Assembly: GCF_000147355.1 (NCBI RefSeq)
Contig: NC_014506.1
Span: 2,046,001-2,110,000, forward strand
Direction: 5' to 3'
Origin: Sulfurimonas autotrophica DSM 16294
GTDB taxonomy: Bacteria; Campylobacterota; Campylobacteria; Campylobacterales; Sulfurimonadaceae
Length of the DNA stretch: 64,000 bases
Shown here: positions 1-64,000 of the stretch, one piece after another
Layout: each line of letters begins with the position of its first letter
Numbering within the stretch: position 1 is the stretch's first letter
Position numbers and translations under genes: made by a program
Notes under the pieces: generated by a model
The model's database searches: none
What the model was told of the DNA's origin: nothing
What the model saw: the letters and a program-made list of their open reading frames with translations, nothing else

Positions 1-207
1 GTAAACAACTTTACATGTAGCTGTTTTACAATAATAAAAGCCGTCAAAACAAGAAAGTTTTGCTTTTGCATCGTCTTTCAAAAGATGCTGCAGAGTTTTA
101 CCGAGTACTCCTTTGGCTTTCTCATGACAACTAGGACATTCCACTTTCCCCTTCGGTTGTGGTGTGCAACAATTATTTTTTTCTTCTGTTTTAAATGCAG
201 TAAACAT
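1..207 (-). CDS. CopZ-like metallochaperone, zinc-binding N-terminal domain (partial)
   Basis: Reading the minus strand from the ATG at 207 gives 69 codons open to the window edge, so the C-terminus is missing. Cysteines sit at residues 13-14, in a CPSC motif at 24-27, and at 53, 60 and 65. The order CPSC, KAKGV, a TLxHLL-type segment and FYYC..TC..VY matches the N-terminal zinc/[2Fe-2S] domain of archaeal-type CopZ copper chaperones (family knowledge). CopZ delivers Cu(I) to CopA-type ATPases, and one lies at 1392. It is divergently transcribed from the gene at 339, and its promoter carries the island's shared box. Whether a C-terminal HMA domain follows cannot be seen. The short ORF on the plus strand here is a shadow. 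Confidence 0.72.
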   Translation of the reverse strand, partial: MFTAFKTEEKNNCCTPQPKGKVECPSCHEKAKGVLGKTLQHLLKDDAKAKLSCFDGFYYCKTATCKVVY

Positions 208-229
208 AATTTATCCTTTTATTTATATA

Positions 230-260
230 ATTATATAATTTTTTTGTGTACTGTTTGTGC
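230..260 (-). promoter_or_regulatory. Shared-box promoter 6, for the CopZ-like gene
   Basis: On the minus strand the 16-mer GCACAAACAGTACACA (260 to 245) is followed after exactly 9 nt by TATAAT (235 to 230). The start codon at 207 follows after a short leader. This is the most divergent box of the six, but the spacing to the -10 is identical. It lies back to back with promoter 1, with 17 nt between the boxes. Confidence 0.7.
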
Positions 261-277
261 TGTAATGTACTGCACGC

Positions 278-308
278 ACACAAATGCTACACACTAAAAC
301 TATATACT
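278..308 (+). promoter_or_regulatory. Shared-box promoter 1, for the YtkA/FixH-like gene
   Basis: The box ACACAAATGCTACACA (278-293) is followed after 9 nt by TATACT (303-308). The box contains ACACA twice, 11 bp apart, on one helical face. It occupies the -35 region, as expected for a class II activator of the OmpR/PhoB type (inference). Confidence 0.75.
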
Positions 309-338
309 TTTAGCAACAAAACACAAAAGGATGACACC

Positions 339-722
339 ATGAAAACTCTAGCAAAGATTTTTTTTACACTGCTCTTAGGAGCAACACTTGTTCAGGCGGC
401 ATTTAGCAAAGATGCAAAATTTAGAACAACAACAGTTCATATTACTGCGGACAAACCGCTTACAACCGGTTCAAACACAATTATTGTAACTATCAAAAAA
501 AACGGTAAACTTATAACTGATGCAAAAGTGGCACTCAAAGCATTTATGCCGGCAATGCCCGGCATGCCTGCAATGAGTTCAAAAGCAAATGCAACAAATA
601 TTGGCAGCGGAAAATATAAAGCAACAGTCAATCTTGCTATGAGCGGAACATGGCAGCTGCATATATTTATAACCCCTAAAAAAGGCAAAAGATCTCGTGT
701 AAAAACAACACTCAACTTTTAA
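339..722 (+). CDS. Exported YtkA/FixH-like protein with a Met-rich loop
   Basis: A 127-residue protein starting at ATG 339, just after an AAAGGATGA purine stretch; the upstream in-frame ATG at 246 would place the start before the promoter. Residues 1 to about 21 form a signal peptide (KIFFTLLLGATLVQA). The rest resembles the YtkA-like/FixH beta-sandwich, with GSNTIIVTIKKNGK, a variable loop and a terminal GTWQLHIFI strand. The loop MPAMPGMPAMSS holds four methionines in PxM spacing, which could bind Cu(I) in the periplasm (inference). Its neighbours are a CopZ-like chaperone and a copper ATPase. A role in periplasmic copper handling is plausible but not proven. Confidence 0.7.
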   Translation: MKTLAKIFFTLLLGATLVQAAFSKDAKFRTTTVHITADKPLTTGSNTIIVTIKKNGKLITDAKVALKAFMPAMPGMPAMSSKANATNIGSGKYKATVNLAMSGTWQLHIFITPKKGKRSRVKTTLNF

Positions 723-739
723 ATCCGGCACTAAAAAGC

Positions 740-1110
740 CAAAAAGGCAGAACCATATAAGTATGATAAAGATTATGTTGTCATATTGTCTGATTATTCC
801 GATGAAAAGCCCGCAAATATTTATAGAAAACTCAAGCTCTCTCCTGATTATTACAATTTTAATCAAAGAACTGTCGGGGATTTTTAGAGGCTTTTAAAGA
901 ACGTCAAATGTGGAACGGCGAAAAAATTAGACTCCGTTTTATCAATGCAGCGTCTATGACCTTTTTTGATGTGCGCAAAATGAAAGTTGTTGCGGCTGAC
1001 GGCAATGATATACAACCTGTGAATGTGGATGAGTTTCGCATTGGAGTTGCTGAAACCTATGATGTTTTTACCTAAAGTATTGACAGAAGCGGTTATACTC
1101 TTGGAAAGTC
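740..1110 (+). pseudogene. Remnant of a CopA-type multicopper oxidase
   Basis: Translated pieces match the periplasmic copper-resistance multicopper oxidase family. Frame 747-884 reads AEPYKYDKDYVVILSDYSDE and then DYYNFNQRTVGDF, and stops at TAG 885. A different frame, 887-1072, reads EAFKERQMW, then NGEKIRLRFINAASMTFFD, VVAADG and VDEFRIGVAETYDV, and stops at TAA 1073. Reading through that stop gives SIDRSGYTLGKS. The family normally has about 30-40 residues between MW and GEKxRLRFIN; here they are directly joined, so an internal deletion is likely. Both ends of the gene are also missing. It is a decayed copper oxidase inside the copper island, not a functional gene. Confidence 0.8.
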
Positions 1111-1122
1111 TCCTTTTTTGAC

Positions 1123-1153
1123 ACACAAACGCTACACAAACTCTCACTATAAT
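1123..1153 (+). promoter_or_regulatory. Shared-box promoter 2, for SHOCT-copper ATPase
   Basis: The box ACACAAACGCTACACA (1123-1138) is followed after 9 nt by TATAAT (1148-1153). The next gene starts at 1183. It sits immediately downstream of the multicopper oxidase remnant. Confidence 0.78.
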
Positions 1154-1182
1154 TTTATAAACTTAAAAAATAAGGATTTATT

Positions 1183-1377
1183 ATGCATGAGTGGGGATTT
1201 GGTATGAGTTTTGGATGGATTGTTCCGCTACTTTTTATTTTTGCTCTTTTTTATTTTATCAACAGCAATAATAAAAATGACATAGAATCAGCACAAGATA
1301 TTTTAGACCGAAAGTACGCAAACGGTGAAATAGATGAAGAAGAATACAAACGAAAAAAAGAGCAGCTTAAACATTGA
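1183..1377 (+). CDS. Small membrane protein with SHOCT domain
   Basis: A 64-residue protein. Residues about 9-27 form one membrane helix (FGWIVPLLFIFALFYFI). Residues about 35-64 are a SHOCT (short C-terminal) domain with the typical pattern A..ILDxRYAxGEIxxEEYxxKKxxL. AAGGA lies upstream of the ATG. It is the first gene of a two-gene unit, ending 14 nt before the copper ATPase start. SHOCT proteins are often found beside metal transporters; the exact function is unknown. Confidence 0.75.
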   Translation: MHEWGFGMSFGWIVPLLFIFALFYFINSNNKNDIESAQDILDRKYANGEIDEEEYKRKKEQLKH

Positions 1378-1391
1378 TTTGGAGGTGTATT

Positions 1392-3539
1392 ATGAGTGAG
1401 CAAAACAAAGACGAAGAAAATATTTCTTATACTTGTTCTATGCACCCGGAAATTATTCGTAATGAACCGGGAGACTGTCCGATATGCGGTATGCATCTTG
1501 AGCCTATAACTACTGTAGAGGCAAAAGAAAAAAACGAAGAACTTGATGATATGAGCCGCCGTTTTTGGGTCAGTACCGTCTTGTCAATTCCTCTTTTTAC
1601 ATTAACGATGATTAATGATTTAGCACCCCAATATATTCCATCTTCACTATCAGCGCAAATGATACAGTGGATTGAATTCTTTCTGACAACCCCTGTTGTT
1701 CTTTGGGGCGGCTGGCCTTTTTATGTCAAAGGATATCAGTCTGTAAAAACCTGGAATTTAAATATGTTTACGCTGATTTCTATGGGTGTGGGAGCTGCAT
1801 ACATCTACAGTCTTGTTGCACTTTTTCTACCTGAAATTTTTCCACCCCTTATGCATACAAAGGAGGGTGTCGTACATGTCTATTTTGAAACGGCAGCCAT
1901 CATTACCGCACTTGTTCTTTTAGGACAGGTCCTTGAACTACGTGCAAGGAGTAAAACAAATACAGCCATAAAAACTCTGCTTAATCTTGCACCCAAACAG
2001 GCACACAGAATTATAGATGACGGGGGCAATGAAGAAGATGTAAACCTCGAACTTGTCCATACCGGAGATAAGCTCAGAGTAAAACCGGGAGAGAAAATTC
2101 CTGTTGATGGAGTTGTTGTAGAAGGACAAAGTAATATTGACGAGTCTATGATAACAGGAGAGCCTGTTCTTGTACAAAAAACAGCAGGAGAGAATCTCAT
2201 AGGTGCAACAATCAATAAAAATGGGACATTGATAATGCAGGCGACAAAAGTAGGTAGTGATACTATGCTTGCACAGATTGTTCAAATGGTAGCACAGGCC
2301 CAACGCTCCCGTGCACCTATTCAACAGCTGGCTGACACGGTATCTAGTTACTTTGTACCCGCAGTTGTTCTTTCTGCCGTTTTTGCTTTTATAGGCTGGT
2401 GGGCTTTTGGACCCGAACCTCAGCTCACTTACGCAATTGTAGCGGCAGTCTCTGTTTTAATTATAGCCTGCCCGTGTGCCTTGGGACTTGCTACACCGAT
2501 TTCGATTATGGTGGGAACCGGTCGAGCAGCACTCTCAGGCATTTTGGTTAAAGATGCCAAAACGCTTGAAACTATGGAGAAAATAGACACATTGGTTGTA
2601 GACAAAACAGGAACCCTCACACTGGGGAAACCAAAAGTAACTGATTTTCTTACAACCGAAATGTATGACATAGATGAGCTTATAAAATATGCCGCTTCAC
2701 TAGAGCGCGCAAGTGAACATCCGCTTGCACAATCTGTCATAGAGTACGCAAAAGAGTCAAATATTTCACTCATTAACGTAGAAAACTTTGAAGCTGTCCC
2801 GGGTAAAGGTGTTATCGCGCAAATTGACGGTAAAAAGATAATTTTAGGAAGTGAAAAACTTTTAAAAGAGCAAGGCATTTCTATTGAAGATGCGAAAGAA
2901 AATGCAGATGCAATGAGAAATGATGCCAAAGGTATTATTTTTATGGCAATAGATGATAATTACTGCGCGATTATTGCTATAGAAGACCCTATAAAAGAAA
3001 CTTCAGTTGAAGCGGTACAGACATTAAATAATGAAGGCATAACCGTTGTAATGCTCAGCGGCGACAATGAATTTACAGCCAATGCCGTCGCCAAAAAACT
3101 TGGCATAGCAAAAGTTTATGCCAATGTTCTGCCTGACGGTAAAGCTGATGTTATAAAAGAGCTTCAAGGCAATGGAGCGCTTGTTGCAATGGCCGGTGAC
3201 GGTATAAACGATGCCCCTGCACTGGCACAGGCAAATGTCGGAATTGCTATGGGAACAGGAACAGATGTGGCAATTGAGAGTGCAGGAGTAACTCTTATAA
3301 AAGGAGACCTGCTTGGCATCGTCAAGGTACTCAAACTCTCGCGCGCCACCATGAAAAATATCAGACAAAATCTCTTTTTTGCTTTTGTTTACAACAGTGC
3401 AGGAGTTCCGGTTGCCGCGGGCGTGCTTTATCCATTTTTTGGTATTATTCTCTCCCCTATTATTGCAGCAGCGGCAATGAGTTTCAGTTCCGTTTCTGTC
3501 ATTACAAATGCTCTGCGTCTAAAAAATACGAAACTTTGA
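1392..3539 (+). CDS. copA: Cu(+)-exporting P1B-type ATPase (CopA/SilP type)
   Basis: A 715-residue heavy-metal P-type ATPase that probably pumps Cu(I) (or Ag) out of the cytoplasm. The ATG at 1392 is preceded by GGAGGTG, so it is preferred over the in-frame ATG at 1374 inside the SHOCT gene. It lacks an HMA domain and instead has a short metal-binding N-terminus, YTCSMHPE (13-20) and CPICGMH (29-35). CPC is at 360-362 in the transport helix, the phosphorylation loop DKTGTLT starts at Asp404, SEHPLA is the P1B HP motif, and GDGINDAP is at 602-609. It is co-transcribed with the SHOCT protein under promoter 2. The CPC motif together with the N-terminal domain supports a monovalent copper substrate; zinc or cadmium is less likely. 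Confidence 0.9.
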   Translation: MSEQNKDEENISYTCSMHPEIIRNEPGDCPICGMHLEPITTVEAKEKNEELDDMSRRFWVSTVLSIPLFTLTMINDLAPQYIPSSLSAQMIQWIEFFLTTPVVLWGGWPFYVKGYQSVKTWNLNMFTLISMGVGAAYIYSLVALFLPEIFPPLMHTKEGVVHVYFETAAIITALVLLGQVLELRARSKTNTAIKTLLNLAPKQAHRIIDDGGNEEDVNLELVHTGDKLRVKPGEKIPVDGVVVEGQSNIDESMITGEPVLVQKTAGENLIGATINKNGTLIMQATKVGSDTMLAQIVQMVAQAQRSRAPIQQLADTVSSYFVPAVVLSAVFAFIGWWAFGPEPQLTYAIVAAVSVLIIACPCALGLATPISIMVGTGRAALSGILVKDAKTLETMEKIDTLVVDKTGTLTLGKPKVTDFLTTEMYDIDELIKYAASLERASEHPLAQSVIEYAKESNISLINVENFEAVPGKGVIAQIDGKKIILGSEKLLKEQGISIEDAKENADAMRNDAKGIIFMAIDDNYCAIIAIEDPIKETSVEAVQTLNNEGITVVMLSGDNEFTANAVAKKLGIAKVYANVLPDGKADVIKELQGNGALVAMAGDGINDAPALAQANVGIAMGTGTDVAIESAGVTLIKGDLLGIVKVLKLSRATMKNIRQNLFFAFVYNSAGVPVAAGVLYPFFGIILSPIIAAAAMSFSSVSVITNALRLKNTKL

Positions 3540-3542
3540 AAG

Positions 3543-3571
3543 AAAATAGTCCTAATCAAGGACTATTTTTT
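3543..3571. terminator. Bidirectional terminator between convergent genes
   Basis: A perfect 11-bp stem pairs AAAATAGTCCT (3543-3553) with AGGACTATTTT (3559-3569) around a 5-nt loop, with T-runs on both strands. It follows the copper ATPase and contains the stop codon of the minus-strand gene at 3552. Confidence 0.85.
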
Positions 3572-4952
3572 CTTTAAAGGCTACAATATGTCCATCTAAA
3601 TTCAGCTCTTTTTTTACCATCGCTTTAAATGATTTTTGACTTTCCAATTCTCCATGCACAAAAAACACTTTTTTTAAATCTTTCATACTTGAAATCCATT
3701 CCATAATACCATCTCTGTCCGCATGAGCAGAAAAGCCGTTGATGGTATGAATAGAAGATTTTACAATAATATCTTCACCCAAAATATTTATCCACTTCGC
3801 TCCATCAACAATTTCACGTCCCAAAGTACCTTCAGCCTGAAATCCTACAAAAACCACTGCATTACGTTTGTCCCAAATTCTGTGTTTAAAGTGATGCGTA
3901 ATTCTTCCACCGTTGCACATTCCTGCTCCGGCTATGATAATAGCACGGCTTTGTACGTCGTTTATTCCTTTTGAAGCTTCCGGTGTTTCAGTATATATGA
4001 GTGATTCAAAATTAAAAACAGTCCCATCTTGTTGAACGTTTTTTTGGCATTTGTTCGTTAATTCATCAACATACGTTCTATACACTGCCGTTGCCTTTGT
4101 TGCCATTGGAGAGTCTAAAAAAACTTTACATTTAGGTAATTCCCCGCTCTCATACATGTCTCGCAGAATGCATAGTAATTCCTGTGTTCTCTCCACTGCA
4201 AAAGATGGAATAAGCACATTTCCATGGCTGTTTAAAGTTTTTACAATAACATCTTTAAACTCTTTGATTGTCGCGTCAATCGGCTGATGATCTCTGTCTC
4301 CATACGTTGTTTCCACATAGAGGCTCTGTGTTTTGTCACATTTATTCAAGTTAGGCATTACCAAGCCGTTATCATTGCCAATATCTCCGGAAAATACTAT
4401 GGTATGAGAATCACTTTTTTCCATGTAAGAAAGTTCTATAAAAGCTGAGCCCAAAATATGTCCGGCATTACGATAGATAAAACTGACCCCTTCACATAAA
4501 TTATAATATTTATCATATTCCGGATTAATCCATTCCATCATTTGAAAAGTTTTTTCAACATCCAAGGGCTCATAAAGCGGCTTAGAGAGTTTTTTTTCTC
4601 TCCCTTTACGCAATGCTTTTCTGTAACGTGTTTGAAAATCTTCATTCATTATCTTTGCGCTGTCCATTAAAATTATCTGCGCTAAATCCATTGTGGCAGA
4701 AGTTGCATAAATTTTCCCCTTAAAGCCTTCTTTTACCAGCTTAGGAATGCGCCCGACATGATCGAGGTGGGCATGTGTTACTAAAAGATAGTCTATACTT
4801 GCAGGCTCAAAATAAAATGCTTCTTCATTTTTATCTTCATCTAACCCCTGAAACATCCCACAGTCTATCATGATTTTTACACCGCCGACTTCAAACACAT
4901 GACATGAACCTGTCACCTCTTTCGTTGCACCGTAAGATCTTACTATTGCCAT
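3552..4952 (-). CDS. Metallo-beta-lactamase/beta-CASP RNase family protein
   Basis: A 466-residue protein with an N-terminal MBL fold. The zinc motif HAHLDH is at residues 60-65, with later GHILGSA and SGDIGND metal/active-site segments. A beta-CASP region follows, then a C-terminal RMMBL-type segment with GFSAHAD. This architecture is shared by mRNA 3'-end processing and exonuclease enzymes and their bacterial homologues (Ysh1/YsiF-like). It probably cleaves RNA in the cytoplasm. All metal ligands visible to me are present. It does not carry the shared box, so its place in the metal island may be incidental. Confidence 0.82.
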   Translation of the reverse strand: MAIVRSYGATKEVTGSCHVFEVGGVKIMIDCGMFQGLDEDKNEEAFYFEPASIDYLLVTHAHLDHVGRIPKLVKEGFKGKIYATSATMDLAQIILMDSAKIMNEDFQTRYRKALRKGREKKLSKPLYEPLDVEKTFQMMEWINPEYDKYYNLCEGVSFIYRNAGHILGSAFIELSYMEKSDSHTIVFSGDIGNDNGLVMPNLNKCDKTQSLYVETTYGDRDHQPIDATIKEFKDVIVKTLNSHGNVLIPSFAVERTQELLCILRDMYESGELPKCKVFLDSPMATKATAVYRTYVDELTNKCQKNVQQDGTVFNFESLIYTETPEASKGINDVQSRAIIIAGAGMCNGGRITHHFKHRIWDKRNAVVFVGFQAEGTLGREIVDGAKWINILGEDIIVKSSIHTINGFSAHADRDGIMEWISSMKDLKKVFFVHGELESQKSFKAMVKKELNLDGHIVAFKEKIVLD

Positions 4953-5126
4953 TATAAATCCTTTATATAGTCTACATGTAAAGATTATACGCCGATATTT
5001 CTTAAAAAAAACAATTTGCTATTTCCTCGGCACACATTCAAACAAACTTGCATTAATACAAAGCCGCTTTTTTTAGCAATAATTTCAACTCTTTGCATAC
5101 CGAAACTGTTATCCTCTTTTTCTGTC

Positions 5127-6824
5127 TCATAAGCAAGGTTTTCCTGCCTGAGTGTTGTATAAAAAATGGCACTTCGGTAGTTGTTTCTTTATAACATCTG
5201 CAATACGAAAAGAGTTTGCATAAATCGTCCAGGTATACGGAACACTTCCTCCTGTGGGCATAAATGAGGCATCAGCGACATAAAGATTCTCCAAATCATG
5301 TGCCTTGCAGTTTTTATCTAGTACCGATTTTTTTGCATCATTTCCAAATCTGCATCCACCGGCAACAAGATTAGGAGGCGGTGCTGCAGAAATAGAATAA
5401 TCAATCTCCTCACAGCCGAGTTTTTGTAATACTTTGACGCTTTTTTTTGCCAAATATTCTCCTACAGCCAAATCATGCGGATGTCCGTATAAATTAATCA
5501 CGCCCACAGGTACACCGTATTTGTCTTTTACTGTTTCATCAACACTTACAAAACATTTATCTGTAGGAAGCCAGTCGTTAAACACTTCAAAGGTAAGCAC
5601 TCTTGAAGTCATCAATCTTTTATGGAGCTTTTCCTTGAGTGCAGCGCCCCACAAAAGGTTCCCCTCCTCATCATACACCTCACGCATCACACGTGAAATG
5701 ATATTTTGATGCTCGAATAAAAAGTCTACTGTTCCTCCTTTGTATTTTTTGTCTTCTTCACTATATTCATACCAGTCCTGCAAAGAACGGTTAAAAAAGA
5801 CACCGACCTCCATCAGCTCTTTTTGTTGCTGCAGTGTCAATTTTTCAAAAACAAATCGTCCGCTGCCGCTGCCCCCTGCTGAAAATATTAAATTTTTGCC
5901 TACTTCCCCGCTGGAATTTGCCAAACCGTTAGGAAAATACCTGTTTTTAGAATTAAGCAGCAGTCTTGAACTCTCAATAGCCTGCGCCGCAAGTACAAAA
6001 ATTTTGGCCTGTACAGAGTGTCTGATACCGTATTTTGTGTAATAGTAGGCTCTTGTTACCTTTTTATTTGTACTCTCAAGTTTATACACAAAAGCATCTG
6101 TAATGATTTTAGCATCACACTTTTGAAGCAGAGCTGCACGTCCGCTTCCTTTTGCACCGCTTGCACAACCGTAACTGCCGCAAAAATTAGAATAGTAACA
6201 GCCGTTCCGTCCAAGTGCATTTTGAGATAATATCGCGCGGGGCGTAGGAATGGGCACATAACCCAACTCTTTACATGCCCCGTCAAACCACTTTGTAACA
6301 CCGTTTGTCTGCAGCTGGGGGTAAAAAAAATCTGCACTTGAGCGAGGTTCAAGATGCTTATGCTGTACAATTTTACCGCTTACCCCGACAACTTTTTCAA
6401 CCTTGTCATAGTATGGTTCAAGCTCTTCATAGCTGATAGGCCAATCAACCACATTTGCGCCTTTTATTTTGCCATAGACACTTTTAAGTTTAAAATCATT
6501 GGGCTTGAGTCTGTGAAAATATCCGCTCATCAGGTTTGACGAGCCGCCCACAAGTGAACCGTTCCAAAAATTCCAGCTTGATTCTTCACCGTCATAACGC
6601 TCAAATGTACCGTCCTCTTTATACTCGTTTATAATATGTTTTTGTTCATTCAAAGGCGGGGTAAACATATCACGTCGCGTGACGCCGATTTCATCTTTGT
6701 TAAAATCATTTTCTGTATAATTCTCGCCCTTTTCCAAAACTACAACACTGAATCCTGCATTTGCAAGCTCATACGCTATAGGCGAGCCGCCTGCTCCACT
6801 GCCGATTATACATATATCAACCAT
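5127..6824 (-). CDS. GMC-family FAD oxidoreductase (gluconate dehydrogenase-like large subunit)
   Basis: A 565-residue flavoprotein. GSGAGG at 8-13 is the FAD Rossmann motif. A mid-protein cysteine cluster (GCYYSNFCGSYGCASGAKGS) resembles that of membrane-linked gluconate/sorbitol dehydrogenase large subunits. The C-terminus has the GMC signature region (YVADASFMPTGGSVPYTWTIYANSFRIAD in two parts). No Tat signal is visible; the partner at 6842 carries one and may co-export it. It is the last gene of the 7531-to-5127 unit, 17 nt after its partner. The substrate is unknown, probably an alcohol or sugar. About 170 nt of non-coding sequence follow; I see no gene there. Confidence 0.8.
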   Translation of the reverse strand: MVDICIIGSGAGGSPIAYELANAGFSVVVLEKGENYTENDFNKDEIGVTRRDMFTPPLNEQKHIINEYKEDGTFERYDGEESSWNFWNGSLVGGSSNLMSGYFHRLKPNDFKLKSVYGKIKGANVVDWPISYEELEPYYDKVEKVVGVSGKIVQHKHLEPRSSADFFYPQLQTNGVTKWFDGACKELGYVPIPTPRAILSQNALGRNGCYYSNFCGSYGCASGAKGSGRAALLQKCDAKIITDAFVYKLESTNKKVTRAYYYTKYGIRHSVQAKIFVLAAQAIESSRLLLNSKNRYFPNGLANSSGEVGKNLIFSAGGSGSGRFVFEKLTLQQQKELMEVGVFFNRSLQDWYEYSEEDKKYKGGTVDFLFEHQNIISRVMREVYDEEGNLLWGAALKEKLHKRLMTSRVLTFEVFNDWLPTDKCFVSVDETVKDKYGVPVGVINLYGHPHDLAVGEYLAKKSVKVLQKLGCEEIDYSISAAPPPNLVAGGCRFGNDAKKSVLDKNCKAHDLENLYVADASFMPTGGSVPYTWTIYANSFRIADVIKKQLPKCHFLYNTQAGKPCL

Positions 6825-6841
6825 TCTTATTTTTCCTCACG

Positions 6842-7336
6842 TTACATGTAAGCTTGTTTTGGGCTTGGTTTCCCGCCTTGAAACTGCAGCCATTTCCAGC
6901 CGGCTTCATGGTTATTTCCGCCGTATATCGGGTCACCGAGCATTGCTTCAAACATATAGTTCATCACATTATATACAAAGCTATCCCCCCATTCTGTTTT
7001 GGTAACAGTTGCCAGAATATTTTGTCTCTGTTTTGAAGAAAGCTTTGCATACTCTTGTTTATATTGCGTAATACTCTCTTCATTGAGCCATTTCACGCCA
7101 TTTTTTAAAAAAGTTTTGTCTGCATCACTGATACGAAAATGATTAAAAACTATCTGCATATATGAAGTGGTCTTTATACCGAGTTCTTGTGCATGTGGAA
7201 AAAGATCTTTATGCATAAGTCCAAGCGTCTGCATTGGGGTTGTTACACCGAAAAGGTTACATCCGTCCATTAAAAAAACAGCACTTGATAAAAAACCTGC
7301 CTTTAAAAAATTTCTTCTTGATCGCAATGCCGACAT
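6842..7336 (-). CDS. Gluconate 2-dehydrogenase subunit 3-like protein, Tat-exported
   Basis: About 164 residues. It starts with a twin-arginine signal (SRRNFLKAGFLSSAVFL) followed by DGC, a possible lipobox. The body fits the Gluconate_2-dh3 family, which forms the small partner of GMC dehydrogenases. The in-frame GTG at 7339 directly follows the upstream stop codon; the ATG at 7336 is the alternative and is used here. The stop codon lies inside a TTACATGTAA palindrome (6842-6851). It probably brings the GMC subunit at 5127 to the periplasm or membrane. Confidence 0.75.
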   Translation of the reverse strand: MSALRSRRNFLKAGFLSSAVFLMDGCNLFGVTTPMQTLGLMHKDLFPHAQELGIKTTSYMQIVFNHFRISDADKTFLKNGVKWLNEESITQYKQEYAKLSSKQRQNILATVTKTEWGDSFVYNVMNYMFEAMLGDPIYGGNNHEAGWKWLQFQGGKPSPKQAYM

Positions 7337-7339
7337 CAC

Positions 7340-7531
7340 TTAATCTTTAAAAAGTTTGTCAAAAAACGACTCTTCTTTTTTGGTTGCATTGGTATGTTTA
7401 CGCTCATCTACAAAGTCAGGATCACCTTTTTCAAGCATATTTTTTGAAGGTTTTTTTATATGTTTTTTGGGCTTTGCCTCTTTTATAAAGCCTGTATTTA
7501 CCGTGCGGGTAGCACCATGAGGGATACACAT
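7340..7531 (-). CDS. Small hypothetical protein, first gene of the GMC operon
   Basis: A 63-residue lysine-rich protein preceded by a strong AAGGAGG site. It has no signal peptide, membrane segment or recognised domain. One cysteine lies at residue 2 (MCIPHG), and the C-terminus FFDKLFKD is amphipathic. It is fused transcriptionally to the Gluconate_2-dh3 and GMC genes and is the gene nearest the shared-box promoter 3. Function unknown. Confidence 0.65.
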   Translation of the reverse strand: MCIPHGATRTVNTGFIKEAKPKKHIKKPSKNMLEKGDPDFVDERKHTNATKKEESFFDKLFKD

Positions 7532-7560
7532 AACATCCTCCTTTTACGTGTTTTAAAAAT

Positions 7561-7591
7561 ATTATACTTAAAATCTGTGTAGCAATTGTGT
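7561..7591 (-). promoter_or_regulatory. Shared-box promoter 3, for the 63-aa/GMC operon
   Basis: On the minus strand ACACAATTGCTACACA (7591 to 7576) is followed after 9 nt by TATAAT (7566 to 7561). It ends 2 nt before the stop codon of the upstream FMN-enzyme gene, so a separate promoter is placed exactly at the gene boundary. The first start codon is at 7531. Confidence 0.78.
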
Positions 7592-7592
7592 A

Positions 7593-9344
7593 CTAATCCA
7601 CTAAAGCTTCTTCAAAATAATGTTCAACATTCATATATGTTTTTCCGCTGTAATCTCTAAAAATAAGGTTCTCTTTACTAAGTTTAGATATATGATTGAT
7701 TCCCATAATAGCAAGTAAATTGCGTATACCTGAGAGTAACTGTCCATGATAAGATGCAATATTTATAGCTTTTTTCTCTATTAGAAATGAAGCTCTTTTT
7801 TTCTTGTCCTGTGTTGCCAGACCTACCGGGCAGGCACGTCCATGTGCACCGGAGCACTCTCGTGCACGTATACATCCTGCACTCATCATAAATGCTCTTG
7901 CAATTGCTACATAATCAGCTCCCAGGCCAAAAAGTACTATGGCATCATCAGGTGTTAAAACTTTTTCACTTGCAATAAGTTTAACTTTTTCACGTACTTC
8001 GGCTTTTTTTAACTCACTGTCTGCGATATAAAGTGCTTTTGTTATCGTCATACCGACACTCAACATCATCTCCAAAGGTGCAGCACCGCTCCCGCCGTCA
8101 CCGCCGTCTATGGTTATAAAATCAGGGTAAGCATTTGAGCCTGTCTCCAAACGCTCTTTCATTAAATCTGCATACTGAGTAAAATTTTCTTGTGAAGATA
8201 TAACGATTTTCACACCTACGGGCTTCCCGGACAACTCTTTGAGTCTGCCTATAAAATCAAAAAGTTCTTCTACGGTATGGGCAAAAGGAAACTGATTTGG
8301 AGAGAACAAGTCTTTATGAGCTTCTACCCCTCGATAATAGGCGATTTCTTCACTTACCTTAGATGCAAGCAGCTTGCCACCCGTCTGCTTTGCACCCTGT
8401 GCCATTTTTATCTCCGTCATTTTACAAAAACGCATCGTTTTTTGGTATCGTTCTTCACAAAAGTTTCCTTCTTTGTCACGCACACCATACAAGCCGCTTC
8501 CCATCTGAAAAATAATATCTGGCATGTCATCAGGAACCTCTGAAGGAAAAGTTGCCACAGGAGCATCCCAATTAACTCGGTAAAAGACCAATTCAGTTTT
8601 ATCAAAGAGGTAACTGTCGGGAGCAGGAGTCGTCACAACCATATGTTTATATACCTTTTGTGCCGCTGCCCCGTTGATGAAGATTTTTACAAGTTTATAA
8701 ACATTTTTTGCAAAAAATGTTCCCTCCTGTGTTTGAAAAAATTTACACTCTCTTGTATATTTATGCGTATAAAAAAAGTTTGAAGTGAGACTTCCTTCTC
8801 CTGTATTTATAGGAAACTTTCCGTGATATGCCCCTTTGGTAAAGGCACGTGTTCCCTCAGGAGAGATAGCACCGTCACTCATAGCACTTCGTCCGAGAAT
8901 AGATCTCGTTTTAAAAGGCTTGAGAGAATTTTCTCCAAAAGTTACAGAAAAATCATCGCTCACATCTTGGGTATTGAGAACGCAGTTGGCATTTTTTATA
9001 CCCAGTCTCGCACTATGCTGAGGCTGTCCCGGAGAAAAAGAGGCATATGCCGATTTACGCTCAGCCGAATCATAAACCCATTTTACTTTATCAAATGACT
9101 CATAAAATTTTTCATCTCCGAAATACTGACGCATCGGATCGCGAAGTGCATAGAACAAATAACGTATACGACCGATTAGAGGATAATTGATCAGCAGCTG
9201 ATTCTCTCTTTGAATATACCTGTCATATATAAATAAAACAATGGAAGCAACAATAAAAAGAATAAAAAATGCTTTAAGTAAAAACATCAATATAGGAAAG
9301 TGTATCTCCCCTATTTCATGTGTGAAATGGACTAAGGCTTCCAT
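7593..9344 (-). CDS. FMN-binding glutamate synthase-like protein with N-terminal membrane helix
   Basis: A 583-residue protein. Residues about 17-42 form a membrane helix. The rest corresponds to the FMN/central domain of glutamate synthase (Glu_synthase family), with TIDGGDGGSGAAPLEMM in the FMN barrel and a late Cys cluster CIRARECSGAHGRACPVGLATQ. It lacks the glutaminase domain of true GltB, so glutamate synthesis is not assumed. Members are often called 'FMN-binding glutamate synthase family'. It begins 3 nt after the DoxX stop and is likely co-transcribed from promoter 4. A membrane redox role is possible. Confidence 0.82.
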   Translation of the reverse strand: MEALVHFTHEIGEIHFPILMFLLKAFFILFIVASIVLFIYDRYIQRENQLLINYPLIGRIRYLFYALRDPMRQYFGDEKFYESFDKVKWVYDSAERKSAYASFSPGQPQHSARLGIKNANCVLNTQDVSDDFSVTFGENSLKPFKTRSILGRSAMSDGAISPEGTRAFTKGAYHGKFPINTGEGSLTSNFFYTHKYTRECKFFQTQEGTFFAKNVYKLVKIFINGAAAQKVYKHMVVTTPAPDSYLFDKTELVFYRVNWDAPVATFPSEVPDDMPDIIFQMGSGLYGVRDKEGNFCEERYQKTMRFCKMTEIKMAQGAKQTGGKLLASKVSEEIAYYRGVEAHKDLFSPNQFPFAHTVEELFDFIGRLKELSGKPVGVKIVISSQENFTQYADLMKERLETGSNAYPDFITIDGGDGGSGAAPLEMMLSVGMTITKALYIADSELKKAEVREKVKLIASEKVLTPDDAIVLFGLGADYVAIARAFMMSAGCIRARECSGAHGRACPVGLATQDKKKRASFLIEKKAINIASYHGQLLSGIRNLLAIMGINHISKLSKENLIFRDYSGKTYMNVEHYFEEALVD

Positions 9345-9347
9345 CTT

Positions 9348-9788
9348 TTAATTTTTCTCTCCAAAGATAAGTCTGTCTAATGAAAATTTACCGGCACCGT
9401 AAGAAAGAAATATCAATAAAAATGCCATATAATAGAGTGGAATTTCAAAACCGTTGTCTCCTGCAGAAAAACCGTTATGCAGATGCACTGTTACTATGGC
9501 AACTATCATAATTATAATCATAGGAATAGAAATAATCCTTGTAAAAAGTCCTAAGGTCAGTAAAACTACACCTGTTATTTCTGTACTGGCAGCCATGTAA
9601 GCGTTGAGTGTCGGAAACGGGATGCCCATAGAACCGAACCATTCGGCAACTGACTTTATATCATTCCACTTCATCATAGCAGGTTCATAAAAACCGTATG
9701 CTACCAATAACCTTGCAAAAAGCAGACTTAATGATTGCAAATACTCACCCAAACGTGAAAATTCAAGATATAATTTTTTGATACCCAT
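9348..9788 (-). CDS. DoxX family membrane protein
   Basis: A 146-residue protein with four predicted helices and a DoxX pattern (LLFARLLVAYGFYEPAMMKW, GIPFPTLNAYMAASTEITGVVLLTLGLFTR in two parts). A GAG-type Shine-Dalgarno lies upstream. It is the first gene of a unit with the FMN protein at 7593. DoxX proteins (HvfD/BufD-like) accompany KCG-type copper-binding peptides in some bacteria, and one such candidate is encoded just upstream at 9982-10251. The link is suggestive only. Confidence 0.78.
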   Translation of the reverse strand: MGIKKLYLEFSRLGEYLQSLSLLFARLLVAYGFYEPAMMKWNDIKSVAEWFGSMGIPFPTLNAYMAASTEITGVVLLTLGLFTRIISIPMIIIMIVAIVTVHLHNGFSAGDNGFEIPLYYMAFLLIFLSYGAGKFSLDRLIFGEKN

Positions 9789-9815
9789 AATAAACTCCTT
9801 AAGTTTTATAAAAGT

Positions 9816-9846
9816 ATTGTACCTCTACTTTGTGTAGCAAGTGTGC
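9816..9846 (-). promoter_or_regulatory. Shared-box promoter 4, for doxX
   Basis: On the minus strand GCACACTTGCTACACA (9846 to 9831) is followed after 9 nt by TACAAT (9821 to 9816). The doxX start is at 9788. The box differs from the others mainly at the first and sixth bases. Confidence 0.74.
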
Positions 9847-9941
9847 AATATTTATTTGTGCTATACTTCAAGAACAAAAGCAAACGTTAAAAAGAAGATG
9901 ATGGAAAAGTTATTTTTGCAGAGGATAGAATGAGACTGAAG

Positions 9942-9970
9942 TTGTAACAGAGAAAAACTCTCTGTTACAA
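9942..9970. terminator. Hairpin downstream of the KCG-repeat gene
   Basis: A perfect 11-bp stem pairs TTGTAACAGAG (9942-9952) with CTCTGTTACAA (9960-9970) around 7 nt. There is no clear T-run on the minus strand, so it may be a terminator of weak type or a 3' stabiliser of the short KCG transcript. Confidence 0.55.
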
Positions 9971-9992
9971 GAAGCAACTACTTAGTTGCTTC
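9971..9992. repeat. Second hairpin across the stop codon of the KCG gene
   Basis: GAAGCAACTA (9971-9980) pairs perfectly with TAGTTGCTTC (9983-9992) over a 2-nt loop. The 3' arm encodes the last residues and stop of the KCG protein. It abuts the preceding hairpin. Confidence 0.6.
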
Positions 9993-10251
9993 CACATTTA
10001 CCTTTACCGCATTTCATAGATTTTTTCTTCTCTTCTTTTTTTTCTTCTTTCATTGAAGCACCGCATTTTCCACCTTCTTTTTTCATTGAAGCACCACATT
10101 TAGAACCATCAGCTTTTTTCATTGGTTTTTCCATTGAAGAACCACATTTTCCTGCACCACATTTCATATCACCCGCACTTAGTGAAACGGCACCTAATCC
10201 TGTAAATAGAGCTGCTCCTAAAAGTAGAGCTGTAAGATTTAACTTTTTCAT
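9982..10251 (-). CDS. Secreted KCG-repeat protein, HvfA/bufferin-like candidate
   Basis: An 89-residue protein. Residues 1-26 form a signal peptide (LTALLLGAALFTGLGAVSLSA). The mature part is low-complexity and Lys/Met/Cys-rich, with six KCG motifs (MKCGAGKCGSS, SKCGAS, GGKCGAS, MKCGKGKCGSN). Exported peptides with repeated EGKCG motifs, such as HvfA, are modified by MNIO (DUF692) enzymes and bind copper (family knowledge). Here the motif is K-C-G but not strictly EGKCG, and no MNIO or DUF2063 gene lies in the window. A direct periplasmic metal-buffering role is an alternative. It is expressed from shared-box promoter 5. Confidence 0.68.
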   Translation of the reverse strand: MKKLNLTALLLGAALFTGLGAVSLSAGDMKCGAGKCGSSMEKPMKKADGSKCGASMKKEGGKCGASMKEEKKEEKKKSMKCGKGKCGSN

Positions 10252-10285
10252 TCTGTTATCCTTTGATATTTTAAGTTAGAACAAT

Positions 10286-10327
10286 TGTAACATAAAAATA
10301 AGTTTTTTTTATGCGACATATGTTACA
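10286..10327 (-). promoter_or_regulatory. Leader hairpin of the KCG transcript
   Basis: The arms ATGTTACA (10320-10327) and TGTAACAT (10286-10293) can pair across 26 nt that include a U-rich stretch. They lie just inside the predicted 5' end of the minus-strand mRNA. This leader is about 75 nt, longer than those of the other five promoters. The purpose is unknown; a 5' stabiliser is possible. Confidence 0.4.
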
Positions 10328-10335
10328 TTAGAAAA

Positions 10336-10366
10336 ATTATACATTTTAAGTGTGTAGTATTTGTGT
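10336..10366 (-). promoter_or_regulatory. Shared-box promoter 5, for the KCG gene
   Basis: On the minus strand ACACAAATACTACACA (10366 to 10351) is followed after 9 nt by TATAAT (10341 to 10336). On the plus strand the same box lies 16 nt before a TATAAT at 10383-10388 that could serve the P-type ATPase at 10433, so it might act on both. Confidence 0.76.
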
Positions 10367-10432
10367 AATATTTTTAAATCAATATAATATGATAGAATGG
10401 TACTATACAACTCTGAATAAAGAGGAGAAGCT

Positions 10433-12994
10433 ATGTTTCACACAAAAAGTATTCAAACCACGCTTAGTGATGTGGATGCTACACCAAACGGTTTAACAAC
10501 TCAAGAAGTACAGATGAGACAAAAACATTTTGGGCAGAACATACTTCCTCAGGGAAAACAAACTACTTTGTTTCAAATCTTTTTGCAACAATTTACAAAT
10601 CCCATTATATATGTTTTAATTGCAGCTGCTGTAATATCTCTTGCTATTGGAGAGTTCAGTGATGCCGGATTTATTGTAGCTGTACTTTTAATAAATGCAG
10701 TCATAGGAACCTATCAGGAGTATCAGGCAAATAAAAGTGCGCAAGCTCTCAAAAAGATGATTAAAACCTATATTTTTGCTCTTAGAAATGGGGGAAAAGT
10801 AGAAATTCCCAGTGAAGAAGTCACAGTAGGAGACATCCTCTTTTTTGAATCGGGAGTAAAAGTGCCTGCTGATGTGCGTCTGATACAAAGCAAAGATTTA
10901 TTTCTAAACGAATCACTTCTCACAGGAGAATCCATAGATGTCAGTAAAGATTCACATTACATATCTACTGATATTGACGAACCTGTAGCCGATCGAAGAA
11001 ACATGCTCTATGCAGGTTCACTCGTCACAAAAGGCAGAGCTATAGGCGTTGTCACAGCAATAGCAGGACAGACAGAAGTCGGAAAAATTTCTGAGCTTTT
11101 ACTGACCTCTGAAGTTGCAAAACCGCCTCTGTTGATTCGCATGGAAAAATTTTCATTCAATATCTTAAAAATCCTTGCTACTGTTATTGTTATTATTATA
11201 TTTATTGGCATCTATCAAGGTGTAGGGCTTAAGGAAATATTCTTCTTTACTGTTGCTTTGGCCGTTTCTGCCACGCCTGAAGGCCTTCCTATTGCCATTA
11301 CAGTAGCACTTAGTGCTGCAAGTGCCTCGATGAGTAAAAGAAATGTAATTGTACGTAAACTTTCCGCTATTGAGGGGCTGGGTTCTTGTACTTTAATTGC
11401 CAGTGATAAAACAGGAACTATGACCCAAAATATGCTTAGTGTTGAAAATTTCATAGCACTCAATGAGGATAATGATGCGCACACAAAAGCCCTGCTTTGT
11501 GCAATGCTGTGCAATGAAGCCACTGTAATACAAAAGAATAATACTTTAGAGGTCACAGGAGACCAGGTTGATATTGCACTTATTAGGTATGTTTTACATG
11601 TAAACAGTGAATTTTTTCAAAAGTATCAGCATATCAAACCCTTGCAAGAAATTCCTTATGAACCGCAAAACGGCTATGCGGCTGTTAAATGCACTCTCGA
11701 TAGTGGAATTTTTGATTTTATAAAGGGTGCCCCTGAAATTATTGTGAGTAAATCTTCTCTTGAGCCTGAACAAAAAGAACATATTCTAAATACGGTAAAC
11801 GAATGGGCAGAAAAAGGATTTAGAAATATTGCTTTGGCTTACAAACAAAACAGTGAAACAGCAATAGCCGATAATGCTTACACTTATCTTGGTTTTGTGA
11901 CAATTATAGACCCATTAAGAGATGGCGTACATGAGGCGGTACAAATTGCTCAAGAAGCAGGAGTAAGCGTTGTGATGGTCACGGGAGACCACCCCAATAC
12001 TGCCTATTTTATTGCAAAAGAGCTCTCAATTGCCATTGATAAAGAAGAGGTAATAGACGGTACTGCACTTACCCACGCTCAAGAAAAAGAGACTCTAAAA
12101 GAGACAATAATAAATAAAAAAGTCTTTGCCAGAGTCTCGCCCGAGCAAAAGCAGATTATCGTAAATTCTTTTCAAGATGCTGGAAATTTTGTTGCAGTTA
12201 CCGGAGACGGTGTCAATGATGCACCTGCTTTAAAAAGCGCAAATATCGGTATAGCAATGGGAAAAAGCGGCACAGATGTAGCCAGAGAATCCAGTGACCT
12301 TATTTTGACAGATGATTTTTTCGGTTCTATTATCAGTGGTATCGAAGAGGGAAGAATTGCTTATGACAATATTCGAAAAGTTATTTATTTACTTATATCT
12401 ACCGGATTTGCAGAAATTATTCTTGTTTTGCTGGCTATCCTCTTTGCATTGCCGATTCCGCTGCTTCCCATACAACTGTTATGGCTCAATCTCGTAACCA
12501 ATGGAATTCAAGATGTCGCACTTGGACTTGAGAAAGGAGAACCCGGAGTTTTAAAACGTAAACCACGCAGTCCAAAAGAGCCGATTTTTAACAAGCCTAT
12601 GATTAGCAGAGTGATTGTAGCAGGTCTTTATATGGGAGTTGCAGCCTTTTCACTTTTTTATATTTTACTTAACAACGGCTACAGTGTGGATACTGCTAGA
12701 AATATCACTCTGTTGCTGATGGTTTTGTTTGAAAATGTACATGTTTTCAATTCGCGCAGTGAAAATCATTTTCTTTTTGAGATTAATCATAAACAAAACA
12801 AATTCTTATGGATGTCTGTAGTGGGCGCATTTGGTATTCATCTTTTTAGTATGCATAATCCATTTATGCAGTCTGTTTTAGGGCTTAAACCGGTTGATTC
12901 GTCTATGTGGTTTCTTTTAATATCTATTGCTCTGCTTCTTATGTTAGTGATGGAGAGTGAAAAATTTATACGAATGAAAATCTTTAGTGTATAA
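10433..12994 (+). CDS. P2-type cation-transporting ATPase
   Basis: An 853-residue P-type ATPase of the Ca2+/H+/Na+ (P2) class. It has a cation-ATPase N-domain, Asp325 in DKTGTMTQN, GDGVNDAP at 591-598, and ten likely helices. The M4 motif is ATPEGLP and the M6 motif is NLVTNGIQDVALG; SERCA-type pumps have IPEGLP and NLVTDG. The Asp-to-Asn change at a calcium-ligand position makes simple Ca2+ transport uncertain. AGAGGAG precedes the ATG. It is transcribed away from the KCG gene. The substrate is not assigned. Confidence 0.82.
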   Translation: MFHTKSIQTTLSDVDATPNGLTTQEVQMRQKHFGQNILPQGKQTTLFQIFLQQFTNPIIYVLIAAAVISLAIGEFSDAGFIVAVLLINAVIGTYQEYQANKSAQALKKMIKTYIFALRNGGKVEIPSEEVTVGDILFFESGVKVPADVRLIQSKDLFLNESLLTGESIDVSKDSHYISTDIDEPVADRRNMLYAGSLVTKGRAIGVVTAIAGQTEVGKISELLLTSEVAKPPLLIRMEKFSFNILKILATVIVIIIFIGIYQGVGLKEIFFFTVALAVSATPEGLPIAITVALSAASASMSKRNVIVRKLSAIEGLGSCTLIASDKTGTMTQNMLSVENFIALNEDNDAHTKALLCAMLCNEATVIQKNNTLEVTGDQVDIALIRYVLHVNSEFFQKYQHIKPLQEIPYEPQNGYAAVKCTLDSGIFDFIKGAPEIIVSKSSLEPEQKEHILNTVNEWAEKGFRNIALAYKQNSETAIADNAYTYLGFVTIIDPLRDGVHEAVQIAQEAGVSVVMVTGDHPNTAYFIAKELSIAIDKEEVIDGTALTHAQEKETLKETIINKKVFARVSPEQKQIIVNSFQDAGNFVAVTGDGVNDAPALKSANIGIAMGKSGTDVARESSDLILTDDFFGSIISGIEEGRIAYDNIRKVIYLLISTGFAEIILVLLAILFALPIPLLPIQLLWLNLVTNGIQDVALGLEKGEPGVLKRKPRSPKEPIFNKPMISRVIVAGLYMGVAAFSLFYILLNNGYSVDTARNITLLLMVLFENVHVFNSRSENHFLFEINHKQNKFLWMSVVGAFGIHLFSMHNPFMQSVLGLKPVDSSMWFLLISIALLLMLVMESEKFIRMKIFSV

Positions 12995-13023
12995 TTGCAC
13001 CAACAAGCAACAAGGAAAGCATC

Positions 13024-13908
13024 TTGATTTCAGACAACACAACACTCAAAGAAGAGTTCAAAATATTTTACAAAGAGCATCCAAGCAAGAATTTTGAAGA
13101 TTTAGTAGAAAAATTTGCAATTTTCGGCGGTGTCGGCTGGGGTGACATAGACACATCCAAGCCATCATACGAACTTATAGAAAAATTAATACTCAAAGAT
13201 TATAACTATATTCGCAATGATGTCAGCGACATTACCGGCGGTGCACCGCTTTACCATGCTCTGCTTAGTGCTGTTGCTATGGGCGACGGGAAAACACACT
13301 CAAGCTACAAGCGTGCAAAACTTGAAAAAGAAGTTGGAGACAAAGCTGTTGTCGAACTCGTTGATCGAGGAATAATCCGTGTTGAAAAGCCAAAAAAAGA
13401 GTTTACTTCTTGGAGTGATGATGAAAAAATCGACAACAAACTTTACTTCACAACGCCTTTTTTACGTTTTTGGTTTGCTTTTGTCTCTCCACTTTTTAAA
13501 GGTATTAAGGGCGGTGACTACTCTGAGATAAAAAAACGATGGCAAAACAGAGAAGCCGAGTTTACAAACCTCATATTTACACAACTCGCTCATGAACTCA
13601 TCAAAGATATTTTTGCCAAAGAAGATCCAATTGTAGAAATTTCAAGCTACTGGGACAAAGAAGCAGAGTTTGACATCTTTGCCAAAACAAAATCTGGAAA
13701 AATTATACTCGGCAGTACAAAATATACAAATGCAAAAGTCAAAAAGAGTGAGCTTACCCGCTTGCAGGAATTTGCAAAAAAAGCCAACATTGATACAGAT
13801 ATTTTTGTCATTGTGTCCAAAAAAGGCTTTTCAAGCGAACTTAAAGCCCTAAAAGGTGAAAATTTACGCCTTTTTACAATTAAAAACTTTGCCAAACTGG
13901 TAGAATAA
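13024..13908 (+). CDS. DUF234 domain protein (nuclease-like, no ATPase domain)
   Basis: A 294-residue protein starting at TTG 13024, with AAGGAAAG upstream. The C-terminal part resembles DUF234, a PD-(D/E)xK-like domain normally found at the end of archaeal/bacterial DEXX-box ATPases. A YWDKEAEFDIFA segment is followed by KIILGSTKYTNAKV. In typical members this second motif is GECKW-like, so the usual acidic residue is replaced by Ser/Thr here and catalysis is doubtful. The N-terminal ATPase domain is absent. It is followed 2 nt later by the hydrolase gene. Confidence 0.68.
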   Translation: MISDNTTLKEEFKIFYKEHPSKNFEDLVEKFAIFGGVGWGDIDTSKPSYELIEKLILKDYNYIRNDVSDITGGAPLYHALLSAVAMGDGKTHSSYKRAKLEKEVGDKAVVELVDRGIIRVEKPKKEFTSWSDDEKIDNKLYFTTPFLRFWFAFVSPLFKGIKGGDYSEIKKRWQNREAEFTNLIFTQLAHELIKDIFAKEDPIVEISSYWDKEAEFDIFAKTKSGKIILGSTKYTNAKVKKSELTRLQEFAKKANIDTDIFVIVSKKGFSSELKALKGENLRLFTIKNFAKLVE

Positions 13909-13910
13909 TC

Positions 13911-14456
13911 ATGGCAAAAAAAGTTTTACTGCTTCATGGCTGGGGTGGGAGTGATTTTCCACATTGGCAAAGCTGGCTTGCTGGTGAAATAGCAAAAGAG
14001 TACGGCTGTGTCAATTTTTTAAAGTTCTCCAATTTTGATGCACCCAAACTCGATATCTGGATGAAGGAACTTCTCACAGCTCTTGATGACTTTAGACCCG
14101 ATATTGTCATCTGCCACTCTTTGGCAAATACTTTATGGTTTCATTTGTGTCATAAAAAGAGCATAAAAAAGATAGAAAAACTTTACCTTGTTACACCGCC
14201 TAGTCTTACATGTAAAGTAGAAGAATTAGAAGAATTTTTCCCTCTCACTCCGCCTCTGAACTTATATGCAAAAGATACATTGCTTATTACTTCAACAAAT
14301 GACCCTTATCTGAGTGTTGATGAAGCACAGAACTTACAACAAAGCTTACATGTAACAATGAAAGTTTTAGAAAATGCCGGACATATAAACGCCGACAGCG
14401 GCTACGGAGAGTGGAAATGGATGCTTAAAGAGGTGCAATCAGCCTTAGCTCTTTAA
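13911..14456 (+). CDS. Alpha/beta hydrolase, RBBP9/YdeN family
   Basis: A 181-residue serine hydrolase. The oxyanion region is LLHGWGG near the N-terminus, the nucleophile is in CHSLAN, the Asp in STNDPYLS and the His in AGHINADSGYGEW. These features and the length match the RBBP9/YdeN family. The substrate is unknown. It is tightly linked to the DUF234 gene. Its stop overlaps by 4 nt the stop of the convergent gene at 14453. Confidence 0.82.
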   Translation: MAKKVLLLHGWGGSDFPHWQSWLAGEIAKEYGCVNFLKFSNFDAPKLDIWMKELLTALDDFRPDIVICHSLANTLWFHLCHKKSIKKIEKLYLVTPPSLTCKVEELEEFFPLTPPLNLYAKDTLLITSTNDPYLSVDEAQNLQQSLHVTMKVLENAGHINADSGYGEWKWMLKEVQSALAL

Positions 14457-14683
14457 GCGTACACATCCAATGACTCTCCACTGGAGACAACAGGTTTTAC
14501 TTCACTTTTTAAAGAAGACTCCACCGTTTTAGCCTCAGTGAGCGTCTGATTCGTAGATTTTAAAAGTGATGAAGTATCCCCCTTCGATGAAGAAGAATCA
14601 TCCTTCACAGAATTAGGATCCAAATGACCTACTTGAACAGGACTGGGATATGGTGATCTAAATGTATATTGAGTAATATTCAT
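14453..14683 (-). CDS. Small Ser/Thr-rich hypothetical protein
   Basis: A 76-residue protein with a strong AAGGAGG site upstream of the ATG. It has no signal peptide or helix of membrane type; it is rich in Ser, Thr, Lys and Pro (SPYPSPVQVGHLDPNS) and probably disordered. It ends in SLDVYA. I recognise no domain. The good ribosome site supports it being real. Confidence 0.55.
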   Translation of the reverse strand: MNITQYTFRSPYPSPVQVGHLDPNSVKDDSSSSKGDTSSLLKSTNQTLTEAKTVESSLKSEVKPVVSSGESLDVYA

Positions 14684-14735
14684 AATATCCTCCTTAGGCT
14701 GTTTTTTTCAATTATAACACAAAATATGTAAAAAA

Positions 14736-16415
14736 TTAACTAATTATATATTTATCTCGTCCTGTTTGTTTTGCCATATAGAGCGCATCATCGACTCTTT
14801 TAAATATACTCTCCTCCGTATCACCCGCAATATAAGCAGTCAATCCAAATGATGCACACAGTTGTGGTGCAGGCGCAAAAGATGTTTTTGCAATCTCTTT
14901 TTGAAGTTTTTTTGTCAGTTTTTCAAGTTCTTTATTGCCGGCATGGTTGGCAATAATTATAAATTCCTCTCCGCCCCATCTTGCCACAAAATCATCTTCT
15001 CTTACATACTCTTTAAGTATAGAAGCAAAAATTTTGAGCACCTCATCGCCTACATTATGACCATACTTATCATTCACGCGTTTGAAAAAATCTATATCCA
15101 TCATAATGAGCCCAAATTTATCCCCGTATCTTTGTGCACTTTTTATTTTTTTTTCTAGTATTCGCTTATATTCACTTCTATTATATAAAGATGTCAGACT
15201 ATCATGCGTCGAAATATTTTCAAGTTCCTGTGTTGTCACTTTTACCAAATTTGTCAGTGCTTTTCTAATAGGATCAAAATGGTTGAGTGCACCTTTTTTC
15301 AACTTTTTTTTGAGAACTTTTTTCGATTCTGAGAGCATCATAAAAGTTGTCGTCACATTTAAGAGTTCGACAATTTTTCTAGAATGAAAAAACTCTCCAA
15401 AAGTGAAAAACCCAACTGCAGGAGCTAATGAATTGAGTATATTTATCTCATCCATTAGTTTATTTTGTAGCAGTGCTTTTCTTGCCACACAAGAATAAAC
15501 ATACACTGCTTCGGCAGGTATACTTTGAAATTTTTCAAAATAAACATCCAAATTACTTATTAAATCTTCAATATTTGCAAAACTAAAACGCACTTTGTCA
15601 CCCTCTTCAAATTTACCTCCAAAAATCAGGCCATTATCATTTGTAACTCCAACAGGATCTCTTGCAACTAGCAAAACCTCTTTATTTAAAACAAGCGGAA
15701 AAGGCATACATGATGCGGGCATATTCTTGACAACATCTTCTCCAAGGTATTTTCTATAAATATCTATAATAGGAATACCATCAAGTTCGTATAAAACATT
15801 GTCCTTAGTTTTTGTCACTTCCATCTCTCTGCCGACAGCAGTCCACTGAAAAATATAGTCACTATTCACAATCAAATCATTGCTGCTAATCGTTGCAATC
15901 ACACAGCCGTTGTCCGTTAACTCTTCTTCTGTAAAGACATAAGTCTGCTTAAACTCTTTGTCTCCTGCTCTTCCACCGGCAATGACCATCTCAGGCTTGA
16001 GGTTACATACAGATTTTAAAAAAGTCTCTGCATCACTTTTCAGTCCGTCACTAAAGATAATCATCGCTTTTGTATCATCAAAAATCAAATCATTTTTAAT
16101 ATCTTCTAAATTAAATGTTTTATCAAATTTATATAACTTGGACATGACTTTTGAACTTTTAAAAACACCAAACGAGAGCACAACACCCTCTTCAAGCATC
16201 TCACCATCAAAAATCTCTCCGTTAGTCGTTGTACCAATAATATTTGCATGTGGAAGCTTCTCTTTGAGTATTCGAGATATCTTCATAAAAATATCAATAT
16301 CTACAACACCGCTGAAAATTTGAACAAAAAGATTCTTCGCCTCATCTATGGGATGTAATGTAATAAATTCATCTAATGATTTCTCATCTTGAAATAACAT
16401 ATTAAAACTTTTCAT
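14736..16415 (-). CDS. FIST domain diguanylate cyclase
   Basis: About 559 residues. The N-terminal two thirds are FIST_N and FIST_C sensory domains, thought to bind small ligands such as amino acids. The C-terminal GGDEF domain has ARWGGEEF and should make c-di-GMP; the SLTSLYNRSEY start is typical. The start is taken at ATG 16415 (MKSFNML), since the ORF open to 16487 runs through the divergent promoter region; no strong Shine-Dalgarno is seen, so the start is uncertain. It faces away from the ABC-F gene. Confidence 0.85.
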   Translation of the reverse strand: MKSFNMLFQDEKSLDEFITLHPIDEAKNLFVQIFSGVVDIDIFMKISRILKEKLPHANIIGTTTNGEIFDGEMLEEGVVLSFGVFKSSKVMSKLYKFDKTFNLEDIKNDLIFDDTKAMIIFSDGLKSDAETFLKSVCNLKPEMVIAGGRAGDKEFKQTYVFTEEELTDNGCVIATISSNDLIVNSDYIFQWTAVGREMEVTKTKDNVLYELDGIPIIDIYRKYLGEDVVKNMPASCMPFPLVLNKEVLLVARDPVGVTNDNGLIFGGKFEEGDKVRFSFANIEDLISNLDVYFEKFQSIPAEAVYVYSCVARKALLQNKLMDEINILNSLAPAVGFFTFGEFFHSRKIVELLNVTTTFMMLSESKKVLKKKLKKGALNHFDPIRKALTNLVKVTTQELENISTHDSLTSLYNRSEYKRILEKKIKSAQRYGDKFGLIMMDIDFFKRVNDKYGHNVGDEVLKIFASILKEYVREDDFVARWGGEEFIIIANHAGNKELEKLTKKLQKEIAKTSFAPAPQLCASFGLTAYIAGDTEESIFKRVDDALYMAKQTGRDKYIIS

Positions 16416-16478
16416 ATGTTCATTATAACTTATAACAAATAAATAGTGCTTAAAGTGATTTTGTGTACACTTGCACTT

Positions 16479-18314
16479 ATGATTCAACTAACAAATATTT
16501 CAAAATCTTTTACAACACAAGAACTTTTTACAAACCTTAATCTGAAGCTCAATTCAGGAAACCGTCTTGGGCTTGTCGGGCGTAATGGGAGCGGAAAGTC
16601 TACTCTTTTTAAAATCATCACAGGTGAAGACCATGCAGATGAAGGGGAAGTCATCATCCCTAAAAATTACCGTATCGGTACACTCAAACAGCATCTGAGC
16701 TTTAGTGAAAAAACACTCAAAGAAGAAGCTGCACTTGCGCTGAATGAAGAGATGCAATATGACACATACAGGGTTGAGAAAATTCTTTTCGGACTTGGCT
16801 TCAGTGTAGATGATTTGGACAAAGATCCGCTTTCCTTCTCAGGCGGCTATCAAATACGCATAAATCTTGCAAAGCTATTAGTCACAGAACCCAATTTATT
16901 ATTGCTCGATGAACCGACCAACTATCTTGATATTGTTTCTTTGCGCTGGCTGCAGACATTTTTAAGAAATTTTGACGGCGAAGTAATACTGATAACCCAC
17001 GACAGAAACTTCATGGACGCCGTTTGCACGCACACAGCCGGAATAGTGCGAAAAAATATTAAAATGGTCGAAGGCAGTACACATAAATTTTATGCCCAGC
17101 TCCAAGCAGATGATGAACTCCACCAAAAACAAAAACTCTCCCAAGACAAAAAAGTAAAAGAGCTTGAGGAGTTCATAGCCAAAAACAAAGCCCGTGCCTC
17201 TACGGCTTCACTTGCACAGTCCAAGGTAAAACAGCTCCAAAAGATGGACCGACTCGAAGACCTAAACTTGGATACATCTCTCGCTTTTAACTTTAACTAC
17301 AAAGAGACACCTGCAAAAGTGCTTCTTGATGTCAAAGATTTGAGTTTTGGCTACAATCCTGATACCCCGCTTTTTCAAAATATTTCATTTACGCTGGCAA
17401 AAGGTGAAACACTCGGCATCATCGGGAAAAACGGTAAAGGAAAATCAACCCTTTTAAACACCATTGCAGGCGAACTCAAACCAAACAGCGGAGAAATAAA
17501 TTTTAATGCCTCCACAAAATTTGCCCACTTCGGGCAGACAAATATAGCCCATCTAAGCCCTGACAATACCATCATGGATGAAATTTACAATGCCAACGCA
17601 AAACTCAGTGAAGCAAATGTCAGAAGTATCTGCGGGGCGATGATGTTCAGCGGCGAGAGTGCCGAGAAAAAAATTTCACTGCTCTCAGGCGGCGAAAAAA
17701 GCCGCGTTATGCTTGGACAGATCATAGCCAAAGATGTAAATCTGCTGCTTTTAGATGAACCGACAAATCACCTCGATATGCAAAGCATAGAAGCCCTCAC
17801 AAACGCTATAAACAACTTTCAAGGCTCAAGCATCATCGTAACCCACTCCGAAGAGTTGTTGCGCCGTGTATGTGACCGACTTATCATTTTTGCAAAAGAG
17901 GGAGCAGAGTATTTTGACGGCGGATATGATGACTTTTTGGCAAAAATCGGCTGGGAAGATCAAGAGGAAACAGAAGAAAAAGTAAAAGAGGCACCAAAAT
18001 CAAACCATAAAGAAAATAAAAAACTTCGCGCCGAGCTTATACGAGAGCGCAATAAACTCACTTCCCCACTTAAGAAAAAAGTCGATAAACTTGAAGACAA
18101 AATCATGGAACTTGAAAACACGCTTTCACTCAAGCATGAAGAGCTTGTAGAAGCTTCAAATGCAGGAGACAGTGCTACTTTGATGGAACTCTCAAAAACC
18201 GTCTCAGCAATGGAAAATCAAGTTGAGACAATGTTTGAAGAGTTAGAGCTCCAGCAGACGGCACTTGATGACATCATGCAGGAGTATGATGAAAAAATAC
18301 AAATCACTAAGTAA
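16479..18314 (+). CDS. ABC-F family ATPase
   Basis: A 611-residue soluble protein with two ABC domains. Walker A motifs are GRNGSGKST and GKNGKGKST, signatures are FSGGYQ and LSGGEKSR, and both Walker B motifs read LLLLDEPTN. A linker (P-site tRNA interaction region) and a C-terminal coiled coil are present, as in Uup-like members. ABC-F proteins act on the ribosome and have no membrane domain. The start ATG 16479 (MIQLTNISKSF) fits the family. Its end overlaps the convergent gene by 8 nt. Confidence 0.88.
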   Translation: MIQLTNISKSFTTQELFTNLNLKLNSGNRLGLVGRNGSGKSTLFKIITGEDHADEGEVIIPKNYRIGTLKQHLSFSEKTLKEEAALALNEEMQYDTYRVEKILFGLGFSVDDLDKDPLSFSGGYQIRINLAKLLVTEPNLLLLDEPTNYLDIVSLRWLQTFLRNFDGEVILITHDRNFMDAVCTHTAGIVRKNIKMVEGSTHKFYAQLQADDELHQKQKLSQDKKVKELEEFIAKNKARASTASLAQSKVKQLQKMDRLEDLNLDTSLAFNFNYKETPAKVLLDVKDLSFGYNPDTPLFQNISFTLAKGETLGIIGKNGKGKSTLLNTIAGELKPNSGEINFNASTKFAHFGQTNIAHLSPDNTIMDEIYNANAKLSEANVRSICGAMMFSGESAEKKISLLSGGEKSRVMLGQIIAKDVNLLLLDEPTNHLDMQSIEALTNAINNFQGSSIIVTHSEELLRRVCDRLIIFAKEGAEYFDGGYDDFLAKIGWEDQEETEEKVKEAPKSNHKENKKLRAELIRERNKLTSPLKKKVDKLEDKIMELENTLSLKHEELVEASNAGDSATLMELSKTVSAMENQVETMFEELELQQTALDDIMQEYDEKIQITK

Positions 18315-20484
18315 TATATATATTGGTAGTATTTCTTCCCGACTTTTTGGCCTGATAAAGAGCTTTATCTGCTCTTTCTAAAATTGTTTTTACATCTTTG
18401 TCATAAGTTATATCTAAACTTGAAATACCAATACTCACACTATACTTTATTGTCGTAGTATTATCTATGATAACACTGGAATTACAAATCTTTTCACGAA
18501 ATCTCTCGGCAAATTCATAAGCACCTTCACTATTAGTCTCAGGAAGCATTACCGCAAATTCTTCTCCGCCGATTCTGGCAACCACATCTAAATGTCTAGC
18601 CATCTTCAGGCATATAGATGAAAAATGTTTAAGCACTTCATCTCCTACGGCATGTCCATAAGTATCGTTCACCTGCTTAAAATGGTCAATATCAAGCATT
18701 AAAAAGCTTAAATCCCTTTTATATCGGGTAGCGCGTTCAAGCTCTAAAGCAAAGAGCTCTTCACCTTTACGACGATTAACTGCACCCGTTAAGGGGTCAA
18801 TAAATGCCATCTCTTCAAGTTGTAGATTTTCTTTTTGTTTGTTTTTTAATTCTATCTCTTTTTGATTGAGGTACATCTGTGTGTATATATCACCTTTAAG
18901 AAGATTTTGTCTTGTTATCTCATAAGCATCATATATATAAGCCATCTCATCTCTATGCAGTTTTATCGGAGAAAGTCTTAAACTTCTCCCTCCTCTTGCC
19001 AGATTTTTCATTGCTTTTGTTAGTTGTTCTATCTGTAACTTTGTGCTGCTCCTAAAAGTATATAATATGAATAAAGTTATAAAAAGTATAAACGTATTAA
19101 ATATAATCCATATAATAAAATTTATGACCGTATCATCTATTTGAGTTTCAACATATGTATTAATATCTGATGTACATTTATCTTCAAATAACTTAACTCT
19201 ATTGATAAATTCTGTTGTTAACTTAAACCAGTTCTTAGAATCTAAGTTACCAAAATGATAATTTCTAATATCTTTTTCATCCTTGTTAATCTTTTTTATC
19301 TTTATGGAAGACATAATGGAATTAACAGTTGTTTTTTGTGCTTTAGTAGCTGTATTGTTAAACATATATAAAAAAGTATCCCGCCTGCTTAATAATTGCA
19401 TAAAAGCAATATATTCTTCTGCACTTGCATTTTTATTTTCTAATATAATTGTTCCGTATGCTCTTTCCAGTCCAAGAGATTCTTTGAAGTTTTGAAGAGC
19501 TGATAATGTAATTATAGAAGAAGACAACTCTTTAGTAATTTTTAATGATGCTAATTTTGGGGTTATCTCAAGCATATCCTTTATTATATTTGTATAAATA
19601 CTTATTGCTTTCTTTTTAGATACTGTTCTATTGTCAATTTTTTTACGAACATTTGCTAAAAGTACTCTATTCTTGCTAAATATTTTTATATATGGCTCTA
19701 TAGGTATTGCACTGAAAGTTGAACTGGTATTTATTTTATTTATAAATGCTATTAATTTTTTATCAACTATTTTTCTTTCTTTTTGTAAAGCATCTTTGAA
19801 TTTCCCTTCTCTTGAACTTAAACTACCGCTGCTTAAACCTCTTTCAATTTGCAAATTGTGTATAAGATCATTTGTATATGGAATAACACTTGTAATTGTA
19901 TATATCTTTTTCATATCTAAATACTTATTGAAATTAGCAAATATAACAATAGAACCAAAAAGCAGCATTCCCATAAAAGGAATCAAAACAGAGAAAAATA
20001 TCCGCTTTGTAAAACTAAACTTATCAGTCGTTTTTTTACTTAATCTTGCAAAAAAAGAGGTATCAGCCTCCTCTTTTTTTTGATTTAAATCACATTCTCC
20101 AAGAGCATTAATAGCTGAAATATTGTCTTCTATAATATGACTGACTAACCATTCTGTTAAAAATAAACTAATTTCTTGAAATATTTCATAATTTTGCAAA
20201 GATGCTAATTTCTTTTTTAAATTTACAATTTTATTATTAAATATATGCTGCTTGGCTTTATACTCTTTAAGCTTTATGCATCCACATTTTCTTAAATACT
20301 CCTCTTCTCGTCTATAGTGACTTTGGGTATAGGATTGTAATTGTGTAAATTTCTCTGCAATGATATTAGCTGCCATATCCTTGTTTATAGCATCTAACAG
20401 TTCATTTATAATATTTAACAGTTGCTTATGGTCATCATCTAAATCTTTTATACCAAGATTTAAGCCTTCATTCCATTCTATCAT
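18307..20484 (-). CDS. Hemerythrin-NIT-GGDEF diguanylate cyclase
   Basis: A 725-residue membrane protein. The N-terminal hemerythrin domain has probable di-iron ligands His19, His56, Glu60, His80, His116 and Asp120, so it may sense O2 or NO. A membrane helix near residues 155-180 precedes a NIT-like region (NLQIERGLSSGSL), which in other proteins senses nitrate/nitrite. A second helix near 450, a HAMP-like linker and a C-terminal GGDEF domain (ARIGGEEF) follow. It starts 11 nt after the MCP stop, so it is probably in the same riboswitch-controlled operon. Confidence 0.87.
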   Translation of the reverse strand: MIEWNEGLNLGIKDLDDDHKQLLNIINELLDAINKDMAANIIAEKFTQLQSYTQSHYRREEEYLRKCGCIKLKEYKAKQHIFNNKIVNLKKKLASLQNYEIFQEISLFLTEWLVSHIIEDNISAINALGECDLNQKKEEADTSFFARLSKKTTDKFSFTKRIFFSVLIPFMGMLLFGSIVIFANFNKYLDMKKIYTITSVIPYTNDLIHNLQIERGLSSGSLSSREGKFKDALQKERKIVDKKLIAFINKINTSSTFSAIPIEPYIKIFSKNRVLLANVRKKIDNRTVSKKKAISIYTNIIKDMLEITPKLASLKITKELSSSIITLSALQNFKESLGLERAYGTIILENKNASAEEYIAFMQLLSRRDTFLYMFNNTATKAQKTTVNSIMSSIKIKKINKDEKDIRNYHFGNLDSKNWFKLTTEFINRVKLFEDKCTSDINTYVETQIDDTVINFIIWIIFNTFILFITLFILYTFRSSTKLQIEQLTKAMKNLARGGRSLRLSPIKLHRDEMAYIYDAYEITRQNLLKGDIYTQMYLNQKEIELKNKQKENLQLEEMAFIDPLTGAVNRRKGEELFALELERATRYKRDLSFLMLDIDHFKQVNDTYGHAVGDEVLKHFSSICLKMARHLDVVARIGGEEFAVMLPETNSEGAYEFAERFREKICNSSVIIDNTTTIKYSVSIGISSLDITYDKDVKTILERADKALYQAKKSGRNTTNIYIT

Positions 20485-20495
20485 AATATAAATTT

Positions 20496-22730
20496 TTATT
20501 TATTATATTCTAAAAGCATTTGATTTAAGAGTAAAAATAATTTATCGCTATTCGCTTCCATCACTTTTAAGTTCTGAACAATTGTATCTTCATTCTTTAT
20601 TCTTAAATCTTCATTTTCATAAAAAACAATACATTTATGTACGCTCTCATGAACAGCTTTATGTGGTGCAAGAGCTGATTTATAAGCATCTGTACGTCCA
20701 AAACGCTCTTTACCGTCACTCGCATACCATTTCCCCAGTCTGCACGCTGTATATGAGCCGAATGATTTACTTTTATCTGCTGTTATAATGGCATCATATG
20801 CATTTGCTTTATAAATAATATGGTCAATTTTGGCTAAAACGATAAAGACCTTGTTCTCCATATCATGTACAACACCGGCCATCTCAGTTGCTTCTGTATT
20901 TAAGCCGCTCATAGTAGTATTGAAATTTTTAACAGAGCTTGAAGTTTCGTTTGCAAGTGAGGTCATAGTTTCTGATTTATCCAAGCTGATGCTAGCCTCT
21001 TGTTTCATTGAGTTGATAGAGATAGTAATCTCACTCGTCGCTTTTTGAGTTCTCTCTGCAAGTTTTCTTACCTCATCGGCAACAACGGCAAACCCGCGTC
21101 CGTGCTCACCTGCACGAGCAGCTTCTATAGCCGCATTAAGAGCGAGCAGGTTTGTCTGTTCCGCAATATCTTTTATTAAATCAACTACAGAAGTAATCTC
21201 ATTTGTTTTCTCATTAAGCTCTTCTATCGATGAATTGCTGTCGTTAATATGTTCAACAAGTATTTGCAGTTTCTCTAAAATGTTTGCTACTTCAACCATG
21301 GAAGCGTTTGAAGTTTCAGCAGTGCGTTTAGTTGTCGTTTGAACTTCACTTAACTCTTGTATAATACTGCTTATTTCATCTTGAATAAGTTCAAGTCCCT
21401 TGCCGGTACTGCCGACTGCCCTGACATTTGAATTAAAATTAATAATCTTTTGCTTTTCATTGGCTTCTTTCATAGCATTTATACCATCTTTAACATTATG
21501 AATTGCCTCAGCGAAGTCTCCATGCATTCCATCGTCATTAAGATCATAACTGAAATCTCCCTTAGAAGCTTTGTGAACTGAAATATTAATTCTGCTTGTC
21601 AAATCTTGTATTAAACTGACCAAAACAGCAAGCAGATGTGTTATCTCATCCATTTCATCCCGTGCTTTTGTTCTTCTGTCTATAATAATCGACAAATCGC
21701 CTTTTGTTGTTATATCTTCAATCGTTCTTTTAAAGTTACATATAGAACCTGATATCCCATTTGATACATTTCTCGTTATATATAATCCAAACAAAACCAC
21801 TGCAATTGACAATAAAGATACAAGGAGAAGCAGATAAAATGATGATGTAACCATTGATGCCGCTTTATTTATAGTATATTTCGCCAAAGTATCTTCAAAC
21901 TCTTTTAGTTTATTGATTTTTTTCGTTATTGTTTTAAACCAGGCTGTTGGATCAACACCGAAATTTTTCTCATGTGATGAAGCTATATCTCTGTACTTTT
22001 GTACTTCTACAAATGAAATGTCCGACTTTGTTTTATTATATGCTTTTCGTATATCGTCATTTGCAGTATGTAAAAAAAGATTTGTTAATGCCTTTTGTTG
22101 TGATACCAAAGAAGCAAATTTTGCCGCAGTTGCTCTTGTAAAAGAATTTTTTCCAAAAACACTGGAAAGAACGGCACGCTCAATCCCTGCACGTTCTTTG
22201 GAACTAATGAAAATTACAAAACTATTAAAGTTTGTTCTTAAGTCTTTATCTCGTGGAATTGTTGAAAAATGAGAAATAGTATCTATAATTTTTTTATTAA
22301 GAGCTGTGTAAAATTTTACGGCACCGCTTACCTGAATTGTTTGAGATCTTACTTTAGTTCTCATTGCCGGCACCGAATCTAAATCTATCTCATTAGTTAC
22401 CTGTATTGAAGCATCAGACGGATTTACCCTTATAAATTCTTTAAGTTCTTTGATTTTAACATCTGTAGAGCTATATTGGTTGGGAAGTATATTTACAAAT
22501 TTTGTTCCCTTTGAGCCTAAAAACCCAGCACTTGCACCGCGCTCTTTTTGCAGTTCATGTAAAACAGCACTCATCTTCACAGACAACTTTATAAGAGAAG
22601 CTGTCTCTTTGATATTTTCATAATTATTCCATGTATCATAAAAATTTTTTATTGAAAACAAAGTAATAACAGAAAGTAGGACGACACTTAAAAAAATAAG
22701 TTTACCCCTGATGGTCAGGTTATTTATCAT
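20496..22730 (-). CDS. Methyl-accepting chemotaxis protein, NIT plus CZB domains
   Basis: A 744-residue chemoreceptor with an N-terminal membrane helix, a NIT-type periplasmic domain ([14 protein letters not shown]), a second helix near 310 and a HAMP-like region. The MCP signalling tip contains [23 protein letters not shown]-terminal CZB domain carries RLGKWY and HKAVHESVH zinc ligands. NIT domains sense nitrate or nitrite. The ribosome site AAAGGGGA at 22735-22742 can be paired by CCCCTTTT from the upstream riboswitch. The next gene also has NIT. Confidence 0.88.
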
Positions 22731-22734
22731 TCTA

Positions 22735-22862
22735 TCCCCTTTAATCTAATTTGCTAAAAAATTATAAAAAGGGGAAAGGGAATCGCAACCCGACAATCTT
22801 AATTTACTAATTAAGACTCAAAGCTTTCCGTCCTTATTTCACAATAAGTTTGGCAAATTATA
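22735..22862 (-). promoter_or_regulatory. c-di-GMP-I (GEMM) riboswitch with ribosome-site sequestering platform
   Basis: The minus-strand RNA from about 22862 to 22783 has the GEMM-I layout. A TGCCAAAC segment comes first, then a P2 stem CTTATT-GTGA-AATAAG with a GNRA loop, then GGACGGAAAGC (consensus GGACGCAAAGC). A long P3 stem (TCTTAATT with AATTAAGA) and GGGTTGC follow. Downstream, CCCCTTTT (22774-22767) is complementary to the ribosome site AAAGGGGA (22742-22735) of the MCP gene. This suggests control of translation by c-di-GMP. Confidence 0.8.
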
Positions 22863-22966
22863 GTTTAATAACACGTGCTAGCAGTCTATAAAAAATAGCC
22901 TTAAACATTTATGAAAAAATTTGTTATTTTTACGTCATTTTAAAATTAACATATTTACTGCCTGAT

Positions 22967-24325
22967 TTAAAGCACCCAGACACTGAATTTTCTGTTTTTT
23001 ATTTTTCCGTTTTTGAGCTTTTTATAGGCTTCGTCGATAAGTGAGTTTTCTATTGCCACATAACTTTGTCTGTCGTACAAGTCAATTTTTCCGATACTTG
23101 AACCTTGCAGCCCTGCATCACCCGTTAAAGCTCCGAGTATATCGCCTGCGCGGATTTTATCTTTTTTGCCGCCTTCAATAACGAGTGTCACATATTGCGG
23201 TTTCATCTCAAAACCCTGTTCTTTTTTTAGCGCAGAGGCATCTAAAAATACATGTTTTTCATCTTCTTCATAAGGCTCTATCTTTTGTGCTTCATATTCG
23301 TTATAAAGCGTAACCGCAATGCCTTCTGCTCCGGCACGGCCCGTTCGCCCTATTCTATGCGTATAAGTTTCCATACTGTGAGGCAGGTCATAATTGACAA
23401 CCATGCTCAAATCTTTTATATCAAGTCCGCGTGCAGCTACATCTGTTGCTACCAAAACAGGACAAGATTTATTTGCAAACTGTACCAGAACATCATTTCG
23501 CTCATACTGTTCCAAATCGCCGTGAATTGCAAGTGCATCTATTTTGTTCTGCACCAAAGATTCTGCCAATTCTTTAGCTTCGAGTTTGGTATTTGTAAAA
23601 ACGATTACATTTTCAGGTTTGTAATTTGCAAGAATTTTTATAAGTGTGTCCACTTTATCATTTGTTTCATAAAATTCCTGAACAATTTTGTTTTGCACTT
23701 CCTGCGCCGCTGTCTTTACATGTAACGCATTATTTTGAATTCTTTTACTGATTTGTAAAATTTCATCATCATAAGTAGCAGAAAAAAGCAGTGTTTGACG
23801 CTCTTTAGGCACAAAAGCAAGAACAGATTCTATCTCTTCTATAAACCCCATATCAAGCATTCTATCCGCTTCATCAAAAACAAGTGTATTTAAGTTGCTC
23901 AGCTCCAGACTCTCTTTGTTCAGGTGCTTTAAAACACGCCCCGGTGTTCCGACAATTATATGTGCCTGATGTGCAAGTGAGCCAAGCTGTCTGCCAAAAG
24001 ATTCTCCTCCACTCAGCATCAGTATTTTAATATTATGCTGAAATCTTGCAAGACGGCGCAGCTCTTTTGCCACCTGATCGGCAAGTTCTCTTGTAGGACA
24101 CAGCACCAAAGACTGTACGCGGAACTTTTTCACATTAAGATGGTGCAACAGCCCTATACCAAAAGCAGCCGTTTTTCCACTGCCTGTTTTTGCCTGCGCA
24201 ATAATGTCTCGTCCTTCCAATATAGAAGGTAGCGATTGTGCTTGAATAGGTGTCATCTCTTTATAACCGAGTGATTCTATAGTTTGGAGCATTTGAGGAG
24301 AAAGCGGAAGTGTTGCAAAGTTCAT
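22967..24325 (-). CDS. dbpA: ATP-dependent RNA helicase DbpA
   Basis: A 452-residue DEAD-box helicase with a Q motif near 25, AKTGSGKT at 45-52, DEAD in VFDEADRM, SAT and HRIGRTGR. The C-terminal 75 residues form a DbpA-type RNA-binding domain (KDKIRAGDILGALTGDAGL, then IGKIDLYDRQSYVAIE). This domain guides the enzyme to 23S rRNA helix 92 in 50S subunit assembly. The gene stands alone between the riboswitch region and the EAL-HDOD gene. Confidence 0.88.
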   Translation of the reverse strand: MNFATLPLSPQMLQTIESLGYKEMTPIQAQSLPSILEGRDIIAQAKTGSGKTAAFGIGLLHHLNVKKFRVQSLVLCPTRELADQVAKELRRLARFQHNIKILMLSGGESFGRQLGSLAHQAHIIVGTPGRVLKHLNKESLELSNLNTLVFDEADRMLDMGFIEEIESVLAFVPKERQTLLFSATYDDEILQISKRIQNNALHVKTAAQEVQNKIVQEFYETNDKVDTLIKILANYKPENVIVFTNTKLEAKELAESLVQNKIDALAIHGDLEQYERNDVLVQFANKSCPVLVATDVAARGLDIKDLSMVVNYDLPHSMETYTHRIGRTGRAGAEGIAVTLYNEYEAQKIEPYEEDEKHVFLDASALKKEQGFEMKPQYVTLVIEGGKKDKIRAGDILGALTGDAGLQGSSIGKIDLYDRQSYVAIENSLIDEAYKKLKNGKIKNRKFSVWVL

Positions 24326-24357
24326 AAGTAGTTTCTTTTTTGAAATTATAGCATGTC

Positions 24358-25608
24358 TTAGGAATCATTCTCCCCAGCATTTTCAAATTCACTGACATGT
24401 TCTATGGCTTGTATTACAAGATTTTTGATACTACCCTTGCCAAGCTTGTGCTTTCGCTCAAATACCATCACCTCATCCACATCAAAAGATTCTGTTGCTC
24501 GTACAACTGCATATATTTCACCTAAAAAACCCTTGTCATCTAAAACAGCCTCTTTGACTGAATCGGAGACATGAATTCCCTCAAGCACCTCACTCATTTT
24601 CATACTAAAAAGTGTATCCATTAATGACAAAACACCTACCATATATGCTTCGCCGAGCATATTGCTCCGCACTCCGGGTTCAACTTCTTTGAGTATCTCT
24701 TGCATTAAATAAGTTCTGTTTATTACCATTAGCATAAGCGGAGAGTGTTTGTCTATTTTAGAAACAGATTTTGAATATATGAGAAGCATCAGCCATCTTC
24801 CCAACGGAATTCTTCCCAAAAGAATTAAAACATGGTGTAGTGAAGATATTCTTTTCCTAAAATGAAAGGCTGCCGAGTTCATAAACTGCAGCAACTGCAC
24901 TGTAATCTCAGGATTTTTTTCAAATTCTGATGTAATTTCATCAATATTTACATCCTGCATCAAAAGATTATAAAGTTTAAGGACATTTAACTGAAATGGT
25001 TCATACTTTGCATTTTCCAAAATTATCGGTTTAGCAAAGAAATAGCCCTCAAAATAGTCGCAGCCTACACTTTTTGCAAGCTCATAGGTTTTATTATTTT
25101 CTATTTTTGTTGCTATGACTTCAATCTGGCTTACATGTAACTCTGCTATTAAATCTGCGATATCATAGGATGCAAGTACATCAAAGTTTATTTTTACAAA
25201 AGAGAGCTGATGAAGGATATCTCTATATTTTTGCATAAATTCATCATTTAAATCGGTATCGTTAATGGCAAGTTCGTACCCCTGTTGATGCAATTCATCA
25301 ATTCTGTGGACAACCTTTTCGCTTAAATTTATATCTGCAAAAAGAGAAAATATAAAAAACTCTTTTGGAATTGTAAAAACAATATCATTGAGCAAAAATC
25401 TTTCATCTACTTTTACAAATGCTTTTTTATCACCAAGCAAAGTTTTTGTTCCAAACTTGTTCAAAATACTTGTTATTACAGAGGCACTCGCTGCGATATT
25501 GCTATGGACATGACTTTTTTTATCTGCATCTCTGTATAAAATTTCATAATAATATATATCTTCGTCTTTATTTAATATTGGTTGTCTTGCCAAATAAACA
25601 CTGTCCAT
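24358..25608 (-). CDS. EAL-HDOD (YuxH-type) signalling protein
   Basis: A 416-residue protein. The N-terminal EAL-like domain starts ARQPILNKDEDIYYYEILYRD and reads YEILYR where active enzymes have EALxR, so phosphodiesterase activity is unlikely. A C-terminal HDOD domain covers about residues 205-400 (LLQFMNSAAFHFRKRISSLHHVLILLG in two parts). Such proteins are usually c-di-GMP binding or protein-interaction modules. It is separate from the downstream dbpA. Confidence 0.85.
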   Translation of the reverse strand: MDSVYLARQPILNKDEDIYYYEILYRDADKKSHVHSNIAASASVITSILNKFGTKTLLGDKKAFVKVDERFLLNDIVFTIPKEFFIFSLFADINLSEKVVHRIDELHQQGYELAINDTDLNDEFMQKYRDILHQLSFVKINFDVLASYDIADLIAELHVSQIEVIATKIENNKTYELAKSVGCDYFEGYFFAKPIILENAKYEPFQLNVLKLYNLLMQDVNIDEITSEFEKNPEITVQLLQFMNSAAFHFRKRISSLHHVLILLGRIPLGRWLMLLIYSKSVSKIDKHSPLMLMVINRTYLMQEILKEVEPGVRSNMLGEAYMVGVLSLMDTLFSMKMSEVLEGIHVSDSVKEAVLDDKGFLGEIYAVVRATESFDVDEVMVFERKHKLGKGSIKNLVIQAIEHVSEFENAGENDS

Positions 25609-25650
25609 GTGACTTCCTGTATTCTTTCATTATTCCGATTATACCACAAA

Positions 25651-26439
25651 TTAGGTTGCAGCCATCCCTCGTTGCCTAAAAGCATACATCATAATAGAAG
25701 CTGCAACACCGACATTAAAACTCTTAATACCTTCTTGCATCTCAATACTTACAACCTCATCGCAGACATCCAAAATATCTTGTGATATCCCCTTGCCCTC
25801 ATGTCCCATAATAAGCACCCACTTAGAGGTTACATGTAAAGAAGATAAAGGCGTAGAATCGGGTGTGACTTCTGCTGCATAGACTCTATAACCGGCTGCC
25901 TTTAAAGCTTCTATCGTTTCAAAGATATCTTTATATACATGTATGCCAAGCATATGTGCATACCCCATTGAAACACGTAAAGCACGCCTGTTAAAAGGAT
26001 GAGGGGAGGATTTTGGCAAGAAGTAGCTCTTCACTCCAAGTGCTGCAGCACTTCTGGCAATTGAACCGACATTCTCACTTGAAGTAATGTTATCAAGCAT
26101 TATAATTCTATCACCTGCACTGCTAAGCTCTATGTCATCAGGGCGTATGCCGTGTGCCATGCAGTTGTGATGTATTTTGTGCCCGACTATTTTGCCCATT
26201 TCTTCTTTAGTTGTCAGATAGATTTTAGGAATATTTTTTAACGCTACAAGCGGCATAAATTCATCATAATACTCTTGTGTTACAAGAATACTTTTTATTT
26301 GTATATCGCTTTGAAGTAAAAGATTTACAACCTTTGGACTGTCCGCTATAAAACTTCGGTCACTTCGAAAAGCATTATCTCTTAATTCTTTATATACTTG
26401 TAATTCATTTGTGTTAATATTATCAATTTTTGTAATCAT
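25651..26439 (-). CDS. TrmH/SpoU family RNA methyltransferase
   Basis: A 262-residue SPOUT methyltransferase with an N-terminal substrate-binding part and a C-terminal knot. SAM-binding motifs are IMLDNITSSENVGSIARSA (motif 1), LIMGHEGKGI (motif 2) and SFNVGVAASIMMY (motif 3). It probably 2'-O-methylates tRNA or rRNA; the exact target cannot be told. It is divergent from the response regulator at 26466. Confidence 0.85.
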   Translation of the reverse strand: MITKIDNINTNELQVYKELRDNAFRSDRSFIADSPKVVNLLLQSDIQIKSILVTQEYYDEFMPLVALKNIPKIYLTTKEEMGKIVGHKIHHNCMAHGIRPDDIELSSAGDRIIMLDNITSSENVGSIARSAAALGVKSYFLPKSSPHPFNRRALRVSMGYAHMLGIHVYKDIFETIEALKAAGYRVYAAEVTPDSTPLSSLHVTSKWVLIMGHEGKGISQDILDVCDEVVSIEMQEGIKSFNVGVAASIMMYAFRQRGMAAT

Positions 26440-26465
26440 TTTATAATTTTAGGATAAAATAACTT

Positions 26466-27119
26466 ATGAACATACTTTTAATGGAAGATGACCCTGTTTT
26501 ATCAGATATTTTATTAGATTTTTTACGCGAGGAATGGGATGTAGATTATGCCTATAGTTCCCAAGAGGTTTATGAACGCCTTGAGAGTTCCAACTATGAT
26601 TTATTCATATTTGACATCAATGTAATGGGAAAGAACGGCGTAGAACTTCTCAAAGAGCTTCGTAAATTTAGCAACAATACACCGGCTATCTTTATAACAG
26701 CCTACAGAGACACCGAGCATCTCCAGCGTGCTTTTGATGCCGGTGCACATGACTATATCAAAAAACCCTTTGAACTTGAAGAGCTACATGCCCGAATATT
26801 GAGCATCAAAAGAGTTTTCAATATTGAAACCAATGAATATATTCCTATCGGGGATAAGATCGTATTTTATCCCATGCAAAGAACAGTACATGTAAACAAC
26901 AATCAAGTCTCTCTAACGGCAAAAGACGCTATGCTATTGTCCTATTTTCTAAAAAACAAAGCACGGCTCATCAGCAGTGAAGAGCTCAGTCAGAATATTT
27001 GGGATTTTGACTCGCTGCCAAGCGATGCTACTCTGCGCTCACACATTAGAACACTCAGAGAAATCATCGGAAAAGAGAAAATAAAAACAATACGCGGCGA
27101 GGGTTACATGTATGAATAA
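26466..27119 (+). CDS. OmpR-family response regulator
   Basis: A 217-residue regulator. The receiver domain has acidic pocket EDD (7-9), phosphorylation site Asp50 and Lys in IKKPFEL. The C-terminal winged helix includes ATLRSHIRTLREIIG. Its last 8 nt overlap the histidine kinase gene. OmpR-type regulators bind direct repeats about 11 bp apart, which is the layout of the shared box in the metal island, but no such box lies near this gene, so no link is claimed. Confidence 0.9.
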   Translation: MNILLMEDDPVLSDILLDFLREEWDVDYAYSSQEVYERLESSNYDLFIFDINVMGKNGVELLKELRKFSNNTPAIFITAYRDTEHLQRAFDAGAHDYIKKPFELEELHARILSIKRVFNIETNEYIPIGDKIVFYPMQRTVHVNNNQVSLTAKDAMLLSYFLKNKARLISSEELSQNIWDFDSLPSDATLRSHIRTLREIIGKEKIKTIRGEGYMYE

Positions 27120-28254
27120 AATTACAAAAAAATCCTTTTATTCCTTTTTGGCACTCTACCTTGTAAGCTCTTTTCTATTTTTATCGCTCGCGGCCTATTG
27201 GTTTTACAATTCGCAGGTTGCCATGGAGAAAAATGCTAACTTTTACAAAATGAACCATACAGCCGACCTTGTCAGTGCTAAAGTTATTGAAGCCCATATG
27301 CATCATACAAAATTTAAACTTGACAAATTCCGGCGAGAAGCAGTTGCCCTTTTTGATGCAAACAAACATCTGCTTTATGGAAGAGTTGTGCAGGATGTTG
27401 ATTTCTCAAAAGATTTTTACATGAAAGATGGTATTTTTACGCTTGTCACACAAAGAACGGCGGGACACTTACATGTAAAGTATATAGTCATACAAAGTGA
27501 TGAATGTGTAAAAAATATTCAGGTCATAAAAAACAAGATTGCCTATGCCGTCATCATTACAGCATTTTTAATCATAATTATTGCCGTATTTTTATCTTAT
27601 ATATTTTTAAAACCGCTCAAAGATAAAATGCAGGAGATAGAAGATTTCGTCAAAGACACGACACATGAGCTCAACACACCCATAACCGCCATTATGATGA
27701 GTGCTTCCAGACTCAAAGCCAAAAAAGATTATGATGAAAAAACAATCAAAAATATTTCTATCAGTACAAAGCAGCTCTATGACATATATGCATCTTTAAG
27801 TTTTTTAAGTTTTGACAACAGCAGCGAAGAAGCTGTTGAACTTATGTTTGATGAAATTGTTAAAGAAGATATTGCTTATTTTAGTGAACTTTTAGAAAAA
27901 AAGAAGATACAGCTGCAAACACAATTGGCACCATGTCCTGTAAAAATAGCACCGACAAAAGCGAAAATGCTTATAAACAACCTGCTTGGCAATGCCATTA
28001 AATATTCAAATCCAAACACAAACATAAAAATCACAACCACAAAAAATTCTCTCATCATCCAAGATGAGGGTATAGGTATCAAAAAAGACAAACTGAATAA
28101 AATTTTCAAACGTTTTGTACGGGCAAACTCCTATGCCGGCGGATTCGGTGTAGGGCTTAATATTGTGGAGGGTATTGTAAACGAGTACGGTTTTCACATT
28201 GATATAAAATCAAAAGAAAATATCGGTACTATGATTACTATTATATTTGCTTAA
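27112..28254 (+). CDS. Sensor histidine kinase
   Basis: A 380-residue membrane kinase with helices near 10-32 and 145-165, the latter reading AYAVIITAFLIIIIAVFLSY. The H box is DTTHELNTPITAIM, the N box has NNLLGNAIKYS, and the G boxes are DEGIGIKKD and GGFGVGLNIV. The periplasmic loop between the helices is about 110 residues and shows no known fold to me. Partner of the overlapping response regulator; the signal is unknown. Confidence 0.9.
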   Translation: MNKITKKSFYSFLALYLVSSFLFLSLAAYWFYNSQVAMEKNANFYKMNHTADLVSAKVIEAHMHHTKFKLDKFRREAVALFDANKHLLYGRVVQDVDFSKDFYMKDGIFTLVTQRTAGHLHVKYIVIQSDECVKNIQVIKNKIAYAVIITAFLIIIIAVFLSYIFLKPLKDKMQEIEDFVKDTTHELNTPITAIMMSASRLKAKKDYDEKTIKNISISTKQLYDIYASLSFLSFDNSSEEAVELMFDEIVKEDIAYFSELLEKKKIQLQTQLAPCPVKIAPTKAKMLINNLLGNAIKYSNPNTNIKITTTKNSLIIQDEGIGIKKDKLNKIFKRFVRANSYAGGFGVGLNIVEGIVNEYGFHIDIKSKENIGTMITIIFA

Positions 28255-28268
28255 GTAGTAAGAAGCAG

Positions 28269-28289
28269 ATTCCCAGTCAAGCTGGGAAT
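28269..28289. terminator. Hairpin between the convergent histidine kinase and nifU genes
   Basis: ATTCCCAG (28269-28276) pairs with CTGGGAAT (28282-28289) around a 5-nt loop. It lacks a long T-run. The sequence resembles the CCCAGACT hairpin at 63561-63578, so it may be a member of an intergenic repeat family that also ends transcripts. Confidence 0.5.
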
Positions 28290-28300
28290 ACGAAGTATCA

Positions 28301-29281
28301 TTAGATTGGTAAAACTCTGATTTTTTTAGAAAGTTTCTCTTTAAGAGTTGATTCAATTGCATAAAGTGTTCCTGTCGCAGATGAAGCACAACCATTACAA
28401 GCACCAAGGTAGCGAATGTAAATGTCAATATAGTCATCATCTTTTTTAATATCGATGATTTCCATATTGCCGCCATCCATAACAAGAAACTGACGTACAT
28501 TTTCATCAATCACAGCATCCACAGCTTTAATCTGCTGCACAAGTGTCATCTCTTCAAAATTACCGGCACCTTCAAGTTGTGCATCTGCTGCAGCTTTCAT
28601 TTTTTCTTCATCCATTTCACGACGCGTATCAGCTAAAATGTCAACAAGATAGTACTCTCTGTCTTCATGTCCACCCGGTTTAATACAAGATTTACAAAAA
28701 CCTCCTGCTTTTGTGTAATCTGTAATCTCTTCAACTGTTTTTAAATCATTAAGTTTGATAACTTCTTGAATAGTTCCAAGAGAAACACGCGCGCATTCAC
28801 ATACAATGATTTCATCTTCAAAACTTTCTTCATTTACACCAAGGTATAATGAAGCCGCTTTTTTAATAACATCATACGCCATAACAGAACAGTGCATTTT
28901 TTGTGGTGGAACAGCAGGAGTATCCGGCTCATCACGCAAAGCAAACTCAACATCAATATTTGTAATTTTTACCGCTTCTTGCACTGTTTTACCAATACAA
29001 AGTTCAGTCATAACATCAGATGATGCAATAGCTGTACCACAACCAAAAGACTTAAATTTAGAATTTACAATTTTGTCAGTTTTTGGATCTACTTCCCAGT
29101 ACAGTCTTACTGCATCTCCACAAGATTCAGCTCCGAAATCTGCAACAATAAGTTTATTACCGTGTGCCTCAGCTTCTTCAGGTGTAATTTCTCCCTGGTG
29201 CTGAGGATTGTTCATCAATGTTGTTACTTTATTTGAATACGCGTCCCAAAGAGACTCGCCTAACATATCAGCTTTTGCCAT
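28301..29281 (-). CDS. nifU: Fe-S cluster scaffold NifU
   Basis: A 326-residue three-domain scaffold. The N-terminal IscU-like domain has three assembly cysteines (SCGD, FGCG, HCS). A central Bfd-type [2Fe-2S] domain has CEC and CKSC. The C-terminal NFU domain has ACNGCASS. Campylobacterota use NifU/NifS as their general Fe-S system rather than for nitrogenase. It lies downstream of nifS across about 270 nt of hairpins. RBS GAAAGGAAAG lies upstream. Confidence 0.9.
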   Translation of the reverse strand: MAKADMLGESLWDAYSNKVTTLMNNPQHQGEITPEEAEAHGNKLIVADFGAESCGDAVRLYWEVDPKTDKIVNSKFKSFGCGTAIASSDVMTELCIGKTVQEAVKITNIDVEFALRDEPDTPAVPPQKMHCSVMAYDVIKKAASLYLGVNEESFEDEIIVCECARVSLGTIQEVIKLNDLKTVEEITDYTKAGGFCKSCIKPGGHEDREYYLVDILADTRREMDEEKMKAAADAQLEGAGNFEEMTLVQQIKAVDAVIDENVRQFLVMDGGNMEIIDIKKDDDYIDIYIRYLGACNGCASSATGTLYAIESTLKEKLSKKIRVLPI

Positions 29282-29313
29282 ACTATCTTTCCTTTTTTTT
29301 ATTTCATAAAAAT

Positions 29314-29546
29314 AAGGGAACCTTTTTTATTCCCTTTTGTCACGCCAAGGGAAGTATACCCTCAGGGGGCACCTTGATTCCCTTGGCTACGTTAACACTT
29401 GGTTCTGCTCGACGCAGAGCCCATCGCACTGGTGCGATTTATGACCTGCTTTGCTCCTCATACTTACTGTAGTTTCTTTCTCTGTGAAATTCCGAGGACG
29501 AATCCTCCCTACGGTCTGAGCCTCTCCATTTCACAGAGAAAGAAAC
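29314..29546. repeat. Array of five hairpins between nifS and nifU
   Basis: The 273-nt gap contains, in order, AAGGGAA/TTCCCTT (29314-29336); GCCAAGGGAA/TTCCCTTGGC (29344-29387), a perfect 10-bp stem; GGTTCTGC/GCAGAGCC (29401-29421), with one G-U pair; ATCGCAC/GTGCGAT (29423-29438); and a perfect 19-bp inverted repeat GTTTCTTTCTCTGTGAAAT/ATTTCACAGAGAAAGAAAC (29472-29490 and 29528-29546). The last loop holds a dispersed repeat shared with 61975-62019. No ORF fits. Roles in partial termination, RNA processing or repeat insertion are possible. Confidence 0.75.
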
Positions 29547-29554
29547 GGCAACAT

Positions 29555-30790
<1,236 letters not shown>

Positions 30791-30958
30791 TTAATTGGGT
30801 TAAATTTTAAATAAGACTATTTTTGTCTTCTTTCACTTATGACATCATAATAGTTTTGACATTATGATTTGCTTAAGTCAAACTGAGTTTATATTTGCTT
30901 TAAGAATTCAAACAGCAACTAATAATGCTATAATATGCAACTAATAAGGAAAAAATCA

Positions 30959-31465
30959 ATGTGTAATTTTAACAACCAAAACGAACAAACAAAAAAATTT
31001 TTACATCTCTTTTTAACAAAAGCAGCCCAAAGTGTAGGCGGAGTCAACTATTTGCTAGCACTCATTGAAGCCATGCGTGCCAAAAAACCACATCCTCTTA
31101 TGCAAAAAAACTGCCAGATAGCTTCGAACAATACTATTATAAAGTGGAATAAAGTAGTTTTCAAAGATAAAATAGATTTAATTCAAAAAATTCTTGTCGC
31201 TCACAGAGAAGCACAGGAAAAAGATTTCAATATCTTAAATGAAGCAAACATGAAAACAAAGAAAAATATCATTAATATGGCCAAAGCACTCGCACCGCTG
31301 GAGTTTATCATCACACCGCAAAATCCAAATGACGGAGAAGGCTTTAGTTTCAAGGTGTTTGATACGCTTGAAGATGATATTATCAGGTTTAACCCTATAT
31401 TTATTGCACTGTTTTTCTGCTCAAGTGAATTTGCTAAAAAAGCCATAAAGTACCAATCAATATAA
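30959..31465 (+). CDS. Hypothetical protein
   Basis: A 168-residue protein I do not recognise. The upstream ATG at 30935 directly follows a TATAAT at 30929-30934, which looks like a -10 element, so the ATG at 30959 (MCNFNNQN), preceded by AAGGA, is chosen. The composition is hydrophilic and Lys-rich, with no signal peptide. It contains LPHPxM-like (KKPHPLMQKN) and a FFCSSEFAKKAIKY tail. It stands between nifS and leuC; its function is unknown. Confidence 0.6.
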   Translation: MCNFNNQNEQTKKFLHLFLTKAAQSVGGVNYLLALIEAMRAKKPHPLMQKNCQIASNNTIIKWNKVVFKDKIDLIQKILVAHREAQEKDFNILNEANMKTKKNIINMAKALAPLEFIITPQNPNDGEGFSFKVFDTLEDDIIRFNPIFIALFFCSSEFAKKAIKYQSI

Positions 31466-31478
31466 AACTCATTTTATT

Positions 31479-31517
31479 TTCGGAAGCGATGCTTCAGCTT
31501 CGCCTTTTAGGCTTTCA
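31479..31517. repeat. Intergenic repeat copy A
   Basis: TTCGGAAGC, then about 15 variable self-complementary bases (GATGCTTCAGCTTCG), then CCTTTTAGGCTT. A second copy with the same ends but another middle lies at 63512-63549. It precedes the leuC promoter. Confidence 0.5.
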
Positions 31518-31582
31518 AATAAATTACTCACTATAATTATGCTATAATCGCACAATTAATTATTCATGAAAGGCTAACCATT

Positions 31583-32842
31583 ATGGGTCAAACAATAACT
31601 GAAAAAATATTCTCACAACATGTCGGTCGTGACGTCAAAGCGGGTGAAATTATCCGCTGTGACATCGACATGGTTATCGGCAATGATATCACTACTCCAA
31701 TCTCTATTAAAGCTTTTGAGGAGAGCGGTGCACAAACGCTGGCAAATCCTGATGGATTTTCTATTGTTTTAGATCATTTCATTCCTGCAAAAGACATTGC
31801 TTCTGCAAATCAGGCAAGAATTTCTCGTGACTTTGCAAAAAAACATCAACTTAAAAACTATTTTGATGAAAAAGATATGGGAATCGAGCATGCTCTTTTA
31901 CCTGAAAAAGGGCTTGTTGTTCCGGGTGATGTAATCATCGGAGCAGATTCACATACATGTACGCATGGTGCTTTAGGTGCATTTTCTACAGGAATGGGTT
32001 CAACTGACCTTGCATTTGCCATGATTAGCGGTGGCAACTGGTTTAAAGTGCCAGAATCTATCAAAGTCGTACTTTCAGGAAAACCTGGAAAATATACAAC
32101 AGGTAAAGATATCATCTTGGAAATCATTCGCATGATTGGTGTTGACGGTGCACTGTATAAAACTTTAGAGTTTACAGGAAGCACAGTTGAGCATTTAACA
32201 ATGGATGACAGATTTTCTATGTGTAATATGGCCATCGAAGCCGGTGCAAAAAACGGCATCGTTGCGTATGATGACATTACAGCAGAATTTTTGGCAGATA
32301 AAGATCTCGCACGCGAACCTCGCATTCACTACTCTGATGAAGATGCCCAATATGTTCAGGTTTTAGAAATTGATGTCGCAAATCTTGACCCGGTTATTGC
32401 ATACCCGTTCTTACCGTCAAATGGACACTCGGTAAATCAGGCTGTCAAAGATGAAATTAAAGTAGACCAGGCTTTCATCGGAAGTTGTACAAACGGCCGT
32501 TTGGCAGACTTGAAAGTCGCTGCTGAGATACTCAAGGGACAAAAAGTACATCCTGATGTTCGTTTAATCGTAACACCGGGAACACAAAAGATTCTTCGCG
32601 ATGCAAATCACTTAGGCTATATCGACATCATTGTAGATGCCGGCGGTGTTGTTTCAAATCCTACATGTGGTGCCTGTCTTGGTGGGTATATGGGAATCTT
32701 AGGTGATAACGAAGTAGCAATAAGTACGACAAACAGAAACTTTGTCGGTCGTATGGGAAGCCGTTCATCTAAAGTTTATTTGGCAAATTCTGCAGTTGCT
32801 GCCGCATCAGCAATTACAGGTTATATTACAGACCCTAGATAA
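31583..32842 (+). CDS. leuC: 3-isopropylmalate dehydratase large subunit
   Basis: A 419-residue aconitase-family enzyme that isomerises isopropylmalate in leucine synthesis. The [4Fe-4S] cysteines are in FIGSCTNGR and PTCGACLGGYMG. The length fits the LeuC2/HACN type rather than the 470-residue E. coli form. LeuD is not in this window. Its stop overlaps the mobA ATG (TAATG). A TATAAT lies about 40 nt upstream. Confidence 0.88.
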   Translation: MGQTITEKIFSQHVGRDVKAGEIIRCDIDMVIGNDITTPISIKAFEESGAQTLANPDGFSIVLDHFIPAKDIASANQARISRDFAKKHQLKNYFDEKDMGIEHALLPEKGLVVPGDVIIGADSHTCTHGALGAFSTGMGSTDLAFAMISGGNWFKVPESIKVVLSGKPGKYTTGKDIILEIIRMIGVDGALYKTLEFTGSTVEHLTMDDRFSMCNMAIEAGAKNGIVAYDDITAEFLADKDLAREPRIHYSDEDAQYVQVLEIDVANLDPVIAYPFLPSNGHSVNQAVKDEIKVDQAFIGSCTNGRLADLKVAAEILKGQKVHPDVRLIVTPGTQKILRDANHLGYIDIIVDAGGVVSNPTCGACLGGYMGILGDNEVAISTTNRNFVGRMGSRSSKVYLANSAVAAASAITGYITDPR

Positions 32843-33423
32843 TGTTAGATATTCCTTGTGTAATCTTTGCAGGCGGTAAGAGCAGTAGAATGGGAGAAGA
32901 CAAAGCACTTCTCCCTTTTGCCGGCTTTAACACACTGACAGAGTACCAATACACAAGACTTTCAAAAATCTTCTCAAGCGTTTATATCTCTTGCAAAGAC
33001 AAATCAATTTTTTCTTTTGACGCAAATTTTATAGAAGATGATAAGAGCTCCTCTGTTTTTGCTCCTACCCTTGGGTTCATCACTATTTTTAATGCTCTTG
33101 ATGCAAAAAAAATATTTGCCATCAGTGTTGACACTCCTTTTATAGCACAAAAAGAGATACAAAATATTGTACTCGCAGACAATTCTCTTTATGATGCGGT
33201 TATTGCCAAAACAGATGAAGGAATCCAGCCATTATGCGGTATATATACCAAAAACTTAAAACCAAAATTTTTACAAATGCTCAATGAAAACAGTCATAGG
33301 CTTGGCCATCTTTTAAAAAAGTCCAAAACAACTTATGTCTACTTCCCCGATACTAAACCTTTTTTAAATATGAACCATCCTCAAGATTATAAAGATGCGC
33401 TCCAAATTCTAACTCATTATTAA
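32842..33423 (+). CDS. mobA: Molybdenum cofactor guanylyltransferase
   Basis: A 193-residue nucleotidyltransferase. The N-terminal GTP-binding loop is [18 protein letters not shown], as in MobA, which adds GMP to molybdopterin. The SVDTPF motif near residue 94 is the metal-binding Asp. It is translationally coupled to leuC, and moaC follows 53 nt later, so molybdenum cofactor genes are clustered 3 kb before the molybdenum enzyme SoxC. Confidence 0.85.
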
Positions 33424-33476
33424 CAGCACTTTGCTATAATATAGCAAGAAAATTTAATATGAAGAGAAAATTACCA

Positions 33477-33947
33477 ATGAATTTAACGCACCTTGATGAG
33501 AATCAAAGACCTAAAATGGTTGACGTGAGTGATAAGAACAATACAACAAGGGTAGCCGTAGCAAGCGGCATAATCCAAATGCACCGAGATGCATATGACG
33601 CTATAGTAAGTGAAAAAACCAAAAAAGGACCTGTATTACAAACTGCCGTTATTGCAGCGATTATGGGAACAAAAAGAACAAGTGATTTAATTCCTATGTG
33701 CCATCCTTTAAATCTTAGCGGTATAAACTGTGATGTAGAAGAACTACCGGAACTTCCAGGATTTAAGTTAACAGTTACAGCAAAACTTACCGGACAAACA
33801 GGAGTTGAGATGGAAGCATTAACAGGGACAAGCGTTGGTCTTTTAACGATTTATGATATGGTAAAAGCGATTGACAAAGGTATGATTATAAGTAATGTTC
33901 AACTTGAATCTAAATCAGGAGGCAAAAGTGGAGACTTTAAACGATAG
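33477..33947 (+). CDS. moaC: Cyclic pyranopterin monophosphate synthase
   Basis: A 156-residue MoaC that forms cPMP in molybdopterin synthesis. It begins [18 protein letters not shown] and contains MCHPLNLSG and [17 protein letters not shown]-like ([10 protein letters not shown]) active regions. The ATG at 33477 fits the usual N-terminus better than the ATG at 33459. It overlaps the next gene by 20 nt. Confidence 0.9.
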
Positions 33948-34203
33948 ACTTGAAGGAAAGCAACTAGAACTTGAATACCCTTGCAACTGGTGTTACAAAG
34001 TTATAGCAAGTGAGAAAGAGGCACTGCAAAATGCCGTGAAAGATGTAATTAATGAGAGACTGCACAAGCTTACAGACTCTAATAGTTCCAAAACAGGTAA
34101 ATATGTAAGTATGAATTTGGACCTTTTGGTTCATAATGAAGATGACAGGAAGTTTATATATGATGCATTAAAAAAACATCAAGATATTAAAATGGTACTT
34201 TAG
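33928..34203 (+). CDS. DUF493 (YbeD-like) protein
   Basis: A 91-residue protein of the YbeD/DUF493 fold, a small ACT-like regulator in other bacteria. It starts at GTG 33928, after AGGAGG (33917-33922), inside the end of moaC; the ATG at 33895 lacks such a site. Residues [13 protein letters not shown] and [23 protein letters not shown] (read in parts) fit the family. Function not assigned. Confidence 0.78.
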
Positions 34204-34212
34204 GAGCACAAT

Positions 34213-35259
34213 ATGAATAACAGTCAGACTTTACAAATAAAACTCAAAAAAGCATACAGCCGTAGATTTAAAAGTATAGAAAAACGAGTTGAACATGCAT
34301 TATCAGATGCAAGAGTAAAACTCGAAAACTTGTCGCTAGATGAGATGAAAGCATTGGCAAATACTTTTATTGAAGAAGAAACACATACTTTAAAAGAGGA
34401 TGTAGAAAAACTTTTAGAGCAAAAAGAAGCTATAGAAAGAGCTTTACATAAAAAATCTGATGAACTTCAGGTTGCAAAATATGAAGTCTTCAATGCCATA
34501 GAAGAACAGATAAAAGATGAAAAAGCCGTTCACACACTCCACCAAATCAAACTGCAATCAATTGATTTATATGATATGCTCAGTGAAATGGTAGAATCTG
34601 CAATTATTACTGCCTTGGAAAAAGACAGTGACGGTGATGTCAATGATTCAATTAAAGAAGTTATAAAAGATATCACATTCGAATCTATAAAAGAAGGTTC
34701 ACTCAATACCATCAGAGTCAGAAAAATCCTCTCAACAATCCTCGCCACTACAATCGAAATTGCAGAGGCAACACCAACAAGAGCCGAGGAGATTCTCTCA
34801 GCTACACTTAAAGGTATGCGCAGCGGTCTGATTAAATCTATTGACAGATTTAAACAGAGACTTGCTTTTATGCCGGTTGAAGCAAAACATATACTTATAG
34901 AAGATTACGACACTATAATAGAAGATTTAAATCAAACAGATACACTCTTCTCTCAAATTATTATTACGCAGGCTTCTCAAAGCTCTCAGCTTATACGAAA
35001 AATTCTTCTAGAGCTCAATCAGGAAATGCGTTATGATCTTGAAGAACTGGTGTTGATATCTAAAGAAACGGCAGATGTCATTAAAGAAAAGTTCTCAAAT
35101 TTTGCAAAAATTGCCGTAAAAAAAGCAGATTTTGCGCTTCATTCTCCAAAAGCCCAAGAAGCAAAAAAAATGGGTATCCAGGCTTGGGAAGTTGCCAGAG
35201 TAGCACTTGGAAATGCAATTAAGTCTGCAAAAGATGCTATGGAAAAAAAAGATAAATAA
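34213..35259 (+). CDS. Coiled-coil helical protein, DUF6781-like
   Basis: A 348-residue protein that is nearly all helical and rich in Glu/Lys, with long amphipathic heptads (KRVEHALSDARVKLENLS, ALHKKSDELQ). Residues about 160-240 hold TIEIAEATPTRAEEILSA, which recalls DUF6781. No signal peptide. It is 9 nt after the DUF493 gene. I do not know its function; an organising or stress protein is possible. Confidence 0.6.
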   Translation: MNNSQTLQIKLKKAYSRRFKSIEKRVEHALSDARVKLENLSLDEMKALANTFIEEETHTLKEDVEKLLEQKEAIERALHKKSDELQVAKYEVFNAIEEQIKDEKAVHTLHQIKLQSIDLYDMLSEMVESAIITALEKDSDGDVNDSIKEVIKDITFESIKEGSLNTIRVRKILSTILATTIEIAEATPTRAEEILSATLKGMRSGLIKSIDRFKQRLAFMPVEAKHILIEDYDTIIEDLNQTDTLFSQIIITQASQSSQLIRKILLELNQEMRYDLEELVLISKETADVIKEKFSNFAKIAVKKADFALHSPKAQEAKKMGIQAWEVARVALGNAIKSAKDAMEKKDK

Positions 35260-35358
35260 ATTATATCTTAGGATAATATATTATTATATTTAACTAAAAT
35301 ATAATTTTGAAAATTTTTATATAATTTTCATAAACTTAAACACATAAAAGGATTTATT

Positions 35359-35955
35359 ATGATGCTACACCCAGCTACCGTACACTTTGCTATGGTCTTA
35401 CCTCTCGTTGCCTCTGTCTTTGGACTTGCATATTTATATTCACGAACACAAATAATGTCAAAAATTTCTGCAAGAGCAACATTGGTTGCAGCGTTAGCAA
35501 TGATTGCTGTTTGGTACACGGGGAGTCAAGCCGGTCCGCAAATATTTGATTATCTCAGCGAAGCCGGTCAGCATGAACTCAAAGAGCATAAAGAACTCGG
35601 CTTGTATCTTGCAATTGCTATGGGTATTATAGCCCTTATTCAGATGGCTGGATGTAAACTAAAAAAATTCTCTCTTGAAGTGATTGCCATACTTCTATTA
35701 CTTGGAGCAACTGCCACAACATTCCTGCAAGGAAAACATGGTGGAGAAATAGTCTATAACTACGGTATGCCTTTTAAATCATATATGATAGAAGACTCTT
35801 TACATGAAGCAACAGCTAATGCAGAAGCAACTGATGATTGTGATGAAAAAGTAGAAGCATATGAAGATGCCATTGATGATATTACTTCACTCTCAGAAGA
35901 TGTAGACACTATTTACGGAAATACGCCAAAAACTCAAGAAGATGATGACGAGTAA
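35359..35955 (+). CDS. DUF2231 integral membrane protein
   Basis: A 198-residue protein with about four helices (HFAMVLPLVASVFGLAYLYS, ATLVAALAMIAVWYTGS, LGLYLAIAMGIIALIQ, VIAILLLLGATATTF). It begins MMLHPATVHFAMVLP, with the HPxxVHF motif of DUF2231. The C-terminal 50 residues are acidic and soluble. AAAAGGA precedes the ATG. Function unknown, though DUF2231 proteins are sometimes linked to redox or haem proteins. Confidence 0.75.
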   Translation: MMLHPATVHFAMVLPLVASVFGLAYLYSRTQIMSKISARATLVAALAMIAVWYTGSQAGPQIFDYLSEAGQHELKEHKELGLYLAIAMGIIALIQMAGCKLKKFSLEVIAILLLLGATATTFLQGKHGGEIVYNYGMPFKSYMIEDSLHEATANAEATDDCDEKVEAYEDAIDDITSLSEDVDTIYGNTPKTQEDDDE

Positions 35956-35962
35956 ATAAACA

Positions 35963-36100
35963 ATGCAAAACATTAATGAAGATGCAAAAAAAGCAATACA
36001 GAAGGCTTTAGAGCAGTACAAAAAGGAGAAGAACTCTGTTAAAGAGTTCTATCCATGCACACAAGAGCTTGCAAAATGGCTAGAGGCACAGGCAAAATAA
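35963..36100 (+). CDS. Short antitoxin-like protein
   Basis: A 45-residue ORF (MQNINEDAKKAIQKALEQY..., then FYPCTQELAKWLEAQAK). It begins 7 nt after the DUF2231 stop and its stop overlaps the next ATG (TAATG), so it is probably translated with the next gene. Charged and helical, it has the size and position of an antitoxin. Its reading frame is complete, and no competing ORF fits. Family membership is not recognised. Confidence 0.5.
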   Translation: MQNINEDAKKAIQKALEQYKKEKNSVKEFYPCTQELAKWLEAQAK

Positions 36101-36369
36101 TGCAAATGTTATGTACCGATGTGTTCGAAAATCAGCTAAAGCAAATTTTAAAAAAGTTTGCACAGGAAGATTTTTCCGCTACAAAGAATTTTAAGATGTA
36201 TTTAGACACTGTTATTATAAATATACCGACAAAAGCACAAAAATATAAAAAATCTATCTATTTTGATGATGAAAATATTAGAGATGTGGATCATCAAGGT
36301 TTTAAAATCCCTTTCCTTTTTGACAAAGAAAATAATGTTTATCTTATTCTAGGAATTGTAGAAAAATAA
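36100..36369 (+). CDS. RelE/ParE-like toxin candidate
   Basis: An 89-residue protein from ATG 36100. It has the ParE/RelE-like order: helical start (VFENQLKQILKKFA), YLDTVIINIPTKAQKYKKSIYFDD, then IPFLFDKENNVYLILGIVEK as the last strands. This resembles Campylobacterota RelE/ParE superfamily toxins in my memory, without proof. The upstream ATG at 36055 lies inside the antitoxin-like gene. A genomic toxin-antitoxin pair is likely. Confidence 0.55.
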   Translation: MQMLCTDVFENQLKQILKKFAQEDFSATKNFKMYLDTVIINIPTKAQKYKKSIYFDDENIRDVDHQGFKIPFLFDKENNVYLILGIVEK

Positions 36370-36641
36370 TTTTTTCAAATAAAATAAGCCTAGATTATTT
36401 AAAAAATTACTTAAAGAAATATTACTTATAGTTATAAATAAATAGTGTTTCAATAAGTAACCAATTCGCTTATTTTAGGAGACAATATCACATTTTTATC
36501 TCATTTTTTTGTATAATAACCTTTGCTATATATTTGTAATTAAGCATAAAATGGCATAATACAATTTAATAATAACTTGTATTAGCAAAGACTGGTAAAA
36601 TATTAAAACTAAAGAAACGACAATTTACAAAGGAGAACATT

Positions 36642-38018
36642 GTGGATATAAAAAAATCTCAACAAGACTTGGATTCTGCAGCGAATGATGCAGAAAACAC
36701 AAGTATTGGCAGAAGAGACTTTTTCAGAAAAACAGCTGCATTATCTGTAACTGCACTTGCTGGAACATCTCTGCTGGCATCAGAGGAAGCGGGTCAAACA
36801 GCCATATTAAAGCCTACACCATGGGGAACAACATGGGGTGACCCGGTTACCAAAAATTTATACGGCATACCGTCAAAATATGAACATAACGTAACAAGAC
36901 GATATACAAAGCTTCTGGCTTCGGGTAACTTTAGAGCTTCTATTGCTGTAACACCTATTCAAGAGTCAAAAGGTATCATAACACCAAATGGTCTCTTCTT
37001 CAGCCGTTGTCATGGCGGTGTAGCACACATTGATCCAAATGAACACAGACTCATGCTTAGCGGTTTGCTTGAAAAGCCGCTTGTACTAACAATGAAAGAG
37101 CTTATGCGTTACCCTACTGTAACTCGTACTCACTTTATTGAGTGTCCTGCAAATGGTGGACAAGAGTGGAGAGGTCCACAATATAACTCCTTACAGTTTG
37201 CAAAAGGTTTTATGTCTTGTGCAGAGTGGACAGGTGTTTATATTAAAGACATTATAAAAAACTTAGGGATTAAACCTGAAGCTATATGGATGTTGGCAGA
37301 GGGCGGTGATTCATCTAAAATGGGAAGGAGTATTCCTATGGAAAAAGTTTTAGATGATGCTATGATAGTTTGGGGACAGAATGGTGAAGCACTGCGTCCG
37401 GAACAAGGTTATCCTATACGTCTTTTAGTTCCGGGATGGGAAGGAAACTTATGTGTTAAATGGCTGCGCCGTTTAGACTTTGCCAGTGAACCTTGGTACT
37501 GTAAAGAAGAGACTTCTAAATATACAGTTCTTAAGCCTACAGGAAAAGCTATCCAACACTTCTATGCGAATGAAGTGAACTCAACTGTTGTTTCACCTTC
37601 TCCGGAAATTGACTGGACTGATTTAAAAGATGGTGAGACTGTCGAGATAGAAGGTCTTGCCTGGTCCGGGATGGGAACTATTACAGGAGTTGATTTATCA
37701 TTTGACGGCGGTAAAAACTACGTAGAAGCCAAACTCAAAGGTTTAGTTCTTCCGAAATGTTGGACTCGCTGGAGCTATGTACATACCTATAAAAAAGGTC
37801 AGGAACTTCTTCTTACTTCTCGTGCTATGGATGATGCAGGTTATATTCAGCCGACCATTGATCAAGAAACTCTTGTTGTTGGTGTAGAAGCTGTGTATCA
37901 TAGAAATGCAGTTGAAACATGGAAAGTTGAAAAAGACGGAAAAGTAACTCATGTTGAAGTTCGTTCTCAATTAGGACGCAAAGTAAACGGTGAGTTAATA
38001 ATCGAAGGGAAGGCATAA
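36642..38018 (+). CDS. soxC: SoxC sulfane dehydrogenase, molybdenum subunit
   Basis: A 458-residue periplasmic molybdoprotein. It starts at GTG 36642 after AAAGGAGA. The Tat signal is RRDFFRK at 24-30. The sulfite-oxidase fold has the molybdenum cysteine Cys168 in HFIECPANG, and a C-terminal dimerisation domain. Sox(CD)2 oxidises the outer sulfane sulfur on SoxYZ by six electrons. It forms a unit with soxD, Y and Z. About 270 nt without a gene precede it; TATAAT at 36512-36517 is a possible -10. Confidence 0.93.
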   Translation: MDIKKSQQDLDSAANDAENTSIGRRDFFRKTAALSVTALAGTSLLASEEAGQTAILKPTPWGTTWGDPVTKNLYGIPSKYEHNVTRRYTKLLASGNFRASIAVTPIQESKGIITPNGLFFSRCHGGVAHIDPNEHRLMLSGLLEKPLVLTMKELMRYPTVTRTHFIECPANGGQEWRGPQYNSLQFAKGFMSCAEWTGVYIKDIIKNLGIKPEAIWMLAEGGDSSKMGRSIPMEKVLDDAMIVWGQNGEALRPEQGYPIRLLVPGWEGNLCVKWLRRLDFASEPWYCKEETSKYTVLKPTGKAIQHFYANEVNSTVVSPSPEIDWTDLKDGETVEIEGLAWSGMGTITGVDLSFDGGKNYVEAKLKGLVLPKCWTRWSYVHTYKKGQELLLTSRAMDDAGYIQPTIDQETLVVGVEAVYHRNAVETWKVEKDGKVTHVEVRSQLGRKVNGELIIEGKA

Positions 38019-38020
38019 TA

Positions 38021-39178
38021 ATGTTTAAAATAAATAAAAAATTATTAATATCAATCTCTGCAGCTGCTGCATTATCTTTAGGACTCTCGGCATGTATGGA
38101 AAGTGCTTCTCCAAAAGCTTCAAACACTCCATTAAAAGCTTCTATTGATGGTGGTGTGACATATAGCGTTGCTAATGGGAAATTTGGTACTTACTATGTA
38201 AATGAAAAAGCACATAACGGGATAATTAACTTTGGTCGTACTCCTACTAAAGCGGAGTATGACGAATGGAACTCTGATGTTATGGCAAGCGGGGAAGGCT
38301 TACCTGAAGGTGAAGGTTCTGTTGAAGATGGCGAAGAAGTTTATGAAGCAAAATGTGTAATGTGCCATGGGGACTTCGGTTCTGGCGGTGGCGGATACCC
38401 ATCACTATCAAAAGGAAATGCTTATGAACTGCATAAAACATTAACAAACCAAAGAATCAAGCCTGACACTGATGGTCCGGTACGTGTTTTTGGTACATAT
38501 TGGCCAAAAGCCAGTACTTTATGGTGGTATATTAAAGATGCCATGCCGCATCCGCAAACAGATAGTTTAACTGATGATGAAGTATATGCTTTGGTAGCTT
38601 ATATTTTAAATGCTAATGAGATGGAAATTGACGGTGTTGAAGTTGATGATGAGTATGTGCTTAATCGTAAAAAATTCTTAAAAATCAAAATGCCGAATGA
38701 AAATGGATTTGAACCGAATATTGCCGGTCCAAATGCTCCTGAAAATATTCGTAAATATTATTCAAATGCTAAAAATTTTGGTGGACAAACATATGATGTA
38801 AAAAATCCTGCATCAAGATGTATGAAAGATTGTCAAGAACCAACTGCTAAAGTGTCATTCATTAAAGGTGCTGGAATCAGTGACTTCCATCCGCCGTTGT
38901 CTGAAGTAAGAGATTTACCAAAAGAGAAAAAAGACAGTGCTAATTTTGATGCTGAGAAAGCTTATGCTGATAATTGTGCAATGTGTCACGATACCGGTGC
39001 AGCTCCAGCTCCTGGAGATAAAGCCGGTTGGGCTGCTTTAACAGCTAAAGGCATGGATAAAGTATATGCTGCAGGTATCAAAGGTACTGAAGCGGGTATG
39101 CCGGCTAAAGGCGGTTCATCATTAAGTGATAATGAATTTAAATCAGTTGTTGATTATATTGTCAACCAAAGTAAATAA
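38021..39178 (+). CDS. soxD: SoxD di-haem cytochrome c
   Basis: A 385-residue lipoprotein-like partner of SoxC. LSAC at 22-25 is a lipobox, so it may be membrane anchored. Haem motifs CVMCH (112-116) and CAMCH (319-323) are both present, with GMP as a likely methionine ligand after the second. SoxD accepts electrons from SoxC. ATG is 2 nt after the soxC stop. Confidence 0.92.
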   Translation: MFKINKKLLISISAAAALSLGLSACMESASPKASNTPLKASIDGGVTYSVANGKFGTYYVNEKAHNGIINFGRTPTKAEYDEWNSDVMASGEGLPEGEGSVEDGEEVYEAKCVMCHGDFGSGGGGYPSLSKGNAYELHKTLTNQRIKPDTDGPVRVFGTYWPKASTLWWYIKDAMPHPQTDSLTDDEVYALVAYILNANEMEIDGVEVDDEYVLNRKKFLKIKMPNENGFEPNIAGPNAPENIRKYYSNAKNFGGQTYDVKNPASRCMKDCQEPTAKVSFIKGAGISDFHPPLSEVRDLPKEKKDSANFDAEKAYADNCAMCHDTGAAPAPGDKAGWAALTAKGMDKVYAAGIKGTEAGMPAKGGSSLSDNEFKSVVDYIVNQSK

Positions 39179-39195
39179 TTTAAAAGGATAACAAA

Positions 39196-39648
39196 ATGGA
39201 AAGAAGAAAATTTTTAAGTATGACTTTAGGTGCACTTGCTTTAGCTGTTGTACCTGCAAGCGTAAGAGCAGAAGACTTTAGAAAAAGCAAGCCTGCTGTA
39301 TGGAGTGCAAAGACTGTAGATGATGCAATAAAAGCCATGTATGGTTCAGATACTTTAGTTATGGAAGGGGTTAAATTAACTGCTCCTGATGTTGCAAGTA
39401 ATGGTGGTGCTATTCCTGTTGATTTTTCAACTGATTTAGATGTTAAGACTATAGCAGTATTTCAAGATGCAAATCCTGAAGCTGCTGTACTTGTAGTTGA
39501 GCCGACTAAATATAGTGTAAATAAATATTCTATTAAAATTAAAATGGCTAAGTCTGGTACTATCACAATCGTTGCACAAGGCAATGACGGTAAGCTTTAC
39601 GGAGCTAAGAAAACTCTAGATGTTGCTCTTGGTGGATGTGAAGGTTAA
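39196..39648 (+). CDS. soxY: SoxY sulfur-carrier protein
   Basis: A 150-residue Tat-exported protein (ERRKFLSM near the N-terminus) that carries sulfur as a thioether/sulfane on its terminal cysteine. It ends LGGCEG; the usual SoxY end is GGCGG, so Glu replaces Gly after the cysteine. The active cysteine is kept. It lies 17 nt after soxD, with AAAAGGA upstream. Confidence 0.9.
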   Translation: MERRKFLSMTLGALALAVVPASVRAEDFRKSKPAVWSAKTVDDAIKAMYGSDTLVMEGVKLTAPDVASNGGAIPVDFSTDLDVKTIAVFQDANPEAAVLVVEPTKYSVNKYSIKIKMAKSGTITIVAQGNDGKLYGAKKTLDVALGGCEG

Positions 39649-39696
39649 TTCCTTCCCATTTTCAATAATTAACAAATAAAATATTAAGGAAATAAA

Positions 39697-40011
39697 ATGG
39701 CTGGTATTAAAGTAAAAGCAAAATTAAAAGGCGGTGTTGTTAAAGTTAAAGCAATGGTTAAACATGAAATGATGACTTACAATATGGCAGAGAAAAAAAC
39801 TGGTAGCAGAGATAATGCAAACTTCATTACTCATTTAAGTGCTACACTAAATGGTGAAACTGTACTTGATATGTCAACTTCACAATTCTTATCTAAAAAT
39901 CCTATTTTCAAATTTCAATTTAAAGGAATTGGTCAAAAAGGTGATAAAGTTGAAATGGTAGCAACTGACCTTAAAGGTAAAACTTATAAAGGTAAAGGTA
40001 AAATCAAATAA
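39697..40011 (+). CDS. soxZ: SoxZ, SoxY partner
   Basis: A 104-residue beta-sandwich protein with the SoxZ pattern IKVKAKLKGGVVKVKAMVKHEM and later PIFKFQFKGIG. It has no signal peptide and is exported with SoxY. It completes soxCDYZ; SoxXA and SoxB are not in the window and would have to be elsewhere. Confidence 0.92.
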   Translation: MAGIKVKAKLKGGVVKVKAMVKHEMMTYNMAEKKTGSRDNANFITHLSATLNGETVLDMSTSQFLSKNPIFKFQFKGIGQKGDKVEMVATDLKGKTYKGKGKIK

Positions 40012-40026
40012 TTTTACCCTCTTTTT

Positions 40027-40054
40027 TAGGGGTCAATCAACGCATTGGCCCCTA
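40027..40054 (+). terminator. Hairpin after soxZ
   Basis: TAGGGGTCAAT (40027-40037) pairs with ATTGGCCCCTA (40044-40054) with one G-U pair and a 6-nt loop. TTTTTT comes only about 8 nt later, so it may act as a partial attenuator before the MOSC gene. Confidence 0.6.
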
Positions 40055-40116
40055 CACTCTCAATTTTTTATAACAGCATAACAACTACAACAAATACAAA
40101 TAATGAGCAAAAATAG

Positions 40117-40560
40117 ATGAAAAAAAACGTGCAAGGTAAAGTTCTAAAATTATTCACCACAAAAAGTGATAAAGATAAAACAAGAATGAATACCCCTCAT
40201 ATAAATGCCGATGAAAATGGAATTCTAAATGACAAATTTTATAATAAAAATGATCAAAGAGCTATTTTAATTACCTCTTTGCAAAGCTATAATATGGCAT
40301 CTGATAAAAATATAAATTTACCAGATGGTGCATTGGGTGAAAATATTTTAATAGACATTAATCCTTATCACTTAAACACCGGAGATAGACTAATTATAGG
40401 AGATACTACTTTAGAAATAACTCAAAACTGCACACTCTGCAAGGGTCTTTCTGCAATCAACGCTAAACTGCCAAAACTGCTAAAAAATGACAGAGGTATA
40501 TTTGCAAAAATTATAAGTGGTCCTTCAATTATTAAAGTTGGAGATGCAGTAAGTATATGA
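40117..40560 (+). CDS. MOSC domain protein
   Basis: A 147-residue MOSC domain protein (molybdenum cofactor sulfurase C-terminal). It contains GALGENILIDIN and a lone Cys-rich NCTLCKGLSAI near the end. It is short and lacks the N-terminal beta-barrel of larger members. Placed after soxZ, it may serve the molybdenum enzyme SoxC or sulfur transfer, which is inferred from position. The strand and spacing suit co-transcription. Confidence 0.78.
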   Translation: MKKNVQGKVLKLFTTKSDKDKTRMNTPHINADENGILNDKFYNKNDQRAILITSLQSYNMASDKNINLPDGALGENILIDINPYHLNTGDRLIIGDTTLEITQNCTLCKGLSAINAKLPKLLKNDRGIFAKIISGPSIIKVGDAVSI

Positions 40561-40632
40561 AATTATTAATATTATTTATATAAAAATAATGATAAAGTTA
40601 CACAATATAAGTTCTAAATTCAAGGAGACGAT

Positions 40633-41598
40633 GTGAAAAAAATATACACATTAGTAATGGCTGCGCTGGTAGCTCTGTCAATAGTTGGCTGTAACGGTGC
40701 ATATTCAGCACCTGCTAAGCCTAAAAAACCTCAAGATATTCAGGTATTTACAACTTCTAACAAAGACGGTAAAGTCACTACAAAAACAATAGAGGCTGCG
40801 TTTGATGCGACAGGACTAAGTGTTCCTGGAAATAATGACATGAACAAGCCGTTCAAAACAAGATTTGGTAAAGTTCACTATAAAGTTTATAATCTTGCAA
40901 TGTATGTAAATAATAACATTACATATAAAATTATAAAAAAATATCCTAAATTTGGCGCATTGACTCCTTTGACAATGTCTATCTGGGAAGATAACGACGG
41001 CAGCATGAATGTATCAACCTTGACAATTAACGGTATGTCAAGAGCTACAGGTGTTCCCAAGAATAATCCGGATTTAATTGCTTATGCAGCACTTATTACA
41101 ACAGCACTTAAAAAAGCAATGCCAAATGGCCACTTTAAAGATTTACATCATACTGTAAAATTTCCAAAGAAATCATTTGCAATTGATATGACTGCAGAAG
41201 TAGACAGTGATGTTCCTATGGAAGATTTCATAGAAGATTTTGAAGCAGAATTTGAGGGTGAATTGGAGCCGTTAGGTTTCTTACTTCCAAACTACACAAA
41301 TGTTCAAGAAGAAATTTTTGATGATCATGATTACCATGCATATGATTTTTTTCACACATACTCTATCTGTAAATTTGATGTAATCTACCCTGTATCTAAA
41401 CTTCACCCTGAAGCCGGTGCCTGGGCTCCGTGCTCATTCTATCTTTACAAGAAAAAAGATGAGAAACTAATGCATATGGGATTTTTGGGTGTTGATAACT
41501 GGATTACCACGCTTGATATTACAGATCAAGAATCTATTAAGCCGTTAAAAGAGGCTGAGGGAATAATTGTTGACATTCTTAAAGAGATGACAGAGTAG
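40633..41598 (+). CDS. Putative DUF302-like lipoprotein
   Basis: A 321-residue exported protein starting at GTG 40633, preceded by AAGGAGA; the ATG at 40631 hits a stop at once. Residues 1-20 form a lipoprotein signal ending SIVGC. It has KVYNLAMYVNN and a DLHHTVKFP core suggestive of DUF302-type repeats. Such genes often follow soxZ in Campylobacterota. Function unknown; the domain call is tentative. Confidence 0.6.
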   Translation: MKKIYTLVMAALVALSIVGCNGAYSAPAKPKKPQDIQVFTTSNKDGKVTTKTIEAAFDATGLSVPGNNDMNKPFKTRFGKVHYKVYNLAMYVNNNITYKIIKKYPKFGALTPLTMSIWEDNDGSMNVSTLTINGMSRATGVPKNNPDLIAYAALITTALKKAMPNGHFKDLHHTVKFPKKSFAIDMTAEVDSDVPMEDFIEDFEAEFEGELEPLGFLLPNYTNVQEEIFDDHDYHAYDFFHTYSICKFDVIYPVSKLHPEAGAWAPCSFYLYKKKDEKLMHMGFLGVDNWITTLDITDQESIKPLKEAEGIIVDILKEMTE

Positions 41599-41615
41599 GC
41601 AAAAGCCTACTTTTT
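41594..41615 (+). terminator. Rho-independent terminator of the sox-linked unit
   Basis: A 7-bp stem AGTAGGC/GCCTACT (41594-41600 and 41605-41611) with AAAA loop, followed by TTTT. It overlaps the stop codon of the lipoprotein gene. Confidence 0.85.
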
Positions 41616-41628
41616 CATTTCAAAGAAT

Positions 41629-42369
41629 CTAAAAGTCATCATTATCAAATTCTTTTTCTGTTTCTCTTTTATATTTTTCCTCTTCTTCTTGCTTCAGTGC
41701 AGCTTTTGTTAATACTGCTTCATGTAAAAATTGACCAAAAAATGTTTTTGATTCTGTTTTAGCTAAAAAGAGATAGACCCCGCTTGCAAGTGCAACAATA
41801 GTGATGATGCCTATAAAACTTTGAATAAGGTTAAAGGTCTGAATCCGTTCACGCTGGCGTATTTCGCAGGCTCCACCGGGACAATGCTCAGGAGCTTCTC
41901 TAAGAATCATTTTATAAATCATACAGCCTACACAGATGGCAAATGCTGCTTCTAAAAACATCAAACTGAGACACAGTACACAAACCATAACTTTATAAAA
42001 AGTAATTTCCCAATGTAGAACAAACCACCACATCATCGGCAATGAAACAAGCCAGCCGAGTGTCCATGCAAATCGCTTTTGTAAGCCGCCGACATATTCC
42101 GGTTTTTGATTACGAACAACAAACTTTCCCAGAAGTAAAGAAGGTGAATAATGAGGGCTTATCATACGCGCCGTAAAATCTATGAACATAAAAGCCAAAT
42201 ACACACGTGCAACGATAATATGATTGTATCCGATGCCCACAAAGATAACCATCATGCCTAATGCAAAAAGTATACCTGCAGCTGCTCTTGCTTCTCGTTC
42301 ATTAATGACTGTGACATCAAAACCGGGAACTTTTTCTCCATATTCTAATAAAAAACGTTTAAGATTCAA
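41629..42369 (-). CDS. DUF4395 integral membrane protein
   Basis: A 246-residue protein from TTG 42369 (preceded by TAGGAG) or from ATG 42408; the former matches the family N-terminus LNLKRFLLEYGEKVPGF. About four helices follow. CPGGACEI lies near residue 195 as a CxxxxC pair. DUF4395 proteins have no firm function; a link to thiol chemistry has been proposed. Confidence 0.72.
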   Translation of the reverse strand: MNLKRFLLEYGEKVPGFDVTVINEREARAAAGILFALGMMVIFVGIGYNHIIVARVYLAFMFIDFTARMISPHYSPSLLLGKFVVRNQKPEYVGGLQKRFAWTLGWLVSLPMMWWFVLHWEITFYKVMVCVLCLSLMFLEAAFAICVGCMIYKMILREAPEHCPGGACEIRQRERIQTFNLIQSFIGIITIVALASGVYLFLAKTESKTFFGQFLHEAVLTKAALKQEEEEKYKRETEKEFDNDDF

Positions 42370-42438
42370 AAAAACTCCTATAATAAAATCTAATAACATT
42401 ATATACAAAAGAAGTAATAATTAGGGAAATGGAGTGCC

Positions 42439-43512
42439 TTAATTATAATATTTTAAAACTCCATCCATTGTAGAACCCATATTTAACAGCAGCATATCTG
42501 CAATAACTAATGCTGCCATAGACTCACATACCACTGTTCCACGAACTGCAACACAAGGATCATGTCTGCCTTTGAGTGAAAAATCAACTTCTTCATTCTC
42601 TGTCGTTACAGTATGCTGCTCTTTAAATATAGAAGGTGTAGGTTTAAAATAGACATTCAAAACAATATCTTCTCCATTGCTAATGCCACCAAGTATTCCA
42701 CCTGAATGATTTGATTCGAACCCTTTTGCTCTAATTTGATCATTGTTTTGAGAACCATGCACCTTTGAACTCAGTACACCGTCTCCAATCTCTACAGCTT
42801 TTACAGCATTAATTCCCATCATAGCATCTGCTAACACTCCATCTAATTTATAATAGAGCGGTTGTCCTAAACCTATCGGCGCACCTTTTATTACAACGCG
42901 AGAAACACCACCAACAGAATCATGCTCATTTTTAGCTTTGAGTATTGCTTCTTTTTGTGCTTCTTCTTTATCTTTATCAAGTGCATATATAATACTGTTT
43001 TTAGCATGCTCATAATCAAAATTCTCTGAGTGTATGCCTGCAACTTCACTTATACCACTCAACACCGTTACACCAAGCTCTTGAAGCATTAACTTTGCAA
43101 TAGCTCCTGCTGCTACTCTTGCCGCTGTTTCTCGTGCAGAACTTCGTCCTCCACCTCTATAATCACGTATACCGTATTTATGAAAGTATGTAAAATCTGC
43201 ATGTCCGGGACGAAAAACATCTTTAATGTTTGTATAGTCTCGTGATTTTTGGTTTGTATTATATATAACCATGGCAATCGGTGTACCGGTACTCTTTCCC
43301 TCAAACACACCGCTTAAAATTTCAACTTTATCAGCTTCTTTTCTGGCTGTTTCAAATTCACTCTTACCGGGTTTTCTTCTGTCAAGCTCACTTTGAATAT
43401 ATTCCTCATCAATGCTCAATCCGGCAGGAACACCGTCTAAAAGACAACCCAATGCCTTCCCATGAGATTCTCCAAATGTCGAAAATCGTAATTTCATGCC
43501 AAAACTGTTCAT
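42439..43512 (-). CDS. aroC: Chorismate synthase
   Basis: A 357-residue enzyme that makes chorismate from EPSP. The signature GESHGKALGCLLDGVPAG lies at the N-terminus, and GGGRSSARETAARVAAGA is the active FMN region. Its start overlaps the rnc stop by 4 nt. It is the last gene of the unit beginning at 46128. Confidence 0.95.
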   Translation of the reverse strand: MNSFGMKLRFSTFGESHGKALGCLLDGVPAGLSIDEEYIQSELDRRKPGKSEFETARKEADKVEILSGVFEGKSTGTPIAMVIYNTNQKSRDYTNIKDVFRPGHADFTYFHKYGIRDYRGGGRSSARETAARVAAGAIAKLMLQELGVTVLSGISEVAGIHSENFDYEHAKNSIIYALDKDKEEAQKEAILKAKNEHDSVGGVSRVVIKGAPIGLGQPLYYKLDGVLADAMMGINAVKAVEIGDGVLSSKVHGSQNNDQIRAKGFESNHSGGILGGISNGEDIVLNVYFKPTPSIFKEQHTVTTENEEVDFSLKGRHDPCVAVRGTVVCESMAALVIADMLLLNMGSTMDGVLKYYN

Positions 43513-44192
43513 TGTTTTTCCTTATTGAGCAACTCAACTGCGACTCTGGCTGCCTCTTGCTGTGCTATTTTTTTACTTTTACCATTTGCTCTGGCATATT
43601 CTTTATCTTCAATAAATACACCCACTTCAAATTCTTTTTGATGATCAGGGCCTCTCGAAGCTAAAACTTTATATTCCGGTGTAATTCCAAAACGTGCCTG
43701 TGTGAGTTCCTGAAGCGTTGTTTTAAAGTCACGGAACAAAGAATCAAGGGAAATCTCTTCATGATTTTTCTCTATCAAATCAATAGCTATTCTTTGTACT
43801 TCTCCTAAACCTGCTTCTAAATATACCGCACCCATTATTGCTTCAAAAGCATTTGATAAGAGTGAGGATTTTTCACGTCCGCCATTATTGTCTTCAGCAT
43901 TGGAAAGCAATATATAATCACCCAAATGCAAAGCACGTGCCAATTTATCGAAGCCTGTTTCATTTACCAGTGACGCTCTGATTTTTGAAAGCTTTCCTTC
44001 ATCCGATGTACGAAATTTTCTAAAAAGATATTCCCCTACAACAAGATCCAGTACGGCATCTCCCAAGAATTCCAATCGCTCATTATCGTAGGGCTGTTTA
44101 TAACTTTTATGTGTCAGCGCTTCGATAATGAGCTTTTTATCTTTAAACTCATATCCCAATTTTTCTTCTAGCGTCTTTATATTTTTATGCAT
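43509..44192 (-). CDS. rnc: Ribonuclease III
   Basis: A 227-residue double-strand RNase. The RNase III signature NERLEFLGDAVLDL lies near residue 40, with catalytic Asp/Glu. A C-terminal dsRNA-binding domain ends KKIAQQEAARVAVELL. It lies between rnhA (7 nt gap) and aroC (4 nt overlap). Confidence 0.95.
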   Translation of the reverse strand: MHKNIKTLEEKLGYEFKDKKLIIEALTHKSYKQPYDNERLEFLGDAVLDLVVGEYLFRKFRTSDEGKLSKIRASLVNETGFDKLARALHLGDYILLSNAEDNNGGREKSSLLSNAFEAIMGAVYLEAGLGEVQRIAIDLIEKNHEEISLDSLFRDFKTTLQELTQARFGITPEYKVLASRGPDHQKEFEVGVFIEDKEYARANGKSKKIAQQEAARVAVELLNKEKQ

Positions 44193-44199
44193 AAGTACC

Positions 44200-44640
44200 T
44201 CATCCTCCCTCTGTTAATGCTACTTTAGCTTTTTGAGCTGCCTCTTTGGCTAAAATATCACATCTTTCATTTTCTTCATGTCCATCATGCCCTCTAACCC
44301 AGATAGCATGAATTTTATGTGGTTTTGCCACTTCTATGTACTCTTTCCACAAATCAGGATTTTTTACTTTTTTAAAATCTCTTTTAATCCAGTTCTTCAG
44401 CCACTCATTAATCCCTTTAACAACATAAGAAGAGTCAGAAATTATATCGACTTCACAAGGTTCTTTTAAAGCGCGAAGCCCTTCTATAGCACCTTTGAGT
44501 TCCATCCTGTTATTCGTTGTATGCAACTCTGAACCTGAAAGTTCTTTTTCACTGTCACCATAACGTAATATTACACCATATCCGCCAGGACCGGGATTTC
44601 CCAAAGCGCTGCCGTCACTGAAAAGAGTTATTTTCTTCAC
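44200..44640 (-). CDS. rnhA: Ribonuclease HI
   Basis: A 146-residue RNase H1. Active residues are in FSDGSALGNPGPGG, MELKGAIEGL, ISDSSYV and the C-terminal RCDILAKEAA. The start GTG 44640 is preceded by AAGGA and fits KKITLFSDGS; the ATG at 44655 is inside the upstream gene. It overlaps the upstream gene by 26 nt. Confidence 0.92.
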   Translation of the reverse strand: MKKITLFSDGSALGNPGPGGYGVILRYGDSEKELSGSELHTTNNRMELKGAIEGLRALKEPCEVDIISDSSYVVKGINEWLKNWIKRDFKKVKNPDLWKEYIEVAKPHKIHAIWVRGHDGHEENERCDILAKEAAQKAKVALTEGG

Positions 44641-45661
44641 TAAATTCCTTACCATAGTCCTTACTTAAACTATATTCTACTCTAGCTGAGTCTATTGCAT
44701 GACATGAACTGCAGCGATTAAAAGCAAACGGATATGTCCCTTTGCAGTTGTCACACACATATTCAAAACTAAGCGTTGCATTTGACTTGCCTTCAAGCTT
44801 TATAAGTACATCAAGCTCAAATATTCTACTGTCATTCACAAGTTTGACATCACCTCTTGCGGTATAAAGTTCTCGCAAATAGCCATTATTTGTAATTATA
44901 TCTAAATTCAAATCTTTTGAATCACATCTCCAGAAGAGTTCCGTCAAAAGATCACTTTTTGAACTATCAATATTTTCCCATGCAAGTTTAGTATCCACTT
45001 TAAAGAGATAATCAAACACTAAATATACAAGGTGATTGGAGTTTTTATAAATTTCCAAAAGTTTTTGTGCTTTTTCCTCTTTTGTTAAACTTTGCGATTC
45101 AAGACAATTCAAAGCATGCAGATAAGCACTTTCAAGCATAATTTCTTCGTTAAGTTCGTCCAATGGTTCAAGTACATCAAGCGCAGACTTATAATCTTTT
45201 ATATATTCATAAACAAGAAGCAGATAATGTAATGCCTCTGGTGTACGAGGATTTTTTTTCAAAATTTCTAAAAAAACATGTTTGGAACGCTCTAAAAACC
45301 CTGCTTTAAAGTATGTTTTCCCAAGTAAAAACATAGTTTCTCTGGCATTTTTTTTATTGCCGACGTTGAGAATTTCATTGTATATTTCTATACTTTTTTC
45401 ATAATCACCATTTTTATAATATGAATTAGCCAGCAACAGCCACGATTTTTCTGACAATCCTCCGCTAGATATCAAAACTTTCAGTTCATCATGAGAGGGT
45501 AATGTACGAAATTGTTGCAAAAATTTACTTATATGCTTAGAGTCTTCTTTTCTCTTATATCTTCCCCACCAATAAGAAAAAAAAGTAATAATAAATATAA
45601 TCGTAAAAAAGATTATAATTGAGAATAGAGGGTCTCGAAACTCTATAAAAAATGTATTCAT
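44615..45661 (-). CDS. LapB/YciM-like TPR protein
   Basis: A 348-residue protein. Residues about 10-30 form a membrane helix (PLFSIIIFFTIIFIITFFS). Middle TPR repeats read NSYYKNGDYEKSIEIYNEIL and FLLGKTYFKAGFLERSKHVF. The C-terminus has a rubredoxin-like pair CDNCKGTYPF and CSSCHA. This order is the LapB (YciM) layout, which regulates LPS synthesis through FtsH in enterobacteria. Its ATG overlaps the previous stop (TAATG). Confidence 0.72.
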   Translation of the reverse strand: MNTFFIEFRDPLFSIIIFFTIIFIITFFSYWWGRYKRKEDSKHISKFLQQFRTLPSHDELKVLISSGGLSEKSWLLLANSYYKNGDYEKSIEIYNEILNVGNKKNARETMFLLGKTYFKAGFLERSKHVFLEILKKNPRTPEALHYLLLVYEYIKDYKSALDVLEPLDELNEEIMLESAYLHALNCLESQSLTKEEKAQKLLEIYKNSNHLVYLVFDYLFKVDTKLAWENIDSSKSDLLTELFWRCDSKDLNLDIITNNGYLRELYTARGDVKLVNDSRIFELDVLIKLEGKSNATLSFEYVCDNCKGTYPFAFNRCSSCHAIDSARVEYSLSKDYGKEFSEENNSFQ

Positions 45662-46128
45662 TAGTTGTATACCACCAATCCGTAATCATTTTTCAAATTA
45701 TAAAAAGTTGCATCTGCAGATATTTCCAAATCTTTCATCCTGCCCAACTGCACAATAGAATTTTTATTTACTTTAATACCATATTCTCGAAAAAACTTTT
45801 TTATATTGACAAACTTGACATCTTCGACAAACTTATATTCAAACTCTGTATGCAGTTTCATTTTTTCACTGACGAACAGATGTTCATTTACATGTAACCG
45901 GTCTGACGCATATTTTATCGGCAAATAGCCTGAAAGATCTGTTAAAATTTCTTCAACATACTCATGTTTTTCTGGAAGTGTCTGTTTTTGAATAAAAACA
46001 TATTTATTATTAAGTTTTAGAGTTGGAGTATTTTTCCAATATTTATAGGCAGGATTTGAAATCCCAAGTTTTGCATAAACTTCTTTCCAAAGCCAAAAAG
46101 AGTTTAATGTATTTGGAAGATGTGACAA
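45661..46128 (-). CDS. Hypothetical protein, first gene of the lapB-rnhA-rnc-aroC unit
   Basis: A 155-residue protein from TTG 46128 with AAGGAG upstream. It has no membrane segment. N-terminal SHLPNTLNSFWLWKEVYAKL and mid YVFIQKQTLPEKHEYVEEIL are well spaced between Tyr/Phe-rich strands. I recognise no domain. It is translationally coupled to the TPR gene, so a related role is possible. Confidence 0.6.
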   Translation of the reverse strand: MSHLPNTLNSFWLWKEVYAKLGISNPAYKYWKNTPTLKLNNKYVFIQKQTLPEKHEYVEEILTDLSGYLPIKYASDRLHVNEHLFVSEKMKLHTEFEYKFVEDVKFVNIKKFFREYGIKVNKNSIVQLGRMKDLEISADATFYNLKNDYGLVVYN

Positions 46129-46220
46129 AATTAAACTCCTTACAAACTAGTATAAATATTATATAATATCTTTTTAAATAGTTTTATTAAGAAGTTTAAT
46201 TGGCAAATCTGTAAAGGCTG

Positions 46221-47285
46221 CTACAGAGCACCAGTTACAAATTTAGTCACAACAAAACCACCCACAACTAACCAAGCAAACATCACACCGGCAGTATAAA
46301 GCGGTGCAAGACCAAGCCCTTTAAACTTAGAAAATATTGTTCCCATTCCAAGTGCTGTCATTGCCATTGTTAAAAGGAAAGTATCAATTTGGTTGATTGT
46401 TCCTACAATTGCATGGGGTACCAGATCAAGAGAGTTAAATCCAGCCATTCCTATGAAATATACAGCGAACCAAGGAATCACAAGTTGTAATTTATCGCCT
46501 GCTTTTCCAGTTTTTTTAGCCTGCATAGAAAGATAAATACCTAAAATAATCAGCATTGGTGCAATCATAATAACACGTGTCATTTTAACAATCACAGCAG
46601 AGTTTGCCATTACTTCAGGAGCACCAGGAACTGAAGCAGGAACAGCTACAACCTGTGCAACCTCATGGATTGTACCACCTGTATAAATACCAAACTGCTC
46701 TGGCGTCATATGTAAAAACCCAGTTGCAGGCTCAATGATTGATGCATAAAGAACAGGATACAAAAACATTGAAATAGTACCAAAAAGAACAACCATTGAA
46801 ACCGCTACCGCAGTCTTATAACCTTCAGCTTTTAAAACAGGTTCTGTCGCCAAAACTGCCGCCGCGCCACAAACAGAAGCACCTGCTGCAGTAAGCATTG
46901 ATGTATCCCTGTCCATTTTAAACGCTTTTACTCCCAGATATGTACCGAGTAAAAAAGTTGTTGAGAGCATAATTAGTGAGACGGTAAAACCACTGAGTCC
47001 AACATCCATAATCTGCTGAAATGTTATACGGAATCCGTAAAAAACAATTGCAAAACGAAGTATCTTTTTACCGGAAAATGTGATACCTGTACCCCATGCA
47101 CTGGGGATATGATTATGCAGTGTATTTGCATAAAAAATACCCAATACTATACCAATTACAAGAGGAGAGATGCCAAGTGATTTGACGAATGATATTTGTG
47201 CTATTGAAGTTGCAGCAGCTGCAAAAATCGCAACAAAGATGATACCGTAAATAGTACCTTGTCTATTTTCTTTAGAAAATGCCAT
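46221..47285 (-). CDS. YeiH-type putative sulfate exporter
   Basis: A 354-residue membrane protein with about ten helices, in the YeiH/UPF0324 family. Signature segments are GITFSGKKILRFAIVFYGF, TAAGASVCGAAAVLAT and GGTIHEVAQVVA. Family members are annotated as sulfate exporters by weak evidence. The gene stands alone and is not linked to the sox genes here. Confidence 0.8.
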   Translation of the reverse strand: MAFSKENRQGTIYGIIFVAIFAAAATSIAQISFVKSLGISPLVIGIVLGIFYANTLHNHIPSAWGTGITFSGKKILRFAIVFYGFRITFQQIMDVGLSGFTVSLIMLSTTFLLGTYLGVKAFKMDRDTSMLTAAGASVCGAAAVLATEPVLKAEGYKTAVAVSMVVLFGTISMFLYPVLYASIIEPATGFLHMTPEQFGIYTGGTIHEVAQVVAVPASVPGAPEVMANSAVIVKMTRVIMIAPMLIILGIYLSMQAKKTGKAGDKLQLVIPWFAVYFIGMAGFNSLDLVPHAIVGTINQIDTFLLTMAMTALGMGTIFSKFKGLGLAPLYTAGVMFAWLVVGGFVVTKFVTGAL

Positions 47286-47384
47286 AAATTATTACCTTTG
47301 ATTTTAAATTTGTAAATAGAGGCGAATTATAGCAAATTTTTATGCTGAGGGGAAAATTATTTGTTTATTTGTGAGGAATATGAT

Positions 47385-47416
47385 AAAAAACCACACTCTT
47401 ATTGTGTGATTTTTTA
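47385..47416. terminator. Terminator between ccoG and the YeiH gene
   Basis: An A-rich arm with CCACAC (47385-47396) pairs with GTGTGA and a T-run (47404-47416) around TCTTATT, with one mismatch. On the minus strand it follows the ccoG stop. Confidence 0.65.
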
Positions 47417-47422
47417 TTGAAC

Positions 47423-48880
47423 CTATTTGGCGTTAAGTAGAATACTTTCTTTAGGGAAGACAAAAATTGTATGTCTTAACACAGAGATTATTTTACTTGG
47501 TTTCCCGTCTTTATCCAATGCATAAGCATGAATATTAATAGGAATAATCGTATCTTTTCTTTTGTCATCAGCCAACATTTCTGTCGTTCTCAATGTTACA
47601 ATTTTTTTCTTCTTCACATTAGGTACGACTCTAAATGGTTTTGACGGTTTTACAATTTGAATTTTACCTTCCATACCTTTTGGAGGAATAACTTCAAAGA
47701 AAAATTTCATCGGTTTACTCTCAGTATTTTGTAATAAGAAAACATAAGAGTTCTCAACTACAAATTTATTTTCTGAAGGATGTTTTACAGAGTAGAGTCT
47801 CGTCTCTTTATTAATATTTAAAAGCATATGCTCTTTTGTTGTACTCATATATCCAAGTGCGAACATGAGACCTACAAGTAAAATCATATAAGCTATGATT
47901 TTTGGACGGAAATATTTTGTTTTTCCTTTTCTCTCAACTATTTCATAATCACTGGACCATGTAACAAGAGAAGGTTTCCCAAGTTTACCCATAACAGTTG
48001 TACAGGCATCAACACATTCCAAACAGTTAATACACTCAAGCTGAAGGCCTTGTCTAATATCAATATGTGTTGGGCAAACTGTTACACATTTCTCACAAGT
48101 CGTACATTCCGCATTTGGGTCTATCGCCTGTAACTCTTTTTGTTTTGTAACAAGTTTTTTATGTCCGCCATGTTCATCATCTGTATAGATTTTTCCACCA
48201 CGATGTTCATCATAAAGAGCCATAACAGTATGTTCATCATAGAGTACCGATTGGACACGAGAGTAAGGACAAACATAAATACAGAAGTTCTCCTTTAAAA
48301 ACACAATATCATAAATCAGGAAAGCTGCAATACCAAGAACAAAGCCTATCATTGTCATATGCTCGCCAGGATTACTTAAATATTGGAAGAAAGTATCTGG
48401 CGGAATGAAATACCACATAAAGTCAGCTCCCGCAATAAGCGCTAATACTGTCCAAATTAAAATAGCAATAAATTTTTTCACCTTATTCTCAGGTTTAGAC
48501 ATGTCCGGTTCTTGCTGTTTGTTCCCGATACGTTTACGTAAATGCAAAAGTTTTGTTTCAATCAAGTCACGATAAATGACGCGAAACACAGTCTGCGGAC
48601 AAACCCATCCACAAAATACACGACCACCCATAACAGTCATACCAAAAATAGTTATAAAAAGCAGCATCAACAAAAACGGCATCAAATACAACTCTTGCAT
48701 ATCAAACTGTACAAAAGCAAGATCTAGTTTCATCTTATCAAAACTAAGCATAAAAAACTGATGCCCATTAATATGTATCCATGGAAGCCCTAAAGCAACA
48801 ATTGTCGCTAGTGCATACACATAATATCTTTTTATTCTCCACGGTGTAGGTATTTCTATACCTTTTTTTTCTTTGCTCAT
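47423..48880 (-). CDS. ccoG: Cytochrome c oxidase accessory protein CcoG
   Basis: A 485-residue membrane Fe-S protein (RdxA/FixG family) that helps insert copper into cbb3 oxidase, reducing Cu(II) in some bacteria. It has about five helices, GWVCPQTVFR, and two [4Fe-4S] motifs: CTTCEKCVTVCP and CINCLECVDAC. A C-terminal immunoglobulin-like domain follows. It is 18 nt after the resolvase-like regulator. ccoNOPQ is not here. Confidence 0.9.
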   Translation of the reverse strand: MSKEKKGIEIPTPWRIKRYYVYALATIVALGLPWIHINGHQFFMLSFDKMKLDLAFVQFDMQELYLMPFLLMLLFITIFGMTVMGGRVFCGWVCPQTVFRVIYRDLIETKLLHLRKRIGNKQQEPDMSKPENKVKKFIAILIWTVLALIAGADFMWYFIPPDTFFQYLSNPGEHMTMIGFVLGIAAFLIYDIVFLKENFCIYVCPYSRVQSVLYDEHTVMALYDEHRGGKIYTDDEHGGHKKLVTKQKELQAIDPNAECTTCEKCVTVCPTHIDIRQGLQLECINCLECVDACTTVMGKLGKPSLVTWSSDYEIVERKGKTKYFRPKIIAYMILLVGLMFALGYMSTTKEHMLLNINKETRLYSVKHPSENKFVVENSYVFLLQNTESKPMKFFFEVIPPKGMEGKIQIVKPSKPFRVVPNVKKKKIVTLRTTEMLADDKRKDTIIPINIHAYALDKDGKPSKIISVLRHTIFVFPKESILLNAK

Positions 48881-48898
48881 CTATTTTTCTCCTATAAA

Positions 48899-49534
48899 TT
48901 AATTTGGACAGATTATTGTGTTGATAACCTGTTCTTCTGCATCTTTTTGTGTATGTGTAATCAATGAACCAAAAGCCACCTGTTTTAATTCTCTGGATTC
49001 AATATAATCTTTGAGAGAACTTCTGCTTACATTTAAAAGACGTGCCATTTCACTCACACTTTTTTTCTCTCTAATATACTCTATTATTTCATTTAAATAA
49101 ACATCAAATTTAGAATTTGACCTACTGCCTTTTGGCCTGCCTATCATCCGTTTTGCATCATTTTTTAATTTTTGACGCAACTGATCCATAAGCCCTAAAA
49201 TCAACATTGCACTACTCTCTTGTGAAATTATAACAGAGTGTTTTATAATATGTACTGTATATTTATTTTTCAACAAACAACTCATCATCTGAATCAAATC
49301 TTCCATGTTTGTTGTTAAAACCCAAACATCATATATTAATAGCGTTGCTTCTTCTTTTGATTGAAAATAAGACGTCACATTCGTACGCTCGTCTAAACGC
49401 TTATTTTGTGATGTATAATCTACAAATTCATCATCTATAACAAGATTTTTTGCTACTGCATAAGAATTTATATACTGTAATTGTTCATGAGCAGATAAAA
49501 AATTCTTATCTGGGCGTATATAGACGACTGTCAT
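48899..49534 (-). CDS. Resolvase-like transcription regulator, catalytically dead
   Basis: A 211-residue protein with a serine-recombinase-like N-terminal fold (VVYIRPDKN, then IYDVWVLTTNMEDLIQMM) and a C-terminal helix-turn-helix (SVSEMARLLNVSRSSLKDYIES) after an AT-hook-like GRPKGSRS. The catalytic serine motif (RVST-like) reads RPDK and the Arg motif (LDRLGRS-like) reads LTTNMED, so strand cleavage is unlikely. A palindrome spans its own promoter. It is likely an autoregulated repressor, in a unit with ccoG. Small related genes beside ccoG are known to me only vaguely in Campylobacterota. Confidence 0.68.
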   Translation of the reverse strand: MTVVYIRPDKNFLSAHEQLQYINSYAVAKNLVIDDEFVDYTSQNKRLDERTNVTSYFQSKEEATLLIYDVWVLTTNMEDLIQMMSCLLKNKYTVHIIKHSVIISQESSAMLILGLMDQLRQKLKNDAKRMIGRPKGSRSNSKFDVYLNEIIEYIREKKSVSEMARLLNVSRSSLKDYIESRELKQVAFGSLITHTQKDAEEQVINTIICPN

Positions 49535-49563
49535 TTAACGGTTAAACCTCTCTTATTATTGAT

Positions 49564-49603
49564 TTTAATCGTCATTATACACTTATTTGACGATTAAAGT
49601 CAA
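49564..49603 (-). promoter_or_regulatory. Promoter and palindromic operator of the ccoG unit
   Basis: On the minus strand TTGACT (49603 to 49598) and TATAAT (49579 to 49574) lie 18 nt apart. A perfect 11-bp inverted repeat brackets the -10: TTTAATCGTCA (49564-49574) and TGACGATTAAA (49588-49598), centres 24 bp apart. A further TCGTCA occurs near 49622. Binding here would block RNA polymerase. Confidence 0.7.
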
Positions 49604-49736
49604 TATATATTACTATTATTTCGTCAATTTATTAAATATTTAACTTAAAAAGTGAAATTGACACCTCCAATACAGCAAATTTTATATCCAATAATGCTAA
49701 AATAATAAAACATTTAAATAAAAAAGATTTAATCTT

Positions 49737-52700
49737 ATGACAACAAAACAATACATCTTAGAAACTATTAAAAAACGTCCACTGATTATAGATGGTGCCA
49801 TGGGTACGCAGTTACAACAACGTGATGATAAAATTCCAAAAGAAGCATGGGAAGGGAATGAAGGTTGTAACGAATTGCTCAATGTGACAGCTCCTGAGAT
49901 AATGAATGAAATATTTCATGCCTACCTTAATGCCGGAGCCGATTTCATCACCACAAACACCTTTGGTTCATTCTCTTGGGTTTTAGATGAATACAACATT
50001 GCCGACCGTGCCTATGAGCTGACACGTGCCGGAGCTGAGCTTGTAAAAAAACAGTGTGAAGCTTTTTCAACACCTGAGCATCCCCGTTTTTGTCTTGGTT
50101 CCATAGGACCGGGAACCAAACTTCCATCACTTGGACATATCACTTATGATGAGATGTATGCAGGATATACTGAATTTTGTCTTGCTCTTATTGACGGTGG
50201 TGTTGATGTTTTTCTCATTGAAACTGCCCAGGATCCGCTTCAAATAAAGGCTGCTCTGCATGCCATACAGGAAGCCTGCAGACAAAAAGAGGTAGAGATT
50301 CCTATCATGGTTTCCGTTACAATTGAACTCAGCGGAACAATGCTTATCGGAACGGATGCTGAAACAATTGCAACCATTATGGAACCCTTTGACATCCTCT
50401 CCCTTGGATTTAACTGCGGAACAGGACCCGAACAGGTACTCAAACACGTAAAAACCCTAAGTGAACTTTGGGGCAAGCCGATTAGCGTTCATGCAAACGC
50501 GGGTCTACCGCAAAACCGTGGAGGCTATACTTACTATCCGATGGGACCTGATGAGTTTGTCGTACAGCAAGAAAAATTTTTAGCATATGACGGTGTGAGC
50601 TTTTTAGGCGGCTGCTGCGGAACAACCCCGCAGCATATTCGAGCGCTTGTTGACAAAGTCACAGCTATTGCACCAAAAATACCTTCGGGCTCACAACAAA
50701 ACTCTATTGCTTCACTTTTTAATACGGTACCGCTTATGCAGCAACCTGCACCTCTGCTTGTCGGTGAGCGTTCAAATGCAACCGGTTCAAAAGCGTTTAG
50801 AGAACTTCTCCTTGCAGAAAATTATGAAGGCACGCTCTCTGTTGCTCAGCAGCAAGTTCGTGCAGGAGCACATGTACTTGATGTAAATGTCGGTTTTGCG
50901 GGGCGTGATGAAACAAAAGACATGACAGAAGTAATGGCAATGTATGCCCAAAAAATTGCCCTGCCGCTTATGCCTGATTCTACCCAGACAAAAGGGCTTG
51001 AAACTGCACTTAAACATATCGGAGGCAAACCGATTTTAAACTCTGTAAATCTTGAAGACGGCGAGCCGAAATTTGATGCTGTTTGTCAATTAGCCAAAAA
51101 ATACGGTGCAAGTCTTGTTTGTCTGACCATTGATGAAAAAGGTATGGCAAAAACCGTTGAAGACAAAATCAAAGTAGCAGAACGTATTATCGATCTTGCG
51201 ACCAACCGCCATGGTATCAAAAAAGAAGATTTAGTTTTTGATGTTTTAACCTTTACACTCGGTTCTGGAGATGAAGAATATTTTAATGCAGGTATCAATA
51301 CCATTGAGGCAATTCGCCAGCTTCGTCAAAAGCACCCTGAAGTAGGCGCTATTTTAGGACTCTCTAACATCTCGTTTGGACTTGATAAAGATGCAAGACC
51401 TTATCTTAATTCTATGTTTTTACATCATTGTGTTGAGGCGGGACTTACTTCAGTTATCATTAATGTAAAGCACATCATTCCATTAAATAAGATTCCTAAA
51501 AAAGATCAGAAAATTTGTGATGATTTGATTTTTAACCGCAAACCAAACGGGGAAGCACTTTTTACCTTTATTGAGCACTTTTCATCCAAAGAAGCTGTGG
51601 ACAATAATGCCGTAGATGAAGAATACCTCAAAATGAGCAATGAAGAGAAAATTGCAAAACTTTTGATGGATGGAGACAAAGACAGAATGATTCCTCTTGT
51701 GGAAGAAGCGCGTCATAAAATAGCTCCCCAGAAAATAGTTAATGAAATTTTAATTGATGCTATGAAAGTTGTCGGTGAGCTTTTCGGTTCAGGACAAATG
51801 CAGCTCCCTTTTGTTTTGCAGTCTGCCGAAACTATGAAAAAAGCGGTAGACCATCTCAACCCCTATCTGCCAAAAGTTGAAAAAGAGACAGACACGACAC
51901 TTGTGCTGGGAACCGTTAAAGGAGATGTACATGATGTCGGGAAAAACCTTGTCGATATTATTCTTTCTAACAACGGATATAAAGTTATCAATCTTGGGAT
52001 AAAAGTAGAACTTGACAGCTTCTTGGAGACACTTGAAAAGTCCAATGCGCAGGCACTTGGAATGAGCGGTCTTTTAGTCAAATCAACACAGGTTATGCTT
52101 GAAAACTTAAATATCCTGCAGGAAAAAGGAATTAAAATTCCCGTTCTTTTAGGTGGAGCTGCCCTGACTAAAGCTTTTATAGATGATTTTTGTCGTCCTG
52201 CGTATGATGGTCCTATTTTTTACTGTAAAGATGCTTTTGACGGAGTAACCGCTATGAGCCGTATAGAAGCCGGTAACTTTGACACAAACCTGCATCCTGA
52301 TGCACCTGAAATACAACGCAAAGAAGTCAAAGAGTATACTATTCCTCCTTTGTCTGAAATAAAAATGCCTTCACGTGATGTACCTGTACCAACACCTCCA
52401 TTTTGGGGAAGACGTGAAATTAAACTGACACAACAGCAAATTGAAATGGCCTTTAAGTGGATAAATCATAAACTGCTTTTCAAATCTCGATGGGGATACT
52501 CTTCAAAAGGCATGAGCAAAGAGGCTTACCAAAAACAACTCGATGAAGTCGTCTGGCCTGCCTATGAAAAACTCAAAAAACGTTTTATTGAAGAAAAACT
52601 TTTTGAGCCGACAATTCTTTACGGCTACTGGCCGTGTAGAAGTGACAACACATCTTTGCTTGTTTTCCCTGAAAATGAGGGCTGGTTTACAGAAGAAGAT

Positions 52701-53225
52701 GTTAACCGTGAGCCGCTTGAACATATAATAGGACGTGCTGAAGAGGTCTTTACCTTCCCTCGCCAGAGGAAGAAGCCGCACCGTGCACTGAGCGATTTCT
52801 TTCATAATGACAGGCATGATGTAGTTGCACTTACCTGTGTAAGTGCCGGAAATAAAATAAGCGATGCTGAACGTGAAATATATGAGAGAGGCGATTATAC
52901 AGAGTATTACCAATTTCATGGACTCGGGGTTGAACTCGCTGAAGCTCTTGCAGAAATTGCACACAAGCAGATTAGACTCGATTTAAACATTGCAAAAGAT
53001 GAAGGCAACACGCTTGGTGATGTACGTATGAACAGGTATCAGGGAAGCCGTTACTCATTTGGGTATGCCGCTTGCCCTGATTTGGAACTCAACCGCCCGC
53101 TGTTTGATCTTTTAAAACCTGAAGAGTTTGGTATTGAACTGAGTGAAACATTTCAGATTCATCCCGAGCAGTCGACTTCAGCTCTTGTCGTTTATCATCC
53201 TGAGGCTACATATTATAATGTGTAG
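49737..53225 (+). CDS. metH: Cobalamin-dependent methionine synthase
   Basis: An 1162-residue four-module MetH. The homocysteine domain has zinc cysteines FNCG and GGCCGTTP (to about residue 300). A folate (pterin) domain follows with VGERSNATGS and DVNVGFAGRD. The cap and B12 domains have DVHDVGKN (His ligand). The C-terminal AdoMet activation domain has RYSFGYAACPDL. Full length. No B12 riboswitch was seen upstream. Confidence 0.95.
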   Translation: MTTKQYILETIKKRPLIIDGAMGTQLQQRDDKIPKEAWEGNEGCNELLNVTAPEIMNEIFHAYLNAGADFITTNTFGSFSWVLDEYNIADRAYELTRAGAELVKKQCEAFSTPEHPRFCLGSIGPGTKLPSLGHITYDEMYAGYTEFCLALIDGGVDVFLIETAQDPLQIKAALHAIQEACRQKEVEIPIMVSVTIELSGTMLIGTDAETIATIMEPFDILSLGFNCGTGPEQVLKHVKTLSELWGKPISVHANAGLPQNRGGYTYYPMGPDEFVVQQEKFLAYDGVSFLGGCCGTTPQHIRALVDKVTAIAPKIPSGSQQNSIASLFNTVPLMQQPAPLLVGERSNATGSKAFRELLLAENYEGTLSVAQQQVRAGAHVLDVNVGFAGRDETKDMTEVMAMYAQKIALPLMPDSTQTKGLETALKHIGGKPILNSVNLEDGEPKFDAVCQLAKKYGASLVCLTIDEKGMAKTVEDKIKVAERIIDLATNRHGIKKEDLVFDVLTFTLGSGDEEYFNAGINTIEAIRQLRQKHPEVGAILGLSNISFGLDKDARPYLNSMFLHHCVEAGLTSVIINVKHIIPLNKIPKKDQKICDDLIFNRKPNGEALFTFIEHFSSKEAVDNNAVDEEYLKMSNEEKIAKLLMDGDKDRMIPLVEEARHKIAPQKIVNEILIDAMKVVGELFGSGQMQLPFVLQSAETMKKAVDHLNPYLPKVEKETDTTLVLGTVKGDVHDVGKNLVDIILSNNGYKVINLGIKVELDSFLETLEKSNAQALGMSGLLVKSTQVMLENLNILQEKGIKIPVLLGGAALTKAFIDDFCRPAYDGPIFYCKDAFDGVTAMSRIEAGNFDTNLHPDAPEIQRKEVKEYTIPPLSEIKMPSRDVPVPTPPFWGRREIKLTQQQIEMAFKWINHKLLFKSRWGYSSKGMSKEAYQKQLDEVVWPAYEKLKKRFIEEKLFEPTILYGYWPCRSDNTSLLVFPENEGWFTEEDVNREPLEHIIGRAEEVFTFPRQRKKPHRALSDFFHNDRHDVVALTCVSAGNKISDAEREIYERGDYTEYYQFHGLGVELAEALAEIAHKQIRLDLNIAKDEGNTLGDVRMNRYQGSRYSFGYAACPDLELNRPLFDLLKPEEFGIELSETFQIHPEQSTSALVVYHPEATYYNV

Positions 53226-53246
53226 CCAAAAAAATACTTTCGCAAG

Positions 53247-53933
53247 TTAAGAACTAATTTCTTCTGCTCTTTGCAGCTCATCCAAATAATCTGACATTGA
53301 ATCATCCGGATCGTTGTTCACTATTGCATATAAGCCGATAGTATTAAGATGCTCTTTATCTGCAAATACTTTTGAAGCATTCTCCCAGTTAATGTGCTCC
53401 CAAAAACCATCAAGATATTTTGCTCTTTCATTTTTATAATCAAGATAATAAGCATGTTCCCAGACATCACATGTAAGCAGTGGTATTTCATTGTGTGCTA
53501 TTGGTGTTTGGGCATTGGAAGTGTTGAGTATTTTTAAATGTTCATGCTGATCAAGTACAAGCCATGTCCACCCTGAACCGAAATTCGTCAGTGCGGCATT
53601 TAAAAATGCCTCTTTGAATTTTTCCATACTGCCGAAAACTTCTGTAATTTTTCTAAGCAGTGCATCTGAGGGCGTGGTTGCAACAGGAGAGAGACAGTTC
53701 CAATAAAAGTTATGATTAAAGGTTTGTGCAGCATTATTAAATATGGCACCGTCTGACTGGGTGATGATATATTCCAAACTCATTTCTTCATACTCAGTAC
53801 CTGTAATCAGTGCATTAAGTTTGTTTATATAACCTGCATGATGTTTTTCATGATGATAAAAAAGTGTTTGTTGGGTTAAAAAAGGTTCTAATGAATCCAT
53901 GTCATAAGGTAAAGCCGCTAATGTATGTTGCAT
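53247..53933 (-). CDS. sodB: Superoxide dismutase (Fe/Mn type)
   Basis: A 228-residue enzyme. Metal ligands are His in FYHHEKHHAGY, His in FNHNFYW, and Asp and His in DVWEHAYYLDYKN. The sequence GSGWTWLVLD is typical of the Fe/Mn family. The metal is inferred to be iron by similarity to SodB of the phylum. It has a ~20-residue C-terminal extension. Confidence 0.93.
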   Translation of the reverse strand: MQHTLAALPYDMDSLEPFLTQQTLFYHHEKHHAGYINKLNALITGTEYEEMSLEYIITQSDGAIFNNAAQTFNHNFYWNCLSPVATTPSDALLRKITEVFGSMEKFKEAFLNAALTNFGSGWTWLVLDQHEHLKILNTSNAQTPIAHNEIPLLTCDVWEHAYYLDYKNERAKYLDGFWEHINWENASKVFADKEHLNTIGLYAIVNNDPDDSMSDYLDELQRAEEISS

Positions 53934-53989
53934 AATAAACTCCTTTTGTTATATTAAATTATTATACAGCAAAATTTAAAAATGATTCT

Positions 53990-54655
53990 TTAATGATCAT
54001 ATTTAGTAAAATTATTATATTTAATCATCTGATTAAGAACTTTTATATAGTCTGGTCCCATTTCAGAGTACTTATCCAAACCTGAAGTTATTTTATAAGG
54101 GTCATTGCAAAGTAAACGTAGTTGACGGAACTTACTGTATGCCTTTCCTTTAGCCATCATTTCACAATAGGCACGTATTGAGTCTTCAATCGTATCAAAT
54201 TTTCTTAACCATACAGTTTGTTTACCACCTCTTTTTTCACCTGCAGCAATGCGTGGTTCATTTGTATTTGAACTCCAGATCCCAAAAACATTATTTGCCT
54301 CCCTAAAAAACCTTGAGGTTGCCCATGAGCTTTCCATCGCTGCTTGAGCTAATGTGATACTGACAGGATGTGGTTTTAATCGTGCCAATAGATCTTCATC
54401 GCTTTTAGCCTTATACTTTTTTTTCAATAATTCAATCTCTTGAGTATTTGTTTTATTTTGAATATATTTTGCAATTCTTTCATACCTCTGCATCAGTTCA
54501 TCATGCACCTTGCGCACGGTCGGCACCAGTAATTTTATAAATCTTTTTTTTCTCTCTTTAACTGACATCTGATGTACAGGCGCTTTTACTGCTTCTCGCT
54601 TTGCAGTATTATTGTTTTCGTTCAATCCAAAAAGAGACAAGCTCATACATGACAA
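53990..54655 (-). CDS. Bax-like N-acetylglucosaminidase domain protein
   Basis: A 221-residue protein of the glucosaminidase (Bax/mannosyl-glycoprotein endo-beta-GlcNAcase) family. The catalytic region is LAQAAMESSWATSRF with the conserved Glu, followed by NNVFGIWS. A short hydrophobic N-terminus (MSCMSLSLFGL) may be a lipoprotein signal. It is likely a peptidoglycan hydrolase. It lies 26 nt after a small membrane protein gene. Confidence 0.78.
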   Translation of the reverse strand: MSCMSLSLFGLNENNNTAKREAVKAPVHQMSVKERKKRFIKLLVPTVRKVHDELMQRYERIAKYIQNKTNTQEIELLKKKYKAKSDEDLLARLKPHPVSITLAQAAMESSWATSRFFREANNVFGIWSSNTNEPRIAAGEKRGGKQTVWLRKFDTIEDSIRAYCEMMAKGKAYSKFRQLRLLCNDPYKITSGLDKYSEMGPDYIKVLNQMIKYNNFTKYDH

Positions 54656-54681
54656 TAAGATTAATTTGATTACTTATCCTT

Positions 54682-54831
54682 TTAAAAAATATCTACAAAC
54701 ACTAAAGTCGTAGATACTCCCATTTCAATTAGTAAAAGATAAAGAAGATAGCTTACAACTAAGAATGCAATAATTTGTAAAAATAAAAATAGTATTGGTA
54801 AAATTTTTGATTTTCTTCTTCTGTCATACAT
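54682..54831 (-). CDS. Small membrane protein, 49 residues
   Basis: ATG 54831 is preceded by an excellent GGAGG site. The product has a basic start (MYDRRRKSK), then one long helix (PILFLFLQIIAFLVVSYLLYLL) and a short tail (EMGVSTTLVFVDIF). A large overlapping frame on the same strand lacks an RBS and is rejected. It is in a unit with the Bax-like gene. Function unknown. Confidence 0.62.
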   Translation of the reverse strand: MYDRRRKSKILPILFLFLQIIAFLVVSYLLYLLLIEMGVSTTLVFVDIF

Positions 54832-54954
54832 CTTGCCTCCTCCTCAATAAAATTTATTTCTTTTACATATAAGTAAGTGCCAGACCATAATAAATGACAC
54901 TTAATTGTAACTATTGTAACTGAATGAAAATAAAAGATATATAAATATCTTAAC

Positions 54955-56463
54955 TTATCTTCTTCTATAAGAGAGTGCCTCAAGCAAGTGTTCTTTTTGA
55001 ATAAGCTCCGACTTATGTAAATCTGCGATTGTACGAGCAACTTTTTGTATCTTCTTTATACTTCTGAATGAAAGTGAAAATCTGCCTATTGCCGTCTGCA
55101 GTGTTTCATAAGATTCATTATCCATCCTACAAAAAGTATCTAAATCTTTGTCCTGCAAGTGCGCATTAAATTCTCTTTGTCCGCGTTTTTTGCAAAAAAT
55201 ATGTGCTTCAACTACCATCTTATGCATCTCTTTGGATGAGAAACTCGCACAATCATTGGCATTTACATTTTGCATTACTACATTTAAATCTATTCTGTCT
55301 AAAAATGGTTCTGAGAGGCGATTTTTGTATTTTTGAATTTCTAAGTCACTGCATCTGCACTCTTTATGTAAATCTAGTAAATTTCCGCAAGGACAAGGAT
55401 TCATAGCGCCTACAAACAAAAACTTAGCTGGATATTCCACTTTGGAATTTACTCTGGAAATTCTTATTTTTGCATCCTGCATTGGTTCTCTGAGTGATTC
55501 GAGAACAGCTTTTGAAAAATGCGGCAGTTCATCAAAAAACAATATTCCATTGTTTGCAAGCCCTACTTCACCAATTTTAGCCTTGTGGCTTCCACCTCCG
55601 AAAATACTTGCCGGAGTCGAACTGTGATGTGGGTTTTTAAGTGCTCTATGGGGTTTAAATTCCGGTTCATACCCTTCTAAAACTTCAAGCTTGGCCACAT
55701 CCAAAATTTCACTCGCAGTCATCGGAGGAAGAATATAACGCAGTCTGTTTGCAATCATACTTTTACCGCATCCCGGACTTCCTTCTAAAATTATATTATG
55801 AAATCCTGCCGCTGCTATTAAAGCTGCTCTTTTTGCAACATCCTGCCCTTTTACATCTATAAAGTCTTCTGAATACTCTTTAACATAATAATATTTTTGT
55901 GCATCAATTTCATAATGGGGGTAATTAATCTCGCTTTGTTTGATATTCGGCAATGCAGTTTCTTGATTTTTGAGTATTTCTACTGCTTCTTTTAAACTTT
56001 TTACACCATAAAACGAAACATTTGGTATTTTGGAAAGCTTTTGAAGTGATTCAAAAGGCACTATTGCTTGAGATATCAGACCTTGATTAGCAAGAGAAAG
56101 TATCAAAGGGTAGAGCTGTATATTTTCTTTTACACTGCCGTCAAGCCCTAATTCTCCAAATACAAACCAGCGGCTCAAATCAACATCGCTCTCATTTAAA
56201 AGTATAAGCACTGCCATACTTAAATCAAACTGCGAACCTGATTTTGCAAGTTCAGATGGAGCGAGTAGAAATGTGATTCGTTTAGGAGGAAATGAAAATT
56301 CATTGCTCAAAAGTGCAGATTTTACCCGTTCTTTTGATTCTGTAATAGCAGTAGAGGCCATTCCTACTATAGAAAATGATGGTAAGCCTTTTGTCAATGT
56401 TGATTCTACGTCAACAACTTTGGCATCAACTCCTTCATATGTCGCACAACGAACTTTTTTCAT
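54955..56463 (-). CDS. comM: YifB/ComM family AAA+ ATPase
   Basis: A 502-residue protein with an N-terminal LON-like domain (VEGVDAKV-like, VDVESTLTKGLPSFSIVGMA), a central Mg-chelatase-like AAA+ domain (Walker A GSPGCGKSM, LFFDELPHF), and a C-terminal lid. ComM acts as a DNA helicase for branch migration in natural transformation in other bacteria. A C-terminal zinc-like CNPCPCG segment is present. Confidence 0.85.
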   Translation of the reverse strand: MKKVRCATYEGVDAKVVDVESTLTKGLPSFSIVGMASTAITESKERVKSALLSNEFSFPPKRITFLLAPSELAKSGSQFDLSMAVLILLNESDVDLSRWFVFGELGLDGSVKENIQLYPLILSLANQGLISQAIVPFESLQKLSKIPNVSFYGVKSLKEAVEILKNQETALPNIKQSEINYPHYEIDAQKYYYVKEYSEDFIDVKGQDVAKRAALIAAAGFHNIILEGSPGCGKSMIANRLRYILPPMTASEILDVAKLEVLEGYEPEFKPHRALKNPHHSSTPASIFGGGSHKAKIGEVGLANNGILFFDELPHFSKAVLESLREPMQDAKIRISRVNSKVEYPAKFLFVGAMNPCPCGNLLDLHKECRCSDLEIQKYKNRLSEPFLDRIDLNVVMQNVNANDCASFSSKEMHKMVVEAHIFCKKRGQREFNAHLQDKDLDTFCRMDNESYETLQTAIGRFSLSFRSIKKIQKVARTIADLHKSELIQKEHLLEALSYRRR

Positions 56464-56540
56464 AGAACCAACCTTCTTTTAGTTGGTTCAATAGTAGCTA
56501 ATTACTTTAGATGTAAGGAATAAAATGACAATTTGTCATA

Positions 56541-57065
56541 TTATTTAGCGTGCTTCTTCTCTTTTTGCATTCTTTTATACTCTTTTTCAAACTTCTTACG
56601 ACGAGCATAGGAGAGTTTATCTATAAAAAGTATCCCCTCTAAATGATCCATTTCATGCTGGATTGCTATAGCTAAAAGCCCATCTGCATCTAGTGTTTTC
56701 GTATTGCCATATCTGTCTTGATAGTTTATAACAACATTATCATAACGTTTGATATCTTCATAAAATTGAGGAACACTCAAACATCCCTCTTGGTAAGTTG
56801 TCTCACCGCTTTTATGTGTCATTACCGGATTGATTATTTCAAGCAAGTTTTCAGGAGGCTGCTCACCGTCTTCATCCGGGACATTTAAAATAAGTGCCCG
56901 AATTGGATACGCAACCTGAATTGCGGCGAGTCCTATACCGTTTGTATTTATCATTAATGGATTCATCGCATCTAAAAGTTTATGTAAAGAGGCATCAAAT
57001 TCTTTGACTTCACAAGATTTTTTTCTTAATGTTTTATCCGGGTATTCAACTATATTTAACTTCAT
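56541..57065 (-). CDS. def: Peptide deformylase
   Basis: A 174-residue metal hydrolase that removes formyl from nascent proteins. Motifs are GIGLAAIQV (with variation from GxGLAAxQ), EGCLSVP and QHEMDHLEG, holding the metal Cys and two His. The start ATG 57065 follows AAGAA-like purines. It is in the def-GGDEF-clpP-tig unit. Confidence 0.94.
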   Translation of the reverse strand: MKLNIVEYPDKTLRKKSCEVKEFDASLHKLLDAMNPLMINTNGIGLAAIQVAYPIRALILNVPDEDGEQPPENLLEIINPVMTHKSGETTYQEGCLSVPQFYEDIKRYDNVVINYQDRYGNTKTLDADGLLAIAIQHEMDHLEGILFIDKLSYARRKKFEKEYKRMQKEKKHAK

Positions 57066-57087
57066 ATTCTAAAAATATTTCCTGTTC

Positions 57088-58134
57088 TTATGATCTTAAT
57101 GAAACGGCATAATTCATACTTTTTTGCTCATAAGCTTTTTGTATGCCGTCCATTGCGCTTACCACTATCTCTTCAACGGAATGTTCAGAATCTATATTTG
57201 TCACACCGATAGAAATTTTCAACTGAATCTCTCTGTCTGCCAAAAAGAAGTTAGAGTTTGAGACCAAATCACATAATCTTTCACTTGCTTTTTTAGCACT
57301 CTCTATATCTGTATGCTTTAGCAGCATTGCAAAAACACCGTTTCCATAATGAGCAACTATATCGCTTCGTCTTGACGTTTTTAAAAGAAGTCTGGCGATT
57401 GTTCTTGTCATCAGCAAAATCGCTTTATCATTATTTACACTTTTTTTAAGCTCACGGGAAAGTTCTATCATAATAAGCGAACTCTTATGATTAAACTCTT
57501 TAATAAGCCCAATTTCCTGCTCAATTTTGGTGAGCAGATAGCGTTTATTGTAAACACCGAATTTATTGTCAAATATAGTCTCATTCTCAACACTTTTAAC
57601 AATCTTGGCAGTGTCGTCATAGATAGTTTTCATTTGAGAACTTTGTGTTTTCAGAATTGAATTAAGCTTGGAAACATCCCCTTCTAAAATATCAATAACA
57701 TTCAATGTTGCTTTGACTTCTGGTGTACTCTCAAGCTCTTTTTTTCTTTTTTCTAAAATTTTTGTCATCAAAGACATGTTTTTATAAAGGTTAGCAGTAA
57801 CGGTGAGTATACTTTTTATTGAAGTGAAACCCTGTTTAAGGTTTTGTTCTAAAAGAATAGTGCTTTCATCATCATTATTCTCTTCAAGTTCTAAAATTGA
57901 ATGGATCTGTTTACGAAGATTTTCACTCTTATCTTCTAGTAATCTGTCAAAATAGAGTGAAAAGTTGTTTGGAGTAGGCGGTAAATTATCTGCAATGAGT
58001 GCATTTAAAACCTCTTTTGCATAAATTTCAATATCGCTAGAAGAACTGTCAATATCCAAACTTTTTATAGCCGGTGATTTTCCATTAGATCCCTCAAGAC
58101 TTTTTTTTGCTCTCGTTTTCATAACACCTGCCAT
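57088..58134 (-). CDS. GGDEF-domain protein, probably degenerate
   Basis: A 348-residue protein. The N-terminal half is helical (residues 30-170) with no known domain. The C-terminal GGDEF-like domain has YGNGVFAM where active enzymes read GGDEF/GGEEF, so diguanylate cyclase activity is doubtful and a binding or scaffold role is likely. It sits between clpP and def in a housekeeping unit. Confidence 0.75.
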   Translation of the reverse strand: MAGVMKTRAKKSLEGSNGKSPAIKSLDIDSSSSDIEIYAKEVLNALIADNLPPTPNNFSLYFDRLLEDKSENLRKQIHSILELEENNDDESTILLEQNLKQGFTSIKSILTVTANLYKNMSLMTKILEKRKKELESTPEVKATLNVIDILEGDVSKLNSILKTQSSQMKTIYDDTAKIVKSVENETIFDNKFGVYNKRYLLTKIEQEIGLIKEFNHKSSLIMIELSRELKKSVNNDKAILLMTRTIARLLLKTSRRSDIVAHYGNGVFAMLLKHTDIESAKKASERLCDLVSNSNFFLADREIQLKISIGVTNIDSEHSVEEIVVSAMDGIQKAYEQKSMNYAVSLRS

Positions 58135-58143
58135 ACTAACTCC

Positions 58144-58734
58144 TTACTCTTTGTCGTTTTTTACTAAAACTTCATCAATCATACCATAATCTTTTGCCTC
58201 TGCGGCACTCATAAAGTTATCACGGTCTGTATCTGCTTCGATTGTTTTAATGTTTTGTCCGGTATTTTTAGCCAATATTCCATTGAGTTCTTTTTTCATA
58301 CGGAGAATTTCTTCTGCCTGAATTGCAATATCCGTTGCCTGACCCTGAGCACCACCCAAAGGTTGGTGAATCATAATTCTTGCATGAGGAAGAGCATAGC
58401 GCTTTCCTTTTTCACCACAAGAGAGTAAAAAAGCTCCCATTGATGCGGCTTGTCCTATACAAATAGTAGCCACATGTGGACGAATATAGTTCATCGTATC
58501 AAAAATAGCCAGTCCTGCAGTTACAACTCCACCTGGAGAGTTGATATAAAAATAGATATCTTTTTCAGGGTCTTCTGCTTCAAGGAATAAAAACTGCGCA
58601 ACAATAGTTGAAGCAACAGCGTCATTTACTTCTCCGCTGAGCATAACGATTCTGTCTTTTAAAAGACGAGAATAGATATCGTAAGAACGCTCACCGCGTC
58701 CTGTTTTTTCAACTACATAAGGAATGTAACTCAT
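58144..58734 (-). CDS. clpP: ATP-dependent Clp protease proteolytic subunit
   Basis: A 196-residue serine protease. Ser98 in QAASMGAF and His123 in MIHQPLGG are the catalytic pair, and Asp lies near 172. It pairs with ClpA or ClpX chaperones encoded elsewhere. It begins 3 nt after the tig stop. Confidence 0.96.
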
Positions 58735-58737
58735 GGC

Positions 58738-60036
58738 TTACGCTTCTACTTTTTCATTTAAAAGTGTTGTTAAAACTTTGTCTTCTACCATTGACATTTG
58801 GATAGCAGGAAGGTATCCGGCATCTTTATAATGCTCATATGCTTTTTGAGGATCTTGACCTGTTTGCATTGCTTCAAAGTAGATAGTCTGCATAACTTCT
58901 TGTTCTTCAACTTTTACACCAAGTTCTTGTGCTAATGCATCTATGATAAATGTAGCTTTTACACTTTTCATTGCATCATCACGGAAACTTTCACGAAGCT
59001 CTTCTAATTTTTCAGGATTTTCACGAAGTTCTTTAATTTCATCTTCACTCATTTGAGATGCTTTTTTATTGACCGCCATATCAATCTCTTGATCTACAAC
59101 AAATTCCGGTAAATCAAAATCAATTTTTTCAACTAATATCTCTAAAAGTTTCGGCTTTAACTCTTCATTGTAAAGCTTTGTAAGTTTTTCCTGCTCAAGC
59201 GCTTTTTTAACTTCTTCTTTTAGCTTATCAAGTGTTGCATCTTCTTCACCAGGAAGCAGTTTTTTTGCAAGTTCATCGTCTATAACAACATCGTCTTTCA
59301 CTTTAACGCCGTTGACTTTTACTTTAAACTCTGCATCTTTTCCGGCCAATGTATCTGAACCATAATTCTCTGGGAAAGTTACATTAATAGTCACTTCTTC
59401 GTCTCTTTTTACACCGATGAGCTGATCTTCAAATCCCGGAATAAATTGACCTGAACCAAGTTTAAGTTCAAAATTCTCAGCAGCACCGCCTTCAAAAGCT
59501 TCTCCACCTATAAAACCTTCAAAATCAATAACAGCAGTATCACCCTCTTTCATTTTGCGGTTGCGTTTGATGTCAACTAAAGGTGCCTGATTTTCAGCTA
59601 TCTCTTTAATTCTTTCTTCAACTTCTTTGTCCGTTACTTCAGGCTTTTTAAAATCAGGAACTAAAGATTTAACATCAGCCAAATCAATTTGAGGACGCAT
59701 AGCAACTTTAATAGCCACTTCGATTTTATCATCACTCTTGTCAAATTTAGAAATAGTCGGCTCACCAATCAAAGATGCATTGTCAATACTCAATTCTTCT
59801 AAACCTTTTGCAAGAACCTCACGAAGTGCTTCAGCTTCAGCATCTTCAACAAGTTTTTCACCATATTGCTTTTTGATGATAGCAACAGGAACTTTTCCTT
59901 TACGGAAACCTTGAACATTAGCAGTTTTAGAAAGTTGTTTCGCAATTTTTTCTATATTTGCATTTACCTCATCTATAGAGATTGTAGCTTCAATTTGAGC
60001 ATTTGCACCATTAATTTTGTTTGATTTGATTTCCAT
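58738..60036 (-). CDS. tig: Trigger factor
   Basis: A 432-residue ribosome-bound chaperone. The ribosome-binding loop is GFRKGKVP (residues about 43-50), an FKBP-like PPIase domain covers about 150-245 (GDTAVIDFEGF), and a C-terminal helical domain follows. The ATG at 60036 with AAAGGAAA upstream is chosen over TTG 60039. It is the first gene of the tig-clpP-GGDEF-def unit. Confidence 0.95.
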   Translation of the reverse strand: MEIKSNKINGANAQIEATISIDEVNANIEKIAKQLSKTANVQGFRKGKVPVAIIKKQYGEKLVEDAEAEALREVLAKGLEELSIDNASLIGEPTISKFDKSDDKIEVAIKVAMRPQIDLADVKSLVPDFKKPEVTDKEVEERIKEIAENQAPLVDIKRNRKMKEGDTAVIDFEGFIGGEAFEGGAAENFELKLGSGQFIPGFEDQLIGVKRDEEVTINVTFPENYGSDTLAGKDAEFKVKVNGVKVKDDVVIDDELAKKLLPGEEDATLDKLKEEVKKALEQEKLTKLYNEELKPKLLEILVEKIDFDLPEFVVDQEIDMAVNKKASQMSEDEIKELRENPEKLEELRESFRDDAMKSVKATFIIDALAQELGVKVEEQEVMQTIYFEAMQTGQDPQKAYEHYKDAGYLPAIQMSMVEDKVLTTLLNEKVEA

Positions 60037-60119
60037 CAATTTCCTTTTATTTGTATTATTAGTATAATATTCATACTATTATTTTATATAATCATACCAA
60101 AAATGTGCTTTTTTTGCGA

Positions 60120-60578
60120 TTAATTTTTGCATAAATTTGGTTTGAAATTTAAAATAAGTATCCATAAAACAGCAAAATCTATCATCACATCGGCAAAATT
60201 AAAAACAGCAAAGTCAAATCCGCAGTGCCAATAAACCATATCTACAACACCGTCATGAATAAATCTGTCATAAATATTTGAAAAAGCACCCCCAAGAAGT
60301 ATCCCACCGGGCAGGGCATAACATATTTTTTTGAGATACAATATATAGGCAAAAACACCACTCACAAGCAGAAGTTGAATATATTTTAAATACTCGTCTA
60401 AAAAAGCAAACATTGAAAAGGCTACACCTTTGTTGTAGACAAGTATCAAATCAATACAATCCGTATAATAACGGAAACCTTCAACAAATAAAGCCTTAAT
60501 ATTTTGATCGATTATAAACACGCCTGCCAAACTAAAAAGTAAAATGGCAGACAAGCGCAACATTTTATTATTATTCAT
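60120..60578 (-). CDS. lspA: Lipoprotein signal peptidase
   Basis: A 152-residue aspartyl protease with four helices that cleaves lipoprotein signal peptides. The catalytic Asps lie in SNIYDRF/DGVVDM and [16 protein letters not shown] matches the conserved D-x(2)-K region near the N-terminus. Its start overlaps the glmM stop by 8 nt. Confidence 0.93.
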
Positions 60579-61911
60579 TTAAAGCTGTCGTAAAAAAGTC
60601 TACTATTTCATCCATTTTTTCATTCATAATCTCTCGCTCTTTACACTCTAAAAGAACTCTCAATTTGTTCTCTGTACCTGAGTAGCGAATCAAATGACGT
60701 ATGCCCTCATCCTCTAAAGCATGAAGCTTTTCATCCAGTGAAGCGATTTCACTCAAAGGCTTTTTTGTCTTTACATGTAAGTTCACCAGCTTCTGCGGAT
60801 ACAAAGGGAATGGACGTAAAAGCTCTGATGCCGCTTTTTTCTTATCAATAAGCAGCGCAAGCACTTGAAGTGCAGCCACAAGCCCGTCACCCGTTTTTGC
60901 ATAATCATTTATAATAATATGCCCGCTCTGCTCGCCGCCAAAGTTAATATCCTGCTTTTTCATAATCTCCAAAACATGTTTATCACCGACATCTGAACGA
61001 TAGAGTTTCAATTCATGCTCTTGCATATAGTCTTCAAGCCCCTGATTGCTCATAACAGTTGCAACAATACCCTCGCCTTTAAGTTTGTTCTGTTCGTGCA
61101 GATGCACGCCAAGTGCACCCAAAAGCTGGTCGCCGTCTACAACTTCACCTTTTTCATCCACAACAACAAGTCTGTCGGCATCACCGTCAAGTCCTATGCC
61201 CAAATCAGCTCTATACTTTACAACACAATTACATAAATCTTTTGTATGCAAGGCCCCGCAGTCTTCATTAATATTAAAACCGTTTGGTTTGTCATGCAGC
61301 ACAATCACCTCAGCACCCAGCTCTTCTAAAACCGTCGGACCAACCTTATAAGCTGCACCGTTTGCCGTATCAAGCACTATACGTATTCCTTGTAGTGTCA
61401 TATGTACGGGGAAAGAGTTTTTCAGCTGTACTATATAGCGCCCTATAACATCATCAATGCGTTTTGCTTTCCCTATTGCCTTGCCTGTAACCTGGGATTT
61501 ATTGAGCAGTGCATCATCAAAATATATATTTTCGATCTCTTGCTCAATTCCAGAAGAAAATTTATCTCCTCGTCCATTAAAGAACTTTATACCGTTATCT
61601 TCATAAGAGTTATGCGAAGCCGAAATCATAATTCCCGCATCACAACGCATATTTTCCGTTATGTAAGCAATAGCAGGCGTAGGCATAGGACCAACTTCAA
61701 TAACATCATACCCGACAGCCGTCAAACCACTCACAATGGCATTTTCTATCATATAACCGCTGCGCCGTGTATCTTTTCCAACCAATATTCTATTCGTCAC
61801 AGCAGAAGATTTTAGATAAATCCCCGCAGCCATAGCCACCTTCATAGCAACCGAAGCACTTAAAAAAGAACCCGCCTCACCTCTCACACCATCAGTACCA
61901 AATAGTTTCAT
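60571..61911 (-). CDS. glmM: Phosphoglucosamine mutase
   Basis: A 446-residue enzyme making glucosamine-1-phosphate for peptidoglycan and [16 protein letters not shown] holds the active serine, DGDADR the metal-binding loop, GEQSGHI the sugar loop, and [11 protein letters not shown] the phosphate loop. ATG 61911 is preceded by GGAG. It is paired with lspA. Confidence 0.95.
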
Positions 61912-61974
61912 ATTCACTCCACCCATATTTTATAAAATATCTTCATTTTATTATAGTAGTTTACACAAAGGATT

Positions 61975-62019
61975 AAAAAAAGAGACTCAGACCAAAGGGA
62001 GGATTCGCTCTCTTTTTTT
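61975..62019. repeat. Hairpin carrying a dispersed repeat (copy 2)
   Basis: A perfect 11-bp stem AAAAAAAGAGA (61975-61985) and TCTCTTTTTTT (62009-62019) closes a 23-nt loop. The loop CTCAGACCAAAGGGAGGATTC is nearly the same as the loop at 29491-29527 read on the minus strand. It lies between divergent glmM and rpsT, where a terminator is not expected. Confidence 0.65.
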
Positions 62020-62132
62020 CAGCCTTTTTGTAAACGGTTGTCTTAATTTGAGCCATTTTACCACCCTTTAACTTAATTTTAATTATTTTTAAGGTAATAT
62101 TTCGCACTTAAATTCCAAAAAGGACTCATTAA

Positions 62133-62393
62133 ATGGCAAATCACAAGTCATCAATTAAGAGAATTCGCCAGACACTCGTTCGTACTGAACGTAATCGTTT
62201 CTATAGAACTCGTCTTAAAAATATCGTAAAAACAGTTAGTTCAGCAGTTGAAGCTGGAAACAAAGAAGAAGCACAGGCAGCATTTAAAGTTGCAAACCAA
62301 CAAATTCATAAATTTGTAAGCAAAGGTATCTTAAAAAAAGAAACTGCTGCTAGAAAAGTAAGTCGTCTACACAAAACTGTAAACGCAATATAA
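62133..62393 (+). CDS. rpsT: Ribosomal protein S20
   Basis: An 86-residue basic protein that binds 16S rRNA in the 30S subunit. It begins [13 protein letters not shown], as in S20. AAAAGGA precedes the ATG. It is followed 12 nt later by prfA, a common pairing in Campylobacterota. Confidence 0.96.
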
Positions 62394-62405
62394 GGTAAGC
62401 TACAA

Positions 62406-63473
62406 ATGCTAGCAGATAAACTTACACCGTTTATCAACCGCTATAACGAACTTAGCGAAATGCTAAGTTCACCTGACATAACCTCTGACATCAAACGAAT
62501 GACAGAACTCTCAAAAGAACAATCTTCACTTTTACCTATCGTTGAAAAAACAAAAGAATACAAAGCACTCATAGAAGAAATCAGTGATTCAAAAGAGATG
62601 CTTTCAGACCCGGAAATGGGCGATATGGCAAAAGAAGAGCTTAAAGAACTAGAACCACAGGTACCCCTCATAGAAGAAGAGATAAAAATGCTTCTCCTGC
62701 CAAAAGACCCTAACGATGATAGAAATATCATCGTAGAACTTCGAGCAGGTGCCGGTGGCGATGAAGCAGCCATCTTTGTTGGAGACTTGTTTGATGCTTA
62801 TACGCGTTATGCTGATTTAAAAGGGTGGAAAATAGAACTCATGAGCAGTTCACCATCTGATGCAGGCGGATATAAAGAGGTTGTAGCACTTATAAAGGGT
62901 GAACAGGTTTATTCACGGTTGAAATACGAAGGCGGAACACACCGTGTTCAGCGTGTACCACAAACAGAAAGTCAAGGACGCGTACATACCTCGGCTATTA
63001 CCGTAGCCGTTATGCCTGAAGTAGATGATGTCGAAATTGAAATTAATGAAAATGATTTAAAGATTGATGTTATGCGTTCATCAGGATGCGGCGGGCAGTC
63101 TGTCAACACTACCGATTCGGCTGTTCGTATTACTCACCTGCCATCAGGGCTCGTTGTAACCAATCAAGATCAAAAATCACAGCATAAAAACAGAGAAAAA
63201 GCAATGAAGGTTTTAAAAGCAAGATTGTATGACCTTCAAATGCAAGAAGCCCAGGCCGAAGATGCTGCACAGCGTGCCGCACAAGTAGGTACCGGTGACA
63301 GAAGTGGAAGAATTAGAACGTATAATTATCCACAAAACCGTATCAGTGATCATAGAATCAACTTAACGCTTTACCGCTTAAATGAAATTATGAGCGGCGG
63401 TCTGCTCGATGAAATCATTGAACCGCTCATCGCTGATCATCAAGCCAAAATTGTAGAAGCAGCAGGACTGTAA
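62406..63473 (+). CDS. prfA: Peptide chain release factor 1
   Basis: A 355-residue RF1 that ends translation at UAA and [17 protein letters not shown] holds the GGQ loop that is methylated in bacteria. The recognition PxT-like region lies at [18 protein letters not shown]. Full length. It is convergent with dapF. Confidence 0.96.
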
Positions 63474-63478
63474 AACGT

Positions 63479-63607
63479 CTTTACATGTAAAGCTTTAACG
63501 CTTTTTTGCTCTTCGGAAGCAAGGTTTTAACCTTACCTTTGAGGCTTAAAAGTTGCACAGCCCAGACTAAAGTCTGGGTTCCGATAACTTCATAAGCTTA
63601 CATGTAA
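63479..63607. repeat. Intergenic hairpins and repeat copy B between prfA and dapF
   Basis: The 143-nt gap holds the 14-bp palindrome CTTTACATGTAAAG (63479-63492); a second copy of the TTCGGAAGC...GGCTT repeat (63512-63549) with AAGGTT/AACCTT inside; the perfect hairpin CCCAGACT-AA-AGTCTGGG (63561-63578); and TTACATGTAA at 63598-63607. One of these hairpins probably ends both genes. No ORF is seen. Confidence 0.65.
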
Positions 63608-63616
63608 CCAAACAAC

Positions 63617-64000
63617 CTAAACGTCCCACTCCGTCTCAAAAGTCTTCTTCACACGCCCTTTAAAAGTAATGGTTTTTCCATTATAGCCCAAATAAAGCGT
63701 ATCACCGCTTGTCGGATAAACTTCTATATTATTTTGCACATTTCCCTCTTTATAAGCTCTGTAAAAACAAGCAGCCATTCCCGTGCCGCAGGCTAATGTC
63801 TCGTCCTCTACTCCGCGCTCATAAGTACGAACTCTTAAATTACCGTCTTCTATATACATAATATTTACATTTGCGTTATAAACATAACGAAGCTCACGTG
63901 CCTCCTCTGTATCAAACTCTTTTATATTGTCGGTATATCGTACCAAATGTGGTACGCCTGTATTTATCAGCCACCAGTTATGCCCGTCAAATTCTATTTC
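63617..64000 (-). CDS. dapF: Diaminopimelate epimerase (C-terminal part, partial)
   Basis: The 3' part of dapF, open to the window edge: 127 codons (about half of the 250-residue family) plus stop. NTGVPHLV is the DapF N-to-C hinge region, and DETLACGTGMAAC holds the catalytic cysteine of the C-terminal lobe. It converts LL- to meso-diaminopimelate for peptidoglycan and lysine. The first catalytic Cys would lie upstream of the window. Confidence 0.9.
   Translation of the reverse strand, partial: EIEFDGHNWWLINTGVPHLVRYTDNIKEFDTEEARELRYVYNANVNIMYIEDGNLRVRTYERGVEDETLACGTGMAACFYRAYKEGNVQNNIEVYPTSGDTLYLGYNGKTITFKGRVKKTFETEWDV

Follow-up and report, generated by a model that had tools for sequence, protein, structure and literature searches.

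The window analysed here is a stretch of 64,000 nucleotides of Sulfurimonas autotrophica DSM 16294 (NC_014506.1, positions 2,046,001–2,110,000), and reading its sequence places a 16-bp box at six promoters near the left end, each followed after exactly 9 nt by a -10 hexamer (TATAAT, TATACT or TACAAT). Promoter 1 (230–260, minus strand; box 245–260, TATAAT 230–235) serves a gene for a CopZ-like protein, the N-terminal part of which lies at 1–207 on the minus strand (zf_CopZ, 62.4 bits; Fer2_BFD, 21.4 bits, below the cut-off of 26). This gene extends beyond the window, where it is followed by those for a response regulator, RR-A, and a sensor kinase, HK-A, served by the same promoter. Promoter 2 (278–308, plus strand; box 278–293, TATACT 303–308) serves a secreted YtkA-domain protein (339–722, plus) with about 35% identity to Helicobacter-type CrdA, and promoter 3 (1123–1153, plus strand; box 1123–1138, TATAAT 1148–1153) serves a small SHOCT-domain protein identified by a domain match (1183–1377, plus) and a copper-translocating P-type ATPase (1392–3539, plus; TIGR01511, 606.5 bits, cut-off 397). 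The other three promoters are on the minus strand, as are their genes. Promoter 4 (7561–7591; box 7576–7591, TATAAT 7561–7566) serves the GMC operon, which comprises a 63-residue protein without a Pfam match (7340–7531) and, by domain matches, a Gluconate_2-dh3 protein (6842–7339) and a GMC oxidoreductase (5127–6824). Promoter 5 (9816–9846; box 9831–9846, TACAAT 9816–9821) serves DoxX (9348–9788) and an FMN enzyme with a Glu_synthase domain (7593–9344), both assigned by Pfam. Promoter 6 (10336–10366; box 10351–10366, TATAAT 10336–10341) serves a secreted KCG-repeat protein (9982–10251). The latter has the KCG repeats and secreted precursor of the HvfA/EGKCG bufferin-type RiPP metallophores and passes the HvfA-family model NF050137 marginally (21.0 bits, cut-off 19.5); its signal peptide was called by eye, and a Pfam search with it gave no match. 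The MNIO (DUF692) modifying enzyme, PF05114, was found in none of 15 genomes of the genus, including S. autotrophica, and in two of 14 control genomes, Caulobacter among them.

All six boxes are identical at positions 2–5 (CACA) and 11–16 (TACACA), forming a CAC repeat with an 11-bp period, and vary in the middle, as in box 1 (GCACAAACAGTACACA) and box 5 (GCACACTTGCTACACA). An earlier note on this DNA had reported six boxes at these positions and on these strands with a fixed 9-nt distance to the -10 element, both of which are borne out at every site; the middle of the box is looser than its consensus. The distances from the end of the box to the ATG are 37, 45, 44, 44, 42 and 99 nt for boxes 1–6, so the observation that they are alike in five of the six (37–45 nt, and 99 nt in the sixth) holds. 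The full pattern, CACA-N5-TACACA-N9-TANNNT, occurs six times in the window and in none of 100 dinucleotide shuffles, and the core of the box alone finds the same six places and no others in the window (expected, 0.12).

In the complete genome (2,153,198 bases in one contig), the exact full pattern has 10 matches, eight of which are inside a region of about 25 kb (2,031,256–2,056,365). These comprise the six in the window, two at the Cus-type efflux genes CusC and CusA just to its left, one at dsbD, and one at a gene for an Lcl_C-domain protein; in all 10, the ATG of a reading frame lies 21–84 nt after the end of the pattern. With one mismatch tolerated, there are 13 matches as compared with five for the reversed pattern. 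A 14-base box alone with two mismatches occurs at 142 places (53 for the reversed control); the loose box is thus common throughout the genome, and the informative element is the full pattern. Similarly, a matrix built from the six boxes and scanned over 102 kb gave eight sites that score more than 17 bits. Each of these has a -10 element at 9 nt, and the next-best site (14.3 bits) has none. The six promoters that had been described as a regulon are therefore real, but the set is larger, with 10 promoters genome-wide. Among 13 other sampled genomes of the genus, 26 of 33 box sites precede orthologues of the same genes (KCG protein, seven; CusC, YtkA, Gluconate_2-dh3, and DoxX, four each; CusA, two; DsbD, one).

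The spacing is conserved in relatives. In 80 loci around relatives of RR-A (961 kb), a -10 element stands 9 nt from the box in 59 cases, as compared with 0–9 cases (mean, 3) for each of 25 other spacings and two cases each at 9 nt in shuffled and reversed sequence. The bases of the spacer vary across these loci while its length stays fixed. The box alone, at 11 bits, is not much above chance (151 sites versus 88 in shuffled and 109 in reversed sequence), which indicates that the signal is the box together with its spacing. The proposal that the boxes reflect chance, or inherited similarity in a duplicated segment, with no regulatory meaning, draws on the location of eight of the 10 in one 25-kb region; it is hardly credible given the empty shuffles, the fixed length of a spacer whose bases vary, and the box that a second family of the order carries at its crdA-type gene (see below). 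Random occurrence of the box, with no set distance to the -10 element, is ruled out by the shuffles, the reversed pattern, and the spacing scans and is not what the genome counts show. A scan of half-site spacing has a second, smaller peak (11 rows) for CACA-N8-ACACA with the -10 element at 7 nt, which has the same total length as the main form.

Exact matches are also present outside the genus in many of 200 genomes of the phylum, mostly one in each, and may be due to chance. Those followed up were in 20 Helicobacter-like genomes (g18), parts of g32, one f1/g6, one f1/g4, and two f2/g34 loci (L321 and L322), and at the last two there was no recognisable target at the exact match. An operator upstream of a crdA-type gene, the mark of a CrdR regulon, is found in the window at the YtkA/CrdA-like gene and in 18 of the 20 Helicobacter-like genomes, where the exact box-N9-(-10) arrangement is 26–52 nt upstream of the CrdA-like gene; the remaining two have the box at this gene with one mismatch. 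A second exact match in genome G117 (L305) is not at crdA. Because the same site precedes a known copper-defence gene in these genomes, the genes behind the boxes look like a copper-stress set. The copper link put forward in the earlier note gains support from this crdA site and from the box-driven CusC, CusA, copper P-type ATPase, and HvfA-like protein.

In Helicobacter pylori, CrdRS (HP1365/HP1364) activates crdAB-czcBA with copper. The S. autotrophica system resembles CrdRS in the box-N9-(-10) arrangement at a CrdA-like gene, in a related regulator and kinase, and in having efflux and CrdA-like targets, but it differs in its 10 promoters and two paralogous two-component systems and in targets that extend to the HvfA-like protein, DoxX with the FMN enzyme, the GMC operon, the CopZ-like protein, and DsbD. 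The portions available of three reports describe a 21-nt stretch at crdA to which CrdR binds, as well as induction of CrdAB-CzcBA by copper via CrdRS (PMC9927306, PMC12319023, PMC9696931). One of these, in the portion available, also reports a response of H. pylori CrdRS to nitric oxide, and crdA is not among the CrdRS-dependent genes given there from RNA-Seq (PMC9927306), which counts against a copper regulon of the CrdR type. The nitric oxide response and the presence of dsbD, DoxX, the GMC oxidoreductase, and the FMN enzyme among the genes served would suit a signal of nitrosative or thiol/redox stress, the copper genes then belonging to a broader envelope response. We consider this quite unlikely since genes for RND efflux, the copper P-type ATPase, and CrdA-like, CopZ-like, and HvfA-like proteins predominate, and since copper is the inducer of CrdAB-CzcBA through CrdRS in what is available of PMC12319023.

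Two candidate regulators, both with a kinase, are close at hand. RR-A and HK-A belong to the CopZ-like operon behind box 1, start 291 nt outside the window, and are next to CusA; the position behind box 1 suggests that the pair is autoregulated. RR-B, an OmpR-type response regulator by NCBIfam models (26466–27119, plus strand), is a 47% paralogue of RR-A, and HK-B (27112–28254, plus strand) is a 41% paralogue of HK-A. The earlier note's statement that the window lacks the gene for the regulator is thus wrong or incomplete, given the candidate pair at 26466–28254, and the proposal of an OmpR-type activator is supported by the Response_reg and Trans_reg_C domains of RR-A (Pfam) and by OmpR-type NCBIfam models that match both regulators. 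With the receiver and DNA-binding domains goes the conserved Asp, D50, invariant in an alignment of 13 rows. In the sensor region of the kinases, Met63 and His119 are invariant in all 91 rows counted. Membership of the CusR/CopR heavy-metal regulator subfamily TIGR01387 was rejected (RR-A, 88.1 bits, and RR-B, 99.6 bits; cut-off 279.2), as was that of the kinases in TIGR01386 (85.9 and 78.4 bits; cut-off 292.55). The system is like CusRS/CopRS in its two-component control over Cus-type efflux and a copper ATPase but unlike it in its regulators and kinases, which are far below these curated cut-offs.

In a tree of 43 regulators, in which the inner order is partly unsupported and long branches are flagged, RR-A, RR-B, and the Helicobacter and Campylobacter regulators that we take from their content to be CrdR-like and DccR-like form one group of 30 rows (100/99), which also includes two further S. 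autotrophica regulators and is separate from the rows presumed on the same basis to be ArsR-like and HP1043-like. The DccRS box of Campylobacter jejuni is reportedly WTTCAC-N6-TTCACW (Wosten 2010), which has the same geometry, CAC-N8-CAC-N10-(-10), but TTCAC half-sites and other targets. TTCAC-N6-TTCAC-N10-TANNNT was found in all 22 g14 genomes searched, one to five times each (reversed control, four overall); these had been pre-selected for a relative of RR-B, and 10 of 17 other genomes scanned also carry one or two. This form is absent from the S. autotrophica genome. PhoB/OmpR-type promoters, in which 11-bp direct repeats replace the -35 element, share with the present ones the repeat, the fixed -10 distance, and OmpR-type regulators but differ in sequence and genes.

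The distribution of the boxes was compared with that of RR-A and RR-B in 100 genomes of the genus, many of which are incomplete assemblies, with counts that ignore shared ancestry. Orthologues of RR-B (at least 61% identity) were found in 39, all of which have exact boxes, whereas 25 of the 38 with RR-A do. By class, boxes are present in 17 of 17 genomes with both regulators, 22 of 22 with RR-B only, eight of 21 with RR-A only, and seven of 40 with neither (eight matches, as compared with five for the reversed control in the same 40). A tally of half-sites in which the search pattern left the second half-site open (150 rows from 24 genomes, 12 of each single-regulator class) gave TACACA in all 12 RR-B-only genomes (27 rows), as compared with four of the 12 RR-A-only genomes (14 rows); CTCACA is present in nine of these 12 RR-A-only genomes (20 rows). 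RR-A may therefore not be the chief reader of TACACA. These results weaken the reading in which RR-A/HK-A alone acts on the boxes here and RR-B is a separate system with merely look-alike sites, as does the finding that RR-B-only genomes have these boxes in front of the same orthologues. The location of RR-A and HK-A behind box 1, adjoining CusA, speaks for it, as do two RR-A-only genomes, G094 and G096, which retain five and six exact boxes; we regard it as rather doubtful. The converse, that RR-B/HK-B alone reads the TACACA boxes and RR-A has its own set of sites, fits both the co-occurrence and the half-site counts, the difference between the presumed recognition helices (RT..K in RR-A and RSHIR in RR-B), and a divergent box upstream of RR-B in six of 44 rows (five genomes). 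It is nevertheless unlikely, because G094 (one contig, 99% complete), with an RR-A of 90% identity and no RR-B, has its five exact boxes before CusC, CusA, the GMC operon, DoxX, and KCG. Furthermore, RR-A and not RR-B belongs to a box-driven operon in S. autotrophica, where no box adjoins RR-B. In genomes near S. autotrophica, no clear change in the recognition helix that would explain the use of TACACA was seen. The idea that relatives carry a box immediately before RR-A was also considered and rejected: for most of the 80 loci, the top-scoring site in the 700 nt that precede the gene is noise, and good sites, where present, are often at a YtkA-like gene.

We give somewhat less than even chances to the action of both RR-A and RR-B on the boxes in S. 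autotrophica. A good deal firmer, and very probable, is the assignment of the six sites as operators in a copper regulon of the CrdR/DccR type that one of the two regulators or both would read, and the comparison of sequences makes a CrdR/DccR-type OmpR regulator the most likely owner of the box. The signal is probably copper, possibly with wider metal or thiol stress. We infer activation by copper, binding, and the sharing of sites by two regulators to operate as follows. The two paralogous systems, RR-A/HK-A and RR-B/HK-B, are the likely regulators, and their kinases would probably sense periplasmic copper through the invariant Met and His. Once phosphorylated, the response regulator would bind, probably as a dimer in head-to-tail arrangement, to the pair of CACA half-sites with their 11-bp period. 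These would stand in for a -35 element, and the bound regulator would recruit RNA polymerase to the -10 element 9 nt downstream. The genes expected to be activated are those for Cus-type efflux, the P-type ATPase, and the CrdA/YtkA-like, CopZ-like, and HvfA-like proteins, together with DoxX and the FMN enzyme, the GMC operon, and DsbD.

More broadly, a single geometry, CAC-N8-CAC located 10 nt before the -10 element, might serve CrdR/DccR-type regulators throughout the Campylobacterales, with about two bases before the second CACA (TA, CT, or the CACAAT...CACAATT type) separating or merging paralogous sensors; in S. autotrophica, two copper-type sensors would be merged on a single regulon, among whose products is an HvfA-like metallophore made without its usual modifying enzyme. 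We give this reading nearly even chances. The site provides a concrete operator, which can be scanned for in genomes, for the CrdR-type copper systems of the Campylobacterota and links it to the GMC operon, DoxX with the FMN enzyme, the HvfA-like peptide, and DsbD, none of which, to our knowledge, has been known to be copper-controlled in this phylum. Together with their sites, which have half-sites of three types, the paralogous regulators constitute a natural series for the study of insulation versus convergence in two-component systems.

The earlier note described six near-identical 16-bp boxes at promoters in the window, and all six were found in place, each followed 9 nt on by a -10 element (TATAAT, TATACT or TACAAT). 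The invariant core of the six is CACA-N5-TACACA, in which CAC repeats with a period of 11 bp. Extended by N9 and TANNNT, this core is present six times in the window and absent from all 100 dinucleotide shuffles, and the core sought without the -10 element is found at the same six places only (0.12 expected). In the whole genome, a single contig of 2,153,198 bases of which the window covers C1:2046001-2110000, the exact pattern CACA-N5-TACACA-N9-TANNNT has 10 matches, six of them inside the window; allowing one mismatch raises the count to 13, as compared with 5 for the reversed pattern. Two exact matches lie left of the window, both at Cus-type efflux genes in locus L031: one precedes an outer-membrane efflux gene (L031 5320) that is followed by a CusB-type gene (L031 6495), and the other precedes a CusA/CzcA pump (L031 14832; TIGR00914, 1005.8 bits; cut-off, 701.45). 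A matrix scan of 102 kb gave eight local sites above 17 bits, every one with a -10 element, and a next-best site of 14.3 bits without one; because the matrix was built from the six window sites, the two sites to the left are independent finds. The two distant exact matches end 21 nt before a DsbD gene and 30 nt before an Lcl_C-domain gene. The Cus-type genes (L031 5320-17954) stand in two parts about 7 kb apart with one box each, and the unrelated genes between them include, by eye, a MazEF-like pair and a RhuM-like gene.

Two paralogous pairs of response regulator and kinase are candidate readers of the boxes. The OmpR-type regulator RR-A (L031 19062-19709, minus strand) and its kinase HK-A (L031 17951-19069, minus strand) belong to the operon that box 1 (245-260, minus strand) precedes and lie just beyond the left edge of the window, the regulator gene starting 291 nt outside it. 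Searching with RR-A revealed its paralogue RR-B inside the window (26466-27119), with the kinase HK-B (27112-28254); the regulators are 47% identical and the kinases 41%. A further regulator of the same tree group (L336; contig positions 970513-971160) is encoded about 2.9 kb from the dsbD box (967605). Upon the observed sites, geometry, co-occurrence and gene content a mechanism may be placed in which a regulator dimer would bind the repeat, the presumed substitute for a -35 element, and phosphorylation would lead to activation, with copper as the probable signal and RR-A/HK-A presumably autoregulated.

The spacing recurs in relatives. The ten own sites were made into a matrix, which was run over 80 loci (961,150 bases) around RR-A relatives, with thresholds of at least 11 bits for the box and at least 3 bits for the -10 element and spacings of 0 to 25. 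It gave 151 boxes against 88 in shuffled and 109 in reversed sequence, so that at 11 bits the box alone exceeds chance only moderately. Of the 151 boxes, 59 had a -10 element 9 nt away, as compared with 0-9 (mean, 3) at each of the 25 other spacings and with 2 each at 9 nt in shuffled and in reversed sequence; because the loci are related, the 59 cases are not independent events. The same scan of 20 stretches from 13 other genomes of the genus gave 33 sites in 12 of the genomes, with none in the G068 stretch. Orthologues of own targets follow 26 of these sites (the HvfA-like KCG-repeat protein, 7; CusC, YtkA, Gluconate_2-dh3 and DoxX, 4 each; CusA, 2; DsbD, 1); by eye, three others precede KCG-like or similar cysteine-rich proteins and one a CopZ-like gene, and the last three have other targets or none recognizable. 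G108, nearly complete in two contigs, has seven of these target kinds, two with variant boxes. In genomes from outside the genus, boxes were seen at YtkA and CusC and at a relative of the gene for the 63-aa protein. Variant boxes also stand before a small protein starting MIYK or MVYK, DUF302-like by eye (L318 18677; also L063, L080 and L102).

At the window targets themselves, a multicopper oxidase gene remnant (723-1080; PF00394, 43 bits on 908-1072) lies behind the YtkA/CrdA-like gene. At the same place the relative L318 has an intact 566-aa multicopper oxidase (16257-17957), followed by a protein of outer-membrane look by eye. The KCG protein (9982-10251) is HvfA-like, and no MNIO modifying enzyme was found in the 15 genus genomes searched; this protein may be an unmodified metallophore or may be modified by something else.

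Of 100 genus genomes, 54 carry exact matches, which number 160 against 13 for the reversed pattern. With RR-A presence set at 69% identity or more, and two intermediate genes (60% and 54%) scored absent, the box is found in 17/17 genomes with both regulators, 22/22 with RR-B only, 8/21 with RR-A only and 7/40 with neither (8 matches versus 5 for the reversed control). Uncorrected for ancestry, the association is p = 1e-15 (Fisher) with RR-B and p = 0.12 with RR-A among genomes lacking RR-B. These counts would suit a reading in which RR-B alone reads the boxes, but G094 (one contig, 99% complete) lacks RR-B and still carries five exact boxes, at CusC, CusA, the GMC operon, DoxX and KCG. Given these boxes and the co-occurrence of regulator and box, it is a serious possibility, if somewhat short of probable, that RR-A and RR-B can both act on the window boxes. 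A pattern neutral for the second half-site gave 150 rows (reversed control, 35) in 24 genomes, 12 per single class. The half-site in RR-A-only genomes is CTCACA in 9/12 (20 rows) and TACACA in 4/12 (14 rows); in RR-B-only genomes it is TACACA in 12/12 (27 rows) and TGCACA in 6 (8 rows), CTCACA occurring there solely within a third type, CACAAT-N5-CACAATT. This third type, present in 5 RR-A-only and 9 RR-B-only genomes, has the same distance to the -10 element (e.g. G031:C1:298831, G062:C1:1494692 and G032:C1:136549), lies by position 1.2-1.5 kb beyond the gene of a further OmpR-type paralogue in at least nine genomes, and probably belongs to a third related system.

In the sensor kinases, every one of the 91 rows counted has Met63 and His119 in HK-B numbering (57 A, 31 B and 3 Helicobacter-like; duplicate sequences were removed and the own two kinases added afterwards, possibly counting them twice). 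The alignment also included kinases of class "other" (50 before removal), which were left out of the count. Among residues of types H, M, C, D, E, Y, W, K and R, no other position before the catalytic histidine is so invariant, a pattern that would fit a copper site.

The exact pattern is also found in Helicobacter-like genomes (f2/g18) upstream of a gene for a secreted YtkA-domain protein resembling CrdA. This protein was found by search in 20/20 g18 genomes, and in 18/20 the pattern ends 26-52 nt upstream of its gene, by positions compared by hand; the other two have one mismatch there (TACACG and TCCACA). Exact matches in g18 total 20, of which 18 are at the CrdA-like gene. Of four places fetched, three are at the YtkA-domain gene; the fourth (L305; G117:C1:1505745) is a second exact copy of box and -10 element, away from crdA. 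By eye, a TolC-like gene follows the YtkA-domain gene in both g18 loci with frames listed, and a CzcB-like gene is present in one of the two. The order fumC, crdA, crdB, czcB in g18 genomes matches that of H. pylori. In three such genomes the best regulator scored 196-201 bits and the runner-up 128-139. Passages of PMC9927306 credit Waidner et al. with the finding that CrdR binds a 21-nt sequence at crdA, and the RNA-Seq of PMC9927306 itself did not recover crdA; sections of two other papers report that copper induces CrdAB-CzcBA via CrdRS (PMC12319023, PMC9696931). The box ascribed to DccR occurs one to five times in each of 22/22 Campylobacter-like genomes (f3/g14) chosen for an RR-B relative, and its geometry is the same as that of the window box.

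Literature searches, with most subscription journals outside their coverage, found no description of such a regulon in Sulfurimonas; the partial text of PMC9449129 contains both searched words. Copper regulons of the CrdRS type with an OmpR-type operator are already known as a kind. What is new here, as far as seen, is the extent of the operator, the two paralogous systems and the added targets.

Follow-up and report, generated by a model that had tools for sequence, protein, structure and literature searches.

A GEMM-I riboswitch aptamer in the leader of a chemoreceptor gene followed by a diguanylate cyclase gene in Sulfurimonas autotrophica

We identified a c-di-GMP-I (GEMM-I) riboswitch aptamer in the 64-kb stretch of Sulfurimonas autotrophica DNA analysed here (the window), 50 nt upstream of the start of a chemoreceptor (MCP) gene that is followed at short distance by a gene for a diguanylate cyclase (DGC). 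Judged by its sequence, the element is genuine and adds to a riboswitch class already known; the arrangement of its genes is recent and of interest. The reading that we favour, with reasonable though not high confidence, is a c-di-GMP-responsive OFF leader that would control the receptor, with a newly captured cyclase following by translational coupling. If true, a single RNA element links how much of one specific chemoreceptor and of a cyclase is made to the motile/sessile signal of a sulfur oxidiser from the deep sea. The original prediction stands as regards an aptamer before the receptor gene, a platform that sequesters the Shine-Dalgarno (SD) sequence and a probable operon; its nitrate sensor is unsupported and its feedback loop is not conserved. 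The relevant features are the following.

22781 to 22864, minus strand: c-di-GMP-I (GEMM-I) riboswitch aptamer (RF01051, 56.9 bits; covariation in 64 genus aptamers).
22768 to 22775, minus strand: anti-SD arm UCCCCUUU (22774 to 22767 reads CCCCUUUU), predicted to pair with the SD at -15.8 kcal/mol.
22735 to 22742, minus strand: SD arm AAAGGGGA of the MCP gene (SD AAAGGGG, 22742 to 22736; sequence and duplex computation).
20496 to 22730, minus strand: chemoreceptor with NIT, MCPsignal and CZB domains, 744 aa (Pfam; CZB ligands H637, C663, H690, H694).
20485 to 20495, minus strand: 11-nt gap between the MCP and DGC genes, with neither SD nor terminator (sequence and terminator scan).
18307 to 20484, minus strand: hemerythrin-NIT-GGDEF diguanylate cyclase, 725 aa (Pfam, motifs, orthologue columns).

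A cmscan search of the whole window against all of Rfam gave a sole match at the gathering cut-off, to RF01051 on the minus strand, covering the full model (1-87) and scoring 56.9 bits, far over the 35 bits of that cut-off; it is also the only GEMM-I element at cut-off in the whole genome. A search of 22735-22900 with this covariance model had been proposed as a check on the predicted aptamer, whose earlier bounds (22783-22862) proved correct to within 2 nt. The aptamer has a GUGA loop, of the GNRA form of RF01051, and a P1 helix that is short and poorly formed in appearance. Across 64 distinct Sulfurimonas aptamers, 98.4% of the cells in the Rfam helices are paired and 114 cells are changed on both sides, such changes occurring in 10 of the 18 pairs. 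This covariation was matched by none of 500 shuffles, and sliding the partner strand by 1-3 columns brought pairing down to 21-48%; both the helices and the core of RF01051 are thus conserved, with covariation. The first core pair is C-G in 61 of the 64, and likewise in all 25 other phylum loci read, whereas the Rfam consensus is G-C.

Rfam position 11, which in our own mapping is equivalent to G20 of Vc2, is a G in the window aptamer and marks it as c-di-GMP type rather than cGAMP type (A), since the G20 position sets the preference between the two (PMC9262584); c-di-GMP is therefore probably its ligand. Geobacter GEMM-I/GEMM-Ib elements belong to the same family and precede surface and signalling genes, but many of them bind cGAMP and have an A at the G20 position (PMC8835794, PMC2996986), whereas the window aptamer keeps the G and is the only element in its genome.

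Between aptamer and SD runs a pyrimidine tract, CCCCUUUU, which is complementary to the SD, and the sequence after the aptamer is indeed able to hide the ribosome site, as had been predicted. Tract and SD both differ in the nearest relative and again match one another, at -10.9 versus -8.2 and -8.3 kcal/mol with the arms swapped. Because in the two closest orthologues each tract fits its own SD better than the swapped arms do, an SD-blocking hairpin is probably real in these two leaders; in leader L066, the pairing is weak (p 0.33). A terminator-type platform was discarded, the regional scan having found no terminator-like site between the aptamer and the MCP gene.

In the mechanism that we propose, the aptamer sits in the 5' leader of the MCP(-DGC) transcript and would bind c-di-GMP made by the many GGDEF proteins of the cell; the bound aptamer would alter access to the MCP SD, which the tract just downstream can cover, and high c-di-GMP would mean less translation of the receptor. 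This resembles the Vc2 GEMM-I element of Vibrio cholerae, of the same family RF01051 and likewise with SD-masking downstream of the aptamer, which Inuzuka et al. 2018, as cited in PMC9262584, describe as a translational OFF switch. The window element differs from Vc2 in its C-G first core pair and in having an MCP and a DGC as targets; its OFF direction we infer by analogy with Vc2.

In the window, the computed cost of opening the SD is 12.6 kcal/mol with the aptamer formed versus 7.8 kcal/mol. The tighter closure of the SD in the aptamer-formed state argues against an ON switch, in which c-di-GMP binding would open the SD and both receptor and cyclase would be made at high c-di-GMP, in a positive loop. 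We consider such an ON switch improbable but a serious rival: elsewhere, this aptamer class includes ON as well as OFF switches (PMC9262584), the cost of opening the SD is lower with the aptamer formed in leader L077, and the free minimum of the window leader keeps the SD closed, with the 3' strand of the aptamer paired to the first part of the coding region. Against synonymous recoding, this aptamer-to-coding pairing has p 0.002 in L077 and L066; in the window it is not above the recoded sequences (p 0.11), which speaks against the ON switch there, and p ranges from 0.11 to 0.68 over all leaders apart from L077 and L066. Folding gives no consistent c-di-GMP-dependent change, the sign of the coupling between aptamer formation and SD opening differing between orthologues (+4.8, -6.7, +2.3, +4.9 and +0.6 kcal/mol in five leaders); the negative value, that of L077, is explained by a competing fold with downstream GGGGGAAA.

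Among three candidate competing pairings put through folding and shuffle or recoding controls, none was a consistent switch partner across leaders. An anti-aptamer element ("S"), GCAAAUUA in the window, is fully complementary to UAAUUUGC of the aptamer and appeared to covary in a few leaders; we dropped it as a switch strand because its pairing is not above that of dinucleotide shuffles (median p 0.58, none of 65 below 0.05, window p 0.11). Nor did the aptamer core GGAAAG, as an alternative partner of the anti-SD CUUUCC, pair better than chance in the genus as a whole (median p 0.47, window p 0.06).

The cyclase gene follows the MCP stop (at 20496) after the predicted 11 nt, and the two genes form a probable operon, because no SD is seen before the DGC in the gap and no terminator-like site was found there by the scan. 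Without an SD of its own, the cyclase would follow the receptor by translational coupling. The original prediction that this protein should make c-di-GMP agrees with its motifs: GGEEF at 639, DID at 598, N606, D615 and the I-site RHLD at 630 (PF00990, 152 bits), so that the active site, the metal- and guanine-binding residues, including those that select guanine, and the RxxD I-site are all intact. We take D615, which the cyclase keeps, to be at the position of the Ser in cGAMP-making Hypr enzymes. The Hypr Ser itself is described in PMC8835794. c-di-GMP-type genes are numerous around the operon, which is flanked by those for a FIST-GGDEF protein (14736-16487, minus strand) and an EAL-HDOD protein (24358-25608, minus strand).

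An MCP with 55% identity or more across its 330 N-terminal residues is present in 15 genus genomes, including that of the window. Five of these carry the riboswitch in the MCP leader (the window, G092, G064, G008 and G027), the riboswitch-MCP unit occurring at 75-90% MCP identity, and in nine no Rfam match at E<=1 was found in the leader. The remaining leader, that of G012 (L124), gives no Rfam match and reads AAGUCAAACUUAUUACAAAUAAGGACACAAAAUG: a remnant 5' half of the aptamer is kept, its 3' half is gone, as is the anti-SD, and AAGGA is left in the position of the SD, apparently through a deletion from one AAGGA, in the aptamer, to the next, at the SD. Decay thus occurs in this leader family, and most MCP orthologues lack the element, which would fit a window aptamer that is itself decayed and no longer responsive to c-di-GMP. 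We hold this to be very unlikely, given the full-length model match at 56.9 bits with an intact core, and given that G092 keeps core and helices while its flanks have changed. The receptor tree does not separate a single gain with losses from other histories. These relatives, with a full, half-deleted or absent riboswitch, and with or without an adjacent cyclase, make a natural series for the gain and loss of a riboswitch operon.

Only in the window and G092 is the MCP followed by a DGC orthologue. In G064, G027, G008, G012, G133, G009 and G107 the orthologue occurs elsewhere in the genome, sharing 43-50% identity across its 480 N-terminal residues and placed away from the RF01051 matches there. 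The feedback loop of the original prediction, in which the product would control its own cyclase, is weakened by this: it is not conserved and, because the DGC follows the riboswitch and MCP only in the window and one close relative, it would be recent and local. It is tempered further since the genome has 52 GGDEF domains, that of the window DGC being one, and 9 MCPsignal domains. We propose that, in S. autotrophica and one near relative, the cyclase has recently been captured as the second gene. An aptamer that binds c-di-GMP and controls the MCP only, the DGC being expressed separately without any feedback loop, is in our view a minority possibility. It would suit a DGC that is a recent neighbour with a history of its own, whose orthologues elsewhere stand alone, and the DGC of G092 has its own SD, AAAGG; the 11-nt gap of the window, lacking SD and terminator, speaks against it and for the coupled expression that we prefer. 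Between L077 and the window (18307-22730), synonymous divergence is 0.26 in the DGC and 0.45 in the adjacent MCP.

The hemerythrin domain of the cyclase, still matched by PF01814 with 33.7 bits, has lost part of its iron site. The diiron signature is H-HxxxE-HxxxH-HxxxxD (PMC9388753), comprising seven ligands (five His, one Glu and one Asp); three of the seven are replaced in the DGCs of the window and G092 (H75Y, H79Q and D121N), whereas the signature is complete in all 13 orthologous cyclases elsewhere. Because of this loss, O2/redox sensing by both operon cyclases is doubtful and an ordinary diiron site for it unlikely. The domain remains under purifying selection (dN/dS 0.23 between the two DGCs), which argues that this is not a dead gene. 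A hemerythrin-like domain on a GGDEF cyclase is also found in Bhr-DGC of V. cholerae (PMC9388753); in the window DGC, a NIT domain lies between the two and redox gating is in doubt because three of the seven ligands are replaced. With two sequences against 13, on one branch, the ligand loss is a single evolutionary event, and its tie to operon capture is a correlation. Given the damaged site, the riboswitch-set level of the DGC and its I-site may now count for more than O2 or redox input. More speculatively, and with considerable doubt, the cyclase may have come under the control of its product in exchange for its own O2/redox gate: once captured behind riboswitch and chemoreceptor, its iron site would have decayed under continued purifying selection, the levels of both proteins being set together by c-di-GMP.

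The original gene descriptions, a NIT chemoreceptor and a hemerythrin-NIT-GGDEF protein, hold as far as they go, the damaged iron site and the CZB domain of the receptor having been overlooked. The latter (PF13682, 53 bits) has a complete 3His/1Cys zinc site by Pfam and motif reading, that is, the motif of zinc-binding CZB chemoreceptors. Helicobacter pylori TlpD and Escherichia coli DgcZ have in common with our receptor a CZB domain with this zinc site, which in TlpD also stands at the C-terminal end of an MCP; in addition to what these two have, the window receptor carries a NIT domain, and TlpD is cytosolic (PMC6715182, PMC8262984). "Nitrate sensor" for the MCP is an unsupported reading of a Pfam label, NIT: in the literature consulted, the one NIT chemoreceptor domain tested, that of Pseudomonas aeruginosa PA4520, did not bind nitrate or nitrite (PMC6381276). 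In our motif scan, the PilJ N-box pattern, a mark of nitrate-binding PilJ domains, was found in neither the MCP nor the DGC protein. The genome has 9 MCP-type receptors. The dN/dS of this one is 0.11; its closest relatives by sequence are Sulfurimonas MAGs, and none were found in viral contigs.

In the genus, GEMM-I elements occur in 49 of 135 genomes, with 65 elements besides that of the window, and RF01051 matches were found in 43 of 397 genomes spread over the phylum. Their targets in genus and phylum include surface or secreted proteins (DUF4214, PSD4/DUF1592, CAP, OEP). Early GEMM papers reportedly listed chemotaxis and c-di-GMP-enzyme genes among the targets. Since other elements precede the gene of an HD-domain protein, read as HD-GYP-like, in a member of the order (L096), as well as genes of PilJ N-box proteins, GEMM-I control of signalling genes is not unusual in the phylum. 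A limited literature search found no paper on c-di-GMP riboswitches for the phylum Campylobacterota.

At the position equivalent to G20, three elements have the A of the cGAMP-type GEMM-Ib: L079:5958-6038 (minus strand), L080:3116-3197 (minus strand) and L082:213-295 (plus strand). For the first two, no ORF of at least 80 aa begins on the same strand in the next 400 nt, and the gene next to the third, about 360 nt on, is rpsB-like. In two other Campylobacterales, GEMM-I elements precede small proteins (L101:548-1327, minus strand; L103:1616-2485, plus strand) with two PilJ stretches each and the exact nitrate N-box VNEAGRQRMLTQ. A riboswitch-linked family of ~505-aa proteins, without Pfam match in the member examined (L034), recurs in Sulfurimonas (L034, L036, L043, L050, L053, L070, L072, L073 and L095). 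Moreover, many elements (L052, L054, L057, L061 and L067) stand before short, probably secreted proteins of ~90-130 aa, with a similar tract, UGCAUUUUUUCUUUAUCUAUC, just after the aptamer.
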